Shown: positions 1 through 64,000 of the stretch, piece by piece
How the letters are laid out: the number at the start of each line of letters is the position of its first letter
Numbering within the stretch: the first letter of the stretch is position 1
From: Propionibacteriaceae bacterium
Lineage (GTDB): Bacteria > Actinomycetota > Actinomycetes > Propionibacteriales > Propionibacteriaceae
NCBI GenBank assembly: GCA_009782915.1
Contig: WRIC01000002.1
Span: 1 to 64,000 of the forward strand
Length of the DNA stretch: 64,000 bases
Direction of reading: 5' to 3'
Translations under genes and position numbers: made by a program
The notes under the pieces: model-generated
Databases searched by the model: none
What the model saw: only the letters and a program-made list of their open reading frames with translations
Told to the model about the DNA's origin: nothing

Positions 1-2
1 GT

Positions 3-326
3 TATCAGCGTTTGCTGATGGAGGAGCCGTTGTTGTTTGTGTGTGCGATGGTTACTCTTGGGATTGAGTGCGGGCAGCGGGGGATTATGCCGGATTATTT
101 GGATGAGCCGATACGTCAGCTTGGTGATATTTCGTCGCAGCTCACTGGGATAGATTTGGAGTGTTATCAACACGACAATGGTGTTCTTCAGGAGTTGCTT
201 GATGCACCGTTGAGTGTTGTTGAGGCTCCGTGTCCTCCTGATTTCTTTCCGGGTACGTGGAGAGTGAACCCTCAAACCTTGGCGTGGTGGGATAGTCTTC
301 TTCAGGGTAAGCCTTCCCCCACATAG
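3..326 (+). CDS. Unrecognised protein, C-terminal part (cut by left edge)
   Basis: The reading frame is open to the left edge and ends at TAG 326, so only the last 107 or so residues are present and the true start lies outside the window. The visible part is acidic, has no clear membrane segment and carries a tryptophan-rich end (WRVNPQTLAWW). I do not recognise a family. It converges on the FHA-FtsK ATPase gene with a 62-bp gap. It may belong to the same type VII secretion locus, but nothing in the sequence proves this; it has no WXG motif in the visible part. Confidence 0.55.
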   Translation, partial: YQRLLMEEPLLFVCAMVTLGIECGQRGIMPDYLDEPIRQLGDISSQLTGIDLECYQHDNGVLQELLDAPLSVVEAPCPPDFFPGTWRVNPQTLAWWDSLLQGKPSPT

Positions 327-388
327 AATCATGCAATAGCCCAGACCAAAACAGAACCAACACCTGATAAAAGATGGGCGGTTCGTTA

Positions 389-3300
389 TCATTCCTCGGG
401 TAGGGGGATTTGCACTACGTAGGATTTTCCATTTTCAGCGTAGACCCCTCGCCCAGGCGGGAAATCGGTACGTTTTCTTCGGGGTGAAGATACTTTAAAC
501 AAAGAGTCAGCATCAGAACTGTCCGGTTGCATGTAGATGCCACGCCGGGCATTGCGGATTTCGGTGACGAGAGGGTATGACGATCCCCATCCTGCTGATT
601 CTGTTTCCCCAATGACAAGATGGCCATTGCGACGGGCCAGCTTGATTGCTTGAACAAGAGGTGATTCAGCCGGGGTGCCAAGCCACTCCTGCAACCCCTC
701 AATCATGAAGATGAGCTGAGGAGCATCATCAGCAACAATCTCGAGAGCGGGAATGATATTAGCGACAGTGTCTTTCATCACATCGGGGTCAGTTGACACA
801 TGGGTCCACACTTTATCTTGCCCAACGATAGATCTCTTGGAACCGAAGTAATACATCGGAATCTCAGGTCGCCACCTTCGAAGGCTTTGAGCCAAACTGC
901 GCAGAGTCGTCGTACGCCCTGAGCCAGGCATTCCAGCGACAATGAAGCCCCCCTGCGGGTTGAACCCGAAAGGCGCCAATGAGGTATCTTCCATTCCCAA
1001 GGTTGGTTGATCTGTGACACTCGTGGGAAGTTCATGAATCCATATTTGCTCAGTGAGTCTCTGGACAGATTCGGCTTCTGGCACACCATGGTCTATCAGA
1101 TGAGTGGCCAGTGCATCAATGGCAGAAGCTTGATCTATGGTGGCAGACGAGCCTGATGGTATGGCGATCTGGATTTCCTTCGTATCGCCAGAAAACACTC
1201 CTCTCCCAGGTGGAGACTCAGGGTCGAGCACATCCTTGGCAATACCAAGGGTCGAATAGGCGTTATCATCTGCCTGGCGGAGAATGAGACGGCGTTGGAT
1301 GCTCGAAGCCATGGAACTGGGTATAACACTGGGCCTATCAGCTGTTACGATGACGTGGATGCCCACTGAGCGACCCTCAGTGACTAGGCGAGTCATGATT
1401 CTCACATACTTCGCAAACCCAGTCTGATTGTCATAGGATTCACGAAATGCACCAAACCCATCGACGAGCAGAAGGATCCTTGAGTCGTTTCTCTCCCCAC
1501 TCGCAGACCAATACTGGGTGAGTGACGATGCGCGTACTGCCGCAAAGCGTGGGGTGCGTTCATCGAGTATTCCAGCCAGTCTAGTGAGCAAACGGGCCAC
1601 TCTTTCATGATCGGATCCTTCGATAATCTCTCCAACGTTGGGCAAAGTCTCCAACATGGCAAGCCCAGCTCCACCAAAATCAAGCCCATACACCTCAGTT
1701 CGTGTGAGATGGAGTTGGAGGGCTGCCCCCACAGCTAGTGTACGAAGCACCCCTGATTTCCCTGATCCACTAGTTCCAATGACCGCAAGAACCCCATCTT
1801 GCTCAGGGTCGTAGGCATGGAGATGTTGAGCCTGAGATGCTGGATCATCAATCATACCCAGCACAAGTTTTTGTCCACTATCAGCATGGGCAGGTTGGGC
1901 GAGTGATTGCTGAGTCAAAGCGGCAAGGTCATAACTTGAAGGAAGTTCAGGTAACCAAGGTTTACGTGGGGCAGGGATATTCTGAAGAGAGGAAGCCCGA
2001 CAGATGACATCAGTGATGCGAGAAATATCTGTTGGTCCATCCTCAGACGGAGCTGATTTATCCCGGTCGCCGGTAGGTATCTCCCACGACTGACCGGGTC
2101 CAAAGGTGAGAGTTTCAATGTCCACACGGCTCGGTTCGGGTTCGTTCGATGTGTGGCCTCCTGCGTACCCGGTCTGGAAGAGCGCAATCCTTCCCGGGCC
2201 AGTACGAACAGCACCACGGCCAGGCATGCGAGGGTCAAACTCCGCTGCCAGTTTCGTGCCGATCACGTCTGACGAATCAGATTCATCAGCCATACGCAGA
2301 GCAACACGAAGATTAGTGTTCGCGCGGAGATTGTCCTTAATGACACCAGCAGGACGCTGCGTTGCGAGAATCAAATGGAGTCCCAGGGAGCGACCTCGCT
2401 GGGCCACATCAACAACCCCATCAACGAATTCCGGGATCTCCTTCACAAGAGCTGCAAACTCATCGACAATAATGATGAGTGAAGGAGGGCAGTCCGGATC
2501 CCCAGTTCGTTCCAGGGAGACCAAATCTTTGGCTTTCTTCACATTGAGCAGGTGTTCACGGTGTCGCAACTCGGCACGCAGGCTCGTCAAAGCGCGTCGC
2601 ACCAGATGAGGAGACAAGTCAGTAACGAGACCCACGGTGTGTGGCAGTTGCACACAATCAGCGAAGGCAGCCCCGCCTTTGTAGTCGACAAACAGAAAAG
2701 ACACACGCCTTGGGCTATGAGCGCTTGCCATCCCCAGGATCCAGGACTGAAGAAACTCCGATTTCCCAGCTCCAGTAGTTCCACCGACTAGTGCATGGGG
2801 GCCTTGAGTCCGCAGGTCAAGAACAAACTCTCCCTGTGAACCTTGCCCGATCAAAGCTCTCAAGGTCGTGTTGGCCCGTTTACCTGAGGCTGTGTCGAGG
2901 GAGCCATCTTCACGCCAACGTTCAATAACAGCTTCGGGATTCTCCCCTAGAGCTGGTCCTGCAAGAGAGAGGTAAGAAACTGACCGAGGGAGGTCTGAAT
3001 GATCCACACTCGGAGCTCCCACATCTGTTAGTGGCGCCAAACGTCGAGCAAGGTGGTCAGCCGCTTGTTCAGACAATGACTCGGTTCTTGTCAATTCCAC
3101 AACTTGATCTTCATCTACAAATCCAGCTGACATAGTATTGAGGCTGGAATTGAGCGCAACGAATGTCCGGCATGCCGTTGGCAGCTCATCTTGACGCTCA
3201 GCGAGCCAGATGATGTGAACACCAACAGCAGGGCCCAATTTGGCCGCTGAAACAAGGCGACCTCTATCAATGGGGGAGTCATTCTCCACTAGAAGAATGA

Positions 3301-4804
3301 TCGTCGGTTGGCTTGAATTGTCGCGTTGCTTGCTGGCGTTGCGAGTAGCGATGATTTCCTCAATACCAGAAACAAGCGAGGACACTGCACCAGGGCTGTT
3401 CGCTAAAGGAGACCCAGGTAGCGGGGAATGGATAGACCCTGTGTGGGGCAGCCACATCAGCCAATCCCAGCGGGGTGACGAGACTGCCGAAGCAACAGCG
3501 CAGAGCACCAGTTCAGCTGGTGAATGCAGGATAGCAATCTGGGCGATGAGGTTTCGAGCAAGCGGATCAAGCCAATGACGAGGACCCGCCAGACCAAGAT
3601 CGCCACAGTCGCGCAGCGAAGCCGTGATGGGAACATCCGCCACCTGGGAGGCATCAGTTTGGAGTGCGAGCAACGAGTTCCAGGCTTCAGTATTGGCCTG
3701 TCCTCGCCCAGGAAGTTCAATGGTATGACGAGATTGAGTTGACCCATAACCAAGGTTGAAGCGAAGGAAGTTGTCATCTTCTGGTCGCCGACTCCACAAG
3801 TCAGGAGTCAGCCCATAGGATGCCTCAAGTAATGATGCCAGAGAGGGAGTCTCCAGGTGTCGAGCGCTCTGTTCCTCTGAAAGTGCTTTCGTGACGTCCT
3901 CAGCAAGCTGAGTCATTGCGTCATCGAATTGTCGGGCACCTTCAACAGCGGCTTTCTTCCCGGTGATTCGATGGTCAATCCATGTGCCTATGGCGATAAT
4001 GGGACTGAGCGCGACGAATATCAAGCTCATAGGATTTCGGGTCATCAAGAACATGACGGTCCCCATGATAAAAGGGGCGACCATAGCGAGCAATGGAAAT
4101 CTATTTGGTGTTGGCGCACCTGGAGCTTCTGGGGCTTGAAAGGTTTTGCCCGGATAGGGGATGCGTACCACTGGTGAACGATTGAAGTCCTGGTTGACCC
4201 CAATTTCAGTTCCAGAGTGATCGCTGTCAGAGAGTTCCACCACCAAACCAGTTTCGCCAATGACGAGCACATCACTTGGCCCTACTGTTGCGCGGTCAAC
4301 TAACGTGTCACCAATAATCACCCCATTGGAGGAGTTTAAGTCCATGACTTCGACTGCATGATCACTGACAGTCAATCGTGCGTGTCGCCGCGAAACCTGA
4401 CTGTCGATCAACGCAATGTCACAGTCGCTGTCGCGCCCGATTATCTGGACTCCCATACGCAAAGGGAAAACCTTACCGGCGTCTGGCCCTGAGATCGCAC
4501 GCAACCATCCGACTGCCGAAGGTTGGTCGACGACTTGTTCAGAGTGGTCGGATACAATGCGAACTCGCTGTCCAGAGCTGAGTTGGGTTTCGGTGAGGAG
4601 AAGTCCCGACGGTAGAGTGGCGACTTCAACACCATGCTCTGTCACTATTTGCAGGGTTGAGGGGTTTAATGGATCCGCTGGAACACCAGTCATTCCTGCT
4701 GTGAGAGTTGACGCGATATCGGCAATCGTGGCAGTGCCTTCCGCAGTAACCGTAATAGGCAATGAAGAACCCTGCGGTGTCATCACCTCTATCTTGATCT
4801 TCAT
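389..4804 (-). CDS. Type VII secretion ATPase, EccC/EssC type, with FHA domain
   Basis: This 1471-residue protein is the motor ATPase type of ESX/type VII secretion, which powers export of small WXG100-family proteins across the membrane. Residues 1-85 look like a first FHA- or ubiquitin-like domain. Residues 98-195 are a canonical FHA domain (IIGRDSDCDI, VSRRHARL, DLNSSNG). Two membrane helices lie at about 236-254 and 259-277. Three FtsK/SpoIIIE domains follow: the first has an intact Walker A (GGTTGAGKS, Lys681) and Walker B (IIIVDEF); the second has GTSGSGKS (Lys1016) but VDGF at Walker B; the third has GMPGSGRT, with Arg1297 replacing the Walker lysine. An N-terminal FHA followed by paired helices is the Firmicutes EssC layout rather than the mycobacterial EccC layout. 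No WXG100, EccB, EccD or mycosin gene is seen to its right; partners may lie left of the window. Confidence 0.88.
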   Translation of the reverse strand: MKIKIEVMTPQGSSLPITVTAEGTATIADIASTLTAGMTGVPADPLNPSTLQIVTEHGVEVATLPSGLLLTETQLSSGQRVRIVSDHSEQVVDQPSAVGWLRAISGPDAGKVFPLRMGVQIIGRDSDCDIALIDSQVSRRHARLTVSDHAVEVMDLNSSNGVIIGDTLVDRATVGPSDVLVIGETGLVVELSDSDHSGTEIGVNQDFNRSPVVRIPYPGKTFQAPEAPGAPTPNRFPLLAMVAPFIMGTVMFLMTRNPMSLIFVALSPIIAIGTWIDHRITGKKAAVEGARQFDDAMTQLAEDVTKALSEEQSARHLETPSLASLLEASYGLTPDLWSRRPEDDNFLRFNLGYGSTQSRHTIELPGRGQANTEAWNSLLALQTDASQVADVPITASLRDCGDLGLAGPRHWLDPLARNLIAQIAILHSPAELVLCAVASAVSSPRWDWLMWLPHTGSIHSPLPGSPLANSPGAVSSLVSGIEEIIATRNASKQRDNSSQPTIILLVENDSPIDRGRLVSAAKLGPAVGVHIIWLAERQDELPTACRTFVALNSSLNTMSAGFVDEDQVVELTRTESLSEQAADHLARRLAPLTDVGAPSVDHSDLPRSVSYLSLAGPALGENPEAVIERWREDGSLDTASGKRANTTLRALIGQGSQGEFVLDLRTQGPHALVGGTTGAGKSEFLQSWILGMASAHSPRRVSFLFVDYKGGAAFADCVQLPHTVGLVTDLSPHLVRRALTSLRAELRHREHLLNVKKAKDLVSLERTGDPDCPPSLIIIVDEFAALVKEIPEFVDGVVDVAQRGRSLGLHLILATQRPAGVIKDNLRANTNLRVALRMADESDSSDVIGTKLAAEFDPRMPGRGAVRTGPGRIALFQTGYAGGHTSNEPEPSRVDIETLTFGPGQSWEIPTGDRDKSAPSEDGPTDISRITDVICRASSLQNIPAPRKPWLPELPSSYDLAALTQQSLAQPAHADSGQKLVLGMIDDPASQAQHLHAYDPEQDGVLAVIGTSGSGKSGVLRTLAVGAALQLHLTRTEVYGLDFGGAGLAMLETLPNVGEIIEGSDHERVARLLTRLAGILDERTPRFAAVRASSLTQYWSASGERNDSRILLLVDGFGAFRESYDNQTGFAKYVRIMTRLVTEGRSVGIHVIVTADRPSVIPSSMASSIQRRLILRQADDNAYSTLGIAKDVLDPESPPGRGVFSGDTKEIQIAIPSGSSATIDQASAIDALATHLIDHGVPEAESVQRLTEQIWIHELPTSVTDQPTLGMEDTSLAPFGFNPQGGFIVAGMPGSGRTTTLRSLAQSLRRWRPEIPMYYFGSKRSIVGQDKVWTHVSTDPDVMKDTVANIIPALEIVADDAPQLIFMIEGLQEWLGTPAESPLVQAIKLARRNGHLVIGETESAGWGSSYPLVTEIRNARRGIYMQPDSSDADSLFKVSSPRRKRTDFPPGRGVYAENGKSYVVQIPLPEE

Positions 4805-4984
4805 CGCCTCGCACCTTTACTGAGCACTCGAGGAACACTCTCTGCTGTGGCAATCAATTGATTGCCTCATGGTTTTTCCACGACGACGCCCCACTCTACT
4901 TCAATGAGATTCCTCAGAACAAGATGAATAGTGGCGAAAGCACTGTAGAGATAGAAGATCAGCAAGCTGAGCTAGAATGACACC

Positions 4985-5707
4985 ATGAGCACGAATGAAC
5001 CAGGGCCACAGTGGCTCCCGCCTACACATGACGCTGCGCTCGTTATCGTTGCTGAGTCTCCTCAAGGTTCTACTCAATCTCTGGCGTCCCGCCGCACTGA
5101 TCGCCAACCCTTCCGTTGGAATGCGGGTTGGACACTTCTCACGGTTATTGTTCTTGTTCTAGCTCTCGTGGCGGGGTTTGGTGGGTTTAAGTACCGTACT
5201 GATTCGCGAGTCGATGTGGCACCTGGAACGACAGTTGACATTGGGATGGCGGAGTTTCGGGTGATTCGTGCCATCGCCGAGGAAACATCTGATCCGGATC
5301 GATGGCAGCTCACTGTTCTTGCTGAAGTGAGAAACCTCACAGAACAACCCATCGGTGTCATCGATTTCGAATATGCCCTCGGGCTTGGTTACACCAACAG
5401 CGAGGGTGAATTCATTGCCGAGAGAAGCCTGTCACTGGATTTTTTAGTTAATATCACTGATGAAAAAGCGTCCCCGCGCTATCGCATCCCCCCTCAAACT
5501 GATGTCGTCCCGGTCATCATTCACAAATATGTTAATGATGGCTTTGACCTCGATTCTGAGTTCGTTGTCTTTGCGCGTCCTGTGGTGTACCGGACAAACA
5601 CTGTGCTGAATCTTTCAAGTGAAAAGGTATGGGCAACAGATCTTTCTCGTAGCGTGTTGTGGGTTTACACTCCGGAAATAGAGGTACGTCGATATGAGGG
5701 TTACTGA
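4985..5707 (+). CDS. Single-pass membrane protein with extracytoplasmic beta-rich domain
   Basis: A 240-residue protein with a cytoplasmic tail of about 48 residues, one membrane helix at about 49-70 (TLLTVIVLVLALVAGFGG) and an outside domain of about 170 residues. The outside domain begins with a segment of the type 'VAPGTTVDIGMAEFRVI' and a long 'LTVLAEVRNLTEQPIGV' strand pattern, which resembles DUF4352-like Ig-fold domains; this is a pattern match by eye only. It is divergent from the EccC/EssC-type gene across a 180-bp gap, and ends 8 bp before the end of the convergent 5716-6372 gene, which has the same layout. Function unknown; a sensor, chaperone or envelope accessory role would fit. 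Confidence 0.7.
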   Translation: MSTNEPGPQWLPPTHDAALVIVAESPQGSTQSLASRRTDRQPFRWNAGWTLLTVIVLVLALVAGFGGFKYRTDSRVDVAPGTTVDIGMAEFRVIRAIAEETSDPDRWQLTVLAEVRNLTEQPIGVIDFEYALGLGYTNSEGEFIAERSLSLDFLVNITDEKASPRYRIPPQTDVVPVIIHKYVNDGFDLDSEFVVFARPVVYRTNTVLNLSSEKVWATDLSRSVLWVYTPEIEVRRYEGY

Positions 5708-5715
5708 TGGGCTGG

Positions 5716-6372
5716 TTATCGCGCTCGAAGTATAGCTCTGTAGGTTTTCTCGGTCCAAACATTATCAAAATCGAAGAGATTCTCTGACTTCTGCCAAACA
5801 GAAAAATAGATCCCTTGAATCTCGTCGAGGGCAGCTTCGGGAATCTCGAAAGTCTTCGCAATGGTTCCCTGGGAGATGGGTCGTCCATCGTCATCAAAAG
5901 CCCCACACTGATCTTGATAATCACTGAAGAGCGCTTCGAAAGAGAAACCCGAGATGTATTCGCTAGTCCAGCGACGTTTCTTGCCCTGGAGTTCAATGTG
6001 ACAGGAATACTCAACTGGTGAGTCAGAGGTATGCACTGACGGAGCTATAGTGTAGGTCACACTGGCCACCACATAGACTGCACCAGGTTTGTTCGGGGTG
6101 AAACCAGAGCTGTCTTGACCGGGGAATGGTGCAGTTGTGATCTGGGTGTCGGTGAATGTGACAGTGTCAACGACAAAAGAAGAGCCAGCAGAGACTTGCT
6201 TGAGGCGCACATCCTCCCAGGACACAGAAAAACCCAGGAAGAACAGAACCCACACTAGAACTCCGACCAGGAGAGCTATCCATCCTGTTCGAACTGTGTT
6301 GCGTGACCTAGTGGTCGCCACCAAAGGAGCAGAGTTTAACTCCGGAGAAAATGCAGTGATAGGGTCGCTCAT
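5716..6372 (-). CDS. Single-pass membrane protein with extracytoplasmic beta-rich domain
   Basis: A 218-residue protein: cytoplasmic tail of about 28 residues, one membrane helix at about 29-51 (WIALLVGVLVWVLFFLGF), then an outside domain with the pattern 'VSAGSSFVVDTVTFTDT' and two cysteines that could pair. The layout matches the neighbouring 4985-5707 protein and the C-terminal domain of 6369-8252. Its start codon overlaps the end of 6369-8252 (ATGA at 6369-6372), so it is the last gene of a three-gene leftward operon and is probably translationally coupled. I cannot assign a function. Confidence 0.7.
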   Translation of the reverse strand: MSDPITAFSPELNSAPLVATTRSRNTVRTGWIALLVGVLVWVLFFLGFSVSWEDVRLKQVSAGSSFVVDTVTFTDTQITTAPFPGQDSSGFTPNKPGAVYVVASVTYTIAPSVHTSDSPVEYSCHIELQGKKRRWTSEYISGFSFEALFSDYQDQCGAFDDDGRPISQGTIAKTFEIPEAALDEIQGIYFSVWQKSENLFDFDNVWTEKTYRAILRAR

Positions 6373-8252
6373 CGCGGAGCCTCCTCAATGCTGTTTTCAT
6401 CGATAACAACAAGATCACGGATGGGTGTATCCGGCGGTACGCGGTAGTGGCCCAGAGCCAGGATCGTTGACTGAGGTTGGCGAGGAGAAACCACAATCAC
6501 GAGATCATCCAAGGCATCACGAGGAACCTCGAAGGCAATATCCTGGGTTGATGAGAAACCGGGAAGATGAATGACAGTCTTGTAGTCGTCCCATTGATCG
6601 TAAATTACCTTGCCAGCCTTGGCTTCCACCCTCACACCACCCGAGCCGTAACCCGAAACCTTCACGCGTACTGCAACAAAAACGCCGAGACTCTCGATGG
6701 GGTCCTCAACAGTGCGGAACTGGATCTCGCCCTTGATCGAAGTGCCCACTCTCAAGTCACTCAAAGTGACTGTGTGGGTCATGAGCTGAGTGGGTTCGTC
6801 TAGTGTCATTCGATGAATGCGGTGTGCTGCATCGCTCGGGTCAGTGATAGAGAAAACAGCAGCGACAACGGTGACAAGAACAACAGCGGTGAGACCCCGG
6901 GCGACATGGAGTCTTGTTTTAGTCGGGGTGAGTAATGTGGTGGTTTGAGTACTCAAGTTGTGGGAATCCGCGGCTTGTTTGCGAGAGTCGCGTCGGCTCT
7001 TAAACACATTATCTGGGCCCAGATCAACCTCCACATGGCGAAGATGGACGTACGCCACCGACAGCAACACAGCCTGCAACAATCTCACCACGATCATCGG
7101 CATCGCCTTCGAGACCGGATAGAACATCATGACGTACTTGGATGTTAAAGGCCCAATCAGAAAATCGACCAAGTATTCCAGCCACTGCCCGGCCCACTCG
7201 ATAGCAGTGAAACTCACCACCAAAGCAGCCAAGAAAGGAGCCCCCGATCTCAAGACGACAGCAAACATGTGCAAGGCGCGCAAAATAGCCTCGGCAGTCT
7301 CCACAATGAAATCAGGCAAAGTGTTTATCACTATCTCCGTGGTCTCCTCGTTGCTACGGAAACCCAGTCGATCACGCCACTTGTTCCAGATCGTGTCCAC
7401 CCCAACAAACTGCATGCCACCAACCATGGCAACAATCGCCAGCCACACCACCGGTTGACTCAGCGCCTGCCAGAAAATAGGCCAGACCTCCTCCATGAGG
7501 AAAGCCCAGGCGACACTGATCGCATAGGGAACATCCAGACGAATAACGTCACCCAGCCAAGCCAGGGCCTGATCCTTCCACGCCATGAACGTGCGATCCC
7601 GCAGCCACATCATTGCTTTCTCGGTGAGACGGAATAAAGAAAACAAAACCAAGAAAGTCATGGTTGCCGACAAGAAAGCAGACAGAATCGACCAAAAAGC
7701 TGATTCCTTGTCACGGGTAATGAAGGAGATGAGGCGAACAACCACCCAAAGCCCGATGAAAACCCCGACTGTGACCAGCAGCGACACCCAGGATTGCAGA
7801 GGATTCAGGTTCGACAGGAATTTGCTATCAGCGAAAGTGCCCGACATCGCCGAGGTGTAGTACATCGCATCCTTGGCGTAATCCTCGAAATAACCGAAGA
7901 CAGAGAAAGCCGCCGCGAAAGGGAAAAGAAGGCTCGACACCAGGGCAATGAAACTCTTCGGTGGCAGGGCAGTCACGCCCATCGCTGACTCAGATTCCTG
8001 GATCGACATTCGGTATGCAGCCAAGGTGACCATCAACTGAACCAAGCACCCAGCCCCCATCAAAGGAATGACCGTCCAAGACCAGCGGGGAGCGATCTCC
8101 CCAGAAATCATGACCGTGAAAAAATAGCCAAGCCAGCCGAGAGAGAAAAGAAGAACAAGTGCCGACCAACGGGATGCTAGAACACGGGCGAGGTTGGTCC
8201 AGAGCATACGAAGAGTGGAGCCAGTCTCGCGTACCACTGCGAACACATCCAC
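6369..8252 (-). CDS. Polytopic membrane protein with C-terminal outside domain
   Basis: A 627-residue membrane protein with about nine or ten hydrophobic helices in residues 25-470 and a final extracytoplasmic domain of about 145 residues ('SDLRVGTSIKGEIQFRTV', 'IESLGVFVAVRVKVSG'). That domain again resembles the DUF4352-like domains of its two neighbours. The middle gene of a leftward operon: 59 bp after 8312-8941 and overlapping 5716-6372 by 4 bp. No transporter, kinase or protease motif is visible. The combination of a multi-helix body with the same kind of outside domain as its partners suggests that the products form one membrane assembly, but this is inference. Confidence 0.75.
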   Translation of the reverse strand: MDVFAVVRETGSTLRMLWTNLARVLASRWSALVLLFSLGWLGYFFTVMISGEIAPRWSWTVIPLMGAGCLVQLMVTLAAYRMSIQESESAMGVTALPPKSFIALVSSLLFPFAAAFSVFGYFEDYAKDAMYYTSAMSGTFADSKFLSNLNPLQSWVSLLVTVGVFIGLWVVVRLISFITRDKESAFWSILSAFLSATMTFLVLFSLFRLTEKAMMWLRDRTFMAWKDQALAWLGDVIRLDVPYAISVAWAFLMEEVWPIFWQALSQPVVWLAIVAMVGGMQFVGVDTIWNKWRDRLGFRSNEETTEIVINTLPDFIVETAEAILRALHMFAVVLRSGAPFLAALVVSFTAIEWAGQWLEYLVDFLIGPLTSKYVMMFYPVSKAMPMIVVRLLQAVLLSVAYVHLRHVEVDLGPDNVFKSRRDSRKQAADSHNLSTQTTTLLTPTKTRLHVARGLTAVVLVTVVAAVFSITDPSDAAHRIHRMTLDEPTQLMTHTVTLSDLRVGTSIKGEIQFRTVEDPIESLGVFVAVRVKVSGYGSGGVRVEAKAGKVIYDQWDDYKTVIHLPGFSSTQDIAFEVPRDALDDLVIVVSPRQPQSTILALGHYRVPPDTPIRDLVVIDENSIEEAPR

Positions 8253-8311
8253 CCCCTCGTACTTATGTGGAAAACTCAGGAATCAGTATAGGTCATTTCA
8301 TCGGGGCAGAA

Positions 8312-8941
8312 TTACCTGCTCACCGATGTGGGCGCTCGGCGACCAGACGGCAGGGCTAGCCCATCCAACTCAAGCTCCAGATTCGCCAAAGCCTGGATCA
8401 CCTGGGTGTCACCGCGCTTCCACGCGCCCATCGGGTCCGCGGTGATCTTCGCCAATTCACGCATCGGAGCGTGAGCCAAAGCCCTCAAAGCAAACAACTC
8501 GGCACTCGCCTCTGCTGGCATGAGTTTCTTGCCAGCTGTAGCCTCGCGAACGAACCTGAACCTCCACGGGAACCACTTATATATATAGACAATGACTGGG
8601 ATCGCCAGAATCACAATAAACAACACCAGCGCAACCGTGGCGATCATCGAAATCAGTTGGGAGGTGGAATCACCCAAACCCGCGAGCGTTGAACCCAGAT
8701 TATTGAGCGGTGACTCCAAGGCGCGCCCCACCAGAGGAAGATCCTTCACCGAATCCGCTGCCGAGGCTAAAGAACTCGACATCGTTTCCGTGGTTTCACC
8801 AGCTTTCTGGGCAGGTGTTGAGAATTGCAGGATGAAATCCCGTACCCTGCCTGCGAGAACAACCCACAAAAACACCCAAGCAATCAAACCCACATCAGAC
8901 AACACCTGCCCGATGATCTTCCTATTTCTGGCATACAACAT
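8312..8941 (-). CDS. Membrane protein with two helices, unknown function
   Basis: A 209-residue protein. A first helix lies near residues 17-37 (VGLIAWVFLWVVLAGRV), then an outside segment of about 65 residues rich in Ser, Ala and Leu that looks helical. A second helix lies near 103-125 (ATVALVLFIVILAIPVIVYI), followed by a basic cytoplasmic tail of about 80 residues. It is the first gene of the leftward three-gene operon and has a family A repeat just upstream. I recognise the general layout from uncharacterised actinobacterial membrane proteins but cannot name a function. Confidence 0.7.
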   Translation of the reverse strand: MLYARNRKIIGQVLSDVGLIAWVFLWVVLAGRVRDFILQFSTPAQKAGETTETMSSSLASAADSVKDLPLVGRALESPLNNLGSTLAGLGDSTSQLISMIATVALVLFIVILAIPVIVYIYKWFPWRFRFVREATAGKKLMPAEASAELFALRALAHAPMRELAKITADPMGAWKRGDTQVIQALANLELELDGLALPSGRRAPTSVSR

Positions 8942-8973
8942 AGGACTATTGTCACATATCCCACTCTTGCTCC

Positions 8974-9064
8974 GTCATTCTGCGCGTAGTCGCAGAATCC
9001 AGACTCCACAGTTAGGCAACTGGGTAGTCTGGACCCTGCGAGTCGCTACGCTCCGCAGGGTGAC
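8974..9064. repeat. Family A palindromic element, 91 bp
   Basis: A compound palindrome: left hairpin around ATTCTGCGCGTAGTCGCAGA, core half CCAGACTCCACAGT answered by ACTGGGTAGTCTGG, and right hairpin around CCCTGCGAGTCGCTACG. It lies between the divergent genes 8312-8941 and 9200-10705. Several other copies in the window have exactly the same length. Confidence 0.9.
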
Positions 9065-9199
9065 ATGATCGGTGGTGGGGGTGCGGATTATCTCACCAAG
9101 TGAGTTGGTTATGGGAAAACACTAGAACACCTCGTACCACCTGGGCTAACCTAGAGGTTGCCCACCACGCGGTGAGGCATCCACGAGAAAGGACGACGA

Positions 9200-10705
9200 A
9201 TGTCGCGTATTCGTTCCCCCAAGTTTCAAGCCAAAGTCATGAGTGCCGCCGATGCTGCCGGATTCATCAACAATGGCGACAATGTTGGTGTTGCAGGGTT
9301 CACTGGCGCAGGATACCCCAAGGTGTTGCCTGGTGCTCTCGCTGACAGAATCAATGAGGCCAAGGCCAAAGGTGAAGAATTCCGCATCGGTTTGTTCACT
9401 GGCGCCTCCACCGCCCCCGAGCTTGATGGTGTCCTCGGTGAAACCGGCGCCATCAGCTACCGTACCCCCTATCAATCAGAACCAGCGATGCGAACAGCCA
9501 TCAACACAGGCATCACCGACTATGTTGATCCGCACCTGTCCCACACCTCCGCCCAGGTACGCCAAGGATTCCTCGGACCCATGGGTGCAGCCATTGTTGA
9601 AGTGACCGCCATCACCGAAGATGGGGAACTGATTCCCTCCAGTTCGGTGGGTGCCAGCAACGTCTATATGGATTGCGCTGAAAAGATCATCCTGGAGGTC
9701 AACTCCTGGCAGTCCGAGGATTTAGAAGGGATGCACGATATTTATTATGGTACGCAGTTGCCCCCCAACAACGTACCCATTCCCATCCTCAAAGCCGGTG
9801 ACCGCATTGGGCAACCCCACTTCCGCATCGACCCCGACAAGGTCGTGGCTGTGGTCGAAACTGATGCCCCCGACCGCAACACTCCCTTCAAGCCACTCGA
9901 CGACGACTCCAAAGCGATCGCTGGGTATTTCATTGACTTCCTCAAAAACGAGGTCAAGCAAGGACGCATCCCCAAGAGCCTGCTGCCCCTGCAATCCGGT
10001 GTCGGCAACATCGCCAACGCCGTGTTGTCGGGGCTGCTGGAATCCGATCTGGAAAACCTCACCTCGTACACTGAAGTAATCCAGGACGGCATGGTTGACC
10101 TGATCGACTCCGGCAAGTTGACTGTTGCTTCAGCTACAGCCTTCTCCTTGTCACCTGAGTACGCGGTGAAAATGAATGAGAACGCTGCCCACTATCGCAA
10201 GTCGATTGTGTTGCGGCCCCAAGAAATCTCCAACAACCCTGAGCCGATTCGTCGACTCGGTGTCATCTCGTGCAACGGACTCATCGAAGCTGACATGTTC
10301 GGCAACGTGAACTCCACCCACATCATGGGCTCCAAGATGATGAACGGAATCGGAGGGTCCGGTGACTTCACCCGCAACTCATTCATCTCCTGCTTCGTGA
10401 CCCCCTCGGTCGCCAAAGGTGGAGACATCTCCTGCATCGTTCCGATGGTCAGCCACCATGATCACACCGAACACGATGTGATGGTGATCGTCACCGAACA
10501 AGGTGTCGCAGACCTGCGTCGCCTGGCACCGCGCAAGAGGGCCCGTGCGATCATCGAAAACTGTGCACACCCCGATTACAAGGCGATGCTGTTGGACTAC
10601 CTGGAGCGGGCCGAAAAGACCACGTCCCTGCATACCCCGCAGGACATGAACGAGGCCCTGAGTTGGCATGCACGGTTCCTGGAAACAGGATCCATGAAGG
10701 TCTAG
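9200..10705 (+). CDS. Succinyl-CoA:acetate/propionate CoA transferase (acetyl-CoA hydrolase family)
   Basis: A 501-residue class I CoA transferase of the acetyl-CoA hydrolase/succinate CoA transferase family, which moves CoA between succinyl-CoA and acetate or propionate in the cytoplasm. Visible family features are the N-terminal 'GDNVGVAGFTGAGYPK', the 'SGVGNIANAVLSGLL' segment followed by the probable catalytic glutamate at residue 292 (SYTEV), and 'GIGGSGDFTRNS' near the C-terminus. The start has a good ribosome site (AAAGGA, 6 nt). In propionibacteria such an enzyme closes the Wood-Werkman cycle by releasing propionate and recharging succinate; with the transcarboxylase in this window that role is likely. 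Acetyl-CoA hydrolase activity is a less likely alternative. The next gene starts directly after its stop codon. Confidence 0.9.
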   Translation: MSRIRSPKFQAKVMSAADAAGFINNGDNVGVAGFTGAGYPKVLPGALADRINEAKAKGEEFRIGLFTGASTAPELDGVLGETGAISYRTPYQSEPAMRTAINTGITDYVDPHLSHTSAQVRQGFLGPMGAAIVEVTAITEDGELIPSSSVGASNVYMDCAEKIILEVNSWQSEDLEGMHDIYYGTQLPPNNVPIPILKAGDRIGQPHFRIDPDKVVAVVETDAPDRNTPFKPLDDDSKAIAGYFIDFLKNEVKQGRIPKSLLPLQSGVGNIANAVLSGLLESDLENLTSYTEVIQDGMVDLIDSGKLTVASATAFSLSPEYAVKMNENAAHYRKSIVLRPQEISNNPEPIRRLGVISCNGLIEADMFGNVNSTHIMGSKMMNGIGGSGDFTRNSFISCFVTPSVAKGGDISCIVPMVSHHDHTEHDVMVIVTEQGVADLRRLAPRKRARAIIENCAHPDYKAMLLDYLERAEKTTSLHTPQDMNEALSWHARFLETGSMKV

Positions 10706-11770
10706 ATGGCTCAGGAACATCGTCACCCTGTAGGCGTGCCCATGCCTTTTCCACCGAACGACGATGACATTCTCGGTGGAGAGTCGGTCACTCGTCACCC
10801 TGCGGGTGATCCTTTGCCCCGTCACCCTGTGGTTGATCCTTTGCCTCGTCACCCTGCGGGTGACCCTTCACCCCGTCACCCTGCGGAGCGAAGCGACTCG
10901 CAGGGTCCAGACTCCACAGTTGTGGGAATGGGGATTCTGGATTCTGCGACTTCGCGCAGAATGACGGGTGAGGAGGATCTCCCTGTGGTTGATCCTTCAC
11001 CTCGTCACCCTGCGGAGCGAAGCGACTCGCAGGGTCCAGATACCACAGTTGTGGGAATGGGGGTTCTGGATTCTGCGACTTCGCGCAGAATGACGGGTGG
11101 GGAAGACAGAATGACGGGTGGGGAAGACAGAATGACGGGTGGGGAAGACAGAATGACGGGTGGGGAAGGCGTAACGACGGGTGGGGAAGGCATAACGACG
11201 GAGGAGATCGTCACCCTGCCCACGGTGTTTGGGCAACCTCCGCCCGAGTATCCACTGAGTGCTCGGACGGGGGAGCCACGACACCCCGCTATCTTGGCGG
11301 TGGCATCGGTGTTGTGTTGGCTCTCCGTTCCGGTGACCATTGTGGCGTACGTACGCTGGTGGCTTGCTTCGGCGAGTATCACAGGATTCCATGGGTCGGC
11401 TCGATTGTTGACCTGGACTCAACCTGACCCGGTGTCTGCTCTGGCTATTATTATGGTGATCCTGATCAGTTTGATCACCTTACTCATGGTGGTTGCTGCT
11501 GGTGTGGCGGCGTACAACTCCTGGACAGGCCAATCCTGGGTCCGCATCGGTGTGTGGGTTTGCCTCGCCGTGATGGGACTATCTTTCCTGCTCAACAACT
11601 GGTTTTCTGTGGCCATGATTCCCGTGGTCCTCGGTGGTCTGTTGTTGCTGCTCCCGCAGTATTCGCGTTTCTGCCGCGCAATGGTCAGCTTCCGCGGGGA
11701 CACGATCCCCGAGGTCCCCATCTCCGGAATCAAGTACGGTCCCCAACCCCTCATCGGTTCCCGCGACTAA
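10706..11770 (+). CDS. Small membrane protein with a repeat-derived N-terminal extension
   Basis: A 354-residue open frame. Its ATG follows the TAG of the CoA transferase with no gap, and AAGG lies 5 nt upstream, so translation from here is credible. Residues 1-29 look ordinary. Residues 30-166 are encoded almost wholly by repeats: three 27-bp units (RHPAGDPLP type), two in-frame 91-bp family A elements (RHPAERSDSQGP, TVVGMG, LDSATSRRMTG) and 7-residue RMTGGED units. From about 190 on there are four hydrophobic helices (for example ILAVASVLCWLSVPVTIVAY). The membrane part was not recognised as a named family. It ends in front of a perfect family B hairpin. Either the gene keeps a long disordered tail made of repeats, or a shorter original protein starts further in. 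Confidence 0.65.
   Translation: MAQEHRHPVGVPMPFPPNDDDILGGESVTRHPAGDPLPRHPVVDPLPRHPAGDPSPRHPAERSDSQGPDSTVVGMGILDSATSRRMTGEEDLPVVDPSPRHPAERSDSQGPDTTVVGMGVLDSATSRRMTGGEDRMTGGEDRMTGGEDRMTGGEGVTTGGEGITTEEIVTLPTVFGQPPPEYPLSARTGEPRHPAILAVASVLCWLSVPVTIVAYVRWWLASASITGFHGSARLLTWTQPDPVSALAIIMVILISLITLLMVVAAGVAAYNSWTGQSWVRIGVWVCLAVMGLSFLLNNWFSVAMIPVVLGGLLLLLPQYSRFCRAMVSFRGDTIPEVPISGIKYGPQPLIGSRD
10793..10873. repeat. Three tandem 27-bp units inside a gene
   Basis: Units begin at 10793, 10820 and 10847 and share the opening CGTCACCCTG. Each gives nine residues of the form RHPAGDPLP, so the frame is kept. The unit looks like a shortened family A end plus a spacer. Confidence 0.85.
10875..10965. repeat. 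Family A palindromic element, in-frame copy 1 of the 10706 gene
   Basis: 91 bp with the long left end (CTGCGGAGCGAAGCGACTCG) and the short right end (CTGCGACTTCGCGCAG). It is read in the frame that gives RHPAERSDSQGP and LDSATSRRMTG. Confidence 0.9.
11004..11094. repeat. Family A palindromic element, in-frame copy 2 of the 10706 gene
   Basis: 91 bp, nearly identical to the copy that starts 129 bp upstream. The 129-bp step is 43 codons, so both copies are read in the same frame. Confidence 0.9.
11087..11203. repeat. Tandem 21-bp units (RMTGGED) inside a gene
   Basis: Units of AGAATGACGGGTGGGGAAGA plus C start at 11087, 11108, 11129 and 11150 and then decay (GVTTGGEGITT). The first unit is the right end of the family A copy, so the array seems to have grown from the element's edge. 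The 21-bp period keeps the frame. Confidence 0.85.
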
Positions 11771-11771
11771 T

Positions 11772-11798
11772 GTGACAAGGGGCCTGTCCCCTTGTCAC
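11772..11798. terminator. Perfect 11-bp hairpin (family B) after the 10706 gene; possible terminator
   Basis: GTGACAAGGGG at 11772-11782 pairs with CCCCTTGTCAC at 11788-11798 across a 5-nt loop, beginning one base after the stop codon. There is no T-tract, so termination is possible but unproven. The sequence is a compact family B repeat. Confidence 0.6.
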
Positions 11799-11804
11799 AC
11801 CATT

Positions 11805-11931
11805 GTCACCCTGCGGAGCACTGCGAGTCGCGCTGGCGCGCTCCGCAGCACAGGCTCCGCGACTCGCAGGGTCCAGACTACCCAGTTGCTCGACTGTGGA
11901 GTCTGGATTCCGTGACTTCGCACGGAATGAC
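11805..11931. repeat. Family A element with an expanded left arm (127 bp)
   Basis: Starts GTCACCCTGCGGAGC and ends with an ACGGAATGAC edge. The left hairpin carries an extra 36 bp with the submotif GTCGCGCTGGCGCGCTCCGC, which recurs near 55618. A family B hairpin lies on its left and another family B half (GGTGCCTGTCCCCTTGTCAC) at 11961-11980, so this is a B-A-B composite. The 296-bp gap 11771-12066 holds little else. Confidence 0.8.
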
Positions 11932-12066
11932 GGGGGGTGGGCAGACGAGGTGTGTCAACTGGTGCCTGTCCCCTTGTCACAGCTCATGAGACCGCTCACG
12001 TTTTTCCGGTGAACAGGAATACCACCCTCTCAGACTGTGTTGTCATAGCTTGAGAGGAGCGCCAGT

Positions 12067-13131
12067 ATGCAATTCGGGATCGTATCCACAGCGGATGTCG
12101 TACGGGATCCCATAACCGGGATCACTGCCAATGATGCGACGCGCCTGGATGAGATACGCCTCCTCGCACGGGTCGTGGAAGAAGTGGGACTCGATGTTTT
12201 CGCTGTGGCTGAGCACCATGGCGCCGGGTTTGTGGGATCTAGCCCTGCGACACTCCTAGCTGCCATCGCTGCGGAAACCTCGCGAATCACGTTGACCACA
12301 GCGTCGAGTCTGATCACCAACAATGATCCCGTACGAATGGCTGAAGAATATGCCCTACTCCAACATCTGACCCATGGGCGTCTCGATCTGATGGTCGGGT
12401 GTGGAAGTACGGCATTGGTTTATCCTTGGCCGACCGATGACTGTGCGGCCAACTTTGAGCTGGCGGTCGAAAACTATAGTTTGCTTCGCCAATTGTGGAG
12501 GGAACCAAACACTGATTGGGAAGGTCGATACCGTACCCCGCTGATCAACTTCACCTCCACACCCCGCCCGCTCGATGGCGTACCGCCCTTCATCTGGCAT
12601 CACGCCCACTCCACTGATGTCACCGACCAGGCTGCCTATTACGGGGAAGGCCTCTTTGTGAACAATATGACCGACCTTCGTCGGGATGTTTCCCTGGTCA
12701 CCGACTATCGTCAGCGGTACGAAACCTATGGCCACGGTGTGGCTACTCAGGCGCCCGTGAGTCTCGGTGGGCAGGTCTTTGTGGCGCGAACCACACAGGA
12801 AGCTCGCGAAGGTGTACGTCCCTATATTGATTTATCGACATATGGAATGACCTTGGAGGAAGCCATCCACCACACCTCCCTTGCGGTGGGGTCTCCCCAA
12901 GAAGTCATTGAAAAAATCCTCAAAATGCGTGAACTCTATGGGGATTATCAACGCCAACTGTTCATCATCGACCCCGGTGGACTACCCCTGTGGTCGATCC
13001 TGGAGCAACTCGAAATCCTTGGCGGCTCCATTGTGCCCGCCCTCAAAACCGAGTTCGACAATCGTCGCCCCGCCCACGTACCCTCCAATCCCCCCACCCA
13101 CGAAGACCGAGTACGACTCACCAGGGTGTGA
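12067..13131 (+). CDS. Luciferase-like flavin-dependent oxidoreductase
   Basis: A 354-residue member of the bacterial luciferase-like (LLM) family, TIM-barrel enzymes that use FMN or F420. Family signs are the N-terminal 'FGIVSTADV', the 'VFAVAEHHGAGF' segment (EHH is the typical luciferase-like signature), 'ITLTTASSLITNNDPVRMAEEYALL' type helix-strand order (residues about 80-105) and 'HGRLDLMVGCG'. A ribosome site GAGGAG lies 7 nt before the ATG. The substrate cannot be told. It stands alone between two repeat-rich gaps. Confidence 0.85.
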   Translation: MQFGIVSTADVVRDPITGITANDATRLDEIRLLARVVEEVGLDVFAVAEHHGAGFVGSSPATLLAAIAAETSRITLTTASSLITNNDPVRMAEEYALLQHLTHGRLDLMVGCGSTALVYPWPTDDCAANFELAVENYSLLRQLWREPNTDWEGRYRTPLINFTSTPRPLDGVPPFIWHHAHSTDVTDQAAYYGEGLFVNNMTDLRRDVSLVTDYRQRYETYGHGVATQAPVSLGGQVFVARTTQEAREGVRPYIDLSTYGMTLEEAIHHTSLAVGSPQEVIEKILKMRELYGDYQRQLFIIDPGGLPLWSILEQLEILGGSIVPALKTEFDNRRPAHVPSNPPTHEDRVRLTRV

Positions 13132-13230
13132 CAGGTGGAGGCAGGGTAACTGTCGCACCCACCGCCGTCACCCATGCTGGTGGTATAGCACAGTGGCGAG
13201 GGAGGCAGGGTAACTGTCACACCCACCGCC

Positions 13231-13321
13231 GTCACCCTGCGCGAAGTCGCAGGGTCCAGACTTCACAGTTGTTTGACTGTGGATTCTGGATTCTGCGAGT
13301 CGCTTCGCTCCGCAGAATGAC
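13231..13321. repeat. Family A palindromic element, 91 bp
   Basis: Short left end (CCCTGCGCGAAGTCGCAGGG) and long right end (CTGCGAGTCGCTTCGCTCCG), the mirror of the copies at 10875 and 11004. After it, the right edge repeats with a 27-bp step (GGTGGAGGTGCTCCGCAGAA) to about 13400. To its left, 13130-13230 holds two related GGCAGGGTAACTGTC units. Confidence 0.9.
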
Positions 13322-13414
13322 GGGGGTGGAGGTGCTCCGCAGAATGACGGAGGTGGAGGTGCTCCGTGGAGTGACGGTGGTGGTGCTCCGCAGACTCACC
13401 GGCCACCGTTGTCT

Positions 13415-14746
13415 TCATCCGGTGGTGTGGCGGATCAGGTGCTCAAAGAACTGCTGGCCGCGTACCAAAGAATCAAGCGACACCCACTCATCAGGGTTGT
13501 GGATACTCGGACGATGATCCATCAACAACTCCAGGGGTGAAAACCGGTAAACCGCTTGGGTGAACGCTGCGAAATGCCTCGCATCAGTGGCCGCATTCGC
13601 CACAAAAGGAGCAGTCACCACACCCGGATAACTCACCTCCACAGCCTCACGGATCGCCGAAAACTGCGGGTTGTCGATCGGGGATTCAGCGCACGGCTCG
13701 GAACTCTCCACGAGAGTCAATGTGACACGAGGGTCGCCGATCCGCCTCTTCAACAAAGCCATGGTACCCGCCACCGTACCCCCAATAGCGATGTGAACAT
13801 TCAATGTCGCCGAAGCGCTACTCGGCAGATGCTTCGACGTCGATCCACTCTCCACCATCGTCGCTGCGACAGTTGTGTGCGCCAGGGCAGCGGCCTGTCC
13901 ACCCAGGACTGCAAAAAACTGCGCGGTCGCCTTGGGCGCGTGAGACAGTGACGTGTAGAGGGCACGATAGCGTCCCGTGGCGTGGGGAGCCAGAGCCGCC
14001 AACATTGCGGGTACAGCTTTGGGGAGGCGACCATGGAAGGTACGAACCATCACCCGGTGAACCGCGCGACCCAAACGCGCGACCGGGGCACGGCGTGACG
14101 GGGCAGCCACCTTGCCGGGGTTACCCTCACAGGTGAGCTGGACCGTCATCTCGCCCTTCTCGCCGACACCCACCGCGGCGGTACGGATGTCCACATGGGG
14201 TAGTGGAGCCTCCACGATAGCGCCACCCACACCCAACACCAGGTATGGTCGAATCCCGCGATCAGCTAGCGTGGTGGCGATCGCTGCCGAAGCTCCACCG
14301 GTGGTTTCCGCATCCCCAGCAAAACTCAAATAAATATCACGCTGCGGGGTGAAACCGCGCGAGAGAAGAACTTCCACCGCTTCACACATCAACACTAGCG
14401 AAGCCTTGTCATTGAAAGCGCCTCGACCCCACACCCGCTCATCGGTGATCGTACCGCTGAAAGGAGGATAACTCCATTGGCTCTTATCCATCACCGGGGC
14501 AACATCGAAGTGGCCAGCCAGCACTAGGGGTTCACCACGCAAGCCCTGCCGTTTGCCCTTCCAGTGAAACAACAACCCCAGATCAGTCACCCGCTCACAC
14601 GTGAGGGTCTCATGAAGAAGAGGATACTGCAATCTTAATGTTTCGATGAACCTCTCGAAAGGCCCGATCCCCGTGGACTCCAGGTGGGCAGAGACAGTCT
14701 CAATCTGCACAAGCGCAGAGAGCCGCTCGGCTGCATTTCTCGCCAT
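13415..14746 (-). CDS. M20 family metallopeptidase
   Basis: A 443-residue zinc peptidase of the M20 family (carboxypeptidase/deacylase fold). Metal and catalytic motifs are visible: GHFDVAPV (His and catalytic Asp), GRGAFNDKA (bridging Asp) and GDAETTGG, where the usual Glu-Glu pair is read as Ala-Glu, so the general-base glutamate is kept. The C-terminal metal histidine may be in 'LLMDHRPSIHNPDEWV'. I chose the ATG at 14746 (MARNAAERL) over one six codons upstream because homologues of this family start close to the 'ERLSALVQIETVS' helix; no clear ribosome site helps. The closest relatives are large M20 peptidases that cleave N-acyl amino acids or dipeptides; the substrate is unknown. Confidence 0.85.
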   Translation of the reverse strand: MARNAAERLSALVQIETVSAHLESTGIGPFERFIETLRLQYPLLHETLTCERVTDLGLLFHWKGKRQGLRGEPLVLAGHFDVAPVMDKSQWSYPPFSGTITDERVWGRGAFNDKASLVLMCEAVEVLLSRGFTPQRDIYLSFAGDAETTGGASAAIATTLADRGIRPYLVLGVGGAIVEAPLPHVDIRTAAVGVGEKGEMTVQLTCEGNPGKVAAPSRRAPVARLGRAVHRVMVRTFHGRLPKAVPAMLAALAPHATGRYRALYTSLSHAPKATAQFFAVLGGQAAALAHTTVAATMVESGSTSKHLPSSASATLNVHIAIGGTVAGTMALLKRRIGDPRVTLTLVESSEPCAESPIDNPQFSAIREAVEVSYPGVVTAPFVANAATDARHFAAFTQAVYRFSPLELLMDHRPSIHNPDEWVSLDSLVRGQQFFEHLIRHTTG

Positions 14747-14868
14747 GGAGCAACAATAGCCCATCGAGGTAGTGTTGTTACCTTGGGGGGTGCTGGGGGG
14801 AGTTACTCATATCAGGACCACCATGGTTGCGATCGAGAAAGGTTGAGGCATGGAGACCCCGTCTCCCT

Positions 14869-14991
14869 GCGCGCACCCAACCCCGTCTCCCTGCGCGCAC
14901 CCAACCCCGTCTCCCTGCGCGCAGTCGCAGGGTCCATGGCCTCAACAATTGTTGCTTGGTCAATGGATTCCGCGACTTCGCGCGGAAAGAC
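14869..14991. repeat. Family A copy, diverged, with three 24-bp tandem ends
   Basis: The edge CCCCGTCTCCCTGCGCGCAC is repeated with a 24-bp step from about 14869, and the last unit runs into an 83-bp diverged family A element at 14909-14991. Its core is rewritten (CCATGGCCTCAACAATTGTT). Confidence 0.8.
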
Positions 14992-15055
14992 GGGGTGGGG
15001 GCGTGACAAAGCACCAACTACCTGTTACCTGGCGGAGCGAAGCACCACCGACTGC

Positions 15056-15146
15056 GTCACCCTGCGGAGCGAAGCGACTCGCAGGGCCCAGACTACCCAG
15101 TTGTTCGACTGTGGATTCTGGATTCTGCGACTTCGCGCAGAAAGAC
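15056..15146. repeat. Family A palindromic element, 91 bp
   Basis: Full-length copy, long left and short right end. I read all six frames by hand: all three forward frames and two of three reverse frames have no stop. Together with the copies at 14869 this fills most of the 520-bp gap 14765-15284; the remainder (15150-15240) holds two CGGTAGCGGGTGTGACATAG units. Confidence 0.9.
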
Positions 15147-15284
15147 GGTAGCGGGTGTGACATAGGAAAGACGGTAGCGGGTGTGACATAGTGCCTGTCC
15201 CGCTGATTGTGGGCTGGGTCTTCCACTGAGCGGGGGATAGTGACAGGATGAACCTGGAGACTTCATGGGGGGAAGGAGTACGAA

Positions 15285-17807
15285 GTGAGCACAGACGACC
15301 ATGTGGATGAGGATCGTACCTCGCGCAAGAGGCGGCTATCGACGAAAGCTCTCATCGCGATCATCACTGCCACGGCATTAGTGGTGGCTGTGGGGGTGGG
15401 GGTTCTACTCATTGGGCCCGCGCGTACCACCGCGGCCTATGCGCCCTTCTTTGAAGCCCTCGTCCAATCACGAAACGAAGTATTCGGTCACAGCGAACCC
15501 GACAAGTCAGGGGTTTACCCGGAGGTCTTCCACAACGGGTCAGTGTTGGGTTATGGGGGTGCAATAAGCGGTGGAATGGAGTCCAGAAATGTCACCATCC
15601 AACCACCACTGTCCCGCAAGGGTGAACCCGAGGTGGACATCACCCAACCTGACATGATTGTCTCAGCTGAGTCCCACCTGTTCATCAATCAGGGAACCAG
15701 AATCGTGGTCGTGGAAGCTGCAGGGGAGCAGACCAGCCAGCTAGGGGCTATCGATATCGCGGACATCATCAATGACCGCGATCTGCGAGCCAACATCGAC
15801 GAGCTGATGGTTACCTCTATGATGCTTATCGCCTTCGTCTCGATTTATCACCACACTGTTGGCATGGATGCCACGGTCGAGGCGTACGGCTGGATGTCAT
15901 ACGATGCTGATGATGTTGCCGTGATGTTTTTCGACATCACCAATCCGAGCCACCCTGAACTGGTCACCCAGATGAAACAATCAGGGGTCTATTGGGGATC
16001 GTGCCTGACTGATGGGGTCCTGCATGTCTTCACCCGCTATCCCATTGTGGACCAGATGGATCCACGCAACCCCACCACCTTCATCCCCCAAGTGGACACA
16101 GGTCACTCCCGAAGAGTGCTCACAGGTCAGGAACTAGACATCCTCCCCACGATTTATATACCTGCGTACACGATTGTGACCTCAATCACCACATCAACAC
16201 AGCAACTATTGGGTGCCCATGGGTTCTTGGGAGACCTGGACATGATGCACCTCACGGCACATAACCTCTATGTGGTGGCCCCGGAATTCCTCAACCCTGA
16301 TGAGGTGCCAAACCCAGAACCACAGGACTACCATCTTTTCACCCATCTATTTCGCCTGGGTGCAACCGATCTTCACGTCGAAGCCCAAGGGAACCTACGA
16401 GGTAGGCTCGCCCTCGGCCCCTTCATCGATGAATACGACGACCATCTGCGGATGGCTATCTGGAACCAGTCCCTCGAGGACCAATCCACCATGTCATTGT
16501 CTGTTTTTGATTCGTCACTGACCCGGATCGGTCACCTGGAATCATTTGTCGACCTGGAAACCATCAACACGATGCAGTGGATGGGAACAGTTGCGTACGT
16601 TATCACTGGAGAGAACGTCGACACTCTCATCACGATGGACCTATCTGACCCGCCCCAGCCCACTGTTGCTGGTGAGACTGGAGTGTCAGGGTTGTCAGGT
16701 TTTCTCTATCCACTCACGGACCACCAACTTCTTGGGGTCGGGCCCAGCACGGATGGTGAAGAAGCACGACTGCACATCACAGTCTTTGATGTCACCGATC
16801 CACATCAGGTGACTGAGTTCGCACACCTGAGGTTCGACGCCTGGCGATCCGAGGCCGACCGTAACCGCAGGGCTGCTTTTGTTGACACAGCCCAAGGGTT
16901 GACTGGTTTTGGGGCGGAAAGAAACGTGGCCCTACCGTCGCCAGAATTTGATGACGTATTGTACATGGTTCTTCCAGACATTACTGGAATGTCCTTAACG
17001 GCTGCTCTCAAGACATTGCATTCCTCAGGTGTGCCGATCAACTCCATCAATCTCAACTTTGTCTCATCAGATGGGGCTGTGGGACGCGTACTGTCTGTGA
17101 ACTATTCACCAGGATTCGATGTTCCACGTTCTGCGATACTCGATGTGACCCTTGGAAAACACAGTGGAGCAGGGCCATCCTTCCCGGGGCCACCCTGTCA
17201 GCAGAATGGGGAATCATGTCACCTCGACATCACTGGTTTGAGTGTTGAAGACATCGTCTTGGGGCTACACTCTTCAGGGTTCACTGTCTTCCTCGAAGGG
17301 CAATACAGTGACTCACCTGTAGGAAGCCCTCTTCCCACTGAGTGTGTGTGGACAACAGAAGACAAAGCCTGCATTGTTCGCGTCTCACAAGGTCCCATGC
17401 TCCCTATTCCTCAAGTGGTGGGGTTGTCTTATCGGGAGGCAACTGATGCCCTCATCGCGGCTGGACGTGAAGTGTATGTCGAGTACTTTTACGGCGACTC
17501 TGATAAGGAATCGGAGGTGACCGAGGTGGAATGCTCGGACTCGACAAGATACTGCAACCTCACCGTCATGTTGGGTCGTGCTGGTGTGTCAGATTCACCG
17601 GGGGTCCGGAACTACTACTTCTTCTCGTGGGATGGATCGAATTTCACTGCAGAAGCTGTCCTCAACATTGATCGTGTGACCAGTGAAGACAATGGTTTCC
17701 TGGGTCGAGGATTCCAGGTGGGTGACTATTTCTATGTGGTCACCTTGCAGGGGGTTCTCGTTTGTGATGAGAGCTACACCAGGATCAAGACCCTAGGAAT
17801 AGCCTGA
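15285..17807 (+). CDS. Membrane-anchored beta-propeller protein with PASTA-like inserts
   Basis: An 840-residue protein starting at GTG 15285 with a strong ribosome site (GGAAGGAG). Residues 20-44 form a signal anchor (ALIAIITATALVVAVGVGVL). Residues 60-555 match the secreted C-terminal beta-propeller family by pattern: 'DITQPDMIVSAESHLFI', 'VMFFDITNPSHPELV', 'LSVFDSSLTRIGHLESF'. Three PASTA-like repeats follow at about 558-625, 645-703 and 705-765 (for example 'LPIPQVVGLSYREATDALIA'); the second and third hold cysteine pairs. A last propeller-like segment closes the chain at 772-840. PASTA domains usually bind cell-wall fragments in kinases and penicillin-binding proteins, so a wall-associated role is likely. 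Inserts before the final blade are unusual. Confidence 0.8.
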   Translation: MSTDDHVDEDRTSRKRRLSTKALIAIITATALVVAVGVGVLLIGPARTTAAYAPFFEALVQSRNEVFGHSEPDKSGVYPEVFHNGSVLGYGGAISGGMESRNVTIQPPLSRKGEPEVDITQPDMIVSAESHLFINQGTRIVVVEAAGEQTSQLGAIDIADIINDRDLRANIDELMVTSMMLIAFVSIYHHTVGMDATVEAYGWMSYDADDVAVMFFDITNPSHPELVTQMKQSGVYWGSCLTDGVLHVFTRYPIVDQMDPRNPTTFIPQVDTGHSRRVLTGQELDILPTIYIPAYTIVTSITTSTQQLLGAHGFLGDLDMMHLTAHNLYVVAPEFLNPDEVPNPEPQDYHLFTHLFRLGATDLHVEAQGNLRGRLALGPFIDEYDDHLRMAIWNQSLEDQSTMSLSVFDSSLTRIGHLESFVDLETINTMQWMGTVAYVITGENVDTLITMDLSDPPQPTVAGETGVSGLSGFLYPLTDHQLLGVGPSTDGEEARLHITVFDVTDPHQVTEFAHLRFDAWRSEADRNRRAAFVDTAQGLTGFGAERNVALPSPEFDDVLYMVLPDITGMSLTAALKTLHSSGVPINSINLNFVSSDGAVGRVLSVNYSPGFDVPRSAILDVTLGKHSGAGPSFPGPPCQQNGESCHLDITGLSVEDIVLGLHSSGFTVFLEGQYSDSPVGSPLPTECVWTTEDKACIVRVSQGPMLPIPQVVGLSYREATDALIAAGREVYVEYFYGDSDKESEVTEVECSDSTRYCNLTVMLGRAGVSDSPGVRNYYFFSWDGSNFTAEAVLNIDRVTSEDNGFLGRGFQVGDYFYVVTLQGVLVCDESYTRIKTLGIA

Positions 17808-17832
17808 GAATTGTCGAAAAACAACAGAATAA

Positions 17833-17847
17833 TATCGATAAACGATA
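17833..17847. promoter_or_regulatory. Possible operator upstream of the DUF2975/HTH pair
   Basis: TATCG-ATAAA-CGATA is a 15-bp palindrome, with the 8-bp palindrome TATCGATA inside it, 23 bp before the ATG at 17870. It is a reasonable site for the HTH protein encoded two genes on. Only the symmetry is seen. Confidence 0.35.
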
Positions 17848-17869
17848 AATCTCTGCTAGAGTCTTCTTC

Positions 17870-18343
17870 ATGTCAAAGAAACTGAACTGGACTCCACGGA
17901 TGTCCACCACCCTGTCCATGGTGGTGGCCTGGATAGGACTCATCCTCGGAGTTGCCGCCGTCCCAGCCCTCAAACCACTGCTCGGTGTCACCACCCACGC
18001 AGGGTACGCAGCCAGCGAAGACTACATCGCCACCATCCTGCCCCTGCTCTATGCCTGCCTCGTGGTGGGCATCCTTGCCCTCGTCATCCTGCTACGGCTC
18101 TTGGGTGATATCCGCAAAGAACAAGTCTTCACCACCAACAATGTACGACGACTGCGACTCATCTCGTACTGCGGATTTTCGATCATGGCGGTTAGCATCG
18201 TGGGAGCCATTCTCACCGTGCCCGACACCTTCTTTGTGGCCGTCGCACTCATCGCCGGTGTGCTCTCCCTGCTCATGCGCGTGGTCAAAAACGTTATCGA
18301 CACCGCACGGCTTCTCAAAGAAGAAGCCGACTACACGATCTGA
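17870..18343 (+). CDS. DUF2975 family membrane protein
   Basis: A 157-residue protein with four hydrophobic helices (about 16-40, 60-84, 103-123 and 127-145) and the sequence 'RKEQVFTTNNVRRLRLISYC' between the second and third, which is typical of DUF2975. In Firmicutes such proteins are usually encoded next to a small YozG-like HTH regulator, as here (18351). The pair probably acts together, with the membrane protein influencing the regulator, but the signal is unknown. No strong ribosome site precedes the ATG. Confidence 0.8.
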   Translation: MSKKLNWTPRMSTTLSMVVAWIGLILGVAAVPALKPLLGVTTHAGYAASEDYIATILPLLYACLVVGILALVILLRLLGDIRKEQVFTTNNVRRLRLISYCGFSIMAVSIVGAILTVPDTFFVAVALIAGVLSLLMRVVKNVIDTARLLKEEADYTI

Positions 18344-18350
18344 GGATGCC

Positions 18351-18596
18351 ATGACAATCCTTCTGAACCTCGATGTGGTGATGGCCAAACGCCGTACCCC
18401 CGCTGGGGAACTCGCCACGCGCATCGGCATCACCCCCGCCAACCTGTCCATCCTCAAAAACAACAAAGCCAAAGCCATACGCTTCTCCACCCTCGAAGCG
18501 CTCTGCCGCGAACTCGAATGCCAACCCGGTGACCTGCTCGAATACCAACCAGAGGACCTAGTCGACAATCAAGACGAAGGAGACACACATGCCTAA
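18351..18596 (+). CDS. Small HTH transcription regulator, YozG/Cro type
   Basis: An 81-residue protein made almost wholly of one Cro/CI helix-turn-helix: 'MAKRRTPAGELATRIGITPA' followed by 'NLSILKNNKAKAIRFSTLEA' and 'LCRELECQPGDLLEY', which is the typical end of this family. The frame is open further upstream, but ATG 18351 lies 7 bp after the DUF2975 stop and gives the normal length. It overlaps the next gene by 8 bp, so the three genes form one unit. Probable target: the palindrome at 17833. Confidence 0.88.
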   Translation: MTILLNLDVVMAKRRTPAGELATRIGITPANLSILKNNKAKAIRFSTLEALCRELECQPGDLLEYQPEDLVDNQDEGDTHA

Positions 18597-20316
18597 GACA
18601 ACCAAGACACCAGCGGAACAACAACCCACGAATGCCGGGAACAAACCACCGCGCAAACCCAACCCCCCCCAACCACCACAGGAGCCGGCGCCAGGTGCTT
18701 CAACCTCGACCCAGCAGCCTACCGCTTTGCCCTACCCGTACCCCATGACAACCATGAAACCTCCGAAGCCACAGACCCCGTACGTGGTGGGAATCACGGA
18801 GACACTATTCGCCTTCGTGGTGATTCTTCTCGGGTTTCTCACCTGGAACTGGTTGATGCCGCGGGCAGGCAACGTTATCAACATCAACCCAGAGGCTCTA
18901 CCGCGCACAACACAGACCCCCTACTATTTTCCCGGTGTCTCAGTGACCTGCCTCTTCGTTTTGTTTCTGGTGGTTGTGATCATCTACCTGCGGGCCAAGA
19001 AAGTACCACTGACCCGACCCTTCTGGGTGGCCACCATCCTGGTCGTACTAGGTGCCCTTCCGTTCGCTATCTTCGCCAACACACCAGTGCATTTCTTCCT
19101 CGGGGCCTTCCTGCTTGCCGGGTTTGTTGTGTGGAATGGGTACGCCGGTCAGACCACCCTCACGGTCGTCCCTGGAACCCTGTCCGGCGCTGACGCGGTC
19201 AACCAATCCATGATCATTCCCTGGGCTAACGTTGGTTCGTGGTGGTCGGGGTTACGCTCGGCAAGCTCAGATGGTCGCCGGGTCTCCTCCACGATGGCTG
19301 GTTTCCTCGGATTGCTCGTGACCATCCCCATCTTTGTGGTTGTCCTGTCGCTCCTCGTTGAAGCTGATAGTACCTTCGCTGGATGGATGGAGGGCCTCGG
19401 GCACTGGCTCGAGAACCTGTCGATCGGTTCCTATCTACTGTATTTTCTTCTCGGGTTGCCCGTGGGAATCTATATTTTCGCCCTGGCGTACGGCAATGCG
19501 CACCAGCGTGGAACTGATCGTTTGACACCTGCCTCCCTGCTGACGTTCGCTCGATCGATCAGAGCAATCAATCGTTCCGGGGTTGTGGCTCCGCTAGGGT
19601 TCCTGGTTGGTGTTTACGGGATCTTCATTGCAGCAATGATGTCTAATCTTGTTCAAACCCTCGCCAACCCCCAAGCGGCGGGATTCTCTCACGCAGACTT
19701 CGCCCGACGCGGATTCTTTGAATTAGCCGTACTAGCTGGAATCAACCTGGCCATCTTGGGATTCATCTATCTGTTCACCAAACGCGAACCCGGCGCGTAC
19801 CCCCCAAGTTTGAGAATCCTCGGCGCCCTGATGTCGGGTTTGACCCTGGTGATGGTGGTCGCATCAATCGCGAAAATGATGTTCTACAGCTCGGTGTATG
19901 GGTTGACTCGATTGCGGGTTTACACCACCTGGTTCATGGTGGTGATGTTCCTGGTGTTCGCTTTGCTGATGATCTGGCATCTGCGCCGGTTCCGTGTCGG
20001 CACCCCCATAGTCATCGTTACAGGGATCGCTTTCCTGGCTCTCAGCTGGGCCAACACTGATGGTTTAATCGCCCGGTTCAACGTGGACCGCTATCTCAGT
20101 GGTACGACCACCACCCTCGATGTGGAGTATCTCGGTTCACTCTCCGATGCAGCCGTACCTGCTCTGGTCGATCTTCGTGACAACCACTCAACCCGGGCAG
20201 TTGGTGGAAAAGCCGCTCGGGTACTTAGGGAACGACTCGAAGAAGAACCCCCCGGCCAAGCCCCCTGGACAGCCTGGTCATGGCAGTACCACCAAGCCCA
20301 GCAGTTGTTGAGATGA
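18589..20316 (+). CDS. DUF4173-like polytopic membrane protein
   Basis: A 575-residue membrane protein with a proline-rich cytoplasmic N-terminus (residues 1-65) and about 11-12 helices. The 'FARRGFFELAVLAGINLAIL' segment near residue 370-390 and 'GLTRLRVYTTWFM' near 440-455 are typical of the DUF4173/DUF4153 family. A soluble C-terminal tail of about 75 residues follows. It is encoded directly after a DUF2975/HTH pair and overlaps it by 8 bp. Function is not known for this family. Confidence 0.78.
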   Translation: MPKTTKTPAEQQPTNAGNKPPRKPNPPQPPQEPAPGASTSTQQPTALPYPYPMTTMKPPKPQTPYVVGITETLFAFVVILLGFLTWNWLMPRAGNVININPEALPRTTQTPYYFPGVSVTCLFVLFLVVVIIYLRAKKVPLTRPFWVATILVVLGALPFAIFANTPVHFFLGAFLLAGFVVWNGYAGQTTLTVVPGTLSGADAVNQSMIIPWANVGSWWSGLRSASSDGRRVSSTMAGFLGLLVTIPIFVVVLSLLVEADSTFAGWMEGLGHWLENLSIGSYLLYFLLGLPVGIYIFALAYGNAHQRGTDRLTPASLLTFARSIRAINRSGVVAPLGFLVGVYGIFIAAMMSNLVQTLANPQAAGFSHADFARRGFFELAVLAGINLAILGFIYLFTKREPGAYPPSLRILGALMSGLTLVMVVASIAKMMFYSSVYGLTRLRVYTTWFMVVMFLVFALLMIWHLRRFRVGTPIVIVTGIAFLALSWANTDGLIARFNVDRYLSGTTTTLDVEYLGSLSDAAVPALVDLRDNHSTRAVGGKAARVLRERLEEEPPGQAPWTAWSWQYHQAQQLLR

Positions 20317-20356
20317 CAGATGGGGCCGGTATTAACTGTCACAGAAACAGAAGTGG

Positions 20357-20436
20357 CCCCGTACACCCGACAGAGCTCCCTTACCTTTGCTGCCTTCCGG
20401 CCCTGGAGGAGTTAGGGGAGATACCGCCGTACGGGG
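20357..20436 (-). ncRNA. ffs: Signal recognition particle RNA, small bacterial form
   Basis: Read on the minus strand, the region gives the SRP domain IV core: AGGGCCGGAAGGCAGCAAAG followed by GTAAGGGAGCTC. The ends pair: CCCCGTAC at 20357-20364 with GTACGGGG at 20429-20436, forming the closing stem. The length of about 80-95 nt is right for the 4.5S-like RNA. It works with Ffh in co-translational membrane targeting. Its position near a tRNA-Ser gene is common in actinobacteria. Confidence 0.9.
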
Positions 20437-20645
20437 ACCGCCACCCATTCTACCCATGAAAATCCAGTGCAAGCACACACTGGTCGGAGAGGGGGAGCAC
20501 AAAGATCAATCCCCTTGTGCTCCCCTCGTCTTACCGCAGACATGGATATTCTACTGCTCTAGAAGCACACGGGGGCGTACCTTTTGTGTTGCCTGCCGGA
20601 GCCCGAGTTCGCGTCAATCCCCTGAAATTCGGTATGATCCTTGAC

Positions 20646-20730
20646 GGAGGATTCGCCTAGAGGCCTATGGCGCTCGCTTGGAAAGCGGGTTGGGTTCACG
20701 CCCTCACGAGTTCGAATCTCGTATCCTCCG
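20646..20730 (+). tRNA. tRNA-Ser (anticodon GGA)
   Basis: Acceptor stem GGAGGAT pairs with ATCCTCC before the G discriminator, and CCA is encoded at 20731-20733. The anticodon stem CTCGC/GCGGG encloses TTGGAAA, giving anticodon GGA. A long variable arm (TTGGGTTCACGCCCTCAC region) and TTCGAAT T-loop confirm a class II tRNA-Ser of 85 nt. Confidence 0.96.
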
Positions 20731-20790
20731 CCACAGATGCCAACAGCACCAAGTCCCTCGCCGGAACGGACTGATATGCTGGTGATCCAC

Positions 20791-20861
20791 GCGAGTGTAG
20801 TTCAATGGCAGAACAACAGCTTCCCAAGCTGTCAATGCGGGTTCGATTCCCGTCACTCGCT
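20791..20861 (+). tRNA. tRNA-Gly (anticodon CCC)
   Basis: Acceptor stem GCGAGTG pairs with CACTCGC, discriminator T, CCA encoded at 20862-20864. The anticodon stem ACAGC/GCTGT encloses TTCCCAA, giving anticodon CCC. T-loop TTCGATT. 71 nt. Confidence 0.96.
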
Positions 20862-20891
20862 CCACTAGAGTACGCCGTACACGCGAATCAG

Positions 20892-21024
20892 GAGTTTTTA
20901 TCCCAGATGGGCCCTAATGTACGATTTTTCCCCGTCAGAACGCTCCCTAGAGCCCCTCATTGGCCATTTTCCTAAGAATCTTGGAAAAAAATCGTACATT
21001 AACAACACTTTCGGATAAAAACTC
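20892..21024. repeat. Large inverted repeat, 38-bp arms, between tRNA-Gly and a nuclease-like gene
   Basis: Left arm 20892-20929 and right arm 20987-21024. Outer 12 bp (GAGTTTTTATCC / GGATAAAAACTC) and inner 15 bp (TAATGTACGATTTTT / AAAAATCGTACATTA) match perfectly; the 11 bp between them differ in sequence but have the same length on both sides. The loop is 57 bp. The right arm ends 13 bp before the ATG at 21038, so it may regulate that gene or mark the end of an inserted segment. Confidence 0.85.
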
Positions 21025-21037
21025 ACACTGTTACGGT

Positions 21038-21970
21038 ATGAATGTTTATCTTACCCATGAATCGGCACTGCACTACTGGCGGTCACGTGGCAGGACCCGT
21101 GATAGCCAGCGACAGCGCCAGACAGTTCTCCCCACTCTTTCACCCGACAGTACGTTCATCAGGAATCGTTTACACGGGTATTCAATTCCTGTAGACATTG
21201 CGTTGGCGACGAGCAGTGCCAGGCGTCCCTCCTCCAAGGTACGACCGCATGTCTATAGTAGCCGGCTGCCTAACAATTCATTTTGCTGTGTTGGTGGTGG
21301 TTTATTTGTGAGCACACCGGAATTCTGCTTTCTCCAGATGGCCAGCCAGCTTCCGCTCGTCAAGCTGATTGAGCTCGGATTCGAATTCTGCGGCTCATAT
21401 AGTCGGGCATGCCCAGATAGGGACGCCACATACAACCATCAGCAATTAACGACCACCACTCGACTCCTTACTTTTGTCACACAGATGAAAGACGTCAGGG
21501 GGCATGTCAAGGCTGGTCGGGCCTTGAGTTATGTCATCGACAACTCGGGATCTCCGATGGAGACCATTTTGGTTATGCTCCTGACATTGCCATACCGGCT
21601 CGGTGGGTTTGGTCTGCCGAAACCTAGCCTCAATGTCAAAGTGGAGCCATCAAAGAGCACCGTGAAAAGCTCTGACAGGATGTATTACATATGCGATCTG
21701 CTGTGGGAGCAGAAGAAGCTGGCAGTGGAGTACGACAGTGAGCAGTATCATTCGGGGGCAGAGAAAATCTACCGTGATTCCAAGCGTAGGAATTTGCTGT
21801 CGGTTATGGGCTATCCCCCAATCATCCTGACCAAACAACAGCTCTACAGCATGACAGAACTAGAGAAGGTGGTCTATCTCCTGGCCCGGAAACTAGGAAA
21901 ACAGTTGAAGCATAGGAGCTCCGGGTTTGCGGTTGCGCACAGGGAACTTCGCCGAGTTTTGCTTGGTTGA
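21038..21970 (+). CDS. Vsr/DUF559-like endonuclease-fold protein, unknown role
   Basis: A 310-residue protein if started at ATG 21038 (MNVYLTHESAL); a longer start 26 codons upstream would run through the inverted repeat and is less likely. The first 200 residues match nothing I recognise. The C-terminal part has the order expected of a Vsr-like endonuclease fold: 'KKLAVEYDSEQYH', then 'DSKRRNLLSVMGYPPIIL' (compare the E/D...H...D..R...L...G pattern of DUF559). The codon use looks more AT-rich than its neighbours, and the gene lies just after a tRNA, a common insertion place. It may be a defence or DNA-repair gene that arrived by transfer. No partner gene, methylase or transposase is next to it. 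Confidence 0.6.
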   Translation: MNVYLTHESALHYWRSRGRTRDSQRQRQTVLPTLSPDSTFIRNRLHGYSIPVDIALATSSARRPSSKVRPHVYSSRLPNNSFCCVGGGLFVSTPEFCFLQMASQLPLVKLIELGFEFCGSYSRACPDRDATYNHQQLTTTTRLLTFVTQMKDVRGHVKAGRALSYVIDNSGSPMETILVMLLTLPYRLGGFGLPKPSLNVKVEPSKSTVKSSDRMYYICDLLWEQKKLAVEYDSEQYHSGAEKIYRDSKRRNLLSVMGYPPIILTKQQLYSMTELEKVVYLLARKLGKQLKHRSSGFAVAHRELRRVLLG

Positions 21971-22004
21971 ACACCTGCCAACTCATCGAGCATCCAGGGG
22001 GGAC

Positions 22005-22457
22005 CTACAGAAGTGCTGCCTTCACTTTGGCGGCCACGAGGGAACCCTCGGCGCGTCCTTGGATGCGGGCGTTGACTGCTTTGACGATGAGACCCATCTG
22101 TTTGATAGTAGCACCCTCAACTTGGGCGACTTCTTCAGCCACAATGGCGTCCAGTTCTTCCTCGGTGAGGGGGGCAGGGAGATATTTCGCCAGCAGTTCG
22201 GCTTCGCGGGTTTCCTTGTCAGCCAGGTCCATGCGGTTGCCGGCTTCGTAGGCTTCAGCTGATTCGCGGCGTTTGCGGGCCTCGCGGGTGATGATGCTCA
22301 ATTCTTCGTCAGCGCTTAGTTCCCGGGCTTCATCGCCGGCGACCTCTTCGTTGGCGATCGCTGCGATCACCATGCGCAGTACGCCGGTGGTGAAGGAATC
22401 TTTCGCTTTCATTGCTGCGACGAGGTCGGTACGTAGTTGGTCTTTCAGTTCAGCCAT
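22005..22457 (-). CDS. GatB/YqeY domain protein
   Basis: A 150-residue YqeY-family protein, related to the tail domain of the tRNA amidotransferase subunit GatB. Family features: 'LKDQLRTDLVAAMKAKDSF', 'LRMVIAAIANEEVA', 'YLPAPLTEEELDAIVAEEV' and 'GRAEGSLVAAKVKAAL'. The start is the second ATG of ATGAACATG: the ribosome site AGGAG touches the first ATG and sits 6 nt from the second. The exact function of free-standing YqeY is unclear; a link to tRNA charging is inferred from the fold. It is divergent from hpt across a repeat-filled gap. Confidence 0.9.
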   Translation of the reverse strand: MAELKDQLRTDLVAAMKAKDSFTTGVLRMVIAAIANEEVAGDEARELSADEELSIITREARKRRESAEAYEAGNRMDLADKETREAELLAKYLPAPLTEEELDAIVAEEVAQVEGATIKQMGLIVKAVNARIQGRAEGSLVAAKVKAALL

Positions 22458-22564
22458 GTTCATCTCCTTGGTTTCACACACCATCGTCTCACATTTCCCC
22501 CACATGGGGACGGTCCATTTTCGACACATGTCAGTCCTCTGAGGTGCGTGACAATAAGGACGAC

Positions 22565-22684
22565 AAAAAGGGGACGGGGCGTTTGTCACATTTCCCTCCA
22601 CCCCATCACTACCCAAGATGATGAAACACGTCCGGTCGAACAACAATTGTTGTCAGAATGTGACAAACGCCCCGTCCCCTTTTT
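22565..22684. repeat. Family B inverted repeat with perfect 28-bp arms
   Basis: Arms at 22565-22592 and 22657-22684 (AAAAAGGGGACGGGGCGTTT then GTCACATT, and the reverse complement) are a perfect match across a 64-bp loop. The loop carries its own small palindrome CAACAATTGTTG at 22641-22652. The element fills most of the 267-bp gap between yqeY and hpt, and could act as a two-way terminator or a boundary. Confidence 0.92.
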
Positions 22685-22724
22685 TTCTCCCAGTGCACCA
22701 GCTAACCAAGGTAGAGTTGCCCAT

Positions 22725-23276
22725 GTGAATATCGATGATGTTTCTGGCGATCTGAGCGCCGTACTGTTAACTGAAGAGCAGATCACTGCGCGGATCGCTC
22801 AACTGGCTTCCGAGATTGATCGCGACTACAACGGTCTCCAACCGTTGCTGGTGGGGATACTCAGTGGTGCTGTGATGGTCATGGCTGATTTGAGCCGCAT
22901 GATGAGGATTCATTGTGAAATGGATTGGATGGCGATCTCATCCTATGGCTCGGGGGTGGCATCCTCGGGGGTCGTGCGGATTCTTAAGGACCTCAACACC
23001 TCGGTCGTGGGGCGTCACATACTCATTGTGGAGGACATCGTGGACACCGGCTTGACCCTGTCGTACCTCATTGAAAACCTGAAATCGCGCAACCCGGCGA
23101 GCATCGAAGTGTGCGCGGGATTCCGCAAACCCGATCGGGCCCGCAAAGAGGTGAAAGTGAAGTATTTAGGCTTCGATATTCCTAGTGATTTTGTTGTCGG
23201 GTACGGGCTGGACTATGCGGGCAGGTACAGAAACCTGCGCGGTCTGGGTATCCTCAATCCTGCCGTTTATTCGTGA
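22725..23276 (+). CDS. hpt: Hypoxanthine-guanine phosphoribosyltransferase
   Basis: A 183-residue HPRT, which salvages hypoxanthine and guanine using PRPP. The PRPP-binding loop 'ILIVEDIVDTGLTLSYL' is at about residues 100-116 and 'PLLVGILSGAVMVMADLSR' near 43-61. GTG 22725 (VNIDDVSGDL) is the only sensible start, as the frame upstream runs into the family B repeat. The order hpt-ftsH-folE-folP is the usual actinobacterial one; tilS, which often precedes hpt, is absent here. Confidence 0.93.
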   Translation: MNIDDVSGDLSAVLLTEEQITARIAQLASEIDRDYNGLQPLLVGILSGAVMVMADLSRMMRIHCEMDWMAISSYGSGVASSGVVRILKDLNTSVVGRHILIVEDIVDTGLTLSYLIENLKSRNPASIEVCAGFRKPDRARKEVKVKYLGFDIPSDFVVGYGLDYAGRYRNLRGLGILNPAVYS

Positions 23277-23319
23277 ACACCATCCACACCTCAAACTTAG
23301 ACAGCGAGAACCATCACCT

Positions 23320-25494
23320 ATGAAGTTTCTGAAAGCCCTCATTCGAAGCCCCCTGCTGTGGATCATGGTTGCGATCTTTGTGGTTGGCGCCATTATCAGT
23401 ACGGTCAGGGCGCAACCATCAGCCACGGAGATCCCCACCTCTGAGGCGATCGCCATCATCATGGGTGAATCCCCGCTGACGGAGGTTGTTCTCACTGATC
23501 AATCCCAGCTGATTGAGATCACCCGGGCACCCGAAACCTGCGACCCGAATGTGTTCCTGTCGGGCAAACCGGTTCCCTGCAAGGTGAAAGCCTACTGGGT
23601 GGGTCAGGGCGCAGATCAGCTTGTTGAACGCCTCAACCAGCGAGCCGAGCAGGGCACTATTGATAATTGGAATGGCATCAATGCGACCGGTGGATTCTGG
23701 GAGACCGCGCTGTCGTGGTTTATCCCTATTCTGTTCATTATTTTCTTGATCTTTTTCATGATGAGCATGGCTGGTGGCCCTGGTGGGCGGACCATGAGTT
23801 TCGGGAAATCGAAAGCGAAGATGGCCAACAAGGACACCCCGAAGACGACTTTTGATGATGTCGCTGGGGTGGATGAGGCTGTCGAGGAGCTCCAGGAGAT
23901 CAAGGATTTTCTGGCGAGCCCTGCGAAGTTCAAGAAGCTGGGGGCGAAGATTCCCAAGGGTGTTCTTCTCTATGGTCCTCCGGGTACGGGCAAGACTTTG
24001 TTGGCGCGCGCGGTTGCCGGTGAAGCTGGGGTTCCGTTCTATACGATTTCTGGCTCGGATTTTGTGGAGATGTTTGTGGGTGTGGGTGCTTCGAGGGTTC
24101 GTGACTTGTTTGAGCAGGCGAAGAATAATGCGCCAGCGATCGTGTTCATTGATGAGATTGATGCTGTGGGTCGTCACCGTGGCGCTGGTATGGGTGGTGG
24201 CCATGATGAGCGTGAGCAGACCCTCAACCAGTTGCTGGTGGAGATGGATGGTTTCGATGAGCATAGTGGTGTGATCCTGATTGCGGCAACGAACCGTCCC
24301 GATATTCTTGATCCTGCGCTTCTACGTCCGGGGCGTTTTGATCGCCAGATCGCGGTGGATGCCCCCGATTTGAAGGGGCGTTTCAAGATTTTGAAAGTAC
24401 ATGCGCAGGACAAGCCCCTGGAGGAGGGTGTCGACCTGCAGGGGGTGGCCCGGCGTACCCCAGGATTCACGGGAGCTGATTTGGCGAATGTGCTCAATGA
24501 GGCGGCTCTTCTGGCGGCGCGTACGAACCTCACCAAGATTTCTAACTCTGTTTTGGACGAATCTATTGACCGTGTGATTGCTGGGCCCCAGAAGCGTACG
24601 CGCATCATGAACTCGAAGGAGATCCTGATCACCGCCTACCATGAGGCTGGTCACGCACTCGTGGCGGCTGCGATGCCGGGCAATGATCCGGTGCAGAAGA
24701 TCACGATTCTTCCGCGCGGCAAGGCCCTGGGTTACACGATGGTCATGCCCGATCAGGACAAGTATTCCCAAACCCGCGGGCAGTTGCTTGACCAGTTGGC
24801 GTACACCCTGGGTGGGCGTGCGGCGGAGGAGCTGATCTTCCATGATCCGACCACGGGCGCTGGTAATGATATTGAGAAGGCCACGAAGTTGGCTCGCGCG
24901 ATGGTGACCCAGTTCGGGATGACGGAGGCTTTGGGGGCGGTACGTTATGGCGCGGGTGATCATGAGCCGTTTGTGGGAATGGAAATGTCGAATCCGTCCA
25001 CAATTTCCCCGGCGACCGCGGCCATGATTGATGCTGAGATTTCGTCGCTGATTAATACAGCCCACCAGGAGGCATTTGATTCTTTGGTGGAGAATCGGGA
25101 GATTTTGGATGAATTGGTTCGCCAGTTGCTGGATCAGGAGACCCTGGTGAAGGAACAGGTGGCTGAGATTTTCGAGCCCCTGAAGTTGCGCCCCGAGCGC
25201 CCAGCATGGACGGGTTCACCAACTCGTCAACCATCGAGTGTTCCACCTATTCCAGAACCGGACGTACCTGAACCTGACTTGGATGATCTGGGTGAGGATT
25301 CTTCGGTGAAACCCGAGGAGCCTTCTCAGGGGGATGGTGGCTCGGTGGTTGCGGCGCGCGCCCAGGAGCTGGAGGAAATAGCGAAGAAGTACGGTGCGGA
25401 GGCACCCCCGGCGAAAACCGACGAACCGATGGGGCCGGGAACCTGGATTGATCCCCAGTCTCCTGATGATTTCCCTCCCCCCACGAAGAAATAG
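23320..25494 (+). CDS. ftsH: ATP-dependent zinc metalloprotease FtsH
   Basis: A 724-residue membrane-bound AAA+ protease that removes damaged or short-lived membrane and cytosolic proteins. Two helices flank an extracytoplasmic domain (about 9-27 and 127-149). The AAA domain has Walker A GPPGTGKT at 219-226, Walker B '[13 protein letters not shown]', and the second-region 'RPGRFDRQI'. The zinc site HEAGH is at 441-445, with a later acidic ligand in '[10 protein letters not shown]'. I chose ATG 23320 ([11 protein letters not shown]), as the frame upstream overlaps hpt. The C-terminal 90 residues are acidic and proline-rich, as in other actinobacterial FtsH. folE follows 9 bp later. Confidence 0.97.
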
Positions 25495-25503
25495 GAGATG
25501 CCC

Positions 25504-26076
25504 ATGTTTGATGCTCACCGTGTAGAAGCAGCTGTCCGCGAATTGCTGATCGGGATCGGTGAGGACCCCGATCGTGAGGGTCTCGTTGACACTCCAGCGC
25601 GGGTGGCGAGGGCCTATGAGGAGGCTTTTGCCGGGTTGAACCAGGAACCCGATGAGGTGTTGGGGACTCGTTTTAATATCGATCATCAGGAGATGATCCT
25701 GGTTCGCGATATTGAGTTGTGGAGTTATTGCGAGCACCATCTCGTACCGTTCACGGGGCTGGCTCATGTGGGTTATATTCCGGGCAAGAATCGCCAGATC
25801 GTGGGATTGTCGAAGATCGCGCGGTTGGTGGATGTGTATGCGAAGAGGCTCCAGGTGCAGGAGCGGCTCACCACCCAAATCGCCGACGGGCTCATGGAGT
25901 GTTTGAACGCCGCCGGGGCGATCGTGGTCATCGAGGCCGAGCATCTGTGTATGTCGATGCGCGGAGTTCGCAAGCCGGGTTCACGTACCGTCACTTCAGC
26001 AGTACGCGGTGCCCTGCTCAACCCAACAACGCGGGCCGAGGCTATGAGCCTGATCTCCGCCCCCCAGGGACGCTAG
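25504..26076 (+). CDS. folE: GTP cyclohydrolase I
   Basis: A 190-residue enzyme that converts GTP to 7,8-dihydroneopterin triphosphate, the first step of folate synthesis. Zinc ligands are visible as Cys76 and His79 in '[11 protein letters not shown]' and Cys149 in '[11 protein letters not shown]'. '[20 protein letters not shown]' is the typical active-site helix. Of the two ATGs (25498, 25504), the second is more likely because the ribosome site TAGGAG touches the first. It sits in the hpt-ftsH-folE-folP-folBK operon, 4 bp before the folP open frame. Confidence 0.96.
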
Positions 26077-26080
26077 AGCC

Positions 26081-27478
26081 GTGTCCGCCGCAGAATCCGG
26101 ACTCGGCAGTCCAACTCCACCGCCCGTCTTTCTGCGCGAAGTCGCAGAATCCAGACTCGGCAGCCCAACTCCACCGCCCGTCTTTCTGCGCGAAGTCGCA
26201 GAATCCAGTCAACACAGTTCCACGATCGACAGTTTGTTAACCGAGGGGCCGACCCGCTTGATGGGGATCGTTAATGTGACCCCTGACTCTTTCTCCGATG
26301 GTGGTGGTTCGCTAGATGTGTCCTGCCTCATCACCTCGGCAATCCAGTTGGGTGTGGACCTCACCAACCAGGGTGCACACCTGATCGATGTGGGTGGGGA
26401 GTCCACCCGTCCTGGTGCGACCAGGGTCAGTGAGTCCGTGGAGCTGGCACGGGTGATCCCGGTGGTGGAAGCGCTGGCGGGGCAGGGGATTGCTGTCAGT
26501 GTAGATACGGTACGCGCAGTGGTGGCCGAGCAGGCGATCGCAGCAGGTGCCGTACTGATCAATGACGTGTCGGGTGGTCTGGCAGACCCGCGGATACTCG
26601 ATGTCGTCGCGAAGCATCAGGTGGGGTACGTTCTTGGGCACTGGTCGACACCCTTTGATCATGGTTTCTCTCACACACATGTGGTGGAGGAGGTACGCGC
26701 TGAACTGACTAGGCGCATCCGGGTTGCACTGGAGTCCAGGGTAAACCCTGAGTTACTGATCGTCGACCCAGGTATCGGGTTTGGGAAGACTAACAAACAA
26801 AACTGGGAACTTATTGCAAGCGTGGATCAGATCCAGTCGCTCGGTTATCCAACCTTGTGGGGTGTTTCCCGCAAGAGGTTCCTTGCACAGTCTTGTGTGG
26901 CAGATGGGAACGGTACTGTTTTGTCCCAGGAATGTGTCAAAACACCCCCGTCCCCATCTGTCGCATGTGCCACCGAACCTCATGAGCGGGATTCCGCTTC
27001 AGTGGAGGTGGGTCATCATCTGGCACACCACGGGGTATGGGGTCTCAGAGTCCACAATGTCGCCGAGCATGTGACAAACGCCCCGTCCCCCTGTGACAAA
27101 CGCTCCGTCCCCCTGTCACCTGAGCATGTGACAAACGCCCCGTCCCCCTGTGACAAACGCTCCGTCCCCCTGTCACCTTCCACATGCGCTGCACCCGCAC
27201 CGTCTCCCTGCGCTGCACCCGCACCGTCTCCCTGTGCTGCACCCACGCCGTCTCCCTGCGCGAAGTCGCAGGGTCCAGACTCCTCAGTTGTCCGACTGCG
27301 GAGTCTGGATTCTGCGAGTCCGTTCGCTCCGCAGAATGACGCAGGAGGTGACGAAAACACCCCCCATCCCCCTGCGGAGCAAAGCACCTACTTTCCCCGT
27401 CACCCTGCGGAGCGAAGCGACTCGCAGGGTCCAGAATCCACATCAACCCAGAGTGTTGATCTTGGGGTGAAACTATGA
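26081..27478 (+). CDS. folP: Dihydropteroate synthase invaded by repeat elements
   Basis: Joins 4-aminobenzoate to the pterin diphosphate in folate synthesis. The core is intact: 'MGIVNVTPDSFSDGG', 'DVGGESTRPGA', 'INDVSGG', 'VDPGIGFGKT', 'GVSRKRFLAQ' and 'EPHERDSASVEVGHH'. The frame is 465 codons; the family normally has about 270-290. The excess comes from repeats: two 18-residue family A units at the N-terminus, a family B hairpin in the loop after 'RKRFLAQ' (about residues 276-294), and about 135 C-terminal residues made of 19-residue and 8-residue units plus a 91-bp family A copy. GTG 26081 has AGGGA upstream; TTG 26234 or ATG 26261 would skip the N-terminal repeats. The stop overlaps the folB start (ATGA), so the gene stays coupled despite the insertions. 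Confidence 0.9.
   Translation: MSAAESGLGSPTPPPVFLREVAESRLGSPTPPPVFLREVAESSQHSSTIDSLLTEGPTRLMGIVNVTPDSFSDGGGSLDVSCLITSAIQLGVDLTNQGAHLIDVGGESTRPGATRVSESVELARVIPVVEALAGQGIAVSVDTVRAVVAEQAIAAGAVLINDVSGGLADPRILDVVAKHQVGYVLGHWSTPFDHGFSHTHVVEEVRAELTRRIRVALESRVNPELLIVDPGIGFGKTNKQNWELIASVDQIQSLGYPTLWGVSRKRFLAQSCVADGNGTVLSQECVKTPPSPSVACATEPHERDSASVEVGHHLAHHGVWGLRVHNVAEHVTNAPSPCDKRSVPLSPEHVTNAPSPCDKRSVPLSPSTCAAPAPSPCAAPAPSPCAAPTPSPCAKSQGPDSSVVRLRSLDSASPFAPQNDAGGDENTPHPPAEQSTYFPRHPAERSDSQGPESTSTQSVDLGVKL
26093..26213. repeat. Two tandem 54-bp family A-derived units at the 5' end of folP
   Basis: Each unit runs CAGAATCC(A/G)GACTCGGCAG then CCAACTCCACCGCCCGTCTT and CTGCGCGAAGTCG. The 54-bp step is 18 codons and gives ESRLGSPTPPPVFLREVA twice, so the folP frame is kept whichever number of units is present. 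Confidence 0.88.
26901..26960. repeat. Family B hairpin inside the folP core
   Basis: CAGATGGGAACGGTACTGTT at 26901 and its imperfect complement ending CCGTCCCCATCTG at 26960 form 23-bp arms with four mismatches. They are read as ADGNGTVLSQECVKTPPSPS, in a loop between the 'SRKRFLAQ' and 'EPHERDSAS' motifs of dihydropteroate synthase. Confidence 0.85.
27064..27248. repeat. In-frame tandem repeats at the 3' end of folP
   Basis: Two 57-bp family B units (GTGACAAACGCCCCGTCCCC plus GACAAACGCTCCGTCCCC) give EHVTNAPSPCDKRSVPLSP twice. Three 24-bp units then give CAAPAPSP-type octapeptides. Both periods are multiples of three. Confidence 0.88.
27250..27340. repeat. Family A palindromic element, in-frame copy in folP
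   Basis: A full 91-bp copy with core CCAGACTCCTCAGTTGTCCG and right end CTGCGAGTCCGTTCGCTCCG. It is read in the same frame as the copies in the 10706 gene (SQGPDSSVV, LDSAS). Confidence 0.9.
27399..27437. repeat. Family A half element at the folP/folB junction
   Basis: Left half only: GTCACCCTGCGGAGCGAAGC through to the GGTCCAGAATCCACA core start, read as RHPAERSDSQGPES. It lies 38 bp before the folB start. Confidence 0.85.
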
Positions 27479-28533
27479 GGCCAATCACTGAGACTGATCT
27501 GCAGCGCATGGAGACCCTGGACCGGATGGAGGTCACAGGGATCACCACCTGGGCTTATCATGGGGTTTTCGATCATGAGCGCACCGACGGTCAACCGTTC
27601 ACCGTGGATCTCACCTGGTGGTCTGACATGGGTGTGGCAGCATCCACCGACAACCTGGAGAACACAGCTAATTACGCTGAGGTGTCGAATTGTGTGATCC
27701 AGCAACTCTCGGGCACCCCCGTGGATCTCATCGAAACTCTTGCCTACCAAATCATCGAGCGTCTCTTCGAGCAGTTCGGTTTCGAGTACGTACGTCTCAG
27801 TCTCCACAAACCCCAGGCTCCCTTGGAGGTGGAGTTCACCGACGTTGTCCTCACCGTGACTGGGGGACGGTATGAATTGTCACACCCACCAGCGAAAGTG
27901 ACCACGGAAACGGTTCATAGTCAGGGTGTGACAATTCATACCGTCCCCCTGTCACATGAGTGCGGGACAGTGGGGCATCTCCCCAGTGTGACGGTTACCG
28001 CGACCTCACGTACCTGTGTGTTTTCACTGGGTTCTAACATTGAGCCGTGTGGGGAGTTTCTGCAGTTTGCGGTGTCGGCGCTGGCTTCGACACCAGGGAT
28101 TCGAGCTGTTCGCGTTTCCTCGGTTTACCAGACGACTCCCCAATCGGAGGTGGCGCAGCCGGACTTCCTGAACGCTGTCCTCATCGCTGAGTCAGCTCTC
28201 GATCCTCTGGCTTTGCTCAACAGGGCACAGGAAATTGAGGAAATCTGCGGAAGAACACGTGAGATTTCTCACGGTTCTCGCACTCTTGATATCGACCTTA
28301 TTACCCTGGGGAACGGGCAGTACGCTACAAAGCGTCTCACTATTCCGCACCCGCGCGCGACCAATCGGGGGTTTGTTCTCATCCCGTGGCTGGAGGTCGA
28401 TCCCGAGGCAAAGCTCGCGGGCGTACCTATAAAACACCTTGTCAATGTTGTGAGAGACCAGGGTGTACGCCTGGTGGATTCCACTCTTTTCCTCCCGCCC
28501 ACCCTTGCCACAAACATCGGTGACGAACCCTGA
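27475..28533 (+). CDS. folK: FolB-FolK fusion: dihydroneopterin aldolase and HPPK
   Basis: A 352-residue bifunctional enzyme. Residues about 15-130 are dihydroneopterin aldolase (FolB: 'GITTWAYHGVFDHERTDGQP', 'NYAEVSNCVIQQL', 'HKPQAPLEVEFTDV'). Residues about 178-335 are hydroxymethyl-dihydropterin pyrophosphokinase (FolK: 'VFSLGSNIEPCGEF', 'QPDFLNAVLIAESALDPLAL', 'RTLDIDLITLGN', 'IPHPRATNRGFVLIPWLEVD'). They catalyse two consecutive folate steps. The linker (about 128-177) is written mostly by a 100-bp family B hairpin read in frame. The start overlaps folP by 4 bp. FolB-FolK fusions exist in other bacteria, but a linker made of a mobile-type palindrome is odd. Confidence 0.93.
   Translation: MRPITETDLQRMETLDRMEVTGITTWAYHGVFDHERTDGQPFTVDLTWWSDMGVAASTDNLENTANYAEVSNCVIQQLSGTPVDLIETLAYQIIERLFEQFGFEYVRLSLHKPQAPLEVEFTDVVLTVTGGRYELSHPPAKVTTETVHSQGVTIHTVPLSHECGTVGHLPSVTVTATSRTCVFSLGSNIEPCGEFLQFAVSALASTPGIRAVRVSSVYQTTPQSEVAQPDFLNAVLIAESALDPLALLNRAQEIEEICGRTREISHGSRTLDIDLITLGNGQYATKRLTIPHPRATNRGFVLIPWLEVDPEAKLAGVPIKHLVNVVRDQGVRLVDSTLFLPPTLATNIGDEP
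27856..27955. repeat. Family B hairpin in the FolB-FolK linker, perfect 25-bp arms
   Basis: Arms 27862-27886 and 27925-27949 (GGGGGACGGTATGAATTGTC plus ACACC and complement) match perfectly. Outer GTGAC 27856-27860 and GTCAC 27951-27955 extend the stem after one T-T mismatch. The copy at 37029 has the same structure. Confidence 0.93.
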
Positions 28534-28589
28534 AAAACACACCCCAGCCCAACAATCAAGCAATGTTCTTTGTTTGGTTTCTGCTGTGC

Positions 28590-28750
28590 TACGATGGCTC
28601 AACATTGATAGCTGAAGTGGGGTAGCTGCAGACTATCGCCGTGGGGAGTTGAGTCCATTGTGGCTTGTTGAACCACACCCAAGACAGCGGCAAGGCCCGC
28701 CTCCCAGTGCCTTGTTGTTGAGGGGGTCTGTATCTCGGTATGGACCCCCA
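28590..28750 (+). ncRNA. Candidate small structured RNA or leader with terminator
   Basis: An extended -10 promoter-like TGTGCTACGAT ends at 28595. Just after it, CTCAACA (28598-28604) can pair with TGTTGAG (28716-28722), closing about 125 nt. Inside are a hairpin CAAGGC-loop-GCCTTG at 28690-28713, whose loop contains CCTCCC, and TGTGG/CCACA at 28660-28678. A terminator hairpin follows. The loop could pair with ribosome sites, as in some C-rich small RNAs; this is inference. It could also be the leader of the giant surface protein gene. No known RNA family was recognised. Confidence 0.4.
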
Positions 28751-28758
28751 TTTCTTTC
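28722..28758 (+). terminator. Rho-independent terminator-like hairpin
   Basis: GGGGGTCTGTA and TGGACCCCC (28722-28749) form a strong stem, followed by the T-rich ATTTCTTTC. It could end the folate operon transcript or the candidate RNA upstream. The rest of the gap to 28992 shows nothing I recognise except the ribosome site of the next gene. Confidence 0.65.
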
Positions 28759-28992
28759 TCACGGTGATTTTCCGAGTTTTACTCATCTCAATTTGTGACA
28801 AACTTGCGTTAAACCCCTCCACTATGGAAGAGTAGGGACAGCCAAAACGGGAGTGTTTGGCGTACGCCTGCTGGTGGGTAGGTGTAAATACTGACAAGGG
28901 AGTTGGGGAAATTACTAAGGTAGCCGCAACAGAAGACCACTGTGGCATGCCTTTTCTCTGATTCGTGACCATATATCCGAAAGGGTAATATA

Positions 28993-31900
28993 ATGCAATC
29001 GAATAGTACATTGAACGTACAGAAGACGAATACAGGATGGCTGCGTACCATCGCTAAGCCGATGGCTATGATCACAGCGTTTGTGATGATCATGTCCACA
29101 CTGATTCTTAGTCAACCGCCGACAGCCCCTGATGCGGATGCTCAGGTTTCTGGGACGTGGGGTTGGGGATGGACAACTGACACGGGTACAGGCGCTCGAG
29201 TTCTTTCGGCTCCCATGACACCAATTGACCATCACACTTTGTATGGTTCCTCGTATGGTGGCGGCACAAATGCGCCCACAGGCATGTCCACAACCAATGG
29301 TTGGGTGGGTTACTATGCCACAGGTGGTGTTGCTCCCACCAATGGGACAGTGACCCTCATTGCTAACGGTAATGGTGGCGCTCGACTTGGTCCTGCGGGA
29401 CAGTGGATGTCGACTTTGGCAATCGATGCCGACCCATATGGTCAACGTGGAACAAAGTATGCGTATATGTGGTCCTGGGCATTTGACTCTACGTCTACTG
29501 GGTTGAATGGTAATTACCCTACTAACATCCCAACCAATAATGTTCTGGTCTATCGCGTGGCTGAGGGTGAAACCAATCCAGAGGTGATTCCGGTCCCCTC
29601 CCCGTACTTTTTCAATTCGAGTGATCCCACAAATATGTCGGCCTACAATTACTGGTCCGGAGGCGAGATTATTCAATCAACGGGTGAAATCTTCTTTTCG
29701 GGTGGGGAATGTTCAGGCCTCAACTTGAACTATCGCATGATGGTTTTTGATCCAGAAAGCTTGAACTATAACTTCTCTGGTCGAATTCAGCCAAAGAGTG
29801 GTGGCGACAATATCTTTAATGGCACAGATGGCTGTGGTGGAACGAGCTACGTTGCTTCTGATATGGCACTCGATGCCAAGGGGCAGGCGTATATTCTTGT
29901 TTTCTCTGCTAATGGGGCTCCCGCCTATGGGCTTGGCAGCGGCAACCGGCTGTGGTTGGTGCGTGTTGAGCCGAATGAAAACGGACCGTGGGAATACAAT
30001 CTAGTTACCAACCTGACTCGGCATCCGGGTGAATCAGCAACTGGCGCAGCTTACACTTTCACCAGTACTGCCACTGTCAACATGATCTATGGCATGGCCT
30101 TCTACGAAGGTATCCTTTATGCTACCATGTTTAACAACACTGCTCTTTTGGCCATTAACCCCATGACTGGCCAAGTGAAGAATGTTGGTGGTACCGGAAG
30201 TGGCACCTTAAGTCCTACCTATGTTCAGGATATGGGTTCCGGGCAGACCGCTTTCGTGGTGGAGGGTGTTGTCTACAATGACACCGAAGCGAACGGATCT
30301 ATTGCTGGAAATTCAGGTATTGGTGGACAGAGAATTGGTTTGTACATGAAAGACCAAAACGATGGTCAGTATGTTTTCCAGAGTTCTGAGGTCAGTGGCC
30401 CCGCTGGTGACTACACCTTCTTGCTTGGTGGTCCCGGCGATTACATCATCAGGCTTGTTGAGCCCAAGATCGCAGATGTCAATGCCACTCAAACCTTTGC
30501 CTCTGGTGGGGGAACACTCAACCCTGCTACTGCAAAATGTATTCAAGGCGATATCACTACCAAGGCTGGCGGAGCTTGTTCTGGCGCTGTTGCACAACCT
30601 CATGATGATGCTGATCTTCCAACCAGCGATTCTGCTAGTGGCACAGACAAGGGCACTCAGCCCGCTGACATGTCGTACTACACTGAAATCCATGTCACCT
30701 CTGACCGTGAAGTAGCCGAAGCTAACTTCGGTATTACCACTCGTGGTTCGTATGGTGATTCAGCAGCCGGGCCGGCCACCGGTCCGACAGCCCCTGCCCA
30801 CATTAATGGTGTGAGCCCTCAGATCTGGTTGGGTAGCCAACTTGGTTCTTATGCGGCACCAGCCACCGATAACACTGCCCACAACAGCACCGATGATGGT
30901 GTTTTCGTTGAGTCGTACGCGGGCAATGTTCTCATGGCCAATCATGCTTTCTTGGGTTCGCGTGACTACACCTTGGTAGGTACATTGGGTGGAACTGCGG
31001 TATCGACGGCCAAGGTCAGTGGTTGGAACACAGGCGTGGGCAACACCACATGGAACACGGCTGCCACCTGGACCCCCACCGTGTCAGGGAGCACTGCATC
31101 GGGGACGTGGAATCCCTCGGTGACCTCCGGAACTGGTCAAATGCATTTCCGTGCAGATGTGTCCACCGTGCCTATCAATACACCAACGAACGCCTCAGGC
31201 GATTACTATTCGACAACTCGTTGGGTGACCCCCGGTGAAGTTGAGGACTACTTGGTCAACATTGGTAACTCGGTTTATACCCCTGCAGCTCGTACGCTTG
31301 CCGGAACCGCTGACTTTACTATTGGTGGACAAGCTTTCCCTGGAACTACAACAACCCTGAAATATGGAACAGGTGTGGTTGCTACTGCTAACACACCAGT
31401 CAGTATGACAGCAACAGTTCCAGACACGACCTGGACTGTCTCCGAGGTTCTCGTTAAAGACTTCGTAACCGGTGAACTCTTAGATACGCTAGCGTTCGCA
31501 CCGTCAGCCAACAGACTGGATTGGACGTTCACCTATACACCTGAGTTGAACATGGACACCGTTATTGAGGTAGTGTTCGCGCCGAATCCTGATCCTGAAG
31601 AATCAGAACTCATCATGACTCCGGCATATCCTGACACCCAAGTGGTGAGCCTCGATATCACTGCCAAGGTCATTGTCCGTACAAGTGATCGTCAGCTCCT
31701 CCCCAATGTGGATGTGACTTTTGCGAAGACATCTTCTGACATTGTGTTGACATCAACCACCTGCAAGACGAATGCTCAAGGTGAATGCTTCATCACACTA
31801 ACCTCAACACAGGCAAAGAAATACACAGACGAGATCTCTGCCACCGTCATTGTGGGAACAGCCCCAGTTCAGGTTTCTGGTTCGCCAGCAACAGTTGAGT

Positions 31901-34900
31901 TCGTTGCGGATGTATTATCACCAGAATCCTATTTTGAGATTGATCCGCCAGCGGACATGAGTGATGAGAGCACTTGGTTGGTCGCCAATGGTACAGATGC
32001 CTACACGGGCACCCTCTATGCCATGGATGAATTCAGGAATCCTATTAAGAACATTGATGTATCCACAATCTCCTGGACTGTTCCCGCTGGGATCGATAAG
32101 TCCAGTGTGACCAACAACGGTGATGGTTCCTATTCAATCACCTTCACCACAGAAAACATCAATAAGACCGCTATGGCAAGCCTCAAAGTGGGCGCTCAGA
32201 CGATCTACGCAGATGATGCCAACACCGTCTCTGAGTTGCCGATCCCCTTCACCTATGGTGAAGTTTCCTGGGAGAAGTCGACACTGGTCGTTGATCACAC
32301 CACCTTGGGTGTGGGTTCAACAGCCACCGCAACAGCAACGATTGTTGATGATTTCGATAATCCTATTGATGGACGCGATGTGAACTTCTCACTGGCGCCT
32401 GTTGATCCTGTGGGAAGCCATAATGCAGTGATCGTTCCTTCACCGAGTGTGGTGCAGACTGACAGCCAAGGTAAAGCTGTTGTCACGATCACCAACTTGA
32501 AGGCTGAAACTGTTGCCCTGTCAGCAAAGGTTGCTGAGGGTAACGGAGCACCAGATCACATCAACGGTTCCCCAGTAGAAATCACCTGGGAAGCAGGAGA
32601 ACCTAATGCTGAGGAATCCAATTTCCGGGTTTACATCACCGACACCACCAAGACTAAGGTGATCGCTGATGGCTCTGAGTCGTGGACTGGTGAATTGGTT
32701 GCCCGCGACGAGAACAGGAATCTCCTTCCGAATCTCACTACCGAGCAACTGAACAAGTACATCTGGGCTGTGACGCCTGCTGGTGTCACCATCTCATCGC
32801 CGGTGTTCAATGCGGGTAACGGTGTCTACACCGTGCAATACACCTCCACCAAGGCAGGCGCGTACACCGCTACCCTGCATCTTGATGGGGACCAGGTTGA
32901 TTCCGATGAGGCCATCGCTTTTGTTGCTGGCCCCGTGGATCCGAACAAGTCCAAGGTGAGTGTTGATCCAAACAGGACAACAGCGGGTTCCACCGTTGTG
33001 GTCACTGTTGAGGTGATGGATGCCAACGAGAACCCGATCTCCGGGCTGCCGAATGAAGCAGGCACGGGTGTGACCATTGTTGGTGAAAACCCGAGTCTGC
33101 CGGACATGACCATCCTGAATTCGGATAATCCAATGCAGGAAAACCCTCTGGGCACTTACAAGTTCAACACCACCTCCTACAAGGTGGGTACGTTCACGGT
33201 GACCGCTACAGCCATGGGTGTGACCATCAACCAGAAGCCCACTGTGGAATTCATCCCTGGTGGTGTGAGTGCTGAGCATTCATCCTTCGCAATCGAGGAT
33301 AATAACCGGCTCGCTGATGGCGTATCGAAGAACTCTGCGAAGGCAACAGCTCGTGACCAGTACGACAACCCTGTCCCGGGTGCCAGAGTCTATGTCGAAG
33401 ACAAGACCACTGACCTTGCCCTGATGGGTGAGCTGGATCCTGCAACCCAGACGGCCACCACAGACGCCAATGGTGAAGCCATGGTCTACTGGACATCCAC
33501 CAAGAAGGGTGTGTACACCGCTGAAGGCTTCATTGACGATCTGCGCCCACCCACGGGTGTCATGAGCGACATCACCTTCACCACTGGTGACGCCAGTGCT
33601 GCCAAGTCTGAGATGTCTGTGTATCCGAATTCACCAATCGTTGTGGGCAACAGCTACACAGTGACCGTGACCATTCGCGATAATAACAATCTCCAGCTCG
33701 AAGACGAGCGAGTCGAGTTCACACTCGATTCGGGCAGTCTTGCTGAGTTGAGTGAGACGTACTGCATGACCAATAGGCAGGGCCAGTGCTCGGTGACGGT
33801 CAGCTCCCTGCTCGTCACCTCAGCAGAAATCAGTGGCAAGGTGACTGAAGGGCAGAATGGTCTCAAGCACATTGAAGGCAATAATGACAACACCAAGCGC
33901 AGCCCCAAGACTGTTGCCTGGGAGGCTGGTCCACTGTGTCTGCCACCTATGACACCAACACCGGTAGATCCCGACAACCTGACGCGCGTTGAGGTTCTCA
34001 CCCCTGGTGCCGAAGCCAATGGGACAGCCCCAGAAACAGCCAAGGTCTATGCCTATGACTGCTATGGAAACCCTGTCAGTGGCGTGGCCATCACCACGAC
34101 ACCGTCAGCGACCCATATCAATGCGACCTATCGTGCAAGCACGACAGATACTGACGGTTTGGCGTACATCGACTATCGCACCTCGACCAAGGGTCAGTAC
34201 ACTGCGATAGTTAATTTGAATGGCACCCCCGCACCACGTGCCTTGAGCTATGGTGCCACGACACCGCGTACTGACGGTCAGATCACGCTCAACTTCGCCT
34301 CCGGTCCGGTTTCCCCAGGAAACTCGACGTTGGCGATCAGCCCCACCACCTCCCAGGTGGTAGCGTCCAACTTCACAGTGACCGCAACCCTGAGGGATGC
34401 CAGCAACAACCCAGTTGAGGGTATTCAGGTCACCTTCGAATCCGGTGAAGGGTTGAACTTCAATCCGCAGGCCTCCTGCACATCAGGAGCCGACGGAACC
34501 TGTCAGGTCACCGTGACCTCGACGAAGGCAACCACCTACGAGATCATCGGCAAGGTTGATATTCGCGAGATCAGCAACCGTGTGAGCGCGACCTTCACCC
34601 CTGGTCCACTATGCGTTACTCCAACCTGTAATTCCAGAGTTGAAGTCACCTATGGTGAGGCGATGGCTGACGGCGAAGAACACAACATTGCCACTGTCTG
34701 GGCCTTTGACCAGTACGATAACCCGATTCCGAATTTGGATGTGGCATCCGCCATGGTTACTGGTGAAACCGGATTGACCATTCAGTCCGATATCGCACCA
34801 ACGAATGCTAGTGGAATCTCAACCATCTGGTATTCCGCGACAGTGGTTCGCGAATACCGCGCCGATGTCACGGTTGCTGGGATGACCCCCAAGGGTTCCC

Positions 34901-36936
34901 CCATCACCTTGTACTTCGGTTCAGGTGAAGGCGACCCAGCACATTCACAGTGGAGTATCACCCCCGCTGGTCCGCTGGTCGTCGGTGAAGACCCCGAGAA
35001 CACCTACACGGCAACCGCCATCGTACGTGACTCGGGCAACATCCTCGTACCCAACGCTGTGGTCACCTTCTCGGTTGACCCCGATGGTCCGGTACCAGGA
35101 CCGAACCCAAGTTCATGGTCGTGCATGACCGATCTTGCTGGAACATGTTCCATCACCATCCATTCCACCAAGGCGGGCACCTACAACATTGGTATGCGCC
35201 TGCGTGGAACTGCGGTGAATTACGTTGGCACAACAGCTGCGACAGCTTCACGCGCTTGGAGAGCCGACGATGTCTGCTCGCAGGCTGAAGGCTGTGATCC
35301 CGTGGATCCAAACCTGCCCGCAGAATTGCGTACGCGCATCGAGGTGACGGTCAACAACTCGACCGCCAACGGAATCGCTCAAAACAGGATCACCGCCTGG
35401 GGCTTCGACAAGTGGGGCAACCCGGTTGTGGGCGCTCGCGTGGAATCCACACGAGTGAATGCTGCTGACCCGATCGCCATCCAGACCGGTATCAACCCAC
35501 TGGGTGAAAACGGTTCCTCGGTGATTTGGTACACCTCCATGGTGGTCGGTGACTATGACGTCAACGTCGCTATCGATGATGTACGTCCAGTCGGGTCCCC
35601 CGCTACCCTCACCTTCACACCCGGACCGGTGTGCGTGGTTGAAGCTGGCTGTGAACCGATTGGTCCAGGAACCGATCCGAACAAGCAGACCCGCGTGGCT
35701 GTGACCACCAACAACAACAAGGTTGATGGTCCGCCGAATGTGGTCACGGCATATGCCCATGACCAAACCGGTAACGTTGTGGCAAACGTGGAGTTCACCT
35801 TCGTGAAGGCCCTGGCCTCGTCGAACCTGGTGATTGAACCCACCTGCACCACTGCTGCTAACGGACAGTGCACCGTCAATGCCACCGCCAAGTTGGCTGC
35901 CACCCACCAGGCTCGCGCCTCCGTGGCTGGTACAGAGTTGACCAATCACGGTTCACCGCTAGACCTCACCTTCTTGACTGGTGAGATCTGCATCATCGAA
36001 GCTGGCTGCGATCCTGATCCGGATACACCTGCTGATCGCTGGACTCGCGTGGCACGCCTGGACAACAATGCCCATGTGCTCCGCGGTGGAACCACTCCTG
36101 AGGAACGCCACATGAACGTCATCGGTGTCTATGCCTTTGACAAGTATGGCAACCCTGTTGCTGGAGCGGTCTTCGATCTGGAATCTGATACTTCCTCGTT
36201 GAGATTCCATGGCCCGGCCACACCAACGATGTCTGTTACTTCAACAGCGACTGTTGATCCTGATCGTGCACAGGTGTACTCGATGAATGATGAGGATCAC
36301 TTCGTGAAGGCCTCCATTGGTGGCATCGAGCTGACCCAGTCAGGTTCCCCGATTGAAATCTGGTTCGTTGATGCGCCAGTGATCACTAACCCAACCAATG
36401 GTTCAACGATTGGCTTGTCAACAGCGATCTCTGGTACGGCCACTAACTCTGGTAGCCTCGTGGATGTCTTCGTCGATGGCACCAAGGTTTGTACGGCAAC
36501 AATCCAGACCGATCACACCTGGGCTTGCCCACCGATGAAGCTCGATAATGGACAGCATGCAATAACTGCCCAGAAGCATTCACGTGACGGAACAAAGACC
36601 TCTGAGATCTCTGCTCCTGTGACTGTGCAATCTGTTCCACTGGATATGTCAATCCTCCATCCCTCCAGGATGCCAGGAGAAACCCAGGTGGTCTCTGGTT
36701 ACCACTTCAGGCCTGGTGAAGAAGTACGCCTCGTGGTGACTTCTGATCCACTGGATCTGGGTACACAGATTGCTGATGCCGATGGTACGGTGACCTTCAC
36801 CTTCAATATTCCACAGAATATGAGTGGAGGAACCCATACCGCTACACTCACCGGCCCTGATTCCGGGGAAATCGCAAAGACCTTCCAGGTCGTTATCCCT
36901 GTGGTTCCCACCGGAGGAACGGTAGTCGGTCAGTAA
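28993..36936 (+). CDS. Giant secreted surface protein with about 14 Ig-like (Big_1/invasin) repeats
   Basis: A 2647-residue secreted protein. The start is ATG 28993 with GAAAGGG upstream. A signal peptide spans about residues 1-52 (hydrophobic AMITAFVMIMSTLIL, cleavage near ADA-QVSG). Residues 53-415 look propeller-like. A SdrD/CNA-B-like domain follows at about 418-495 ('VVEGVVYNDTEANGSI' to 'GDYIIRLVEP'), then a GEVED domain ending near 756 ('GEVEDYLVNI'). About 14 bacterial Ig-like units fill 870-2455, most ending in a 'GSP.T..F..G' type strand. Two more Ig-like units close the chain. The last residues, VVPTGGTVVGQ, lack a sortase motif with helix, so the protein is either released or held non-covalently. 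Likely roles are adhesion or biofilm structure. A strong hairpin follows the stop. Confidence 0.88.
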   Translation: MQSNSTLNVQKTNTGWLRTIAKPMAMITAFVMIMSTLILSQPPTAPDADAQVSGTWGWGWTTDTGTGARVLSAPMTPIDHHTLYGSSYGGGTNAPTGMSTTNGWVGYYATGGVAPTNGTVTLIANGNGGARLGPAGQWMSTLAIDADPYGQRGTKYAYMWSWAFDSTSTGLNGNYPTNIPTNNVLVYRVAEGETNPEVIPVPSPYFFNSSDPTNMSAYNYWSGGEIIQSTGEIFFSGGECSGLNLNYRMMVFDPESLNYNFSGRIQPKSGGDNIFNGTDGCGGTSYVASDMALDAKGQAYILVFSANGAPAYGLGSGNRLWLVRVEPNENGPWEYNLVTNLTRHPGESATGAAYTFTSTATVNMIYGMAFYEGILYATMFNNTALLAINPMTGQVKNVGGTGSGTLSPTYVQDMGSGQTAFVVEGVVYNDTEANGSIAGNSGIGGQRIGLYMKDQNDGQYVFQSSEVSGPAGDYTFLLGGPGDYIIRLVEPKIADVNATQTFASGGGTLNPATAKCIQGDITTKAGGACSGAVAQPHDDADLPTSDSASGTDKGTQPADMSYYTEIHVTSDREVAEANFGITTRGSYGDSAAGPATGPTAPAHINGVSPQIWLGSQLGSYAAPATDNTAHNSTDDGVFVESYAGNVLMANHAFLGSRDYTLVGTLGGTAVSTAKVSGWNTGVGNTTWNTAATWTPTVSGSTASGTWNPSVTSGTGQMHFRADVSTVPINTPTNASGDYYSTTRWVTPGEVEDYLVNIGNSVYTPAARTLAGTADFTIGGQAFPGTTTTLKYGTGVVATANTPVSMTATVPDTTWTVSEVLVKDFVTGELLDTLAFAPSANRLDWTFTYTPELNMDTVIEVVFAPNPDPEESELIMTPAYPDTQVVSLDITAKVIVRTSDRQLLPNVDVTFAKTSSDIVLTSTTCKTNAQGECFITLTSTQAKKYTDEISATVIVGTAPVQVSGSPATVEFVADVLSPESYFEIDPPADMSDESTWLVANGTDAYTGTLYAMDEFRNPIKNIDVSTISWTVPAGIDKSSVTNNGDGSYSITFTTENINKTAMASLKVGAQTIYADDANTVSELPIPFTYGEVSWEKSTLVVDHTTLGVGSTATATATIVDDFDNPIDGRDVNFSLAPVDPVGSHNAVIVPSPSVVQTDSQGKAVVTITNLKAETVALSAKVAEGNGAPDHINGSPVEITWEAGEPNAEESNFRVYITDTTKTKVIADGSESWTGELVARDENRNLLPNLTTEQLNKYIWAVTPAGVTISSPVFNAGNGVYTVQYTSTKAGAYTATLHLDGDQVDSDEAIAFVAGPVDPNKSKVSVDPNRTTAGSTVVVTVEVMDANENPISGLPNEAGTGVTIVGENPSLPDMTILNSDNPMQENPLGTYKFNTTSYKVGTFTVTATAMGVTINQKPTVEFIPGGVSAEHSSFAIEDNNRLADGVSKNSAKATARDQYDNPVPGARVYVEDKTTDLALMGELDPATQTATTDANGEAMVYWTSTKKGVYTAEGFIDDLRPPTGVMSDITFTTGDASAAKSEMSVYPNSPIVVGNSYTVTVTIRDNNNLQLEDERVEFTLDSGSLAELSETYCMTNRQGQCSVTVSSLLVTSAEISGKVTEGQNGLKHIEGNNDNTKRSPKTVAWEAGPLCLPPMTPTPVDPDNLTRVEVLTPGAEANGTAPETAKVYAYDCYGNPVSGVAITTTPSATHINATYRASTTDTDGLAYIDYRTSTKGQYTAIVNLNGTPAPRALSYGATTPRTDGQITLNFASGPVSPGNSTLAISPTTSQVVASNFTVTATLRDASNNPVEGIQVTFESGEGLNFNPQASCTSGADGTCQVTVTSTKATTYEIIGKVDIREISNRVSATFTPGPLCVTPTCNSRVEVTYGEAMADGEEHNIATVWAFDQYDNPIPNLDVASAMVTGETGLTIQSDIAPTNASGISTIWYSATVVREYRADVTVAGMTPKGSPITLYFGSGEGDPAHSQWSITPAGPLVVGEDPENTYTATAIVRDSGNILVPNAVVTFSVDPDGPVPGPNPSSWSCMTDLAGTCSITIHSTKAGTYNIGMRLRGTAVNYVGTTAATASRAWRADDVCSQAEGCDPVDPNLPAELRTRIEVTVNNSTANGIAQNRITAWGFDKWGNPVVGARVESTRVNAADPIAIQTGINPLGENGSSVIWYTSMVVGDYDVNVAIDDVRPVGSPATLTFTPGPVCVVEAGCEPIGPGTDPNKQTRVAVTTNNNKVDGPPNVVTAYAHDQTGNVVANVEFTFVKALASSNLVIEPTCTTAANGQCTVNATAKLAATHQARASVAGTELTNHGSPLDLTFLTGEICIIEAGCDPDPDTPADRWTRVARLDNNAHVLRGGTTPEERHMNVIGVYAFDKYGNPVAGAVFDLESDTSSLRFHGPATPTMSVTSTATVDPDRAQVYSMNDEDHFVKASIGGIELTQSGSPIEIWFVDAPVITNPTNGSTIGLSTAISGTATNSGSLVDVFVDGTKVCTATIQTDHTWACPPMKLDNGQHAITAQKHSRDGTKTSEISAPVTVQSVPLDMSILHPSRMPGETQVVSGYHFRPGEEVRLVVTSDPLDLGTQIADADGTVTFTFNIPQNMSGGTHTATLTGPDSGEIAKTFQVVIPVVPTGGTVVGQ

Positions 36937-36972
36937 CAAACGTTAACTATCACTTCCAACCAACAACACCCT

Positions 36973-37005
36973 GTGGCCCCCTTCCACCCCCTGGAAGGGG
37001 GCCAC
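36973..37005. terminator. Perfect 14-bp hairpin after the giant surface protein
   Basis: GTGGCCCCCTTCCA pairs with TGGAAGGGGGCCAC across a CCCCC loop, 37 bp after the stop. The stem is very stable, but no T-tract follows, as is common for actinobacterial terminators. Confidence 0.75.
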
Positions 37006-37028
37006 AACCCCATCTGACAGGAGGGGTG

Positions 37029-37117
37029 GTGTGACTTGGGGACGGTATGAAAGTCACATTCATGCTGTTAGGTAGAGTCCCTGGGTGTGTGACTTTCATA
37101 CCGTCCCCCTGTCACAC
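37029..37117. repeat. Family B hairpin, perfect 21-bp arms
   Basis: Arms 37038-37058 and 37088-37108 (GGGGACGGTATGAAAGTCAC plus A). Outer GTGTGAC/GTCACAC at 37029 and 37111 extend it. The right edge abuts the stop codon of the convergent MFS gene at 37118, whose last codons also carry GGTACCTGTCCCC, a family B-like string. Confidence 0.92.
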
Positions 37118-38314
37118 CTAGTGGGACATTGGTACCTGTCCCCTGGGGGTGAACCAGGTAGCGACCACACCAACCAGGATGACGATCGCACCGAGCACCC
37201 AGGCCCAACCAAGAGAGAACACATCAAGAACAGCACCAGCAATCAGGGGACCCAAGATGAGTCCAATATCACCAGCCATCTGATAGGCCGCGATACCGGA
37301 ACTCGCTGACACTGGAACAGCATCAGCCAACATTGCTTGTGATGCAGAAATAGTAGCCGAGACCCCCACCGAGTAGAGACACATCCAGATCACAAGCATG
37401 ACATAGTTGCCACTAAAAGCCAGGGCAATAGACATACTCGCTGTCAGCAGTCCGCCAGTCACAATCATGAAACGCCGGCCCAGACGATCCGTACCCGATC
37501 CAACAAAATGCAGACTCAAAGCCTGCGCCACAGCAGCACAACTGAAAGCAATTCCCGCCCACCACATTGGCATCTTCAAAGCCTCCACCACAAACAACGG
37601 AACCAGCATGTTGCGTACCCCAAAAGACTGCCAACCTGTGCCAAAGTGAACCAAGATCACTGCACGAAAACGAGAATCCTTCACCAGGTCCCTCAACCCC
37701 ACAGTGTTGTCACGCAAAGCCAACTTCTGTTCGGCGCCAGTACGTGGCAAAGAAACAGCGAGAACGACTGCAGCAATACTGAGCGAGCCGGCATAAAAGA
37801 AGAAAGGAGCATGCAAAGAGATCGCCGAAATGAGCCCGCCAATCGCTGGCCCGGTCATACCACCAAGAATGAAACCGCCCCCGGAGATGGAACTAGCCCG
37901 CCCACGCATCTGTGGGGGAGTAGAGGCAAACAGCAAAGCCATCGAACTCACCCCGTACAAGGCGGAACCAAAACCCGACAACCCCCTCCAGGTCAGCAAA
38001 CCCAGGTAGGAGTTGGTGATACCCATCATGAAGGTGGTGAAAGCAACCAGTACGTTGCCGGCAATAGCCATTTCACGTGGGCCAAGCATCCGGGTCAGCC
38101 AGCTACTGGCCGGCATCGTCACCAGGCGTACCATCGACAAAGAAGAAATCACTAAACCGATGAGGAAACTCGACACACCAAAACTGCGGGCGTACACAGG
38201 CAACACTGGGTTCATCACACCGAACCCGACAGCGATGAGGAACCCAACCCCCGCCAAAATCCACACCTGGCGTGGCAGGCGGGAGCTCGACGGTTTCTCT
38301 GCGGTTTCACCCAT
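37118..38314 (-). CDS. Major facilitator superfamily transporter, drug-exporter type
   Basis: A 398-residue MFS protein with about 12 helices. The MFS motif A-like 'SSWLTRMLGPREMAIAGN' lies between helices 2 and 3, and 'GTDRLGRRFMIVTGG' between helices 8 and 9. Helix 5 has 'GFILGGMTGPAIGGLI', a motif C-like segment typical of proton-driven exporters. Substrate unknown. The final codons (RGQVPMSH) run into a family B-like sequence, so the C-terminus may have been altered by the repeat. Confidence 0.85.
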   Translation of the reverse strand: MGETAEKPSSSRLPRQVWILAGVGFLIAVGFGVMNPVLPVYARSFGVSSFLIGLVISSLSMVRLVTMPASSWLTRMLGPREMAIAGNVLVAFTTFMMGITNSYLGLLTWRGLSGFGSALYGVSSMALLFASTPPQMRGRASSISGGGFILGGMTGPAIGGLISAISLHAPFFFYAGSLSIAAVVLAVSLPRTGAEQKLALRDNTVGLRDLVKDSRFRAVILVHFGTGWQSFGVRNMLVPLFVVEALKMPMWWAGIAFSCAAVAQALSLHFVGSGTDRLGRRFMIVTGGLLTASMSIALAFSGNYVMLVIWMCLYSVGVSATISASQAMLADAVPVSASSGIAAYQMAGDIGLILGPLIAGAVLDVFSLGWAWVLGAIVILVGVVATWFTPRGQVPMSH

Positions 38315-38394
38315 GGTCGCCAGCTTACTCCTGACCAGGGTTAGCCCCTATTGGTCCCCCTGCCAGTGGGAGATACCCCCCACAAGGGTTGAAA

Positions 38395-39252
38395 ATGTGC
38401 CACCATAGACCCATGAGTGAGATGGCGCAGATCCTTGAAGACTTATCAGAAGGCCGCATCGATGTTGCCGAAGCAAAACGATTGATTGACTCCTTGAGCC
38501 CCGCGTGGGAGGACGAGCAGACCGAGGATAGGGAACAATCCGCTGAATGGCCTCTACAGCCCTCAGAAGAGCCCCCTGGGGCTCCCCAGGACCCACCGCC
38601 TGACATTCCCAAGGCCCCGAAAATCAATGGCATCGACACCGTTGTCATCAAAGCCACGGCCCGTCGCGTGAAAGTGATCGCGGACCCGAGTGTGTCGCGT
38701 GCATCGGCGGAGGATGTTCATCAGGTGAAGCGTCGTGGGGGCAGTCTGCTGATCCAAGGTGACCGGGATTTTTCTGGTGTCATGGATGCCATTTCTTGGG
38801 TACGGTCGGTGCGTGGAATCGATGATGTGAAAGCACTCGGTATTGGCAAAGAGCTGACGGTACGTGTGAATCCCGCTTTGAGGGTCGACATTCATTTGAC
38901 GGGTGGTTCCCTAGCCGTGGCAGACATCCCTCACTTGGGGAAGGTACGGGTGGTGGCTGGGTTGACCACGATCACTGGCGCATCCCTGGTTTCGGATATG
39001 GTCATCCAAGCTGGTCAAGCCACGATTGCCGGGCGTTTCACTGAGGGCTGGTCTCGTATTCGGTGCGAATCGGGCCAGGTGGTGGTGGAAGTTGACAAAG
39101 ACTCCGATGTGCGTTTGCGCGCCGATACCCAGGTGGGCAAAGTCAGCTGGGAGGGTTGCGAACCCGAGGAGAGCGATGTTGTCCTCGGTCAGGGTACGGC
39201 CCACCTCGATGTTGGTGTCGTCCTCGGCCACACCGCCATCAAAGTCGTCTAA
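38395..39252 (+). CDS. SHOCT-like/DUF4097-like beta-repeat protein
   Basis: A 285-residue protein from ATG 38395 (AAGGG 6 nt upstream); ATG 38413 (MSEMAQILEDL) is an alternative that fits the family better. Residues 8-35 form a short helical motif ('ILEDLSEGRIDVAEAKRLID') seen at the start of many DUF4097 proteins. A proline-rich linker follows, then a beta-strand repeat region from about 85 to the end ('GSLAVADIPHLGKVRVVAGL', 'QATIAGRFTEGWSRIRCESG') like the DUF4097 putative adhesin domain. There is no signal peptide or helix, so it is probably cytoplasmic. Function unknown; such proteins are often encoded near membrane stress regulators, which is not the case here. Confidence 0.75.
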   Translation: MCHHRPMSEMAQILEDLSEGRIDVAEAKRLIDSLSPAWEDEQTEDREQSAEWPLQPSEEPPGAPQDPPPDIPKAPKINGIDTVVIKATARRVKVIADPSVSRASAEDVHQVKRRGGSLLIQGDRDFSGVMDAISWVRSVRGIDDVKALGIGKELTVRVNPALRVDIHLTGGSLAVADIPHLGKVRVVAGLTTITGASLVSDMVIQAGQATIAGRFTEGWSRIRCESGQVVVEVDKDSDVRLRADTQVGKVSWEGCEPEESDVVLGQGTAHLDVGVVLGHTAIKVV

Positions 39253-39261
39253 CCAGGGGAT

Positions 39262-39303
39262 AGTGTGACAGGGGGACAGGTGCGCGAAGTCGCAGAATCC
39301 ACT
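39262..39303. repeat. Fragments of family B and family A
   Basis: GTGTGACAGGGGGACAGGTG is half a family B hairpin, and GCGCGAAGTCGCAGAATCCA directly after it is a family A left end. The two are fused without the rest of either element. Confidence 0.7.
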
Positions 39304-39331
39304 GACCCACCGTACTGGGCCTTGGTGGACG

Positions 39332-39829
39332 TTACAGGGTGAACCCTTCAATGGCGAGTACTGTCAGGGCGATCTCGTTGCCGCGTGGGGCAATATAGGA
39401 TGCGTGCTCACCAACCTTGCATCCAAGTATGGCAGCGCCCATGGGGGACTGGGGGGAATAGACCGATACGTCCAAGGATTCGTTGAGGATCAACAACTCC
39501 CGTGAACCCAGGAGGAAGGTGTCTGTGTCCTTGGGGGCGGAGTTGAAACAGACAGTAACCAGAGTGCCCGGGCGTACCTCGTCGCAGGTTTGCCCCACCT
39601 GGCCCACATCAGCATTATCGAGTACGGCCTGAAGCTGCTTGATGCGAAGCTCGTTGTGCCCCTGCTCCTCCCGAGCTGCATGGTATCCCGCATTCTCGGA
39701 GAGATCCCCCTCTTCACGGGCCGCTGCAATGCGCTGGGTGATGATGGCGCGTCCCTCGCCGGAGATATAATCGAACTCCTCCCGCAGCTTCTTGTACGCC
39801 GACTCAGGCAACCAAATCTTGTCATCCAT
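39332..39829 (-). CDS. greA: Transcription elongation factor GreA
   Basis: A 165-residue GreA. It binds RNA polymerase and triggers cleavage of backtracked RNA. The coiled-coil tip with the acidic pair is seen in 'AAAREEGDLSENAGYHAAREE' (about residues 35-55), and the C-terminal FKBP-like domain in 'GTLVTVCFNSAPKDTDTF' and 'SPMGAAILGCKVGEHASY'. Length and motif order are normal. It is divergent from the MFS gene at 39868 with only 38 bp between them. Confidence 0.95.
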   Translation of the reverse strand: MDDKIWLPESAYKKLREEFDYISGEGRAIITQRIAAAREEGDLSENAGYHAAREEQGHNELRIKQLQAVLDNADVGQVGQTCDEVRPGTLVTVCFNSAPKDTDTFLLGSRELLILNESLDVSVYSPQSPMGAAILGCKVGEHASYIAPRGNEIALTVLAIEGFTL

Positions 39830-39867
39830 AGGAAAAGAATATAGCAGGTGGCACTACACTGGTTGCG

Positions 39868-41169
39868 ATGGCGAAACTGTTTCTTGATGTGACTCCCTTG
39901 CGTGAGTCTCCACCGTTTCGGCGTCTTTGGATGGGACAGAGCCTTGCTGCGGTTGGCGCCCAGCTCACCACCATGGCGGTGGCACTAGAGATTTTCGACC
40001 TGACCCATGACAGTTTCATGGTGGGGTTGGTGGGTGTTTTTGCTCTCGTACCCCTAGTCATCATGGGGCTCTATGGGGGCTCCATCATCGACAACCATGA
40101 CCGACGAATCGTGGCCCTCGTGGCTGCCATCGTCCAATGGTCGGCCACCCTCGGGCTGGCTTTCGGGGCCTGGTTTCATCTGGAGAATGTGTGGTTCCTG
40201 TACGCGATGGTGTTCATCCAGTACGGTGCCAACGCGGTGAACGCTCCTGCGCGTACCTCCATTATTCCCAGAATCGTGGACCGCAAGCTCCTGCCTGCTG
40301 CTAATGCACTCAACTCCACCACATGGACCTCAGCAATGATGGTGGGCCCACTCATCGGGGCGTGGTTGGTGGCCATGTTCGGCTACAAGGTTACCTATAG
40401 TGTGGATGCCTTGACGTTCACCGCCGCCCTCTATGCGATCTTCAAGCTCCCCGCAGTTTTGCCTATCCGCAGCGACCAGAAGGCGCCTCTGCGCGGGTGG
40501 GCGTCGGTGATCGACGGTTTCAGGTTCCTCGCCACCAAGAAGAATCTGCGTATGACCTTCTATCTTGACCTGGCTGCGATGGTTCTTGCTTTCCCTGTCG
40601 CCTTGTTCCCCGCGATCGCGGAAACCATGATCGGGGGTGGAAAGATGACCACAGGGTGGCTGACGTCTTTTATCGCGATGGGTATGGTGGTGACGCTGAT
40701 TTTGTCTGGGCCTTTGGGCAGGGTACGCCGGCAGGGTTTGGCTGTGACTGTGACTGTTATTGGATGGGGGGCCTCGATTGCTGGATTTGGTGGTGTTCTT
40801 GTCCTGGTGGGAGCCACCAACCCGGAGTCTGTGATCTGGTGGGCTTTCGCAGCTTCTGGTGTGTTTCTGTTTCTTGCCGGGGCTTTCGATGCGGTGTCCT
40901 CGGTGTTCCGCAATGTCATTCTTCAGGCTGCTGTTCCCGATGAGCTCCGCGGTCGCTTGCAGGGGATTTTCACGGTGACTGTTGCTGGTGGACCCAACCT
41001 GGGTCGTACCGTCTCTGGAGGGCTAGCTCGCGGTTTGGGCGCGGTGAGTGCTGTCCCTCTCGGTTTGACCGCCCTCATCGGTGGGGGACTGTGTGTGCTG
41101 AGCGCAACGTGGCTGTCCAAGTCCACCCCAAGTTTCAACCAGTACGATTCCGAGAACCCAGTGCCCTAG
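39868..41169 (+). CDS. MFS transporter, EntS-like exporter
   Basis: A 433-residue MFS protein with about 12 helices. The N-terminus 'RESPPFRRLWMGQSLAAVGA' and 'YGANAVNAPARTSIIPRIV' are typical of the MFS_3/enterobactin-exporter-like family, as is 'VFRNVILQAAVPDELRGRLQ' near residue 350. The natural substrate is unknown; no siderophore genes are nearby. A family B array begins just after the stop. Confidence 0.85.
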   Translation: MAKLFLDVTPLRESPPFRRLWMGQSLAAVGAQLTTMAVALEIFDLTHDSFMVGLVGVFALVPLVIMGLYGGSIIDNHDRRIVALVAAIVQWSATLGLAFGAWFHLENVWFLYAMVFIQYGANAVNAPARTSIIPRIVDRKLLPAANALNSTTWTSAMMVGPLIGAWLVAMFGYKVTYSVDALTFTAALYAIFKLPAVLPIRSDQKAPLRGWASVIDGFRFLATKKNLRMTFYLDLAAMVLAFPVALFPAIAETMIGGGKMTTGWLTSFIAMGMVVTLILSGPLGRVRRQGLAVTVTVIGWGASIAGFGGVLVLVGATNPESVIWWAFAASGVFLFLAGAFDAVSSVFRNVILQAAVPDELRGRLQGIFTVTVAGGPNLGRTVSGGLARGLGAVSAVPLGLTALIGGGLCVLSATWLSKSTPSFNQYDSENPVP

Positions 41170-41190
41170 TCACGACTCGCGGTGACAAAA

Positions 41191-41275
41191 GTGACAAAAG
41201 GGGACGGTACTGTTTTGTCACATTTCCTCCCGGTCATTCCGCGCGTGACAAAAGGGGACGGTATTGTTTTGTCAC
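41191..41275. repeat. Two tandem 54-bp family B/A units
   Basis: Hairpins GTGACAAAAGGGGACGGTAC-TGTTTTGTCAC start at 41191 and 41245. Each is followed by ATTTCCTCCCGGTCATTCCG, the beginning of a family A element, so the 54-bp unit joins a family B hairpin to a family A edge. Confidence 0.9.
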
Positions 41276-41286
41276 ATTTCCTCCCG

Positions 41287-41370
41287 GTCATTCCGCGCGT
41301 AGTCGCGGAATCCAGACTCCACAGTTTGTCAACTGGGTAGTCTGGGCCCTGCGACTTCGCGCAGGGTGAC
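41287..41370. repeat. Family A palindromic element, 84 bp, two short ends
   Basis: Starts GTCATTCCGCGCGTAGTCGC, core CCAGACTCCACAGTTTGTCA, ends GCGACTTCGCGCAGGGTGAC. A lone family B half (GTGACAAACGCCCCGTCCCC) follows at 41381-41400. These repeats fill most of the 333-bp gap 41170-41502. Confidence 0.9.
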
Positions 41371-41402
41371 GGGGGTGGAGGTGACAAACGCCCCGTCCCC
41401 TT

Positions 41403-41448
41403 GTGCACATTCGTGCAGGGGGGAGCAACATGGTGCGAGAACGTGCAC
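41403..41448. promoter_or_regulatory. Three GTGCAC-like cores upstream of the transcarboxylase operon
   Basis: GTGCACATTCGTGCA (41403-41417) and a third ACGTGCAC at 41441-41448 lie 55-100 bp before the 5S gene. The first two cores are inverted. They could bind a regulator of the operon; only the repetition is seen. Confidence 0.3.
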
Positions 41449-41502
41449 GGGTGGGAGGGACAAGAAACTTCCTGCAGGTGTAATTAGTGGAAAGATGAAG
41501 GT

Positions 41503-43107
41503 ATGAACCCCACTACCAATCAATCAACATCAACAAGCAAAACAACAGGGACGACACCACACAAACCAACTGGCAAACGGTCCTCCCAACCAACGACCCC
41601 AGACAACCCCAAGATCATTGGTGTGACCGAGGTGGTTCTCCGGGATGCCCACCAGTCCCTGCTCGCCACACGGATGGCACTCGAAGATATGGTGGAGGCC
41701 TGCGAGAACATCGACAAAGCCGGTTTCTGGTCGGTCGAATGTTGGGGTGGTGCCACCTTCGATGCCTGTATCCGCTTCCTCAACGAGGACCCCTGGGAGC
41801 GCCTTCGTACCTTCAGGAAACTCATGCCCAACTCGCGTCTTCAGATGCTCCTGCGCGGACAAAACCTGCTCGGCTACCGCCACTATGAGGATATGGTGGT
41901 CGACAAGTTTGTTGAGAAATCAGCCGAAAATGGCATGGATGTTTTCAGGGTTTTCGACGCCCTCAATGATCCACGCAACCTGGAACGCGCCATGAAAGCG
42001 GTGATCAAAACCGGTAAACACGCCCAGGGAACAATCTGCTACACGATCTCCCCGGTGCACACCGTGGAGGGTTATCTCAAACTCGCCGGTCAGCTGCTCG
42101 ACATGGGCGCCCAGTCAATCGCCATCAAAGACATGGCCTCGATTCTCAACCCCCAACCAGCCCATGACATCATTCGCGCCATCAAGGAAACCTATGGCGA
42201 GGACACCCAGATCAATGTCCACTGCCATTCCACCACCGGGGTGACCATGGCCACCCTCTACACGGCGATCCAAGCGGGCGCCGATGTGGTGGATACCGCG
42301 ATCTCCTCGATGTCTCTTGGCCCTGGCCATAACCCCACGGGTTCGCTTTTCCACATGCTGGAGGGGACGGGATATCACGCCGATTTGGATATGGAACGCT
42401 TAGGTCACGTACGCGAGCATTTCGCGAAGGTACGCCTGAAGTATTCCGAATTCGAATCCCCAACCCTGGTCGAGTCAGCCATTTTCCGCTCCCAGATCCC
42501 CGGTGGAATGTTGTCCAACATGGAGTCCCAACTCAGACAACAAGGGGCTGCCGATAAGCGCGCCGAGGTGATGGCAGAGGTGCCGATTGTGAAAGCGGAC
42601 GCCGGCCATCCACCCCTGGTGACCCCGACATCTCAGATTGTGGGCACCCAGGCTGTCTTTAATGTGCTCTTTGGACGCTACAAGACGATGACAGCAGAAT
42701 TCGCGGATCTGGTCTTGGGTTACTACGGCCGTACCCATGGTGAAATCAACCCTGAGGTGGTCAAGATCGCTGAGGAACAAACCGGCAAACAACCTATTCA
42801 CGACCGTCCAGCCGACCACCTTCCACCTGAATGGGACGGATTAGTGGAAGAAACAAAGAAACTTGACGGCAACGATGGCAGCGATGAAGACGTGTTGACT
42901 TATGCCATGTTCCCGACGGTTGCCCCGCAATTCTTCACCGAAAGACCCCGCGGGCCGATCAATGTGGGCAAGACCCAGGCCCAAGTTGACGCAGAAGAAG
43001 AAGCCCGATTGTCGGGAGACCTAACACCTGTCGCCCCTATCACCTACAATGTGACCATGGGCGGGCGTACGCTCGCCGTCAAGGTCGAAAGGACCTCAGT
43101 ATTATGA
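41503..43107 (+). CDS. Methylmalonyl-CoA carboxyltransferase 5S subunit
   Basis: A 534-residue 5S subunit of transcarboxylase. It moves the carboxyl group from biotin on the 1.3S subunit to pyruvate, forming oxaloacetate, in the Wood-Werkman cycle. The metal site is visible: Asp48 in 'VLRDAHQS', Lys209 (the carboxylated lysine of 'AIKDMAS') and His240/His242 in 'INVHCHST', each 25 residues later than I recall for the Propionibacterium freudenreichii enzyme. The offset comes from a Ser/Thr/Pro-rich N-terminal tail of about 35 residues. The ribosome site GAAGG precedes ATG. The stop overlaps the start of the 12S gene (ATGA), so the operon is tightly coupled. Oxaloacetate decarboxylase alpha chains are the nearest alternative; context favours transcarboxylase. 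Confidence 0.93.
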   Translation: MNPTTNQSTSTSKTTGTTPHKPTGKRSSQPTTPDNPKIIGVTEVVLRDAHQSLLATRMALEDMVEACENIDKAGFWSVECWGGATFDACIRFLNEDPWERLRTFRKLMPNSRLQMLLRGQNLLGYRHYEDMVVDKFVEKSAENGMDVFRVFDALNDPRNLERAMKAVIKTGKHAQGTICYTISPVHTVEGYLKLAGQLLDMGAQSIAIKDMASILNPQPAHDIIRAIKETYGEDTQINVHCHSTTGVTMATLYTAIQAGADVVDTAISSMSLGPGHNPTGSLFHMLEGTGYHADLDMERLGHVREHFAKVRLKYSEFESPTLVESAIFRSQIPGGMLSNMESQLRQQGAADKRAEVMAEVPIVKADAGHPPLVTPTSQIVGTQAVFNVLFGRYKTMTAEFADLVLGYYGRTHGEINPEVVKIAEEQTGKQPIHDRPADHLPPEWDGLVEETKKLDGNDGSDEDVLTYAMFPTVAPQFFTERPRGPINVGKTQAQVDAEEEARLSGDLTPVAPITYNVTMGGRTLAVKVERTSVL

Positions 43108-44657
43108 CAGGTAAGAATATGTCCGAGCTCGTCGAGGAGCTCGCTGAAAAGCGCTCGACGATGGAAGCAGGTGGCGGTGAAGCGCGCCTGGATAAACAAC
43201 GTGCCGGTGGTAAGAAAACTGCCCGGGAACGCCTCGATCTGTTTCTCGATCAGGGGTCTTTCCAGGAGGTGGGGCTCTTCCGCAAAAACCGAACAGTGAC
43301 GTTTGGTATGGATAAGGCTGACCCTCCCGCCGATGGTGTGGTCACCGGAGCGGGTACGGTTCTTGGGCGCCCAGTGAATGTGGCTAGCCAGGACTTCACG
43401 GTCATGGGTGGTTCCGCTGGTGAGGTCCACTCGATGAAAGTGGTCTCGATGATGGAGGCCGCACTGACCAGCGGTAATCCTTTCGTGTTCATCAACGATT
43501 CGGGTGGCGCTCGCGTACAGGAGGGGATTGATTCCTTGTCTGGGTACGGTCAGGTCTTCTATGCGAATGTGAAGTTGTCGGGTGTGGTTCCCCAGATTTC
43601 GTTGATCTGTGGTCCGTGTGCTGGTGGCGCAGCGTACGCGCCGGCTTTGACTGACTTCATCATTCAGACCCGCAAAGCCAACATGTTTATCACTGGTCCT
43701 GGTGTGATCAAGCAGGTCACCGGTGAGGATGTCACCCAGGAGGAACTGGGTGGGCCGGATGCCCATATGGCCAAGTCGGGTGTGATCCACTTTGTCACCA
43801 ATGATGATGACGAGGCGATCCTGGTGGCACAGAAGCTGCTCAGCTTCCTTCCCCAGAACAATTCCGAGGATCCGCCGATCGTTGATCCAGACATGGATGT
43901 GTCACCCGATGAGTCGATCAGGGACATTGTTCCCTTGGAGGCAACAAAAGCCTATGACGTACGTGATGTGATCGCCAAGATTGTTGACCGTGGTGACTTC
44001 CTGGAGGTTCAAGCCCAGTATTCGATGAATATTGTGGTGGGTTTTGCCCGTGTGTGTGGTCGTACGGTCGGTATCGTCGCCAACCAGCCTTCTGTGATGG
44101 CGGGTGTGTTGGATATCGATGCCTCCGATAAGGCTTCACGGTTTATCCGCTTCTGCAACTCGTTTAATGTGCCGATCGTGACCCTGGTTGATGTTCCTGG
44201 CTTCCTGCCTGGTGTCGCCCAGGAGCATGGTGGAATCATTCGCCATGGTGCCAAGATGCTGTTTGCTTACTCTGCTGCGACCGTACCGCTGATCACTGTG
44301 GTCTTGCGTAAAGCCTATGGTGGCGCGTATCTAGCAATGGCTGCCCGCGACCTGGGCGCCGATGTGTGCTTCGCGTGGCCAACCGCTGAAATTGCAGTGA
44401 TGGGTGCCGAGGGTGCTGCGGCTGTGGTCTTCGCACGTGAGATCAAAGAAGCAGAGGACCCGGATGCAAAGAAGGCCGAGATGATCGAGTCCTATCGCGA
44501 GACCTTCTCGACACCTTTCATGGCGGCCTCCCGTGGACTCATTGATGACATCATTGATCCTGCTGACACCCGTCGCAAGGTGGCTTTCGCTCTCGAACAG
44601 CTTGCTGGCAAGCGCAAACAGCGTCCGCCGAAGAAGCATGGCGTCTTCCCGAGCTAG
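43104..44657 (+). CDS. mmdA: Methylmalonyl-CoA carboxyltransferase 12S subunit
   Basis: A 517-residue carboxyltransferase of the MmdA/PccB family. It takes the carboxyl group from (S)-methylmalonyl-CoA to biotin, releasing propionyl-CoA. Two crotonase-like halves are seen, with oxyanion-hole signatures 'NDSGGARVQEGIDSL' and 'GPCAGGAAYAPALTDF' in the first, and 'VDVPGFLPGVAQEHGGIIRHG' type loop (about residues 362-382) and 'RKAYGGAYLAMAARDLGAD' in the second. ATG 43104 overlaps the 5S stop; ATG 43119 (MSELVEEL) is an alternative start. It is the second gene of the operon 5S-12S-small subunit-1.3S. Confidence 0.94.
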   Translation: MTGKNMSELVEELAEKRSTMEAGGGEARLDKQRAGGKKTARERLDLFLDQGSFQEVGLFRKNRTVTFGMDKADPPADGVVTGAGTVLGRPVNVASQDFTVMGGSAGEVHSMKVVSMMEAALTSGNPFVFINDSGGARVQEGIDSLSGYGQVFYANVKLSGVVPQISLICGPCAGGAAYAPALTDFIIQTRKANMFITGPGVIKQVTGEDVTQEELGGPDAHMAKSGVIHFVTNDDDEAILVAQKLLSFLPQNNSEDPPIVDPDMDVSPDESIRDIVPLEATKAYDVRDVIAKIVDRGDFLEVQAQYSMNIVVGFARVCGRTVGIVANQPSVMAGVLDIDASDKASRFIRFCNSFNVPIVTLVDVPGFLPGVAQEHGGIIRHGAKMLFAYSAATVPLITVVLRKAYGGAYLAMAARDLGADVCFAWPTAEIAVMGAEGAAAVVFAREIKEAEDPDAKKAEMIESYRETFSTPFMAASRGLIDDIIDPADTRRKVAFALEQLAGKRKQRPPKKHGVFPS

Positions 44658-44667
44658 GAGTTTTACG

Positions 44668-44919
44668 ATGAGTAACGAAGTGAAGATCACGACAAACTCG
44701 AAGAAGGCACCCACGGCTAAGGCTGGTTCGACAGTGAAGTCGGTCAAGGTGCTCGGCGATGAGCCGGTGGAGGAGGAAATCCTTCACGCTATCGCTGGCG
44801 CAGTCGTTGACTATGTCAATCAAGGCAAGGAAGTGGTCCATCAGGTTCGCTTCGCGCCCAATCACATGTGGGTACGCGGTACCCGGATCGCCCAACTCAA
44901 CCATCTACCTCTGCGGTAA
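44668..44919 (+). CDS. Small acyl-CoA carboxylase epsilon-like protein
   Basis: An 83-residue protein encoded between the 12S and 1.3S genes. The start ATG 44668 has TAGGAG 8 nt upstream. It has a charged, Lys/Thr-rich N-terminus, then 'EEEILHAIAGAVVDYVNQGK', which is like the helical core of the small epsilon subunits that stabilise actinobacterial acyl-CoA carboxylases. 12 bp separate it from the 1.3S gene. A role in holding the transcarboxylase complex together is inferred from position and size. Confidence 0.7.
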   Translation: MSNEVKITTNSKKAPTAKAGSTVKSVKVLGDEPVEEEILHAIAGAVVDYVNQGKEVVHQVRFAPNHMWVRGTRIAQLNHLPLR

Positions 44920-44931
44920 TAGGAGAAGAAA

Positions 44932-45285
44932 ATGAAACTCAAAGTGACTGTCAACGATGTCCCCTACGAGGTAGCTGTCGAGACTGAGGAAAACTATCAG
45001 CAGTTGCCGATCATCAACATGGCGGAAATGGGGGTTGCCCCTCCACCACCAAAGGCACCCAAGGTCGAGAAGGGCACAGTGATCGAAGCTCCACTGAGTG
45101 GTTCTGTTCGCAGAATCCTGGTGGAGGTCGATGATGTGGTCGAAGCCGGTGATGTGGTTGCCCTGTTGGAAGCCATGAAAATGGAGACAGAGATCACTGC
45201 ACCTGTGGATGGAAAGATTGCTAAGGTCTATGTCGAGGCGGGTTCAAACCTCCAAGGCGGAGACCCCATGATCGAAATCCTCTAG
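44932..45285 (+). CDS. Transcarboxylase 1.3S biotin carrier subunit
   Basis: A 117-residue biotin carboxyl carrier protein. The biotinylation motif EAMKMET places biotin on Lys83. The N-terminal 'MKLKVTVNDVPYEVAVETEE' resembles the known 1.3S subunit, which uses this part to bind 12S and 5S. A short proline-rich hinge (PPPPKAPK) leads to the biotinyl domain (about 50-117). It carries CO2 between the two catalytic subunits. The holB start follows its stop with no gap. Confidence 0.95.
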   Translation: MKLKVTVNDVPYEVAVETEENYQQLPIINMAEMGVAPPPPKAPKVEKGTVIEAPLSGSVRRILVEVDDVVEAGDVVALLEAMKMETEITAPVDGKIAKVYVEAGSNLQGGDPMIEIL

Positions 45286-46419
45286 ATGACTGTTTGGGAC
45301 GCACTGGTGGGGCAACCACAAGCCCAGTCGGCTCTGCAACGAGCTGTCGCCAGTTCCACTCATTCCATGACCCATGCCTGGTTGTTCACTGGTCCGCCTG
45401 GGTCGGGAAGATCAGTGGCAGCGAGGGCTTTTGCTGCTGGGTTACAGTGCGATACACACGGCTGTGGGACCTGTCGCAGTTGCAGCACAGTCCTGGCAGG
45501 AACCCATGGTGATGTGACTGTTGTCCGTACCGAAAAATTGAGCATCGGGGTTGAGGCGATCCGTGAATTCGTACGCAAAGCCGCGATGATTCCTTCACTG
45601 GGGAAATGGCAGGTCATCATCGTGGAGGATGCCGATCGGATCACCGATCAGGGGGCCAACGCCCTGCTCAAAGGAATCGAGGAACCCTCCCCGCGTACCG
45701 TATGGATGTTGTGTACGCCAACAGCCAATGATGTCCTGGCCACCATCAGATCAAGGTGTCGACAAGTCAGCCTCGTCACGCCCAGCCTTGCCGCCATCAC
45801 CACCCTGCTCGAATCGGAGGGGATCACCACCAAGAAAGCGAGTTTTGCTGCCCAAGTTTGCCACGGACACATTGGTCGAGCACGAGCCCTCGCGACAGAC
45901 ACCACCGTCGCTGCCCGTCGGAAAGAAATCCTGGCTATTCCCTCGCGCCTCGGCAACATTGGCGCCTGTCTCGAAGCTGCCTCCTGGGTGGTGTCAACAG
46001 CCCAAGAGGAGGCCAGTGCTGCCACCAAGGAGCTCGATGCCACCGAGACAGAGCAGCTGCGGGCCGCCTTGGGGATACAGGCAGGAAAATCTATTCCACG
46101 TGGGGCAGCAGGACCACTCAAAGACCTCGAAGAGCAGCAGGGGCTTCGAGCTAAAAGGTTTGTTCGTGACCGGTTGGATTCGGTTCTTGTGGAGTTCACC
46201 GGCTATTACCGTGATGTTCTCATGATCCAAACAGGCAACGAAACCAAAGTAGTGAACACTGATATTCGCCCGGCTTTGACCAAAACAGCCGACACCTCTA
46301 CTGCGGAATCCTCTATTCACCACATCGATGCTATCGGCGAATGTCGCCAAGCCTTGAGAGGAAATGTTCTGCCTCAACTCGCTGTTGAAGCAATGCTGGT
46401 GAGCCTGGGTTCACTGTAA
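45286..46419 (+). CDS. holB: DNA polymerase III subunit delta'
   Basis: A 377-residue clamp-loader subunit. The AAA+ N-terminal part has a P-loop GPPGSGRS in which the usual Lys is Arg, as expected for delta', which does not hydrolyse ATP. Zinc-binding cysteines follow ('CDTHGCGTCRSC'). 'VIIVEDADRITDQGANALLK' and 'IEEPSPRTVWMLCT' are typical for the DnaX/HolB family. It joins the clamp-loading complex at the replication fork. The gene starts directly after the transcarboxylase operon, probably read through, though the functions are unrelated. Confidence 0.93.
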   Translation: MTVWDALVGQPQAQSALQRAVASSTHSMTHAWLFTGPPGSGRSVAARAFAAGLQCDTHGCGTCRSCSTVLAGTHGDVTVVRTEKLSIGVEAIREFVRKAAMIPSLGKWQVIIVEDADRITDQGANALLKGIEEPSPRTVWMLCTPTANDVLATIRSRCRQVSLVTPSLAAITTLLESEGITTKKASFAAQVCHGHIGRARALATDTTVAARRKEILAIPSRLGNIGACLEAASWVVSTAQEEASAATKELDATETEQLRAALGIQAGKSIPRGAAGPLKDLEEQQGLRAKRFVRDRLDSVLVEFTGYYRDVLMIQTGNETKVVNTDIRPALTKTADTSTAESSIHHIDAIGECRQALRGNVLPQLAVEAMLVSLGSL

Positions 46420-46506
46420 TTCGGGCGTGTCGCCCGGATCCATACCCGCTCACGTGACACGATGGAGGATGGGAGAAGCTTATTTCCACAAGGATGAAGG
46501 ATGACC

Positions 46507-47751
46507 ATGAGTGAGGATATGCTGGGCAACTGGCCCAACCGTCGCGATCAGGATTATCGCAGTGATGAGATACCTGACTTTGATGAGGATCGAGCAGGTG
46601 AGCCACCGACGCAACCGTACGCCGATCCTCTCCAGGCTACGCGCCCACGGTGGTTGACTGCTGCTGAGGTGGCTGGTGCCCCCGCAGATGTGGACCCGAC
46701 CCCTCCTGATGTCGACCCCATCGCTTCTGGTGTGGACCCGATTGGTGCGTACCAACCGCTCGGTGACCACTACCTTGCTGCCCACATGCCACCAGTTGAT
46801 GAACAACCCACAGCGGACGCCATGGATCTTCCCGCCACCGAGCCACTGATTCCCCCAGTTGCGCAGCCCCCGATGCCACCAACTGCGCAACCACTGGTGC
46901 CTCCCGCCCCGGAACCACCGATGAGCCCACCGGTTCCCCCACTCCCACCGATGGGCGCTCCCATCACTGGAGCAGATGGGTCCCCACTTCCCCCACCGGT
47001 GATCGGTGAGGGGGCGCCCCAGGTTCCCGTAGCCCCACCGAGTCCACCCATGGCGTACCCCGAAGGTGTGGTTGATCTCACCGGGGACAATGCCATGCCT
47101 GCGATGTGGGATCAACCGGTCGTACCTTCACCTGTTGTTCAAGAACCCACGGTGGACAGTTATGAGTCTTCCTTTGAGACATCTTCGGCAGTGATCATTG
47201 ACGAGGAAGAGGAAAGGCGACGTTCGCGTGCACGGGCACTGGGGGAGGTGGACCGTGGTGCCGATGTGGTGATCGCGCCCGTGGCTTATGAGCCGCCCAC
47301 TATGTATCAGCCTTGGCCGAGTTTTGTGCTGATTCTCCTGCGTTTCCTTGTTGCAGCTATTTTGGCTATCCATGCCACCCAGCAGGTTCTCAATCTGGCC
47401 GGGACCACAGCCTTGTGGGAAAACTCACTGCTTCCTGGTGGTGAAGTATGGACGATCACCATGATCATTGTGCAATATCTTGCCGCTGTGTTGCTGGTCC
47501 TTGGCTTAGGAGTACGCGGTGTGGGGATCGGGATCATGGTGGCCTTCATCATTGTTTTGTGCTTCCTCCAGTGGGGCGCTGAACCATTTTTTGTCGACAA
47601 AGTGTCGGGATTCCGTGGCGAGGTTGAGGTGTTCCTGGTGATGGCAGGCCTGATGTTTGTTGGCCTGGGTGGTGGATCAATCGGAGTGGATGGGGCGATC
47701 CATCGCGCACGGTTGGAACGCAAGAATACGACCATTTCTCAGGAAGTCTGA
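46507..47751 (+). CDS. DoxX family membrane protein with long proline-rich N-terminus
   Basis: A 414-residue protein from ATG 46507 (MSEDMLGNW). An earlier ATG at 46501 touches the ribosome site GAAGG, so the second is preferred. Residues 1-265 are disordered and rich in Pro and acidic residues (PPMPPTAQPLVPPAPEPP type). Residues about 277-400 form the DoxX-type four-helix domain: 'VLILLRFLVAAILAIHATQQ', 'IIVQYLAAVLLVLGLGVRG', 'GFRGEVEVFLVMAGLMFVGL'. DoxX proteins are thought to act in redox or respiratory maintenance at the membrane; the exact job is unknown. Its 3' end overlaps the convergent DedA gene by 13 bp. Confidence 0.8.
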   Translation: MSEDMLGNWPNRRDQDYRSDEIPDFDEDRAGEPPTQPYADPLQATRPRWLTAAEVAGAPADVDPTPPDVDPIASGVDPIGAYQPLGDHYLAAHMPPVDEQPTADAMDLPATEPLIPPVAQPPMPPTAQPLVPPAPEPPMSPPVPPLPPMGAPITGADGSPLPPPVIGEGAPQVPVAPPSPPMAYPEGVVDLTGDNAMPAMWDQPVVPSPVVQEPTVDSYESSFETSSAVIIDEEEERRRSRARALGEVDRGADVVIAPVAYEPPTMYQPWPSFVLILLRFLVAAILAIHATQQVLNLAGTTALWENSLLPGGEVWTITMIIVQYLAAVLLVLGLGVRGVGIGIMVAFIIVLCFLQWGAEPFFVDKVSGFRGEVEVFLVMAGLMFVGLGGGSIGVDGAIHRARLERKNTTISQEV

Positions 47752-48404
47752 CGCCTTCTAGCTTTCATGGCTTCCCACGCCATCGGCATCATGGAGATGA
47801 GCACGATGATGATACAGGCGAGTTCGAAGTTGTTCTTGATGAAGGGAACCCCTCCCAGGAAGAAACCGGCTGTGGTGATGAGAATCACCCACAGCACACC
47901 ACCAATGGCGGTGTAGGCGATGAAGGTGCGGAAACTCATTTTGGCCATGCCAGCAATGAGGGTGACAAACGTACGTACCAGAGGGACGAAGCGGGCCAGG
48001 ATGAGTGCGCGCGCGCCGTACTTCTCGAAAAACTCATGGGTTTTGTCGATGTACTTCGGGTTGAATACTTTCCCCCAAAACCCGGTTCGTTCTTTGAACA
48101 GCGGTGGACCGATGAGACGACCCACCCAATAGCCGGTGAGGTTTCCACCCACGGCAGCAAGAATGAGTACGACGAAGAGTGTCAGGAAGGTGGAGGCGGT
48201 TCCCCCGAAAGCGATCGTCCCCATCGCGGTGAACATCCCCACCGCGAACAGCAGGGAGTCCCCTGGCAGAACCGGGAAGATCGCACACTCGATAAAAATG
48301 ATGAGTGCCACCCCCCACAGCGCCCAGTTTCCCAGCGCAGTAATAATGTATTCAGGATCAAGCCAGGTAGGAAGCAGCAACGGGGTCATCAGCAAAGCAA
48401 GCAC
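47739..48404 (-). CDS. DedA family membrane protein
   Basis: A 221-residue DedA/SNARE-associated family protein. Typical features: 'FIECAIFPVLPGDSLLFAVG', 'GNLTGYWVGRLIGPPLF', 'FFEKYGARALILARFVPLVR' followed by 'TFVTLIAGMAKMSFRTFIAY' with the conserved F-x3-R-x-P and G-x3-M patterns. Members help recycle undecaprenyl phosphate or flip other lipids and support envelope integrity. A family B/A composite repeat lies just upstream. Confidence 0.92.
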   Translation of the reverse strand: MLALLMTPLLLPTWLDPEYIITALGNWALWGVALIIFIECAIFPVLPGDSLLFAVGMFTAMGTIAFGGTASTFLTLFVVLILAAVGGNLTGYWVGRLIGPPLFKERTGFWGKVFNPKYIDKTHEFFEKYGARALILARFVPLVRTFVTLIAGMAKMSFRTFIAYTAIGGVLWVILITTAGFFLGGVPFIKNNFELACIIIVLISMMPMAWEAMKARRRQTS

Positions 48405-48434
48405 CCGCCAACTTTACCCCACAACCGTCAACTA

Positions 48435-48555
48435 GGGGACGGGGCGTTTGTCACGGGACGCATTGACCACCGGTGGTCCGGTCATTCCGTGCGTAGTCGC
48501 GGAATCCAGACTCCACAGTCGAGTCTGTGGGGAATGTGACAAACGCCCCGTCCCC
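48435..48555. repeat. Nested composite: family A half inside family B arms
   Basis: GGGGACGGGGCGTTTGTCAC (48435-48454) and its exact complement (48536-48555) enclose a family A left half (GTCATTCCGTGCGTAGTCGC, core CCAGACTCCACAGTCGAGTC) at 48481-48530. Confidence 0.92.
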
Positions 48556-48586
48556 TTTTGTTCAGGGATACGGGGAAGGGGGGTTC

Positions 48587-48615
48587 TTGACTTTGGCTGT
48601 GGGGTCAAGTATCGT
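48587..48615 (+). promoter_or_regulatory. Promoter of the fab operon
   Basis: TTGACT (48587-48592), exactly 17 bp, then TATCGT (48610-48615). This is the best sigma-A-type promoter seen ahead of the MarR/fab genes. Confidence 0.65.
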
Positions 48616-48624
48616 CTTCTTTAG

Positions 48625-48645
48625 ATAGTTAGACAAACTAACTAT
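48625..48645. promoter_or_regulatory. Palindromic operator, probably bound by the MarR/FabT-like regulator
   Basis: ATAGTTAG-ACAAA-CTAACTAT is a perfect 8-bp inverted repeat 10 bp after the -10 box and over the expected transcription start. MarR/FabT proteins bind palindromes of this size, so the site would give autoregulation of the fab operon. Symmetry and position are seen; binding is inferred. Confidence 0.6.
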
Positions 48646-48679
48646 AGAAGCAAGTGAGTGATACACGGAGGTGAACCTA

Positions 48680-49162
48680 GTGACAACGGCGGTAGTAGTG
48701 GAAGCTGACTTTGAAACCCAGCTCAATGATCTGCTGGTGGACACCTTTTCGACGATCTTGAAGTATGAGGCAGCTGCGCTCACCTCCTTTATGGGGATGT
48801 CGCTGACGATCGGTGAGGCGCACATGATTGACGCCATTGCCCGCTTGGGGGAGAAAGCAAAAGCCACCGTCTCTCAGATCGCCGCCTACACCCAGGTTGC
48901 CGTACCCACCGCCACTATTGCCATCAAGAAGATGGAACAGAAAGGGTACGTCACGAAGGTGCCCTCAGATAGTGATGGGCGCAGTGTGTGGATTCAACTC
49001 ACCGACCAAGGCAAGGTCATTGATCGGGCTCACACGATCTTCCATCAAAAGATGGTACGCGATGTGTCGAGCCAGTTTGCCCCCGAAGAGCGTGGCGTAC
49101 TGCTGAGGGCGATCAACCAACTCAACCAGTTCTTTGCCCGCGAAACAAAGGCCTCAGCGTGA
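48680..49162 (+). CDS. MarR family regulator, FabT-like
   Basis: A 160-residue MarR protein with a winged helix-turn-helix ('ATVSQIAAYTQVAVPTATIA', 'IKKMEQKGYVTKVPSDSDGR', 'SVWIQLTDQGKVI'). GTG 48680 is chosen because GGAGG lies 8 nt upstream; another GTG nine bases earlier overlaps that site. It is the first gene of the fab operon and overlaps fabH by 4 bp, exactly the place of FabT in lactobacilli and streptococci. FabT uses acyl-ACP as a cue to repress fatty-acid genes; the same is likely here. Confidence 0.88.
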   Translation: MTTAVVVEADFETQLNDLLVDTFSTILKYEAAALTSFMGMSLTIGEAHMIDAIARLGEKAKATVSQIAAYTQVAVPTATIAIKKMEQKGYVTKVPSDSDGRSVWIQLTDQGKVIDRAHTIFHQKMVRDVSSQFAPEERGVLLRAINQLNQFFARETKASA

Positions 49163-50133
49163 CCCTATCTATAGCAGGGACAGGTTTGAGCCTGCCCAGC
49201 CGACGAGTGTCCAATGATGAGCTCGCCCAGATCACCGGGATTGAGACCACCGATGAGTGGATTCAAACGATGACCGGGATTTCGAGTCGATACATGATCA
49301 CCACAGAAACGCTGGTGGAGCTCGCTGAGAAAGCAGCCGTCGACGCGCTCGCAGACGCTCAGATCGACCCCAGTGACGTTGACTACATCATCGCCGCCAC
49401 CATGGGATGTGAAACGTCCACCCCCTCCCTGGCTTGCCATATCGCCGAGCACATTGGTGTTCAGTGCCCTGCGGTGGATCTCAATGCAGCTTGTGTGGGT
49501 TTCCTCTACGCCCTCGACTATGCCGCTGGGCTGATCCAGCGCGGACGGGCCAGTACGATTCTCATCATTACCGGTGAACGAATGTCCGCCCACATTGATT
49601 GGACAGATCGGCGTACCTGTATTTTGTTCGGTGATGGTGCTGCTGGGGTGGTGGCCACCGCGGGAAGCGGTTTGACGTACCTCAATCTCCAAACCCGACC
49701 CGACACCGAGGTGATTTACCAATATCGTCGCATGTGCGGAAACAGCCCCCTGGCAACCCCCGACGAGGAAACCCCCATGCACTTGGAGGGTCAGAAGGTT
49801 TTCAAGTACGCGGTGTCGCTGATGGAGCAAGAGATCACCACCGCACTAGAGACACTAAACCTCCAAGCCGAGGACATCGACCACTATCTCATCCATCAGG
49901 CGAATCGTCGCATCATCGATTTCGCTATTGAACGCCTGGGGTTGAGCCCCGAGAAGTTCCCGATGAATATCGACCAGTACGGGAATATGTCGGCGGTCTC
50001 CATTCCCGCTCTGCTCCACGAGATGCGACAAAACAACACAATCCAGCCGGGGGACACACTTCTTTTGTGTGCGTTCGGTGCAGGAATGACCTGCGGTAGT
50101 TCGGTGATCCGGTGGGAAACACCCACCAGATGA
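49159..50133 (+). CDS. fabH: 3-oxoacyl-ACP synthase III
   Basis: A 324-residue KAS III that starts fatty-acid synthesis by joining acyl-CoA to malonyl-ACP. The catalytic triad is visible: Cys112 in 'LNAACVGFLYAL', His246 in 'YLIHQANRRI' and Asn276 in 'YGNMSAVSIP'. The usual 'YGNTSAAS' is YGNMSAVS here, a mild change next to the active Asn. The GTG start overlaps the regulator's stop. acpP follows 21 bp later. Confidence 0.95.
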   Translation: MTLSIAGTGLSLPSRRVSNDELAQITGIETTDEWIQTMTGISSRYMITTETLVELAEKAAVDALADAQIDPSDVDYIIAATMGCETSTPSLACHIAEHIGVQCPAVDLNAACVGFLYALDYAAGLIQRGRASTILIITGERMSAHIDWTDRRTCILFGDGAAGVVATAGSGLTYLNLQTRPDTEVIYQYRRMCGNSPLATPDEETPMHLEGQKVFKYAVSLMEQEITTALETLNLQAEDIDHYLIHQANRRIIDFAIERLGLSPEKFPMNIDQYGNMSAVSIPALLHEMRQNNTIQPGDTLLLCAFGAGMTCGSSVIRWETPTR

Positions 50134-50154
50134 CCCCAAAACAAAGGAAAGAAA

Positions 50155-50367
50155 ATGCTGGAAACAATTGAAACAGTGATCAAGGAATACATGAATAAGG
50201 ACGACCTCACGATCACAGCCGAGACGACATTCGCCTCACTGGATCTCGATTCCCTCGAATCGGTGGAACTCGTGATGAAGATCGAAGAAGAACTCGGCAC
50301 CACCATCGACATGAATGGTGAAGTCAACTCGATTGGTGACGTGCTCGCTCTGGCTGGCGCCAACTAG
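50155..50367 (+). CDS. acpP: Acyl carrier protein
   Basis: A 70-residue ACP. The phosphopantetheine-bearing serine is Ser33 in 'LDLDSLESVELV'. The acidic helix II (ESVELVMKIEEELG) is standard. The protein is a little shorter than the usual 76-80 residues. AAAGGAAAG precedes the ATG. It carries the growing acyl chain and is probably charged by the transferase at 54924. Confidence 0.95.
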   Translation: MLETIETVIKEYMNKDDLTITAETTFASLDLDSLESVELVMKIEEELGTTIDMNGEVNSIGDVLALAGAN

Positions 50368-50369
50368 TC

Positions 50370-51317
50370 ATGATCAACTCCAAGATCTGTGATCTGCTGG
50401 GAATCACGTACCCCATCTTTCAAGGCGCCATGGCGTGGATCTCGGACGCTCAACTTGCGGCTGCTGTATCGAATGCAGGTGGTCTTGGCATCATTGCAGG
50501 AGGGAGCGCGCCAGCGGCTTACGTACGCGAACAGATACACCAAGCCCGCCAGTTAACTGACAGGCCCTTGGGGGTGAACGTGATGCTCATGAGCCCGTTT
50601 GCTGCCGAGGTTGCTGAGGTGGTTGCCCAAGAGAAGGTGCCTGTGGTCACCACGGGTGCGGGCAGTCCTGCCCCCTATATGGCTACGTGGCGTGAGGCTG
50701 GGTGTGCGGTCATCCCTGTCGTACCATCGTCAGGGATCGCCAAAGTGGTTGAGCGCCTCGGTGCAACCGCAGTTGTCGCTGAGGGTGGGGAATCCGGTGG
50801 ACACATCGGTGACCTCACCACGATGTCTCTCATCCCCCAGGTGTGTGATGCGGTGTCGATTCCTGTTCTCGCTGCAGGTGGGATCGGCGATGGTCGCGGT
50901 GTTGCTGCCGCTTTGATGTTGGGTGCTTGCGGTGTTCAGATGGGGACCAGGTTCCTGGTTGCCGAAGAGTGCTCTATTCATCCGAGCTATAAGGCGAAGA
51001 TCATCGCTGCCAAAGACATTGACACGATTGCCACCGGTAAACGGTTGGGGCATCCCGTACGCTCGTTGAAAACTCCCTTCTCGAAAGGGTTCTTTGATCG
51101 TGAGTACGACTCGTCGATCACCAACGAGGAGCTCGAAAAACTCGGGGAAGGCGCACTTCGTTTGGCCGCCCACGATGGTGATGAAGAAGCAGGGTGCTTC
51201 ATGGCCGGTCAGATTTCTGGACTGGTTCACGCTGAGCAGAGCGCTGAAGAGATTATCACCGAGGTCATGGGTGAAGCAGAAGAGTTGCTGAGAAAGGCGA
51301 GCGCGTGGGTCGTGTAG
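50370..51317 (+). CDS. fabK: Enoyl-ACP reductase II, FMN-dependent
   Basis: A 315-residue FabK, a flavoprotein TIM barrel that reduces the enoyl-ACP double bond in each elongation round. Features: 'YPIFQGAMAWISDAQLAAAV', 'GGLGIIAGG', 'VVAEGGESGGHIGDLTTM' with the catalytic His, and 'AAGGIGDGRGVAAALMLGA' (FMN phosphate site). Nitronate monooxygenase is the related alternative, but the location between acpP and fabD fixes it as FabK. It overlaps fabD by 13 bp. FabK is typical of Firmicutes and rare in actinobacteria. Confidence 0.94.
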   Translation: MINSKICDLLGITYPIFQGAMAWISDAQLAAAVSNAGGLGIIAGGSAPAAYVREQIHQARQLTDRPLGVNVMLMSPFAAEVAEVVAQEKVPVVTTGAGSPAPYMATWREAGCAVIPVVPSSGIAKVVERLGATAVVAEGGESGGHIGDLTTMSLIPQVCDAVSIPVLAAGGIGDGRGVAAALMLGACGVQMGTRFLVAEECSIHPSYKAKIIAAKDIDTIATGKRLGHPVRSLKTPFSKGFFDREYDSSITNEELEKLGEGALRLAAHDGDEEAGCFMAGQISGLVHAEQSAEEIITEVMGEAEELLRKASAWVV

Positions 51318-52246
51318 CTTTAGTGTTTGCTGGGCAAGGAGCCCAGACTCCAGGGATGGGTCGTAACCTCTATGAGTCTTCGGATGCAGTACGGCGGGTG
51401 TTCGACCAGGTCGAGTCATTTCAACCAGGGGTGACTCAGCTGTGTTTCGAAGGACCAGCTTCGGAATTGAATCTCACGGTCAACACCCAACCTTGTTTGT
51501 TCACCGTTGACTACGGGTGTGCGATCGCACTTGAAGAAGCCCTGGGTGAGAAGTTGTGTGGCGACCACATTCATGGTGTTGCAGGGTTCTCCCTGGGGGA
51601 GGTGGCGGCGGCCACCTTTGCGGGGCTCATGGATTTCGCCACCGGGTTCGACTTTGTGTGTCAGCGCGCCGTTGCTATGCACGAAGCTGGAGTGGACAAT
51701 CCGGGTGTGATGTTCGCGGTAGTGAAACTGGGTGCGAATGAGGTTGAGCAGATCGCGGGGAATGTGACTGGTGTTTATCCCGTGAACTACAACTCACCAG
51801 CCCAAGTCGTGGTGGCCTGCCAAACCGAGCAAGCAGAGAAGTTCGCCCAGCGGGTTGCCGAACAGGGTGGCAAGGCATTGAAACTCCCGGTCAGTGGTGG
51901 GTTTCATTCCCCACTGATGGACTTAGCCGCTGAGAAACTCGCTGACCTCACCTGTTCGATGAACTTCACTGAACCGGTGATTCCACTGTATTCAGCGATG
52001 ACCACCCAACCCTATGACAATCCGCAAGAACAACTCGCCACCCAAGTCAACCATCCGGTGCGCTGGGAGCAGACCATCCGTACCATGGCAGCGGATGGAT
52101 TCGACACGTTCATTGAAGTCGGACCAGGGCGTACCCTGTCGAACTTCATCCGCCAGATCGACGAGACCCTGACGACCTTTCAGGTGAACGACACTGAGTC
52201 TGCTCACCAGGTCGCAGCGTGGCTCAAAGAAAGAAAAGGACACTGA
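51305..52246 (+). CDS. fabD: Malonyl-CoA:ACP transacylase
   Basis: A 313-residue FabD that loads malonate on ACP. The nucleophile is Ser96 in 'GFSLGEVAAA' and the partner is His201 in 'VSGGFHSPLM'. 'VFAGQGAQTPGMGRNLYE' opens the protein. The second half has the usual 'EVGPGRTLSNFI' near residue 275. It starts at GTG inside the fabK end and its stop shares one base with the fabG start. Confidence 0.95.
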   Translation: MGRVALVFAGQGAQTPGMGRNLYESSDAVRRVFDQVESFQPGVTQLCFEGPASELNLTVNTQPCLFTVDYGCAIALEEALGEKLCGDHIHGVAGFSLGEVAAATFAGLMDFATGFDFVCQRAVAMHEAGVDNPGVMFAVVKLGANEVEQIAGNVTGVYPVNYNSPAQVVVACQTEQAEKFAQRVAEQGGKALKLPVSGGFHSPLMDLAAEKLADLTCSMNFTEPVIPLYSAMTTQPYDNPQEQLATQVNHPVRWEQTIRTMAADGFDTFIEVGPGRTLSNFIRQIDETLTTFQVNDTESAHQVAAWLKERKGH

Positions 52247-52986
52247 TGCTTCAAGGCAGAACAGCTGTGATCACGGGTGGTTCGCGCGGGATTGGGCGCG
52301 CTATCGCTGAAGAATATGCCCGCCAGGGATGCAACCTAGCGCTGATCTATCACGGCAACGAGCAAGCCGCTGTGCAGGTTGTTGCTGCAGCGCAGGATTG
52401 TGGAGTACGAGCTCAGGGGTATCAGTGTGATGTCTCCGACTGGAAGTCTGTTGAAGCCACCTGTGGGACTATCCTCTCGGACTTTGATACGGTCGACATC
52501 TTGGTCAACAATGCGGGGATCGTCCATGACAATCTGCTGATGAGGATGAGGGAGCAGGACATCGATGAGGTGCTAGCGGTGAACCTCAAAGGAGCCATGG
52601 CGATGACTCGCCACCTGACACCGACACTGCTGAAGTCCCCTGACGGGCGGGTAATCAACATCTCCTCGGTGGTGGGTCTCATGGGTAATCCGGGTCAAGC
52701 CAACTATGCGGCAGCCAAAGCAGGATTGATCGGTTTCACGAAGTCGATTGCCCGAGAATTCGCCCCACGCTCGGTGACCTGTAACGTCATTGCCCCGGGT
52801 TTCATTGACACAGACATGACCTCTGCATTGCCGGACTCAGCTGCGGAGAAGCTCACTTCGCTCGTACCACTGAAAAGAGTGGGAACCCCCGAGGATATCG
52901 CTGGTGTTGCCGCGTTCCTCGCCTGCGATCAAGCAAGCTATATCACCGGCCAAGTCATCCAAGTCGACGGCGGAATGAGGATGTGA
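52246..52986 (+). CDS. fabG: 3-oxoacyl-ACP reductase
   Basis: A 246-residue short-chain dehydrogenase that reduces 3-oxoacyl-ACP with NADPH. The cofactor loop is 'ITGGSRGIGRAIAEE', the NNAG motif 'ILVNNAGIVHD', and the catalytic Ser-Tyr-Lys are in 'INISSVVGLMG' and 'NYAAAKAGLIGF'. ATG 52246 has AAAGGA 5 nt upstream. The C-terminal 'GQVIQVDGGMRM' is typical of FabG. Confidence 0.95.
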   Translation: MLQGRTAVITGGSRGIGRAIAEEYARQGCNLALIYHGNEQAAVQVVAAAQDCGVRAQGYQCDVSDWKSVEATCGTILSDFDTVDILVNNAGIVHDNLLMRMREQDIDEVLAVNLKGAMAMTRHLTPTLLKSPDGRVINISSVVGLMGNPGQANYAAAKAGLIGFTKSIAREFAPRSVTCNVIAPGFIDTDMTSALPDSAAEKLTSLVPLKRVGTPEDIAGVAAFLACDQASYITGQVIQVDGGMRM

Positions 52987-52988
52987 TC

Positions 52989-54221
52989 ATGAAAAGAGTT
53001 GTTGTTACTGGAATGGGGTGTGTGACCCCTGTGGGGAATAGTGTTGGCGAGTTCTGGGATTCGCTGGTGGCGGGGCGTCATGGGATTGGACAGGTGACGA
53101 GGTTTGATACCTCCACCTCTAAGGTGGCGTTGGCGGCGGAGGTGAAAGGGTTCGACCCTTTGACGGTGATGGAATCCTCGGATGTTCGCAAGACTGATCT
53201 TTATGCTCAGTACGCAATCGCTGCGGCGGTTCAAGCCATGGAGGACTCCGGTCTCACCGGTTCGATTGCTCCGGAGCGTTTCGGGTGCTACGTGGGCTCG
53301 GGCATTGGTGGATTAGGCACCATGATCAACGAGACCACCGTACTGCTGGATAAAGGGCCTACCCGGATCTCTCCCTTCTTCGTACCCATGATGATCGCCA
53401 ACATGGCTTCCGCGCTCATCGCCATGAGGTACGGCGCCCAGGGTCCGAATCTGCCTGTGGTAACCGCCTGCAGTACGGGAACCAACGCACTCGGCGAAGC
53501 GTACCGCGCGATCAAAGCCGGGGCAGCCGACGCAATCATCGCTGGTGGTGCCGAGGCATCCATCAACCCACTGGCCATGGGTGGGTTCGCCAACTGCATG
53601 GCACTGACCACCACCACCGATCCGGATCGGGCCTCGATCCCTTTCGACGCTGACCGATCGGGTTTCGTGATCAGTGAGGGTGCAGGAATCCTCGTACTCG
53701 AAGAACTCACCCATGCCCAGAACCGTGGTGCGGAGGTCTATGGGGAGATCGTTGGGTACGCCAACACCTGTGACGCCTATCACATGACTGCCCCACACCC
53801 GGATGCGGAGGGGAGCGCAGCGATGATTCGTGGCGCCTTCCAGGATGCGGGGATCGCACCCGATGAACACCTCTATATCAATGCCCATGGCACATCAACC
53901 CCGCTCAACGACAAAACAGAAACCCTGGCTATCAAGAAGGCCCTCGGCGAGGTCGCTCACCAGGTGGTGATCAGCTCAACCAAATCGATGACCGGGCACA
54001 TGTTGGGGGCTGCTGGCGGTGTGGAGGCGATTGCGTGTATTCAGGCTCTGCGAACAGGAATCATCCCCCCGACTGTGGGTTTGGCTAACCCTGATCCGGA
54101 TTGTGACCTGGATTATGTTCCCAGTGTGGCTCGTGAGGCTCACCCCCGGACTGCTTTGACGATTTCCTTGGGTTTCGGCGGGCACAATGCGGGGCTCCTC
54201 ATGAGGTCGGTGGCACCATGA
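52989..54221 (+). CDS. fabF: 3-oxoacyl-ACP synthase II
   Basis: A 410-residue KAS II, the elongating condensing enzyme. The active Cys161 is in 'TACSTGTNALGEA', the two histidines in 'INAHGTSTPLND' and 'KSMTGHMLGAAGGVEA'. ATG 52989 is preferred over the in-frame GTG six bases earlier, since GAGG lies 8 nt upstream. It overlaps fabZ by 4 bp (ATGA). In Firmicutes accB often stands between fabF and fabZ; it is missing here. Confidence 0.95.
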   Translation: MKRVVVTGMGCVTPVGNSVGEFWDSLVAGRHGIGQVTRFDTSTSKVALAAEVKGFDPLTVMESSDVRKTDLYAQYAIAAAVQAMEDSGLTGSIAPERFGCYVGSGIGGLGTMINETTVLLDKGPTRISPFFVPMMIANMASALIAMRYGAQGPNLPVVTACSTGTNALGEAYRAIKAGAADAIIAGGAEASINPLAMGGFANCMALTTTTDPDRASIPFDADRSGFVISEGAGILVLEELTHAQNRGAEVYGEIVGYANTCDAYHMTAPHPDAEGSAAMIRGAFQDAGIAPDEHLYINAHGTSTPLNDKTETLAIKKALGEVAHQVVISSTKSMTGHMLGAAGGVEAIACIQALRTGIIPPTVGLANPDPDCDLDYVPSVAREAHPRTALTISLGFGGHNAGLLMRSVAP

Positions 54222-54625
54222 ATCGTGAAGAACTGAAGGCTGTTCTCCCTCACCGCGAACCAATGCTGCTGGTGGACGAAGCTTGGGTGGACGGTAAGGA
54301 GTCTGTTGGTGTCTACACCGTACGCGGGGACGAGTTTTTCCTCCAGGGCCATTTCCCCGACAACCCGGTGGTTCCCGGTGTGATCCTTTGCGAGATGATG
54401 GCACAATCAGGTTGCGTACTCATGGCTGATCAGGTCGCGGGCAAAACCCCCTACTTTTCGGGTCTCGACAAGGTCCGGTTCAAACGCAAGGTGATCCCCG
54501 GTGACACCATCGAGTTTCGCTGCCAGCTCACCGCCGCCAAGGGCCCCTTCTTTTTCTTGAGTGGTACGGCCAGTGTTGCCGGTGAGGTCTGTGCGATCGC
54601 CGAGATGTCCTTCGCCCTAGCGTGA
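54218..54625 (+). CDS. fabZ: 3-hydroxyacyl-ACP dehydratase
   Basis: A 135-residue hot-dog-fold dehydratase. The catalytic His is in 'GHFPDNPVVPGVI' and the partner Glu in 'ILCEMMAQSGCV'. The stop TGA at 54623-54625 is part of the first GTGACAAACG repeat of a family B array, so the repeat now defines the end of the protein. It is the last gene of the operon; no acc genes follow. Confidence 0.95.
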   Translation: MNREELKAVLPHREPMLLVDEAWVDGKESVGVYTVRGDEFFLQGHFPDNPVVPGVILCEMMAQSGCVLMADQVAGKTPYFSGLDKVRFKRKVIPGDTIEFRCQLTAAKGPFFFLSGTASVAGEVCAIAEMSFALA

Positions 54626-54780
54626 CAAACGCCCCGTCCCCTTGTGACAAACGCCCCGTCCCCTTGTGACAAACGCCCCGTCCCCTTGTGACAAACGCCC
54701 CGTCCCCTTGTCACTTGTAGCGTGACAAACGCCCCGTCCCCTTGTCGCGTAGCGTGACAAACGCCCCGTCCCCTTGTCAC
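54622..54780. repeat. Array of six family B half units
   Basis: GTGACAAACGCCCCGTCCCC plus TT begins at 54622, 54644, 54666 and 54688 (22-bp step) and again at 54722 and 54754. All copies have the same direction, unlike the paired arms elsewhere. Two TTGTCAC ends (near 54708 and 54774) can pair with GTGACAA to make hairpins. Confidence 0.92.
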
Positions 54781-54808
54781 GCACCCCAGACTCCACAGTC
54801 ACCCCCTC

Positions 54809-54898
54809 GTCATTCCGTGCGAAGTCACGGAATCCAGACTCCACAGTCGTAGAATGTGGTTTCTGGACCCTGCGAGTCGCTCCGCTCCGCAGGGTGAC
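54809..54898. repeat. Family A palindromic element, 90 bp
   Basis: Left end GTCATTCCGTGCGAAGTCAC, core CCAGACTCCACAGTCGTAGA, right end CTGCGAGTCGCTCCGCTCCG. A stray core piece (CCAGACTCCACAGTC) precedes it at 54786. Confidence 0.9.
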
Positions 54899-54923
54899 GG
54901 CGGGTATGTGACGGTTCCGTTTG

Positions 54924-55568
54924 TCACGCGCACCAGGTTGTGGCCAGCAGGATTGTGTCGTTAACGCTCCAGGTGCAGTTCCATGGGCCAAGTCCTGCAG
55001 GAACCTCGTGGTGGAACTCAATGTGAGCGGTGAAGGAGGGGGACAGCCGTACCTCCACATCGAGGAACCCCAAACCCACCCGCGCCACTGGATACCAGGC
55101 TTTGAAAATGCTTTCTTTGACGCAGAACAACAGTCGATCCCAGGGGATTTCCCTATCAGTGGCGAACAGGGAGCTCACGACCTCGCGCTCAGCAGTGGAA
55201 CTGATGCGATCAAGGACCCCCGGTGGTAGGCCTTGAGTGGGTTCAGCGTCAATACCCAAGGCAGTGATGTCCTTCTCCCAGGCGAGTGCGGCCGCCTGAA
55301 ATCCGTCGCAGTGGGTCATCGACCCCACGATCCCTTCAGGCCACAGCGGGCATCCAGCGGAATCATTGAGTACGGCAGCTGGTCCAACCCCAAGCTCGAC
55401 TAGGGCCTCACGGGCACACCACCGAACCCCAGCATATTCACGCTGTCTCTTGGCACTTGCAGTACGAACGACCTCGACCTCGCTCGGCCACAAACTGTCG
55501 AGTCCAACCGGAACTCGGGTAGCACAGTAAACCACAGGAACACCCGCCACAACCCAGGAAGAACTCAT
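54924..55568 (-). CDS. 4'-Phosphopantetheinyl transferase, Sfp/EntD type
   Basis: A 214-residue transferase that moves phosphopantetheine from CoA to a carrier-protein serine. Family motifs: 'PLWPEGIVGSMTHCDGF', 'LGIDAEP' with the metal-binding Asp and Glu, and 'FCVKESIFKAWYPV' with the second metal Glu and the conserved Lys. The EntD-like version lies next to the fab operon in convergent direction, with ACP (acpP) as the natural target, although other carrier proteins outside the window are possible. Confidence 0.9.
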   Translation of the reverse strand: MSSSWVVAGVPVVYCATRVPVGLDSLWPSEVEVVRTASAKRQREYAGVRWCAREALVELGVGPAAVLNDSAGCPLWPEGIVGSMTHCDGFQAAALAWEKDITALGIDAEPTQGLPPGVLDRISSTAEREVVSSLFATDREIPWDRLLFCVKESIFKAWYPVARVGLGFLDVEVRLSPSFTAHIEFHHEVPAGLGPWNCTWSVNDTILLATTWCA

Positions 55569-55601
55569 CCACCAATCCTACTGGTGTGCACACCACCACT
55601 G

Positions 55602-55657
55602 TCATTCTGCGCGAAGTCGCGCTGGCGCGCTCCGCAGCACAGGCTCCGTCGCGGGCG
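55602..55657. repeat. Family A fragment with the expanded arm
   Basis: CATTCTGCGCGAAGTCGCGC runs into TGGCGCGCTCCGCAGCACAG and GCTCCG, the submotif found in the expanded copy at 11805. The core and right half are missing. Confidence 0.75.
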
Positions 55658-55667
55658 GTCACATTGT

Positions 55668-56657
55668 TTAGATGAGACCGAGGGCAGTGACGGCGTCCTT
55701 CTCGCCTTGGAGCTCGGCAACGGAGGCGTCGATCTTTCCGCGGGAGAACTCGTCGAGGTCGAGGCCCTGGACAATGGTGTAGTTTCCGCCGGAGGTGGTC
55801 ACCGGGAAGGAGGAGATCAAACCCTCAGGCACCCCGTACGACCCATCGGAGACCACAGCCATCGAAGTCCAGTCGCCTGCGGGCGTACCCAACAACCAAT
55901 CGCGAACGTGCTCGATGGTGGCGTTAGCTGCCGAAGCGGCCGAGGATGCCCCACGAGCCTCAATGATGGCAGCACCGCGTTGAGCGACCGTCGGAATAAA
56001 CGTGGAAGCGATCCACTCCTGGTCACCGACCAGTTCAGCAGCATTCTTGCCACCGACCTCAGTGTGATAGAGGTCAGGGAATTGTGTCGCGGAGTGGTTA
56101 CCCCAGATCGTCATCTTCGTGATGTCGGATACAGCCACACCAAGTTTCGCAGCCAACTGTGAGATAGCGCGATTATGGTCCAATCTCGTCAGGGCAGAGA
56201 ATTGGGTGGCGGGAATATCGGGTGCGTTGTTCATCGCAATCAGAGCGTTCGTGTTCGCCGGGTTTCCGGTCACACAGATGCGGATATCGGAGGCAGCCAC
56301 CTCATTCAACGCCTTGCCTTGTTTGGTGAAAATTTCGCCATTGGCCGAGAGCAGATCGTTGCGCTCCATTCCAGCGGTACGCGGACGAGCGCCCACGAGC
56401 AGGGCAACATTCGCACCATCGAAAACCTTCAACGGATCATCACCGATCTCGACACCTGCCAAAAGTGGGGAGGCACAATCATCGAGTTCCATGACGACAC
56501 CTTCGAGGGCCTTGAGGGCGGGGGTGATCTCGAGTAGACGCAGTTCAATGGGCTGATCAGGGCCGAGCAGGGAACCGCTGGCAAGACGGAATAGCAGGCT
56601 ATAGCAGATTTGGCCGGCAGCACCGGTCACAGCAACTTTCACTGGGGTTTTGGTCAT
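55668..56657 (-). CDS. mdh: Malate dehydrogenase
   Basis: A 329-residue NAD-dependent malate dehydrogenase of the cytosolic type. Substrate and proton-relay residues are visible in '[15 protein letters not shown]' (substrate-binding arginines), '[14 protein letters not shown]', '[16 protein letters not shown]' and '[13 protein letters not shown]' (active His). ATG 56657 ([10 protein letters not shown]) is preceded by AAAGGAG. In the Wood-Werkman cycle it reduces the oxaloacetate made by transcarboxylase. One oddity: the NAD loop reads GAAGQIC rather than the usual GAAGQIG, with Cys18 in place of the third glycine. Confidence 0.95.
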
Positions 56658-56796
56658 AGTTGGCTCCTTTAAGATTGGTCCCACATGGGAATGGGTCCAC
56701 CGTACCACCTCAACCCAGGTCAAAGTCAGGAACATCCCAGTTCACTGGAGGCATATCTTTGCTTCAAGAAGATAAGCTAGAACTAAAGGAGTACTC

Positions 56797-57060
56797 ATGC
56801 CACAGATTAAACTTGGTCTTTCCCCCGACAAGGTAGCGGGAGTGTTCGCTGATTTTGTTCGAGCCTGGCACACCAAGGATTGTTTCATTCTCGATTTTTC
56901 GGGATACACCGATCCGCCGATGCGTGATGAGGAAGCCGATGATGTGATTCAGCAGGCCTCTGTTGTGTCACGAGTACGCGTACCACCGTCCCAGGTTTTC
57001 GAACTCATGAAAGCACTCGAACAGCAACTGTCTGCCTGGGAGTCAGAAAACAAGTCCTAG
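56797..57060 (+). CDS. DUF3467 family protein
   Basis: An 87-residue protein with 'HTKDCFILDFSGYTDPP' and 'VSRVRVPPSQVFELMKALEQ', the pattern of the DUF3467 family. AAAGGAG lies 6 nt before the ATG. The fold is expected to be a small alpha/beta unit; function unknown. The gene is divergent from mdh and its stop is 19 bp from the end of the convergent sigma-factor fusion. Confidence 0.82.
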   Translation: MPQIKLGLSPDKVAGVFADFVRAWHTKDCFILDFSGYTDPPMRDEEADDVIQQASVVSRVRVPPSQVFELMKALEQQLSAWESENKS

Positions 57061-57079
57061 CCTTGGGGCTCTGCCTGGC

Positions 57080-58921
57080 TCACTTGGGTTGGACCCCGGG
57101 GATCTCATAACTGGGACCGTACCGGCTCCCGTCAGCGTACCTCACACCCACCCTATGTGTTCCGCCGGGAAGGGAAATATTAGTATCGCTCTTTCCTGAG
57201 CTGTTGAGGTGAGTGGTTTGCACGACTGTCCCATCGACAAGAATCTGGGCGACCTTGTTTGAGGTTCCACTGATGTGCAAATTAGCGCCACCAGGTGAGC
57301 TGACCGCGCTCATCGATGGTGGGCTGTAGAGAACAAAATGTGACTCTGAGGGGGCGGGATTCTTTTTACCTTTGGCCACAACTTTGTGGTTTCCAGCGCG
57401 CAGATCAGAGTACGGTCCGGAGGCCATCCATGAGCCTTTGGCGTCGGCGGTGACAGTGACCGTGGTTCCACCCAGGGTGAGGGTGACCGTATCGCCGGGT
57501 TCGCTCGTACCTCTAATCACGGGATAAACCAAACCACCCAGGGTGTCCACTGATCCGATCGAGGCTGCTTTGCTCGTAGCTGGCGGTGGTGGCGTGGTTG
57601 AGGGTGGCCGCGTTGTGGTGGGTGTCGGTGTGGGCGTAGGTGTCGGTGTCGGTGTTGGACTCGCGGTTTCGCTTGGCTCCGGTATTGGTGTGGCAGTTGT
57701 CGGCTCAACTGTAGGTGTCTCAGATACCACTGGTTCAGTGGTGGTGACCTGTGTGGTGGGGCTGGTGGACGCTGGTTTTTCGGGAGCTCCGGAAGCCAAC
57801 CACAGCAGCCCAAGAATCAGGCCACACAAGATGAGCAAGGGAATGAGCCACCAGATGAGACCGCGCTTTCTCTTGTCCTCATCCTCATCGGGGTCGCTGG
57901 GCGGTGGTGCCAGGAATTCTTCCTCAGGCACCTCGGCGATTGTGGTCTGCCCCACAGGCTCCCCAGCTAAGAGGGTTTCCAGGGTTGGCTCCTCGATGGT
58001 GTCGAATCCGGGTGCCTCAACTGTTGCCACCGTGTCGGCGACTTCGGCAGCAACGGGTGCCAGCGCTGCAACTGTGACTGGTGCAACAAATTCCATGCCC
58101 TTGAATTGTTCAGCGACACCGGTGGGCAGTGGATCATCGTTGATGAGAATAGCGCCATTGGCATTGATGGAAGCATTGAGGGCTTCGCTTGCGCCCACAC
58201 CTGCGATAGAACCCAGGAGTAGCTTGGAGGCTTGCTGGCCCATGGAACGCGAGGTAGTCAACACGGAGCGACATTCGGCACATCCGAGAAGGTGGTTGTC
58301 GATGCGTTCCATGTCGCGGTGGGGCAGGGCTTTTTTAGAGAAAGCTCGACTGTGTTCGCGTACCCAACGGCACTGGGGAGACCGCGCGGCTATAGCGTTG
58401 ACGCGCGCCCACGCGGAGGTGAGTTGGCGACGTGCTCGCGGTTGGATGGTTTCGATTTGTACGGGGGTCATGCCGGTGATGACAGAGATTTCTTCGGGGC
58501 TCATCCGCTCGACATCGCGGTACCACAAAACTTCTTGCCAGCGGGGTGGCAAGGTGAACAGGGCTCGGGCCATTTTCGAGTTGAGTGTTTTCGCTGGTTT
58601 CGTGTCACCGAGTGCAACACTGCGAATCGTTGCATATAGATAGGGGCGGAAGGGGCCTTTGGGGGCTCGATTGGCACGAATCTCGGTCAGGATTCGCTGC
58701 CAGGCTTCTTCGTTGACCTCTTCAGCATGAAGCCCAGCATCGGACTGTGCAGCAATGAGACCGAGTGAACTGTGGCGATGCCAGAGTTCCTCATAGGCAG
58801 CTTTGGAGCCTTGGCGAGTGTAGTCCACCAGTTGGCTGTCTGATGCTTTCACTATTTCAAGGTCAAACTCACCGTTGGTGCGCTCGTCTTTCGCAGGACC
58901 AGTGATGCCAGGATCCTCCAT
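57080..58921 (-). CDS. Sigma factor fused to zinc anti-sigma domain, membrane helix and Ig-like exodomain
   Basis: A 613-residue protein with an unusual domain order. Residues about 27-105 resemble sigma region 2 ('DSQLVDYTRQGSKAAYEELW', 'PYLYATIRSVAL'), and 120-172 sigma region 4 ('LFTLPPRWQEVLWYRDVERM', 'SPEEISVITGMTPVQIE'). A ZAS-type anti-sigma zinc motif follows near 207-216 (NHLLGCAEC, His-x3-Cys-x2-Cys). After a long acidic linker comes one membrane helix at about 357-380 (IWWLIPLLILCGLILGLLWL), a PT-repeat stalk and two Ig-like units outside (about 460-613). Normally sigma and anti-sigma are separate proteins. Here transcription factor, inhibitor and outside sensor are one chain, so release by proteolysis or a structural role can be imagined; neither is shown. 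Confidence 0.85.
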   Translation of the reverse strand: MEDPGITGPAKDERTNGEFDLEIVKASDSQLVDYTRQGSKAAYEELWHRHSSLGLIAAQSDAGLHAEEVNEEAWQRILTEIRANRAPKGPFRPYLYATIRSVALGDTKPAKTLNSKMARALFTLPPRWQEVLWYRDVERMSPEEISVITGMTPVQIETIQPRARRQLTSAWARVNAIAARSPQCRWVREHSRAFSKKALPHRDMERIDNHLLGCAECRSVLTTSRSMGQQASKLLLGSIAGVGASEALNASINANGAILINDDPLPTGVAEQFKGMEFVAPVTVAALAPVAAEVADTVATVEAPGFDTIEEPTLETLLAGEPVGQTTIAEVPEEEFLAPPPSDPDEDEDKRKRGLIWWLIPLLILCGLILGLLWLASGAPEKPASTSPTTQVTTTEPVVSETPTVEPTTATPIPEPSETASPTPTPTPTPTPTPTTTRPPSTTPPPPATSKAASIGSVDTLGGLVYPVIRGTSEPGDTVTLTLGGTTVTVTADAKGSWMASGPYSDLRAGNHKVVAKGKKNPAPSESHFVLYSPPSMSAVSSPGGANLHISGTSNKVAQILVDGTVVQTTHLNSSGKSDTNISLPGGTHRVGVRYADGSRYGPSYEIPGVQPK

Positions 58922-59128
58922 GAGGTTCTCCTACGTGTCAATCTCTTCGGGGCTGATGAATCCGCGCGCCAGCACACACCCGTGTGAGCATGTTCACGCG
59001 AACTCCTCTGGAGTCTATCACCACGAGAGATACTGGTGTATCGAATATGAGACAATCTCTTGGTCCTTGCCCTGTGGCGCAGTACTGAAGCGCAACAGTT
59101 GAACAGCCGTGACCACTAGGATGGGACC

Positions 59129-59983
59129 ATGGTTGCGCGAAAAATTGATGGAAAAGCCGAAGCGAAAGCGATTAAGGATGACCTTCGGGTTCGGGTGTCG
59201 GCGCTGGTTTCCCAAGGAATCACACCAGGGTTAGGGACACTCCTGGTGGGTGATGACCCGGCAAGCCAGCTCTATGTGCGCGGGAAACACCGTGATTGCG
59301 CTGAGGTGGGGATTAGCTCTCTTCGCGTGGATATGTCTGCTCAAGCCTCAGCTCAACATGTGGCGGAAGCCATAGCGGAGCTCAACGAGAACCCCCGCTG
59401 TACAGGATTCATTGTTCAACTTCCACTTCCTCGGCATATCGATGAGAATGAGGCTCTCAGTTTGATAGACCCAGCTAAGGACGCCGACGGGCTCCATCCC
59501 ATCAGCTTGGGCAACCTCGTACTTGGGGTTCCTGGTCCACTGCCATGCACTCCACGCGGGATAGTGGAGTTGCTTCGACGCTATGAGGTTCCGCTAGCCG
59601 GTGCCGAGGTTTGTGTCGTGGGAAGAGGTACGACCGTGGGGCGCCCGCTCGGTTTGTTGCTCACCAGGCGCAGCGAAAACTCCACAGTGACACTCTGTCA
59701 CACCGGCACCCGTGATCTGGCAGCTCACACCCGCCGAGCTGACATCGTGATCGGGGCTGCGGGCCAGGCGGGTTTGATCACCGCTGACATGATTAAACCA
59801 GGGGCCGTACTGGTTGATGTGGGTGTGACGAGGGTCGATGGTAAACCTCAAGGGGACTTTGCCGATGACGTCTGGGAGGTTGCTTCGCTGGTGACCCCCA
59901 ATCCGGGGGGTGTCGGGCCCATGACCAGGGCGATGTTGCTGACTAACGTCGTGGAGGCCGCACAGCGACAGGTCACCTCATGA
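59129..59983 (+). CDS. folD: Methylenetetrahydrofolate dehydrogenase/cyclohydrolase
   Basis: A 284-residue bifunctional enzyme interconverting methylene-, methenyl- and formyl-tetrahydrofolate. '[16 protein letters not shown]' carries the catalytic Tyr and Lys; '[18 protein letters not shown]' and '[10 protein letters not shown]' are the folate-binding segments; '[16 protein letters not shown]' is the NADP loop (commonly GRSxxVG; here the Ser is Gly) and '[16 protein letters not shown]' the C-terminal signature. Its stop overlaps the DUF3017 gene (ATGA), a standard actinobacterial pair. Confidence 0.96.
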
Positions 59984-60306
59984 GCTCCTCCGCGGACAAA
60001 GACACCCGCCTGTGGGATCGCCTTGTTGATCATCCCGGCCTGATGGGCAGGGTACGGCGCCAGTGGCCGTGGACGGTGGTCCTTGTCTTAGTGGCTACAG
60101 GGCTTGTCATGATCGCTGTGGGTTTCTGGCGTATCGGCGCAGGAGTGATTGGTCTAGCAATGGTCAGTGCAGGAGCCCTTCGAGCCACCCTCAAAGAACC
60201 AGGGATCCTAGAAATCCGACCCCAACGCTGGATAGACCTGTGTTTCTATTTCGGCCTAGGAATCTCGATTCTTGCTTTAGCGATTCTCCGCGGCCCCACC
60301 GGTTAG
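59980..60306 (+). CDS. DUF3017 family small membrane protein
   Basis: A 108-residue protein with three hydrophobic helices (about 32-49, 52-68 and 86-103) and the family-typical '[19 protein letters not shown]' in the second. It overlaps the folD stop by 4 bp, as in many actinobacteria, where DUF3017 follows folD. Function unknown. Confidence 0.85.
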
Positions 60307-60352
60307 TACGAGCACCAGTGCCCCACCGGTTATTATGCGCCAACCCAACCCC

Positions 60353-60443
60353 GTCATTCTGCGCGAAGTCGCAGAATCCAGACTCCACAGTCAAACAACT
60401 GTAGTTTCTGGACCCTGCGAGTCGCTCCGCTCCGCAGGGTGAC
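60353..60443. repeat. Family A palindromic element, 91 bp, followed by duplicated right ends
   Basis: Left end GTCATTCTGCGCGAAGTCGC, core CCAGACTCCACAGTCAAACA, right end CTGCGAGTCGCTCCGCTCCG. The right end is then repeated with a 36-bp step to about 60512 (GGGTGGGTGGAGTCGCTCCG). A family B half (GTGACAAATGGGTCCTGTCC) closes the gap at 60522. Confidence 0.9.
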
Positions 60444-60548
60444 GGGGGTGGGTGGAGTCGCTCCGCTCCGCAGGGTGACGGGGGTGGGTGGAGTCGCTCC
60501 GCTCCGCAGGGTGAAGGCAATGTGACAAATGGGTCCTGTCCCCACCAG

Positions 60549-61979
60549 TTAGTAGCGGTAGCTGTCGGGTTTGTACGGGCCGTTGATGGGGACACCGATG
60601 TAGGTGGCTTGCTCCTGGGTGAGTGTGGTCAGGCTCACACCCAAGGAATCCAGATGTAGGCGTGCGACCTCTTCGTCGAGAGTCTTGGGCAGAACATGGA
60701 CACCCAACTCCAGCTCGGCAGTGAACAATTCGATCTGCGCCAGAACCTGGTTGGTGAACGAGTTGCTCATCACAAAAGAAGGATGACCAGTGGCGTTGCC
60801 CAAATTGAGGAGGCGTCCCTCGGACAGGATCAGGATGGATGGCCCCTGGGGGAAGGTCCACAGATCCACCTGGGGTTTGATGTTTGTGGCTGTGATACCC
60901 TTCCACGTGGACAAACCAGCCATGTCGATCTCATCATCGAAATGACCAATATTGCCGAGAACCGCACGATCCTTCATTTTCGACATCTGCTCTGCGGTCA
61001 CCACGGAAGTATTCCCAGTGGCGGTGATCACAAAGTCAGCTTGGCCCACCACCTCATCCAGGGTACGTACCTCGAAACCATCCATGGCTGCCTGAAGGGC
61101 ACAAATCGGATCGATTTCGGTGACGATCACCCGGGCTCCTTGACCACGGAAAGACTCTGCACATCCCTTGCCCACATCGCCGTACCCGCACACCACAGCG
61201 ATCTTTCCACCAATGAGAATGTCGGTGGCCCGGTTGATGCCATCAATCAGCGAATGGCGACATCCGTACTTATTATCGAACTTGGATTTCGTCACGCAGT
61301 CGTTGACATTGATCGCCGGGAAGAGCAGGGTTCCATGGCTGGCCATCTCGACTAGTCGGTGGACCCCGGTGGTGGTTTCCTCAGAGACACCACGAATCGA
61401 CGAAGCAAGAGCGGCGAAATCGAGGGTTTTCTTGTCCAACGCTGTCTTCAGTTCACCCATGAGGGCCGCCACCTCAGCAGAAAGCTCACCGCCATGACCA
61501 GGAATCCCAGCCTTCTGGGCATCCAGACCCTGATGAACGAACAAGGTGGCATCCCCACCGTCATCCAAAATCATGGTGGGGTACGGGTCGTTGCCTGCCT
61601 TCGAGAAATCGAAGATCTGCGCCGTACACCACCAATACTCCTGTAAGGTTTCGCCCTTCCACGCAAACACGGGAACACCCTGAGGATCCTGGGCTGTCCC
61701 AGTGGGCCCCACCACCACTGCTGCAGCAGCATGGTCTTGGGTGGAGAAAATATTGCAGGACGCCCACCGTACTTGTGCACCTAGAGCAACCAGGGTTTCA
61801 ATGAGTACGGCTGTTTGAATCGTCATGTGCAAAGAGCCCGAGATTCGCGCCCCAGCCAAAGGCTGGGTGTCGGCGTAACGAGTGCGCATTGCCATCAAGC
61901 CGGGCATCTCGCCTTCGGCAAGGGTGATCTCCTTGCGACCAAAATCAGCGAGATCAATGTCTTTGATGCGGTAATCCAT
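60549..61979 (-). CDS. ahcY: S-adenosylhomocysteine hydrolase
   Basis: A 476-residue enzyme that splits S-adenosylhomocysteine into adenosine and homocysteine, removing the product of methylation reactions. Signatures: '[18 protein letters not shown]', '[15 protein letters not shown]', '[20 protein letters not shown]' (NAD loop), '[10 protein letters not shown]' and the C-terminal '[13 protein letters not shown]'. ATG 61979 ([10 protein letters not shown]) gives the normal length; the frame is open further but without family similarity. No SAH riboswitch was recognised in the 120 bp before it. Confidence 0.97.
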
Positions 61980-62098
61980 GGGGTTCAGTGTAGTCCCGGC
62001 CTCTGGACGTGTGCACAGCCACGGCCTGCGATGCTCTAGGGTTGTTTTCCGGTGGTTCTGGTGAGTCACCAAAATAAACATCCCGAAAGGATAAATAC

Positions 62099-62899
62099 AT
62101 GACACGAATGATGAAGATCATGGCAGGTATTGCCGGTGCAGCCCTCCTGCTGAGCGGGTGCGGCACAAAAGTTGAAGACGATACGACACCAGCAGATCCC
62201 GATGCAATCACCACCGTGGTTGACGGGAAACTGACCATGTGCTCAGACATCCCCTTCCCCCCCTTCGAGGTTGAGGATTCCGCCGCCCCACTGGGTTACT
62301 CCGGTTTTGATGTGGACCTCATGAACGCTATCGCTGGCATCCTGGAGCTGGAGCTTGTTGTGGTGGTGTCCGACTTCGATGCCTTGCAGTCTGGTGTGAC
62401 CCTCGCCAACGGCCAATGTGATCTCGCTGCCTCGGCGATGACGATCACAGAGAAGCGCAAAGAAAACATTGACTTCTCTGATGCCTACTATGACTCTTTG
62501 CAGTCACTGATGGTCCCGGCAAACTCCGAGATCACCTCGATTGCTGATCTTGCAGGAAAGCGGGTTGGTGTCCAAGCTGGAACAACAGGCGAAAACTACA
62601 CCGAAGAAAACGCCCCTGAGGGTGCCGACATTGTCAGCTTCCCTGATGACGGCGTGATGTGGCCTGCCATCCAGGCCGGCCAGATTGATGCAATCTTGCA
62701 GGACTACCCGGTGAACAATCAGCACGTCAAGGATGATGCGGGTTACAAGATTGTTGAGCGCTATGAAACAGATGAGCAGTACGGCTTTGCCATGCTCAAG
62801 GGTGGTAATCCTGCCCTACTGGCAGCCATTAACTCCGCTCTTGGCGAGTTGCGCGCCAATGGCACCTATCAGGAGATCTACGATAGGTATTTCGGCTAA
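62099..62899 (+). CDS. Amino-acid ABC transporter, substrate-binding lipoprotein
   Basis: A 266-residue family 3 solute-binding protein. The lipoprotein signal ends in LLSGC with lipid-modified Cys21. '[18 protein letters not shown]', '[17 protein letters not shown]', '[19 protein letters not shown]' and '[17 protein letters not shown]' are typical of polar amino-acid binders. AAAGGA precedes the ATG. It forms one operon with the permease and ATPase that follow. The exact amino acid cannot be told. Confidence 0.93.
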
Positions 62900-62908
62900 C
62901 CAAGCAGT

Positions 62909-62924
62909 GATTCCACACGGAATC
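62909..62924 (+). other. Small hairpin between binding-protein and permease genes
   Basis: GATTCC-ACAC-GGAATC followed by TCTTCTT lies 10 bp after the binding-protein stop. It may be a weak terminator or an RNA-stabilising stem that lets the binding protein be made in excess. Confidence 0.45.
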
Positions 62925-62941
62925 TCTTCTTAAGGAAAACT

Positions 62942-63742
62942 ATGGACATGCGTGATATCCGTCCAACCGTCAGGCGGCGGATATCACGCATGTTGTCTTA
63001 TCTCATTTTCCTGGGGCTCATTGTTGCACTGGCTTTCACAGCGGATTGGGCTTTGATCACCAAAGTCTTCCTCAACAAAGATATTGCTCTAGGAATGTTC
63101 CCTGGGGTGTTTCGGGCAGCACTCAACACGATCCTCTACACCCTGATTGCTTTCGTTATCGGACTGGTCCTTGCGATCGTACTGGCTCTGATGAAATTAT
63201 CCTCAGGCCCATTCAAATGGTTTGCTGTGGGGTTTATTGAACTGTTCCGCGGGCTGCCGGCGTTGTTGACTATTTTCATCATGGCGTTTGCTGTGCCCAT
63301 GGCTTTCGAATCATTGAGGGCCTTGCGCATTGAGGGGGTCTACTATGGTCTGATCGGGCTGGTTTTCGTCACAGGTGCCTACACCGCAGAGATCATTCGA
63401 GCAGGAATCCAGGCTGTTCCCCGCGGGCAACATGAGGCAGCTCGATCCCTGGGCATGTCCCAGATGAGAACAATGATCACTGTTATTCTACCGCAAGCCA
63501 TCCGCATTGTGATTCCCCCTTTAACCAATGAGCTCGTCATGCTCCTGAAAGACACCTCGCTTTTGTTCATCGCCGGGGCAACCAAGGCAAACAAGGAGCT
63601 CACCCAGTTCGGTCGAGACGGAATGTCCTCCCATTTCAACTCGACACCCTTGCTCGTGGTGGCCGTGTTCTATCTCATCATCACTATTCCACTGACCTAT
63701 CTGGTGGCGCGCCTGGAGAAGAAAATGGCGGTGAAACAATGA
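62942..63742 (+). CDS. Amino-acid ABC transporter permease
   Basis: A 266-residue permease of the HisM/GlnP type with about five helices. The EAA loop that contacts the ATPase is 'EIIRAGIQAVPRGQHEAARS' to 'LGMSQMRTMITVILPQAIRI'. The 'FIELFRGLPALLTIF' segment is also typical. ATG 62942 has AAGGA 5 nt upstream. A perfect 15-bp inverted repeat covers codons 3-17; an in-frame ATG at 62990, at its far edge, is a possible second start. It overlaps the ATPase gene by 4 bp. Confidence 0.92.
   Translation: MDMRDIRPTVRRRISRMLSYLIFLGLIVALAFTADWALITKVFLNKDIALGMFPGVFRAALNTILYTLIAFVIGLVLAIVLALMKLSSGPFKWFAVGFIELFRGLPALLTIFIMAFAVPMAFESLRALRIEGVYYGLIGLVFVTGAYTAEIIRAGIQAVPRGQHEAARSLGMSQMRTMITVILPQAIRIVIPPLTNELVMLLKDTSLLFIAGATKANKELTQFGRDGMSSHFNSTPLLVVAVFYLIITIPLTYLVARLEKKMAVKQ
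62947..62992 (+). promoter_or_regulatory. 15-bp perfect hairpin over the first codons of the permease gene
   Basis: CATGCGTGATATCCG (62947-62961) and CGGATATCACGCATG (62978-62992) pair across a 16-nt loop, beginning 5 nt after the start of the ATG. A stem of this strength at this place should affect ribosome loading. Confidence 0.7.
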
Positions 63743-64000
63743 CCACCACCGGCGTACTGCATCCGCGAGACACCCCTGACCCTCAGGCCCCACCAATCCA
63801 GATTCTCGGGCTCCACAAGCATTTTGGTGACCTGCACGTACTCAAAGGAATCGATCTCACCGTGAACAAGGGTGAGGTTGTGTGCGTGGTGGGACCCTCC
63901 GGTTCAGGGAAGTCGACCCTGCTGCGTTCAGTGAACCTGTTGGAGCGCCCCACGCAGGGCAAGGTTTTCATCGAGGGGATTGACGTCCTTGACCCGGATG
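63739..64000 (+). CDS. Amino-acid ABC transporter ATPase (cut by right edge)
   Basis: The first 87 residues of a polar amino-acid ABC ATPase of the GlnQ type. ATG 63739 overlaps the permease stop (ATGA). After an extra N-terminal tail of about 20 residues, 'ILGLHKHFGDLHVLKGIDL' and the Walker A GPSGSGKST (about residues 54-62) are visible, followed by 'LLRSVNLLERPTQGKVFI'. The signature and Walker B motifs lie beyond the window. Confidence 0.93.
   Translation, partial: MTTTGVLHPRDTPDPQAPPIQILGLHKHFGDLHVLKGIDLTVNKGEVVCVVGPSGSGKSTLLRSVNLLERPTQGKVFIEGIDVLDPD

Follow-up and report, generated by a model that had tools for sequence, protein, structure and literature searches.

How palindromic repeats of two families come to lie in frame at three places within folP, the gene for dihydropteroate synthase, is the question raised by the window that we analysed (the whole 64,000-nucleotide stretch at positions 1 to 64,000 of contig WRIC01000002.1, from the assembly GCA_009782915.1 of an uncultured actinobacterium of the Propionibacteriaceae). 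A preliminary description had proposed in-frame palindromic repeats at the start of the gene, in a loop of the enzyme core and in a tail, and our analysis bears this out: the frame is open throughout, with family A units at the start, family B in the loop and a mixture of both in the tail (Table 1). We consider it very probable that non-autonomous REP palindromes entered folP at these three places, expanded in tandem, and were tolerated through the frame that they keep and the fold that they spare.

Table 1. Features of the folP locus, in window coordinates.
Feature	Position	Strand	Description
folE (GTP cyclohydrolase I)	25498..26076	+	upstream of folP; no family A or B units found
folP (dihydropteroate synthase)	26081..27478	+	465 codons, GTG start, one open frame
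N-terminal family A array	26089..26208	+	54-bp unit, 2.2 copies; CTGCG..CGCAG stem in two units
Family B palindrome	26896..26965		two inverted B halves that differ from each other; loop following the SRKRFL motif
C-terminal family B array	27065..27178	+	two identical 57-bp copies, each of two B units 22 bp apart
24-bp tandem array	27185..27261	+	3.2 copies, derived from part of a family A unit
Full family A dimer	27250..27341 (about)		two inverted CGTC..CCA palindromes, tails facing; z -6.4
Partial family A half-unit	27362..27385	+	family D7
Single family A unit	27398..27435	+	long (13-nt) loop
folB-folK fused ORF	27475..28533	+	downstream of folP
Inverted family B pair	27863..27948		in frame; links the FolB domain to the HPPK domain; z -8.8

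The repeats cover about 40, 22 and 135 codons at the three places and include ten recognised units: two of family A at residues 15-43, one of family B at residues 285-292, and four of family B with three of family A at residues 331-452. The two 18-codon A units proposed for the start of the gene correspond to the 54-bp array there, and the hairpin first placed at 26901-26960 proved slightly wider; folded as DNA it reaches -17.6 kcal/mol (z -4.96), none of 200 shuffled versions was as stable, and both of its halves match other B copies in a 459-kb sample of the assembly. The repeat tail of about 135 codons, with its full A copy, was likewise recovered, as residues 331-465, where the 24-bp array joins the four B and three A units. 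One earlier claim fails, namely that every tandem period within the gene is a multiple of three: TRF also gives two 22-bp arrays (27070-27116 and 27127-27173), nested inside the 57-bp copies, the compound unit of which (22+35) is a multiple of three, unlike 22 bp itself.

folP lies 4 bases from the stop of folE, and its own stop overlaps the start of the folB-folK ORF by ATGA at 27475-27478, as first described; the same overlap is found in the relative G010, where the C-terminus of FolP is free of repeats. In six sister species (G005, G017, G009, G004, G007 and G012; loci L146-L150 and L142), folP, folB and folK form, by eye, one open frame, which is apparently a trifunctional fusion. Further downstream in the window, at 28993-36936, a 2,647-residue ORF with many repeated domains has, also by eye, the look of a secreted protein.

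The enzyme core is intact as judged from its sequence, catalysis being a prediction. A single Pterin_bind domain (PF00809, E 1.1e-65) spans residues 61-325 in Pfam, and of 44 alignment columns that show no variation among 37 other FolP sequences the protein keeps 43 (counted without the window's own row in the alignment). The changed column is a G to R at residue 220; in addition, a Y conserved in 36 of the 37 sequences is H at residue 198. Over the 265 core codons compared between the window's genome (G000) and its relative G006, differences amount to 0.31, 0.23 and 0.63 at codon positions 1, 2 and 3. The AlphaFold2 model reaches a mean pLDDT of at least 85 in 23 of the 28 ten-residue blocks of residues 51-330, the lower blocks being 71-80 (57), 191-200 (68) and 271-300 (54, 51, 70), and the best Foldseek match is the M. 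smegmatis DHPS (6omz; TM-score by target 0.85). These observations make it hardly credible that the locus is an assembly artefact or a decaying pseudogene. Repeats are indeed hard to assemble, the assembly is a 33-contig draft and one otherwise invariant glycine has been lost; but the frame stays open over all of its codons, the core is constrained, this is the only folP match in the assembly (93.5% complete), 25 ORFs in the sample bear such units, and G003 and G006 have other in-frame insertions in their folP genes.

An alignment with homologues, which the preliminary description had suggested as a check on whether the repeat-coded segments are unique, gave that answer for the loop and the tail and only in part for the start of the protein. 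We aligned six homologues, four from sister or near species and two from further actinobacteria. None of the six has the loop segment (which adds 22 residues with respect to G006), and the tail is matched in none of them either, the tail of G003 having a family A dimer of its own. From SRK to RxH the loop measures 60 residues in the window protein. We surveyed 120 loci, of which 94 could be parsed (six being duplicate copies) and 89 yielded a length for the loop. In 84 of these it lies within 31-43 residues, and the others measure 17, 57, 60 (the window), 64 and 111; the loop is therefore variable by nature. The 111-residue loop belongs to the FolP of Actinobaculum suis (L038, match 3001-3651), which has a repetitive expansion of its own after SRKRFL.

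The folP genes of other species carry different in-frame insertions. That of G006 encodes 90 extra residues after DSFS, the DNA for which is partly a family A half-unit; another part of this insert, within L145 2115-3287, recurs at 95% identity, over 80 nt, in two stretches of L170 in the window's genome (3534-3613 and 4582-4661), and this shared repeat is possibly a third family. G003 has 22 extra residues after STRP and 15 before the SRK strand, the A or B identity of neither being established, besides the dimer in its tail.

The repeat-coded segments are predicted with low confidence in the same AlphaFold2 model (pLDDT 38-43 over residues 1-40, 29-49 over 341-465, and 54 and 51 over 271-290), and are probably floppy or disordered, low pLDDT in the absence of aligned homologues being weak evidence of this. 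They might instead have been adopted as parts of the protein, for example as tethers between the folate enzymes, given that linkers do occur where folP, folB and folK are one ORF; but the low predicted order, the lack of a conserved peptide, and the absence of loop and tail segments from the six homologues make this very improbable.

The start of the protein is less simple. In G006 a GTG stands in the matching place just after folE, and the junction and first codons align with those of the window: GTG-TCC-GAG-GCG-GAA in G006 against GTG-TCC-GCC-GCA-GAA here (MSEAE against MSAAE). We therefore favour the GTG at 26081 as the start of folP; on inspection of the DNA, a stretch AGGGA stands upstream of it and none upstream of the TTG of residue 52 (26234). 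If that TTG were the start, the N-terminal repeats would be an untranslated leader, with only the loop and tail repeats coding. This reading agrees with the view of Di Nocera et al. 2013 (PMC3733652), in its discussion of REPs at gene starts, that many of these are probably extragenic through misplaced starts, and with G010, G001, G013, G003 and G026, in which FolP must start near the core since the frame opens just 15-25 residues ahead of the MG[IV][LIV]N core motif. The earlier proviso that translation might begin past the repeats is thus made unlikely by the GTG alignment, the TTG being a possible start (later candidate starts exist in G006 too), and we regard an untranslated leader as unlikely. 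When counted from the matching GTG, G006 has 49 residues before the core and the window protein has 60, and those 49 residues are repeat-free, with no match to the window repeats (best BLAST E 0.19). The N-terminal insert would then add perhaps 11 residues, since G006 may have 49 ordinary ones; as far as the sequences indicate, the repeats may have grown inside an older extension, or replaced it, and are not necessarily a pure addition.

Beyond folP, both families are spread through the genome. In a sample of 459,000 bases (the window and 20 further stretches, 28% of the assembly) we found 133 A and 109 B units, against 0 and 3 after shuffling. A simple purpose-made gene finder called 364 genes in this sample, covering 87.4% of it, and of 113 repeat clusters 77 were intergenic, 31 within ORFs and 5 across an ORF end, an intergenic excess with p 1.6e-42 where non-coding bases make up 12.6%. 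Insertions into genes thus look to have been purged.

The units that do lie within genes amount to 58 placements in 25 predicted ORFs (one unit being in two overlapping ORFs), with folP holding the most and being among the three ORFs in which both families occur. Pfam families were matched by 22 of the 24 unit-bearing ORFs scanned. Units stand within the matched domain in folP, in an ABC ATPase (L163:12952-14067) and in a DUF2344 protein, while a Ppx/GppA protein is matched in two pieces and a GlcNAc epimerase protein in three. Four A units fall in an ORF at 10706-11767 that matches nothing in Pfam and is possibly spurious; the 25 ORFs nevertheless include it, and the 21 arrays considered below include its three. 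A units are read in five of the six frames (and B units in four), which makes a conserved repeat peptide unlikely.

Of 21 arrays inside ORFs, 18 have a period divisible by three, against 28 of 62 outside (p 0.0019), a comparison that leaves out five arrays across ORF ends, none with such a period, and that is biased in that ORFs are open by definition and some arrays are counted under several periods. With that bias of openness noted, the excess fits a persistence of copies that keep the frame.

Might the palindromes instead be kept as RNA elements that tune the stability or translation of the folP-folB-folK mRNA, their coding being a side effect? Of six stretches folded as DNA three form strong hairpins, the single A units (z -2.2 and -2.6) and the B tandem (z -1.65) having weak structure; a B pair is found in the folB-folK linker also, and RNA roles have been proposed for REPs (PMC3733652). 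However, the arrangement and sites of the repeats vary between species, as do their frames, and no Rfam family matches positions 24000-30000 of the window, so that we judge this explanation to be distinctly improbable.

What, then, are the two families? A search pattern for family A with a flexible loop gave 249 matches in the 1,639,263-base assembly, and none with the pattern reversed; the flexible form was adopted after a pattern with a fixed 8-nt loop gave 0 matches, the loop being mostly 6 or 13 nt. Across 57 genomes, the window's and those of 56 relatives, high counts were otherwise confined to G006 (77 matches) and G003 (12), of the same genus, with one match each in G005, G016 and G039; a 45-base stretch of family A gave one weak match against plasmids. 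We chose 69 strict A palindromes by a perfect 8-bp stem and a CCA tail, leaving the head free. Their heads are CGTC in 52, TGTC in 9, GGTC in 5, AGTC in 2 and TGTT in 1; the stem starts with AC in 38 and with AT in 31; and the loop lengths are 6 nt (35 units), 13 nt (30), 7 nt (3) and 9 nt (1). When the tail was not used for selection, CCAG followed the stem in 68 of 71 palindromes (strand-collapsed from 142). Ten inverted pairs with facing tails, which take in 20 of the 69 units, are each an AC/AT heterodimer, and two further pairs are oppositely oriented.

These features invite comparison with the CGTC-tagged REPs, a superfamily that takes in RPE-4 and RPE-6 of Rickettsia and dRS3 of Neisseria. 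As Di Nocera et al. 2013 (PMC3733652) characterise its members in their account of the superfamily, they have an unpaired CGTC head (or TGTC, CCTC), a stem of 8-9 bp in which the first two positions are almost invariably AT, a loop of 4-5 bp (other lengths in a few families) and a CCA tail; they form inverted dimers and have no dedicated transposase, and the five phyla listed for them do not include actinobacteria. Family A shares the CGTC/TGTC head, the CCA tail, the inverted dimers often made of unlike units and the occurrence of some units within genes, and it may share the lack of a dedicated transposase, the search having covered the Y1 class. It differs in that its loops are mostly of 6 or 13 nt, that AC is commoner than AT at the stem start and that its host is an actinobacterium. 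Family A thus fits most, not all, of the marks of a CGTC-tagged REP. The likeness to Rickettsia palindromic elements in the preliminary description was apt, the link with RPE being one of published motif.

Family B has other company. Its pattern gave 147 matches in the window's assembly (control 2) and was matched in 26 of the 57 genomes, 21 of them with just one to three matches, the larger counts elsewhere being 170 in G012, 10 in G010, 8 in G014 and 4 in G006. Among 31 genomes (the window's and 30 relatives), the Y1_Tnp domain (PF01797) was found in two, with 4 genes in G012 and 5 in G014; none was found in the window's assembly, 93.5% complete, nor in G006 or G003, which together with it are the three genomes where family A is matched more than once. 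Of the nine Y1 genes, three (L154, L155 and L156) have B units on either side, one (L157) on a single side and another (L159) has degenerate ones around it, with none near the other four. Inverted GTGACA..CCGTCCCC units flanking Y1 genes in G014 and G012, and the amplification of B copies elsewhere, recall the terminal inverted repeats of RAYT/TIRYT genes and REPINs; the difference is that the window's assembly has no Y1_Tnp match. On inspection GGGGWSAS, a motif of some TIRYT repeats, is fitted by the unit at 11772, GGGGACAG, and not by the common B form, GGGGACGG. Because B units flank Y1 genes in sister species, we read family B as the amplified end repeat of a Y1 element, the enzyme of which was not found here. 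With B beside Y1 genes in sister species, and A abundant in genomes where no Y1 transposase was found, the two do look to differ in origin, in keeping with the earlier notion of two unrelated families.

We therefore picture the history of folP, on the reading of inserted REPs that we prefer, as follows. Family A would be a CGTC-tagged REP for which no mobilising enzyme is known, and family B would derive, as REP-like copies, from the terminal repeats of a transposase gene of the Y1 class (IS200/RAYT-type), the enzyme persisting in sister species. Units would land and mostly be lost from genes, persisting in a loop or at an end where the frame is kept, and tandem slippage would then lengthen them. 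Because A and B are poor in stops in most frames, copies with lengths divisible by three would lengthen the protein without truncating it. Selection on the sole folP found would retain copies that leave the frame intact, at both termini and in a loop variable in length, and on this view the extra FolP segments should be translated and disordered, and nearly neutral. We could establish no target-site duplication; transposition as the route of entry is something that we infer, since the assembly has no Y1 transposase and none is tied to family A.

Elements of this sort within genes are already in print. Insertions of RPE-1 into Rickettsia proteins were described by Ogata 2000 and Abergel 2006 (as cited in PMC2229807 and PMC3733652), and the guanylate kinase (gmk) of R. 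conorii with its insert is, as cited in PMC2229807, translated and active with a changed substrate affinity. folP shares with these cases an in-frame insertion into a conserved enzyme; RPE-1 is longer (105-146 bp), and the likeness is one of description. REP clusters inside genes of Thauera and of R. conorii, for which PMC3733652 gives 43-82 residues, are similarly clusters of units that code for tens of residues, whereas folP is hit at three places by two families. folP thus adds one more example to a class of selfish DNA that is already known; in the open-licence literature we found no description of CGTC REPs in actinobacteria or of palindromes in folP. It would extend in-frame REPs to a lineage outside the five phyla that PMC3733652 lists as having CGTC repeats, and it brings two families of apparently different origin into one core enzyme. 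The genus moreover offers one and the same protein in repeat-rich and in repeat-free form, which makes the cost of selfish palindromes testable.

A broader reading, which we put forward tentatively and hold to be doubtful, is that in this actinobacterial genus several REP populations simultaneously keep entering conserved proteins in frame, that enzyme loops are repeated landing sites, and that stop-poor palindromes are a standing source of new segments. The cases behind it are FolP, differently affected in three species, and a pair of DnaE-like paralogues in which corresponding sites bear unlike repeats. If true, palindromes would feed new protein segments and be more than mere intergenic DNA.

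The first of these paralogues, a polymerase gene at L162:6521-10426 (contig G000:C1) that we infer to be dnaE2-like, has 5 repeat units at three sites. In its paralogue L188 (G000:C27), 83% identical in the best stretch, the first insertion is absent, and at both later sites the two genes have, in an alignment by inspection, unlike repeats. We had considered the L162 gene as the main replicative polymerase; the DnaE-like protein of G000:C6:91352-92869, about 32% identical, is likelier to be the main enzyme.
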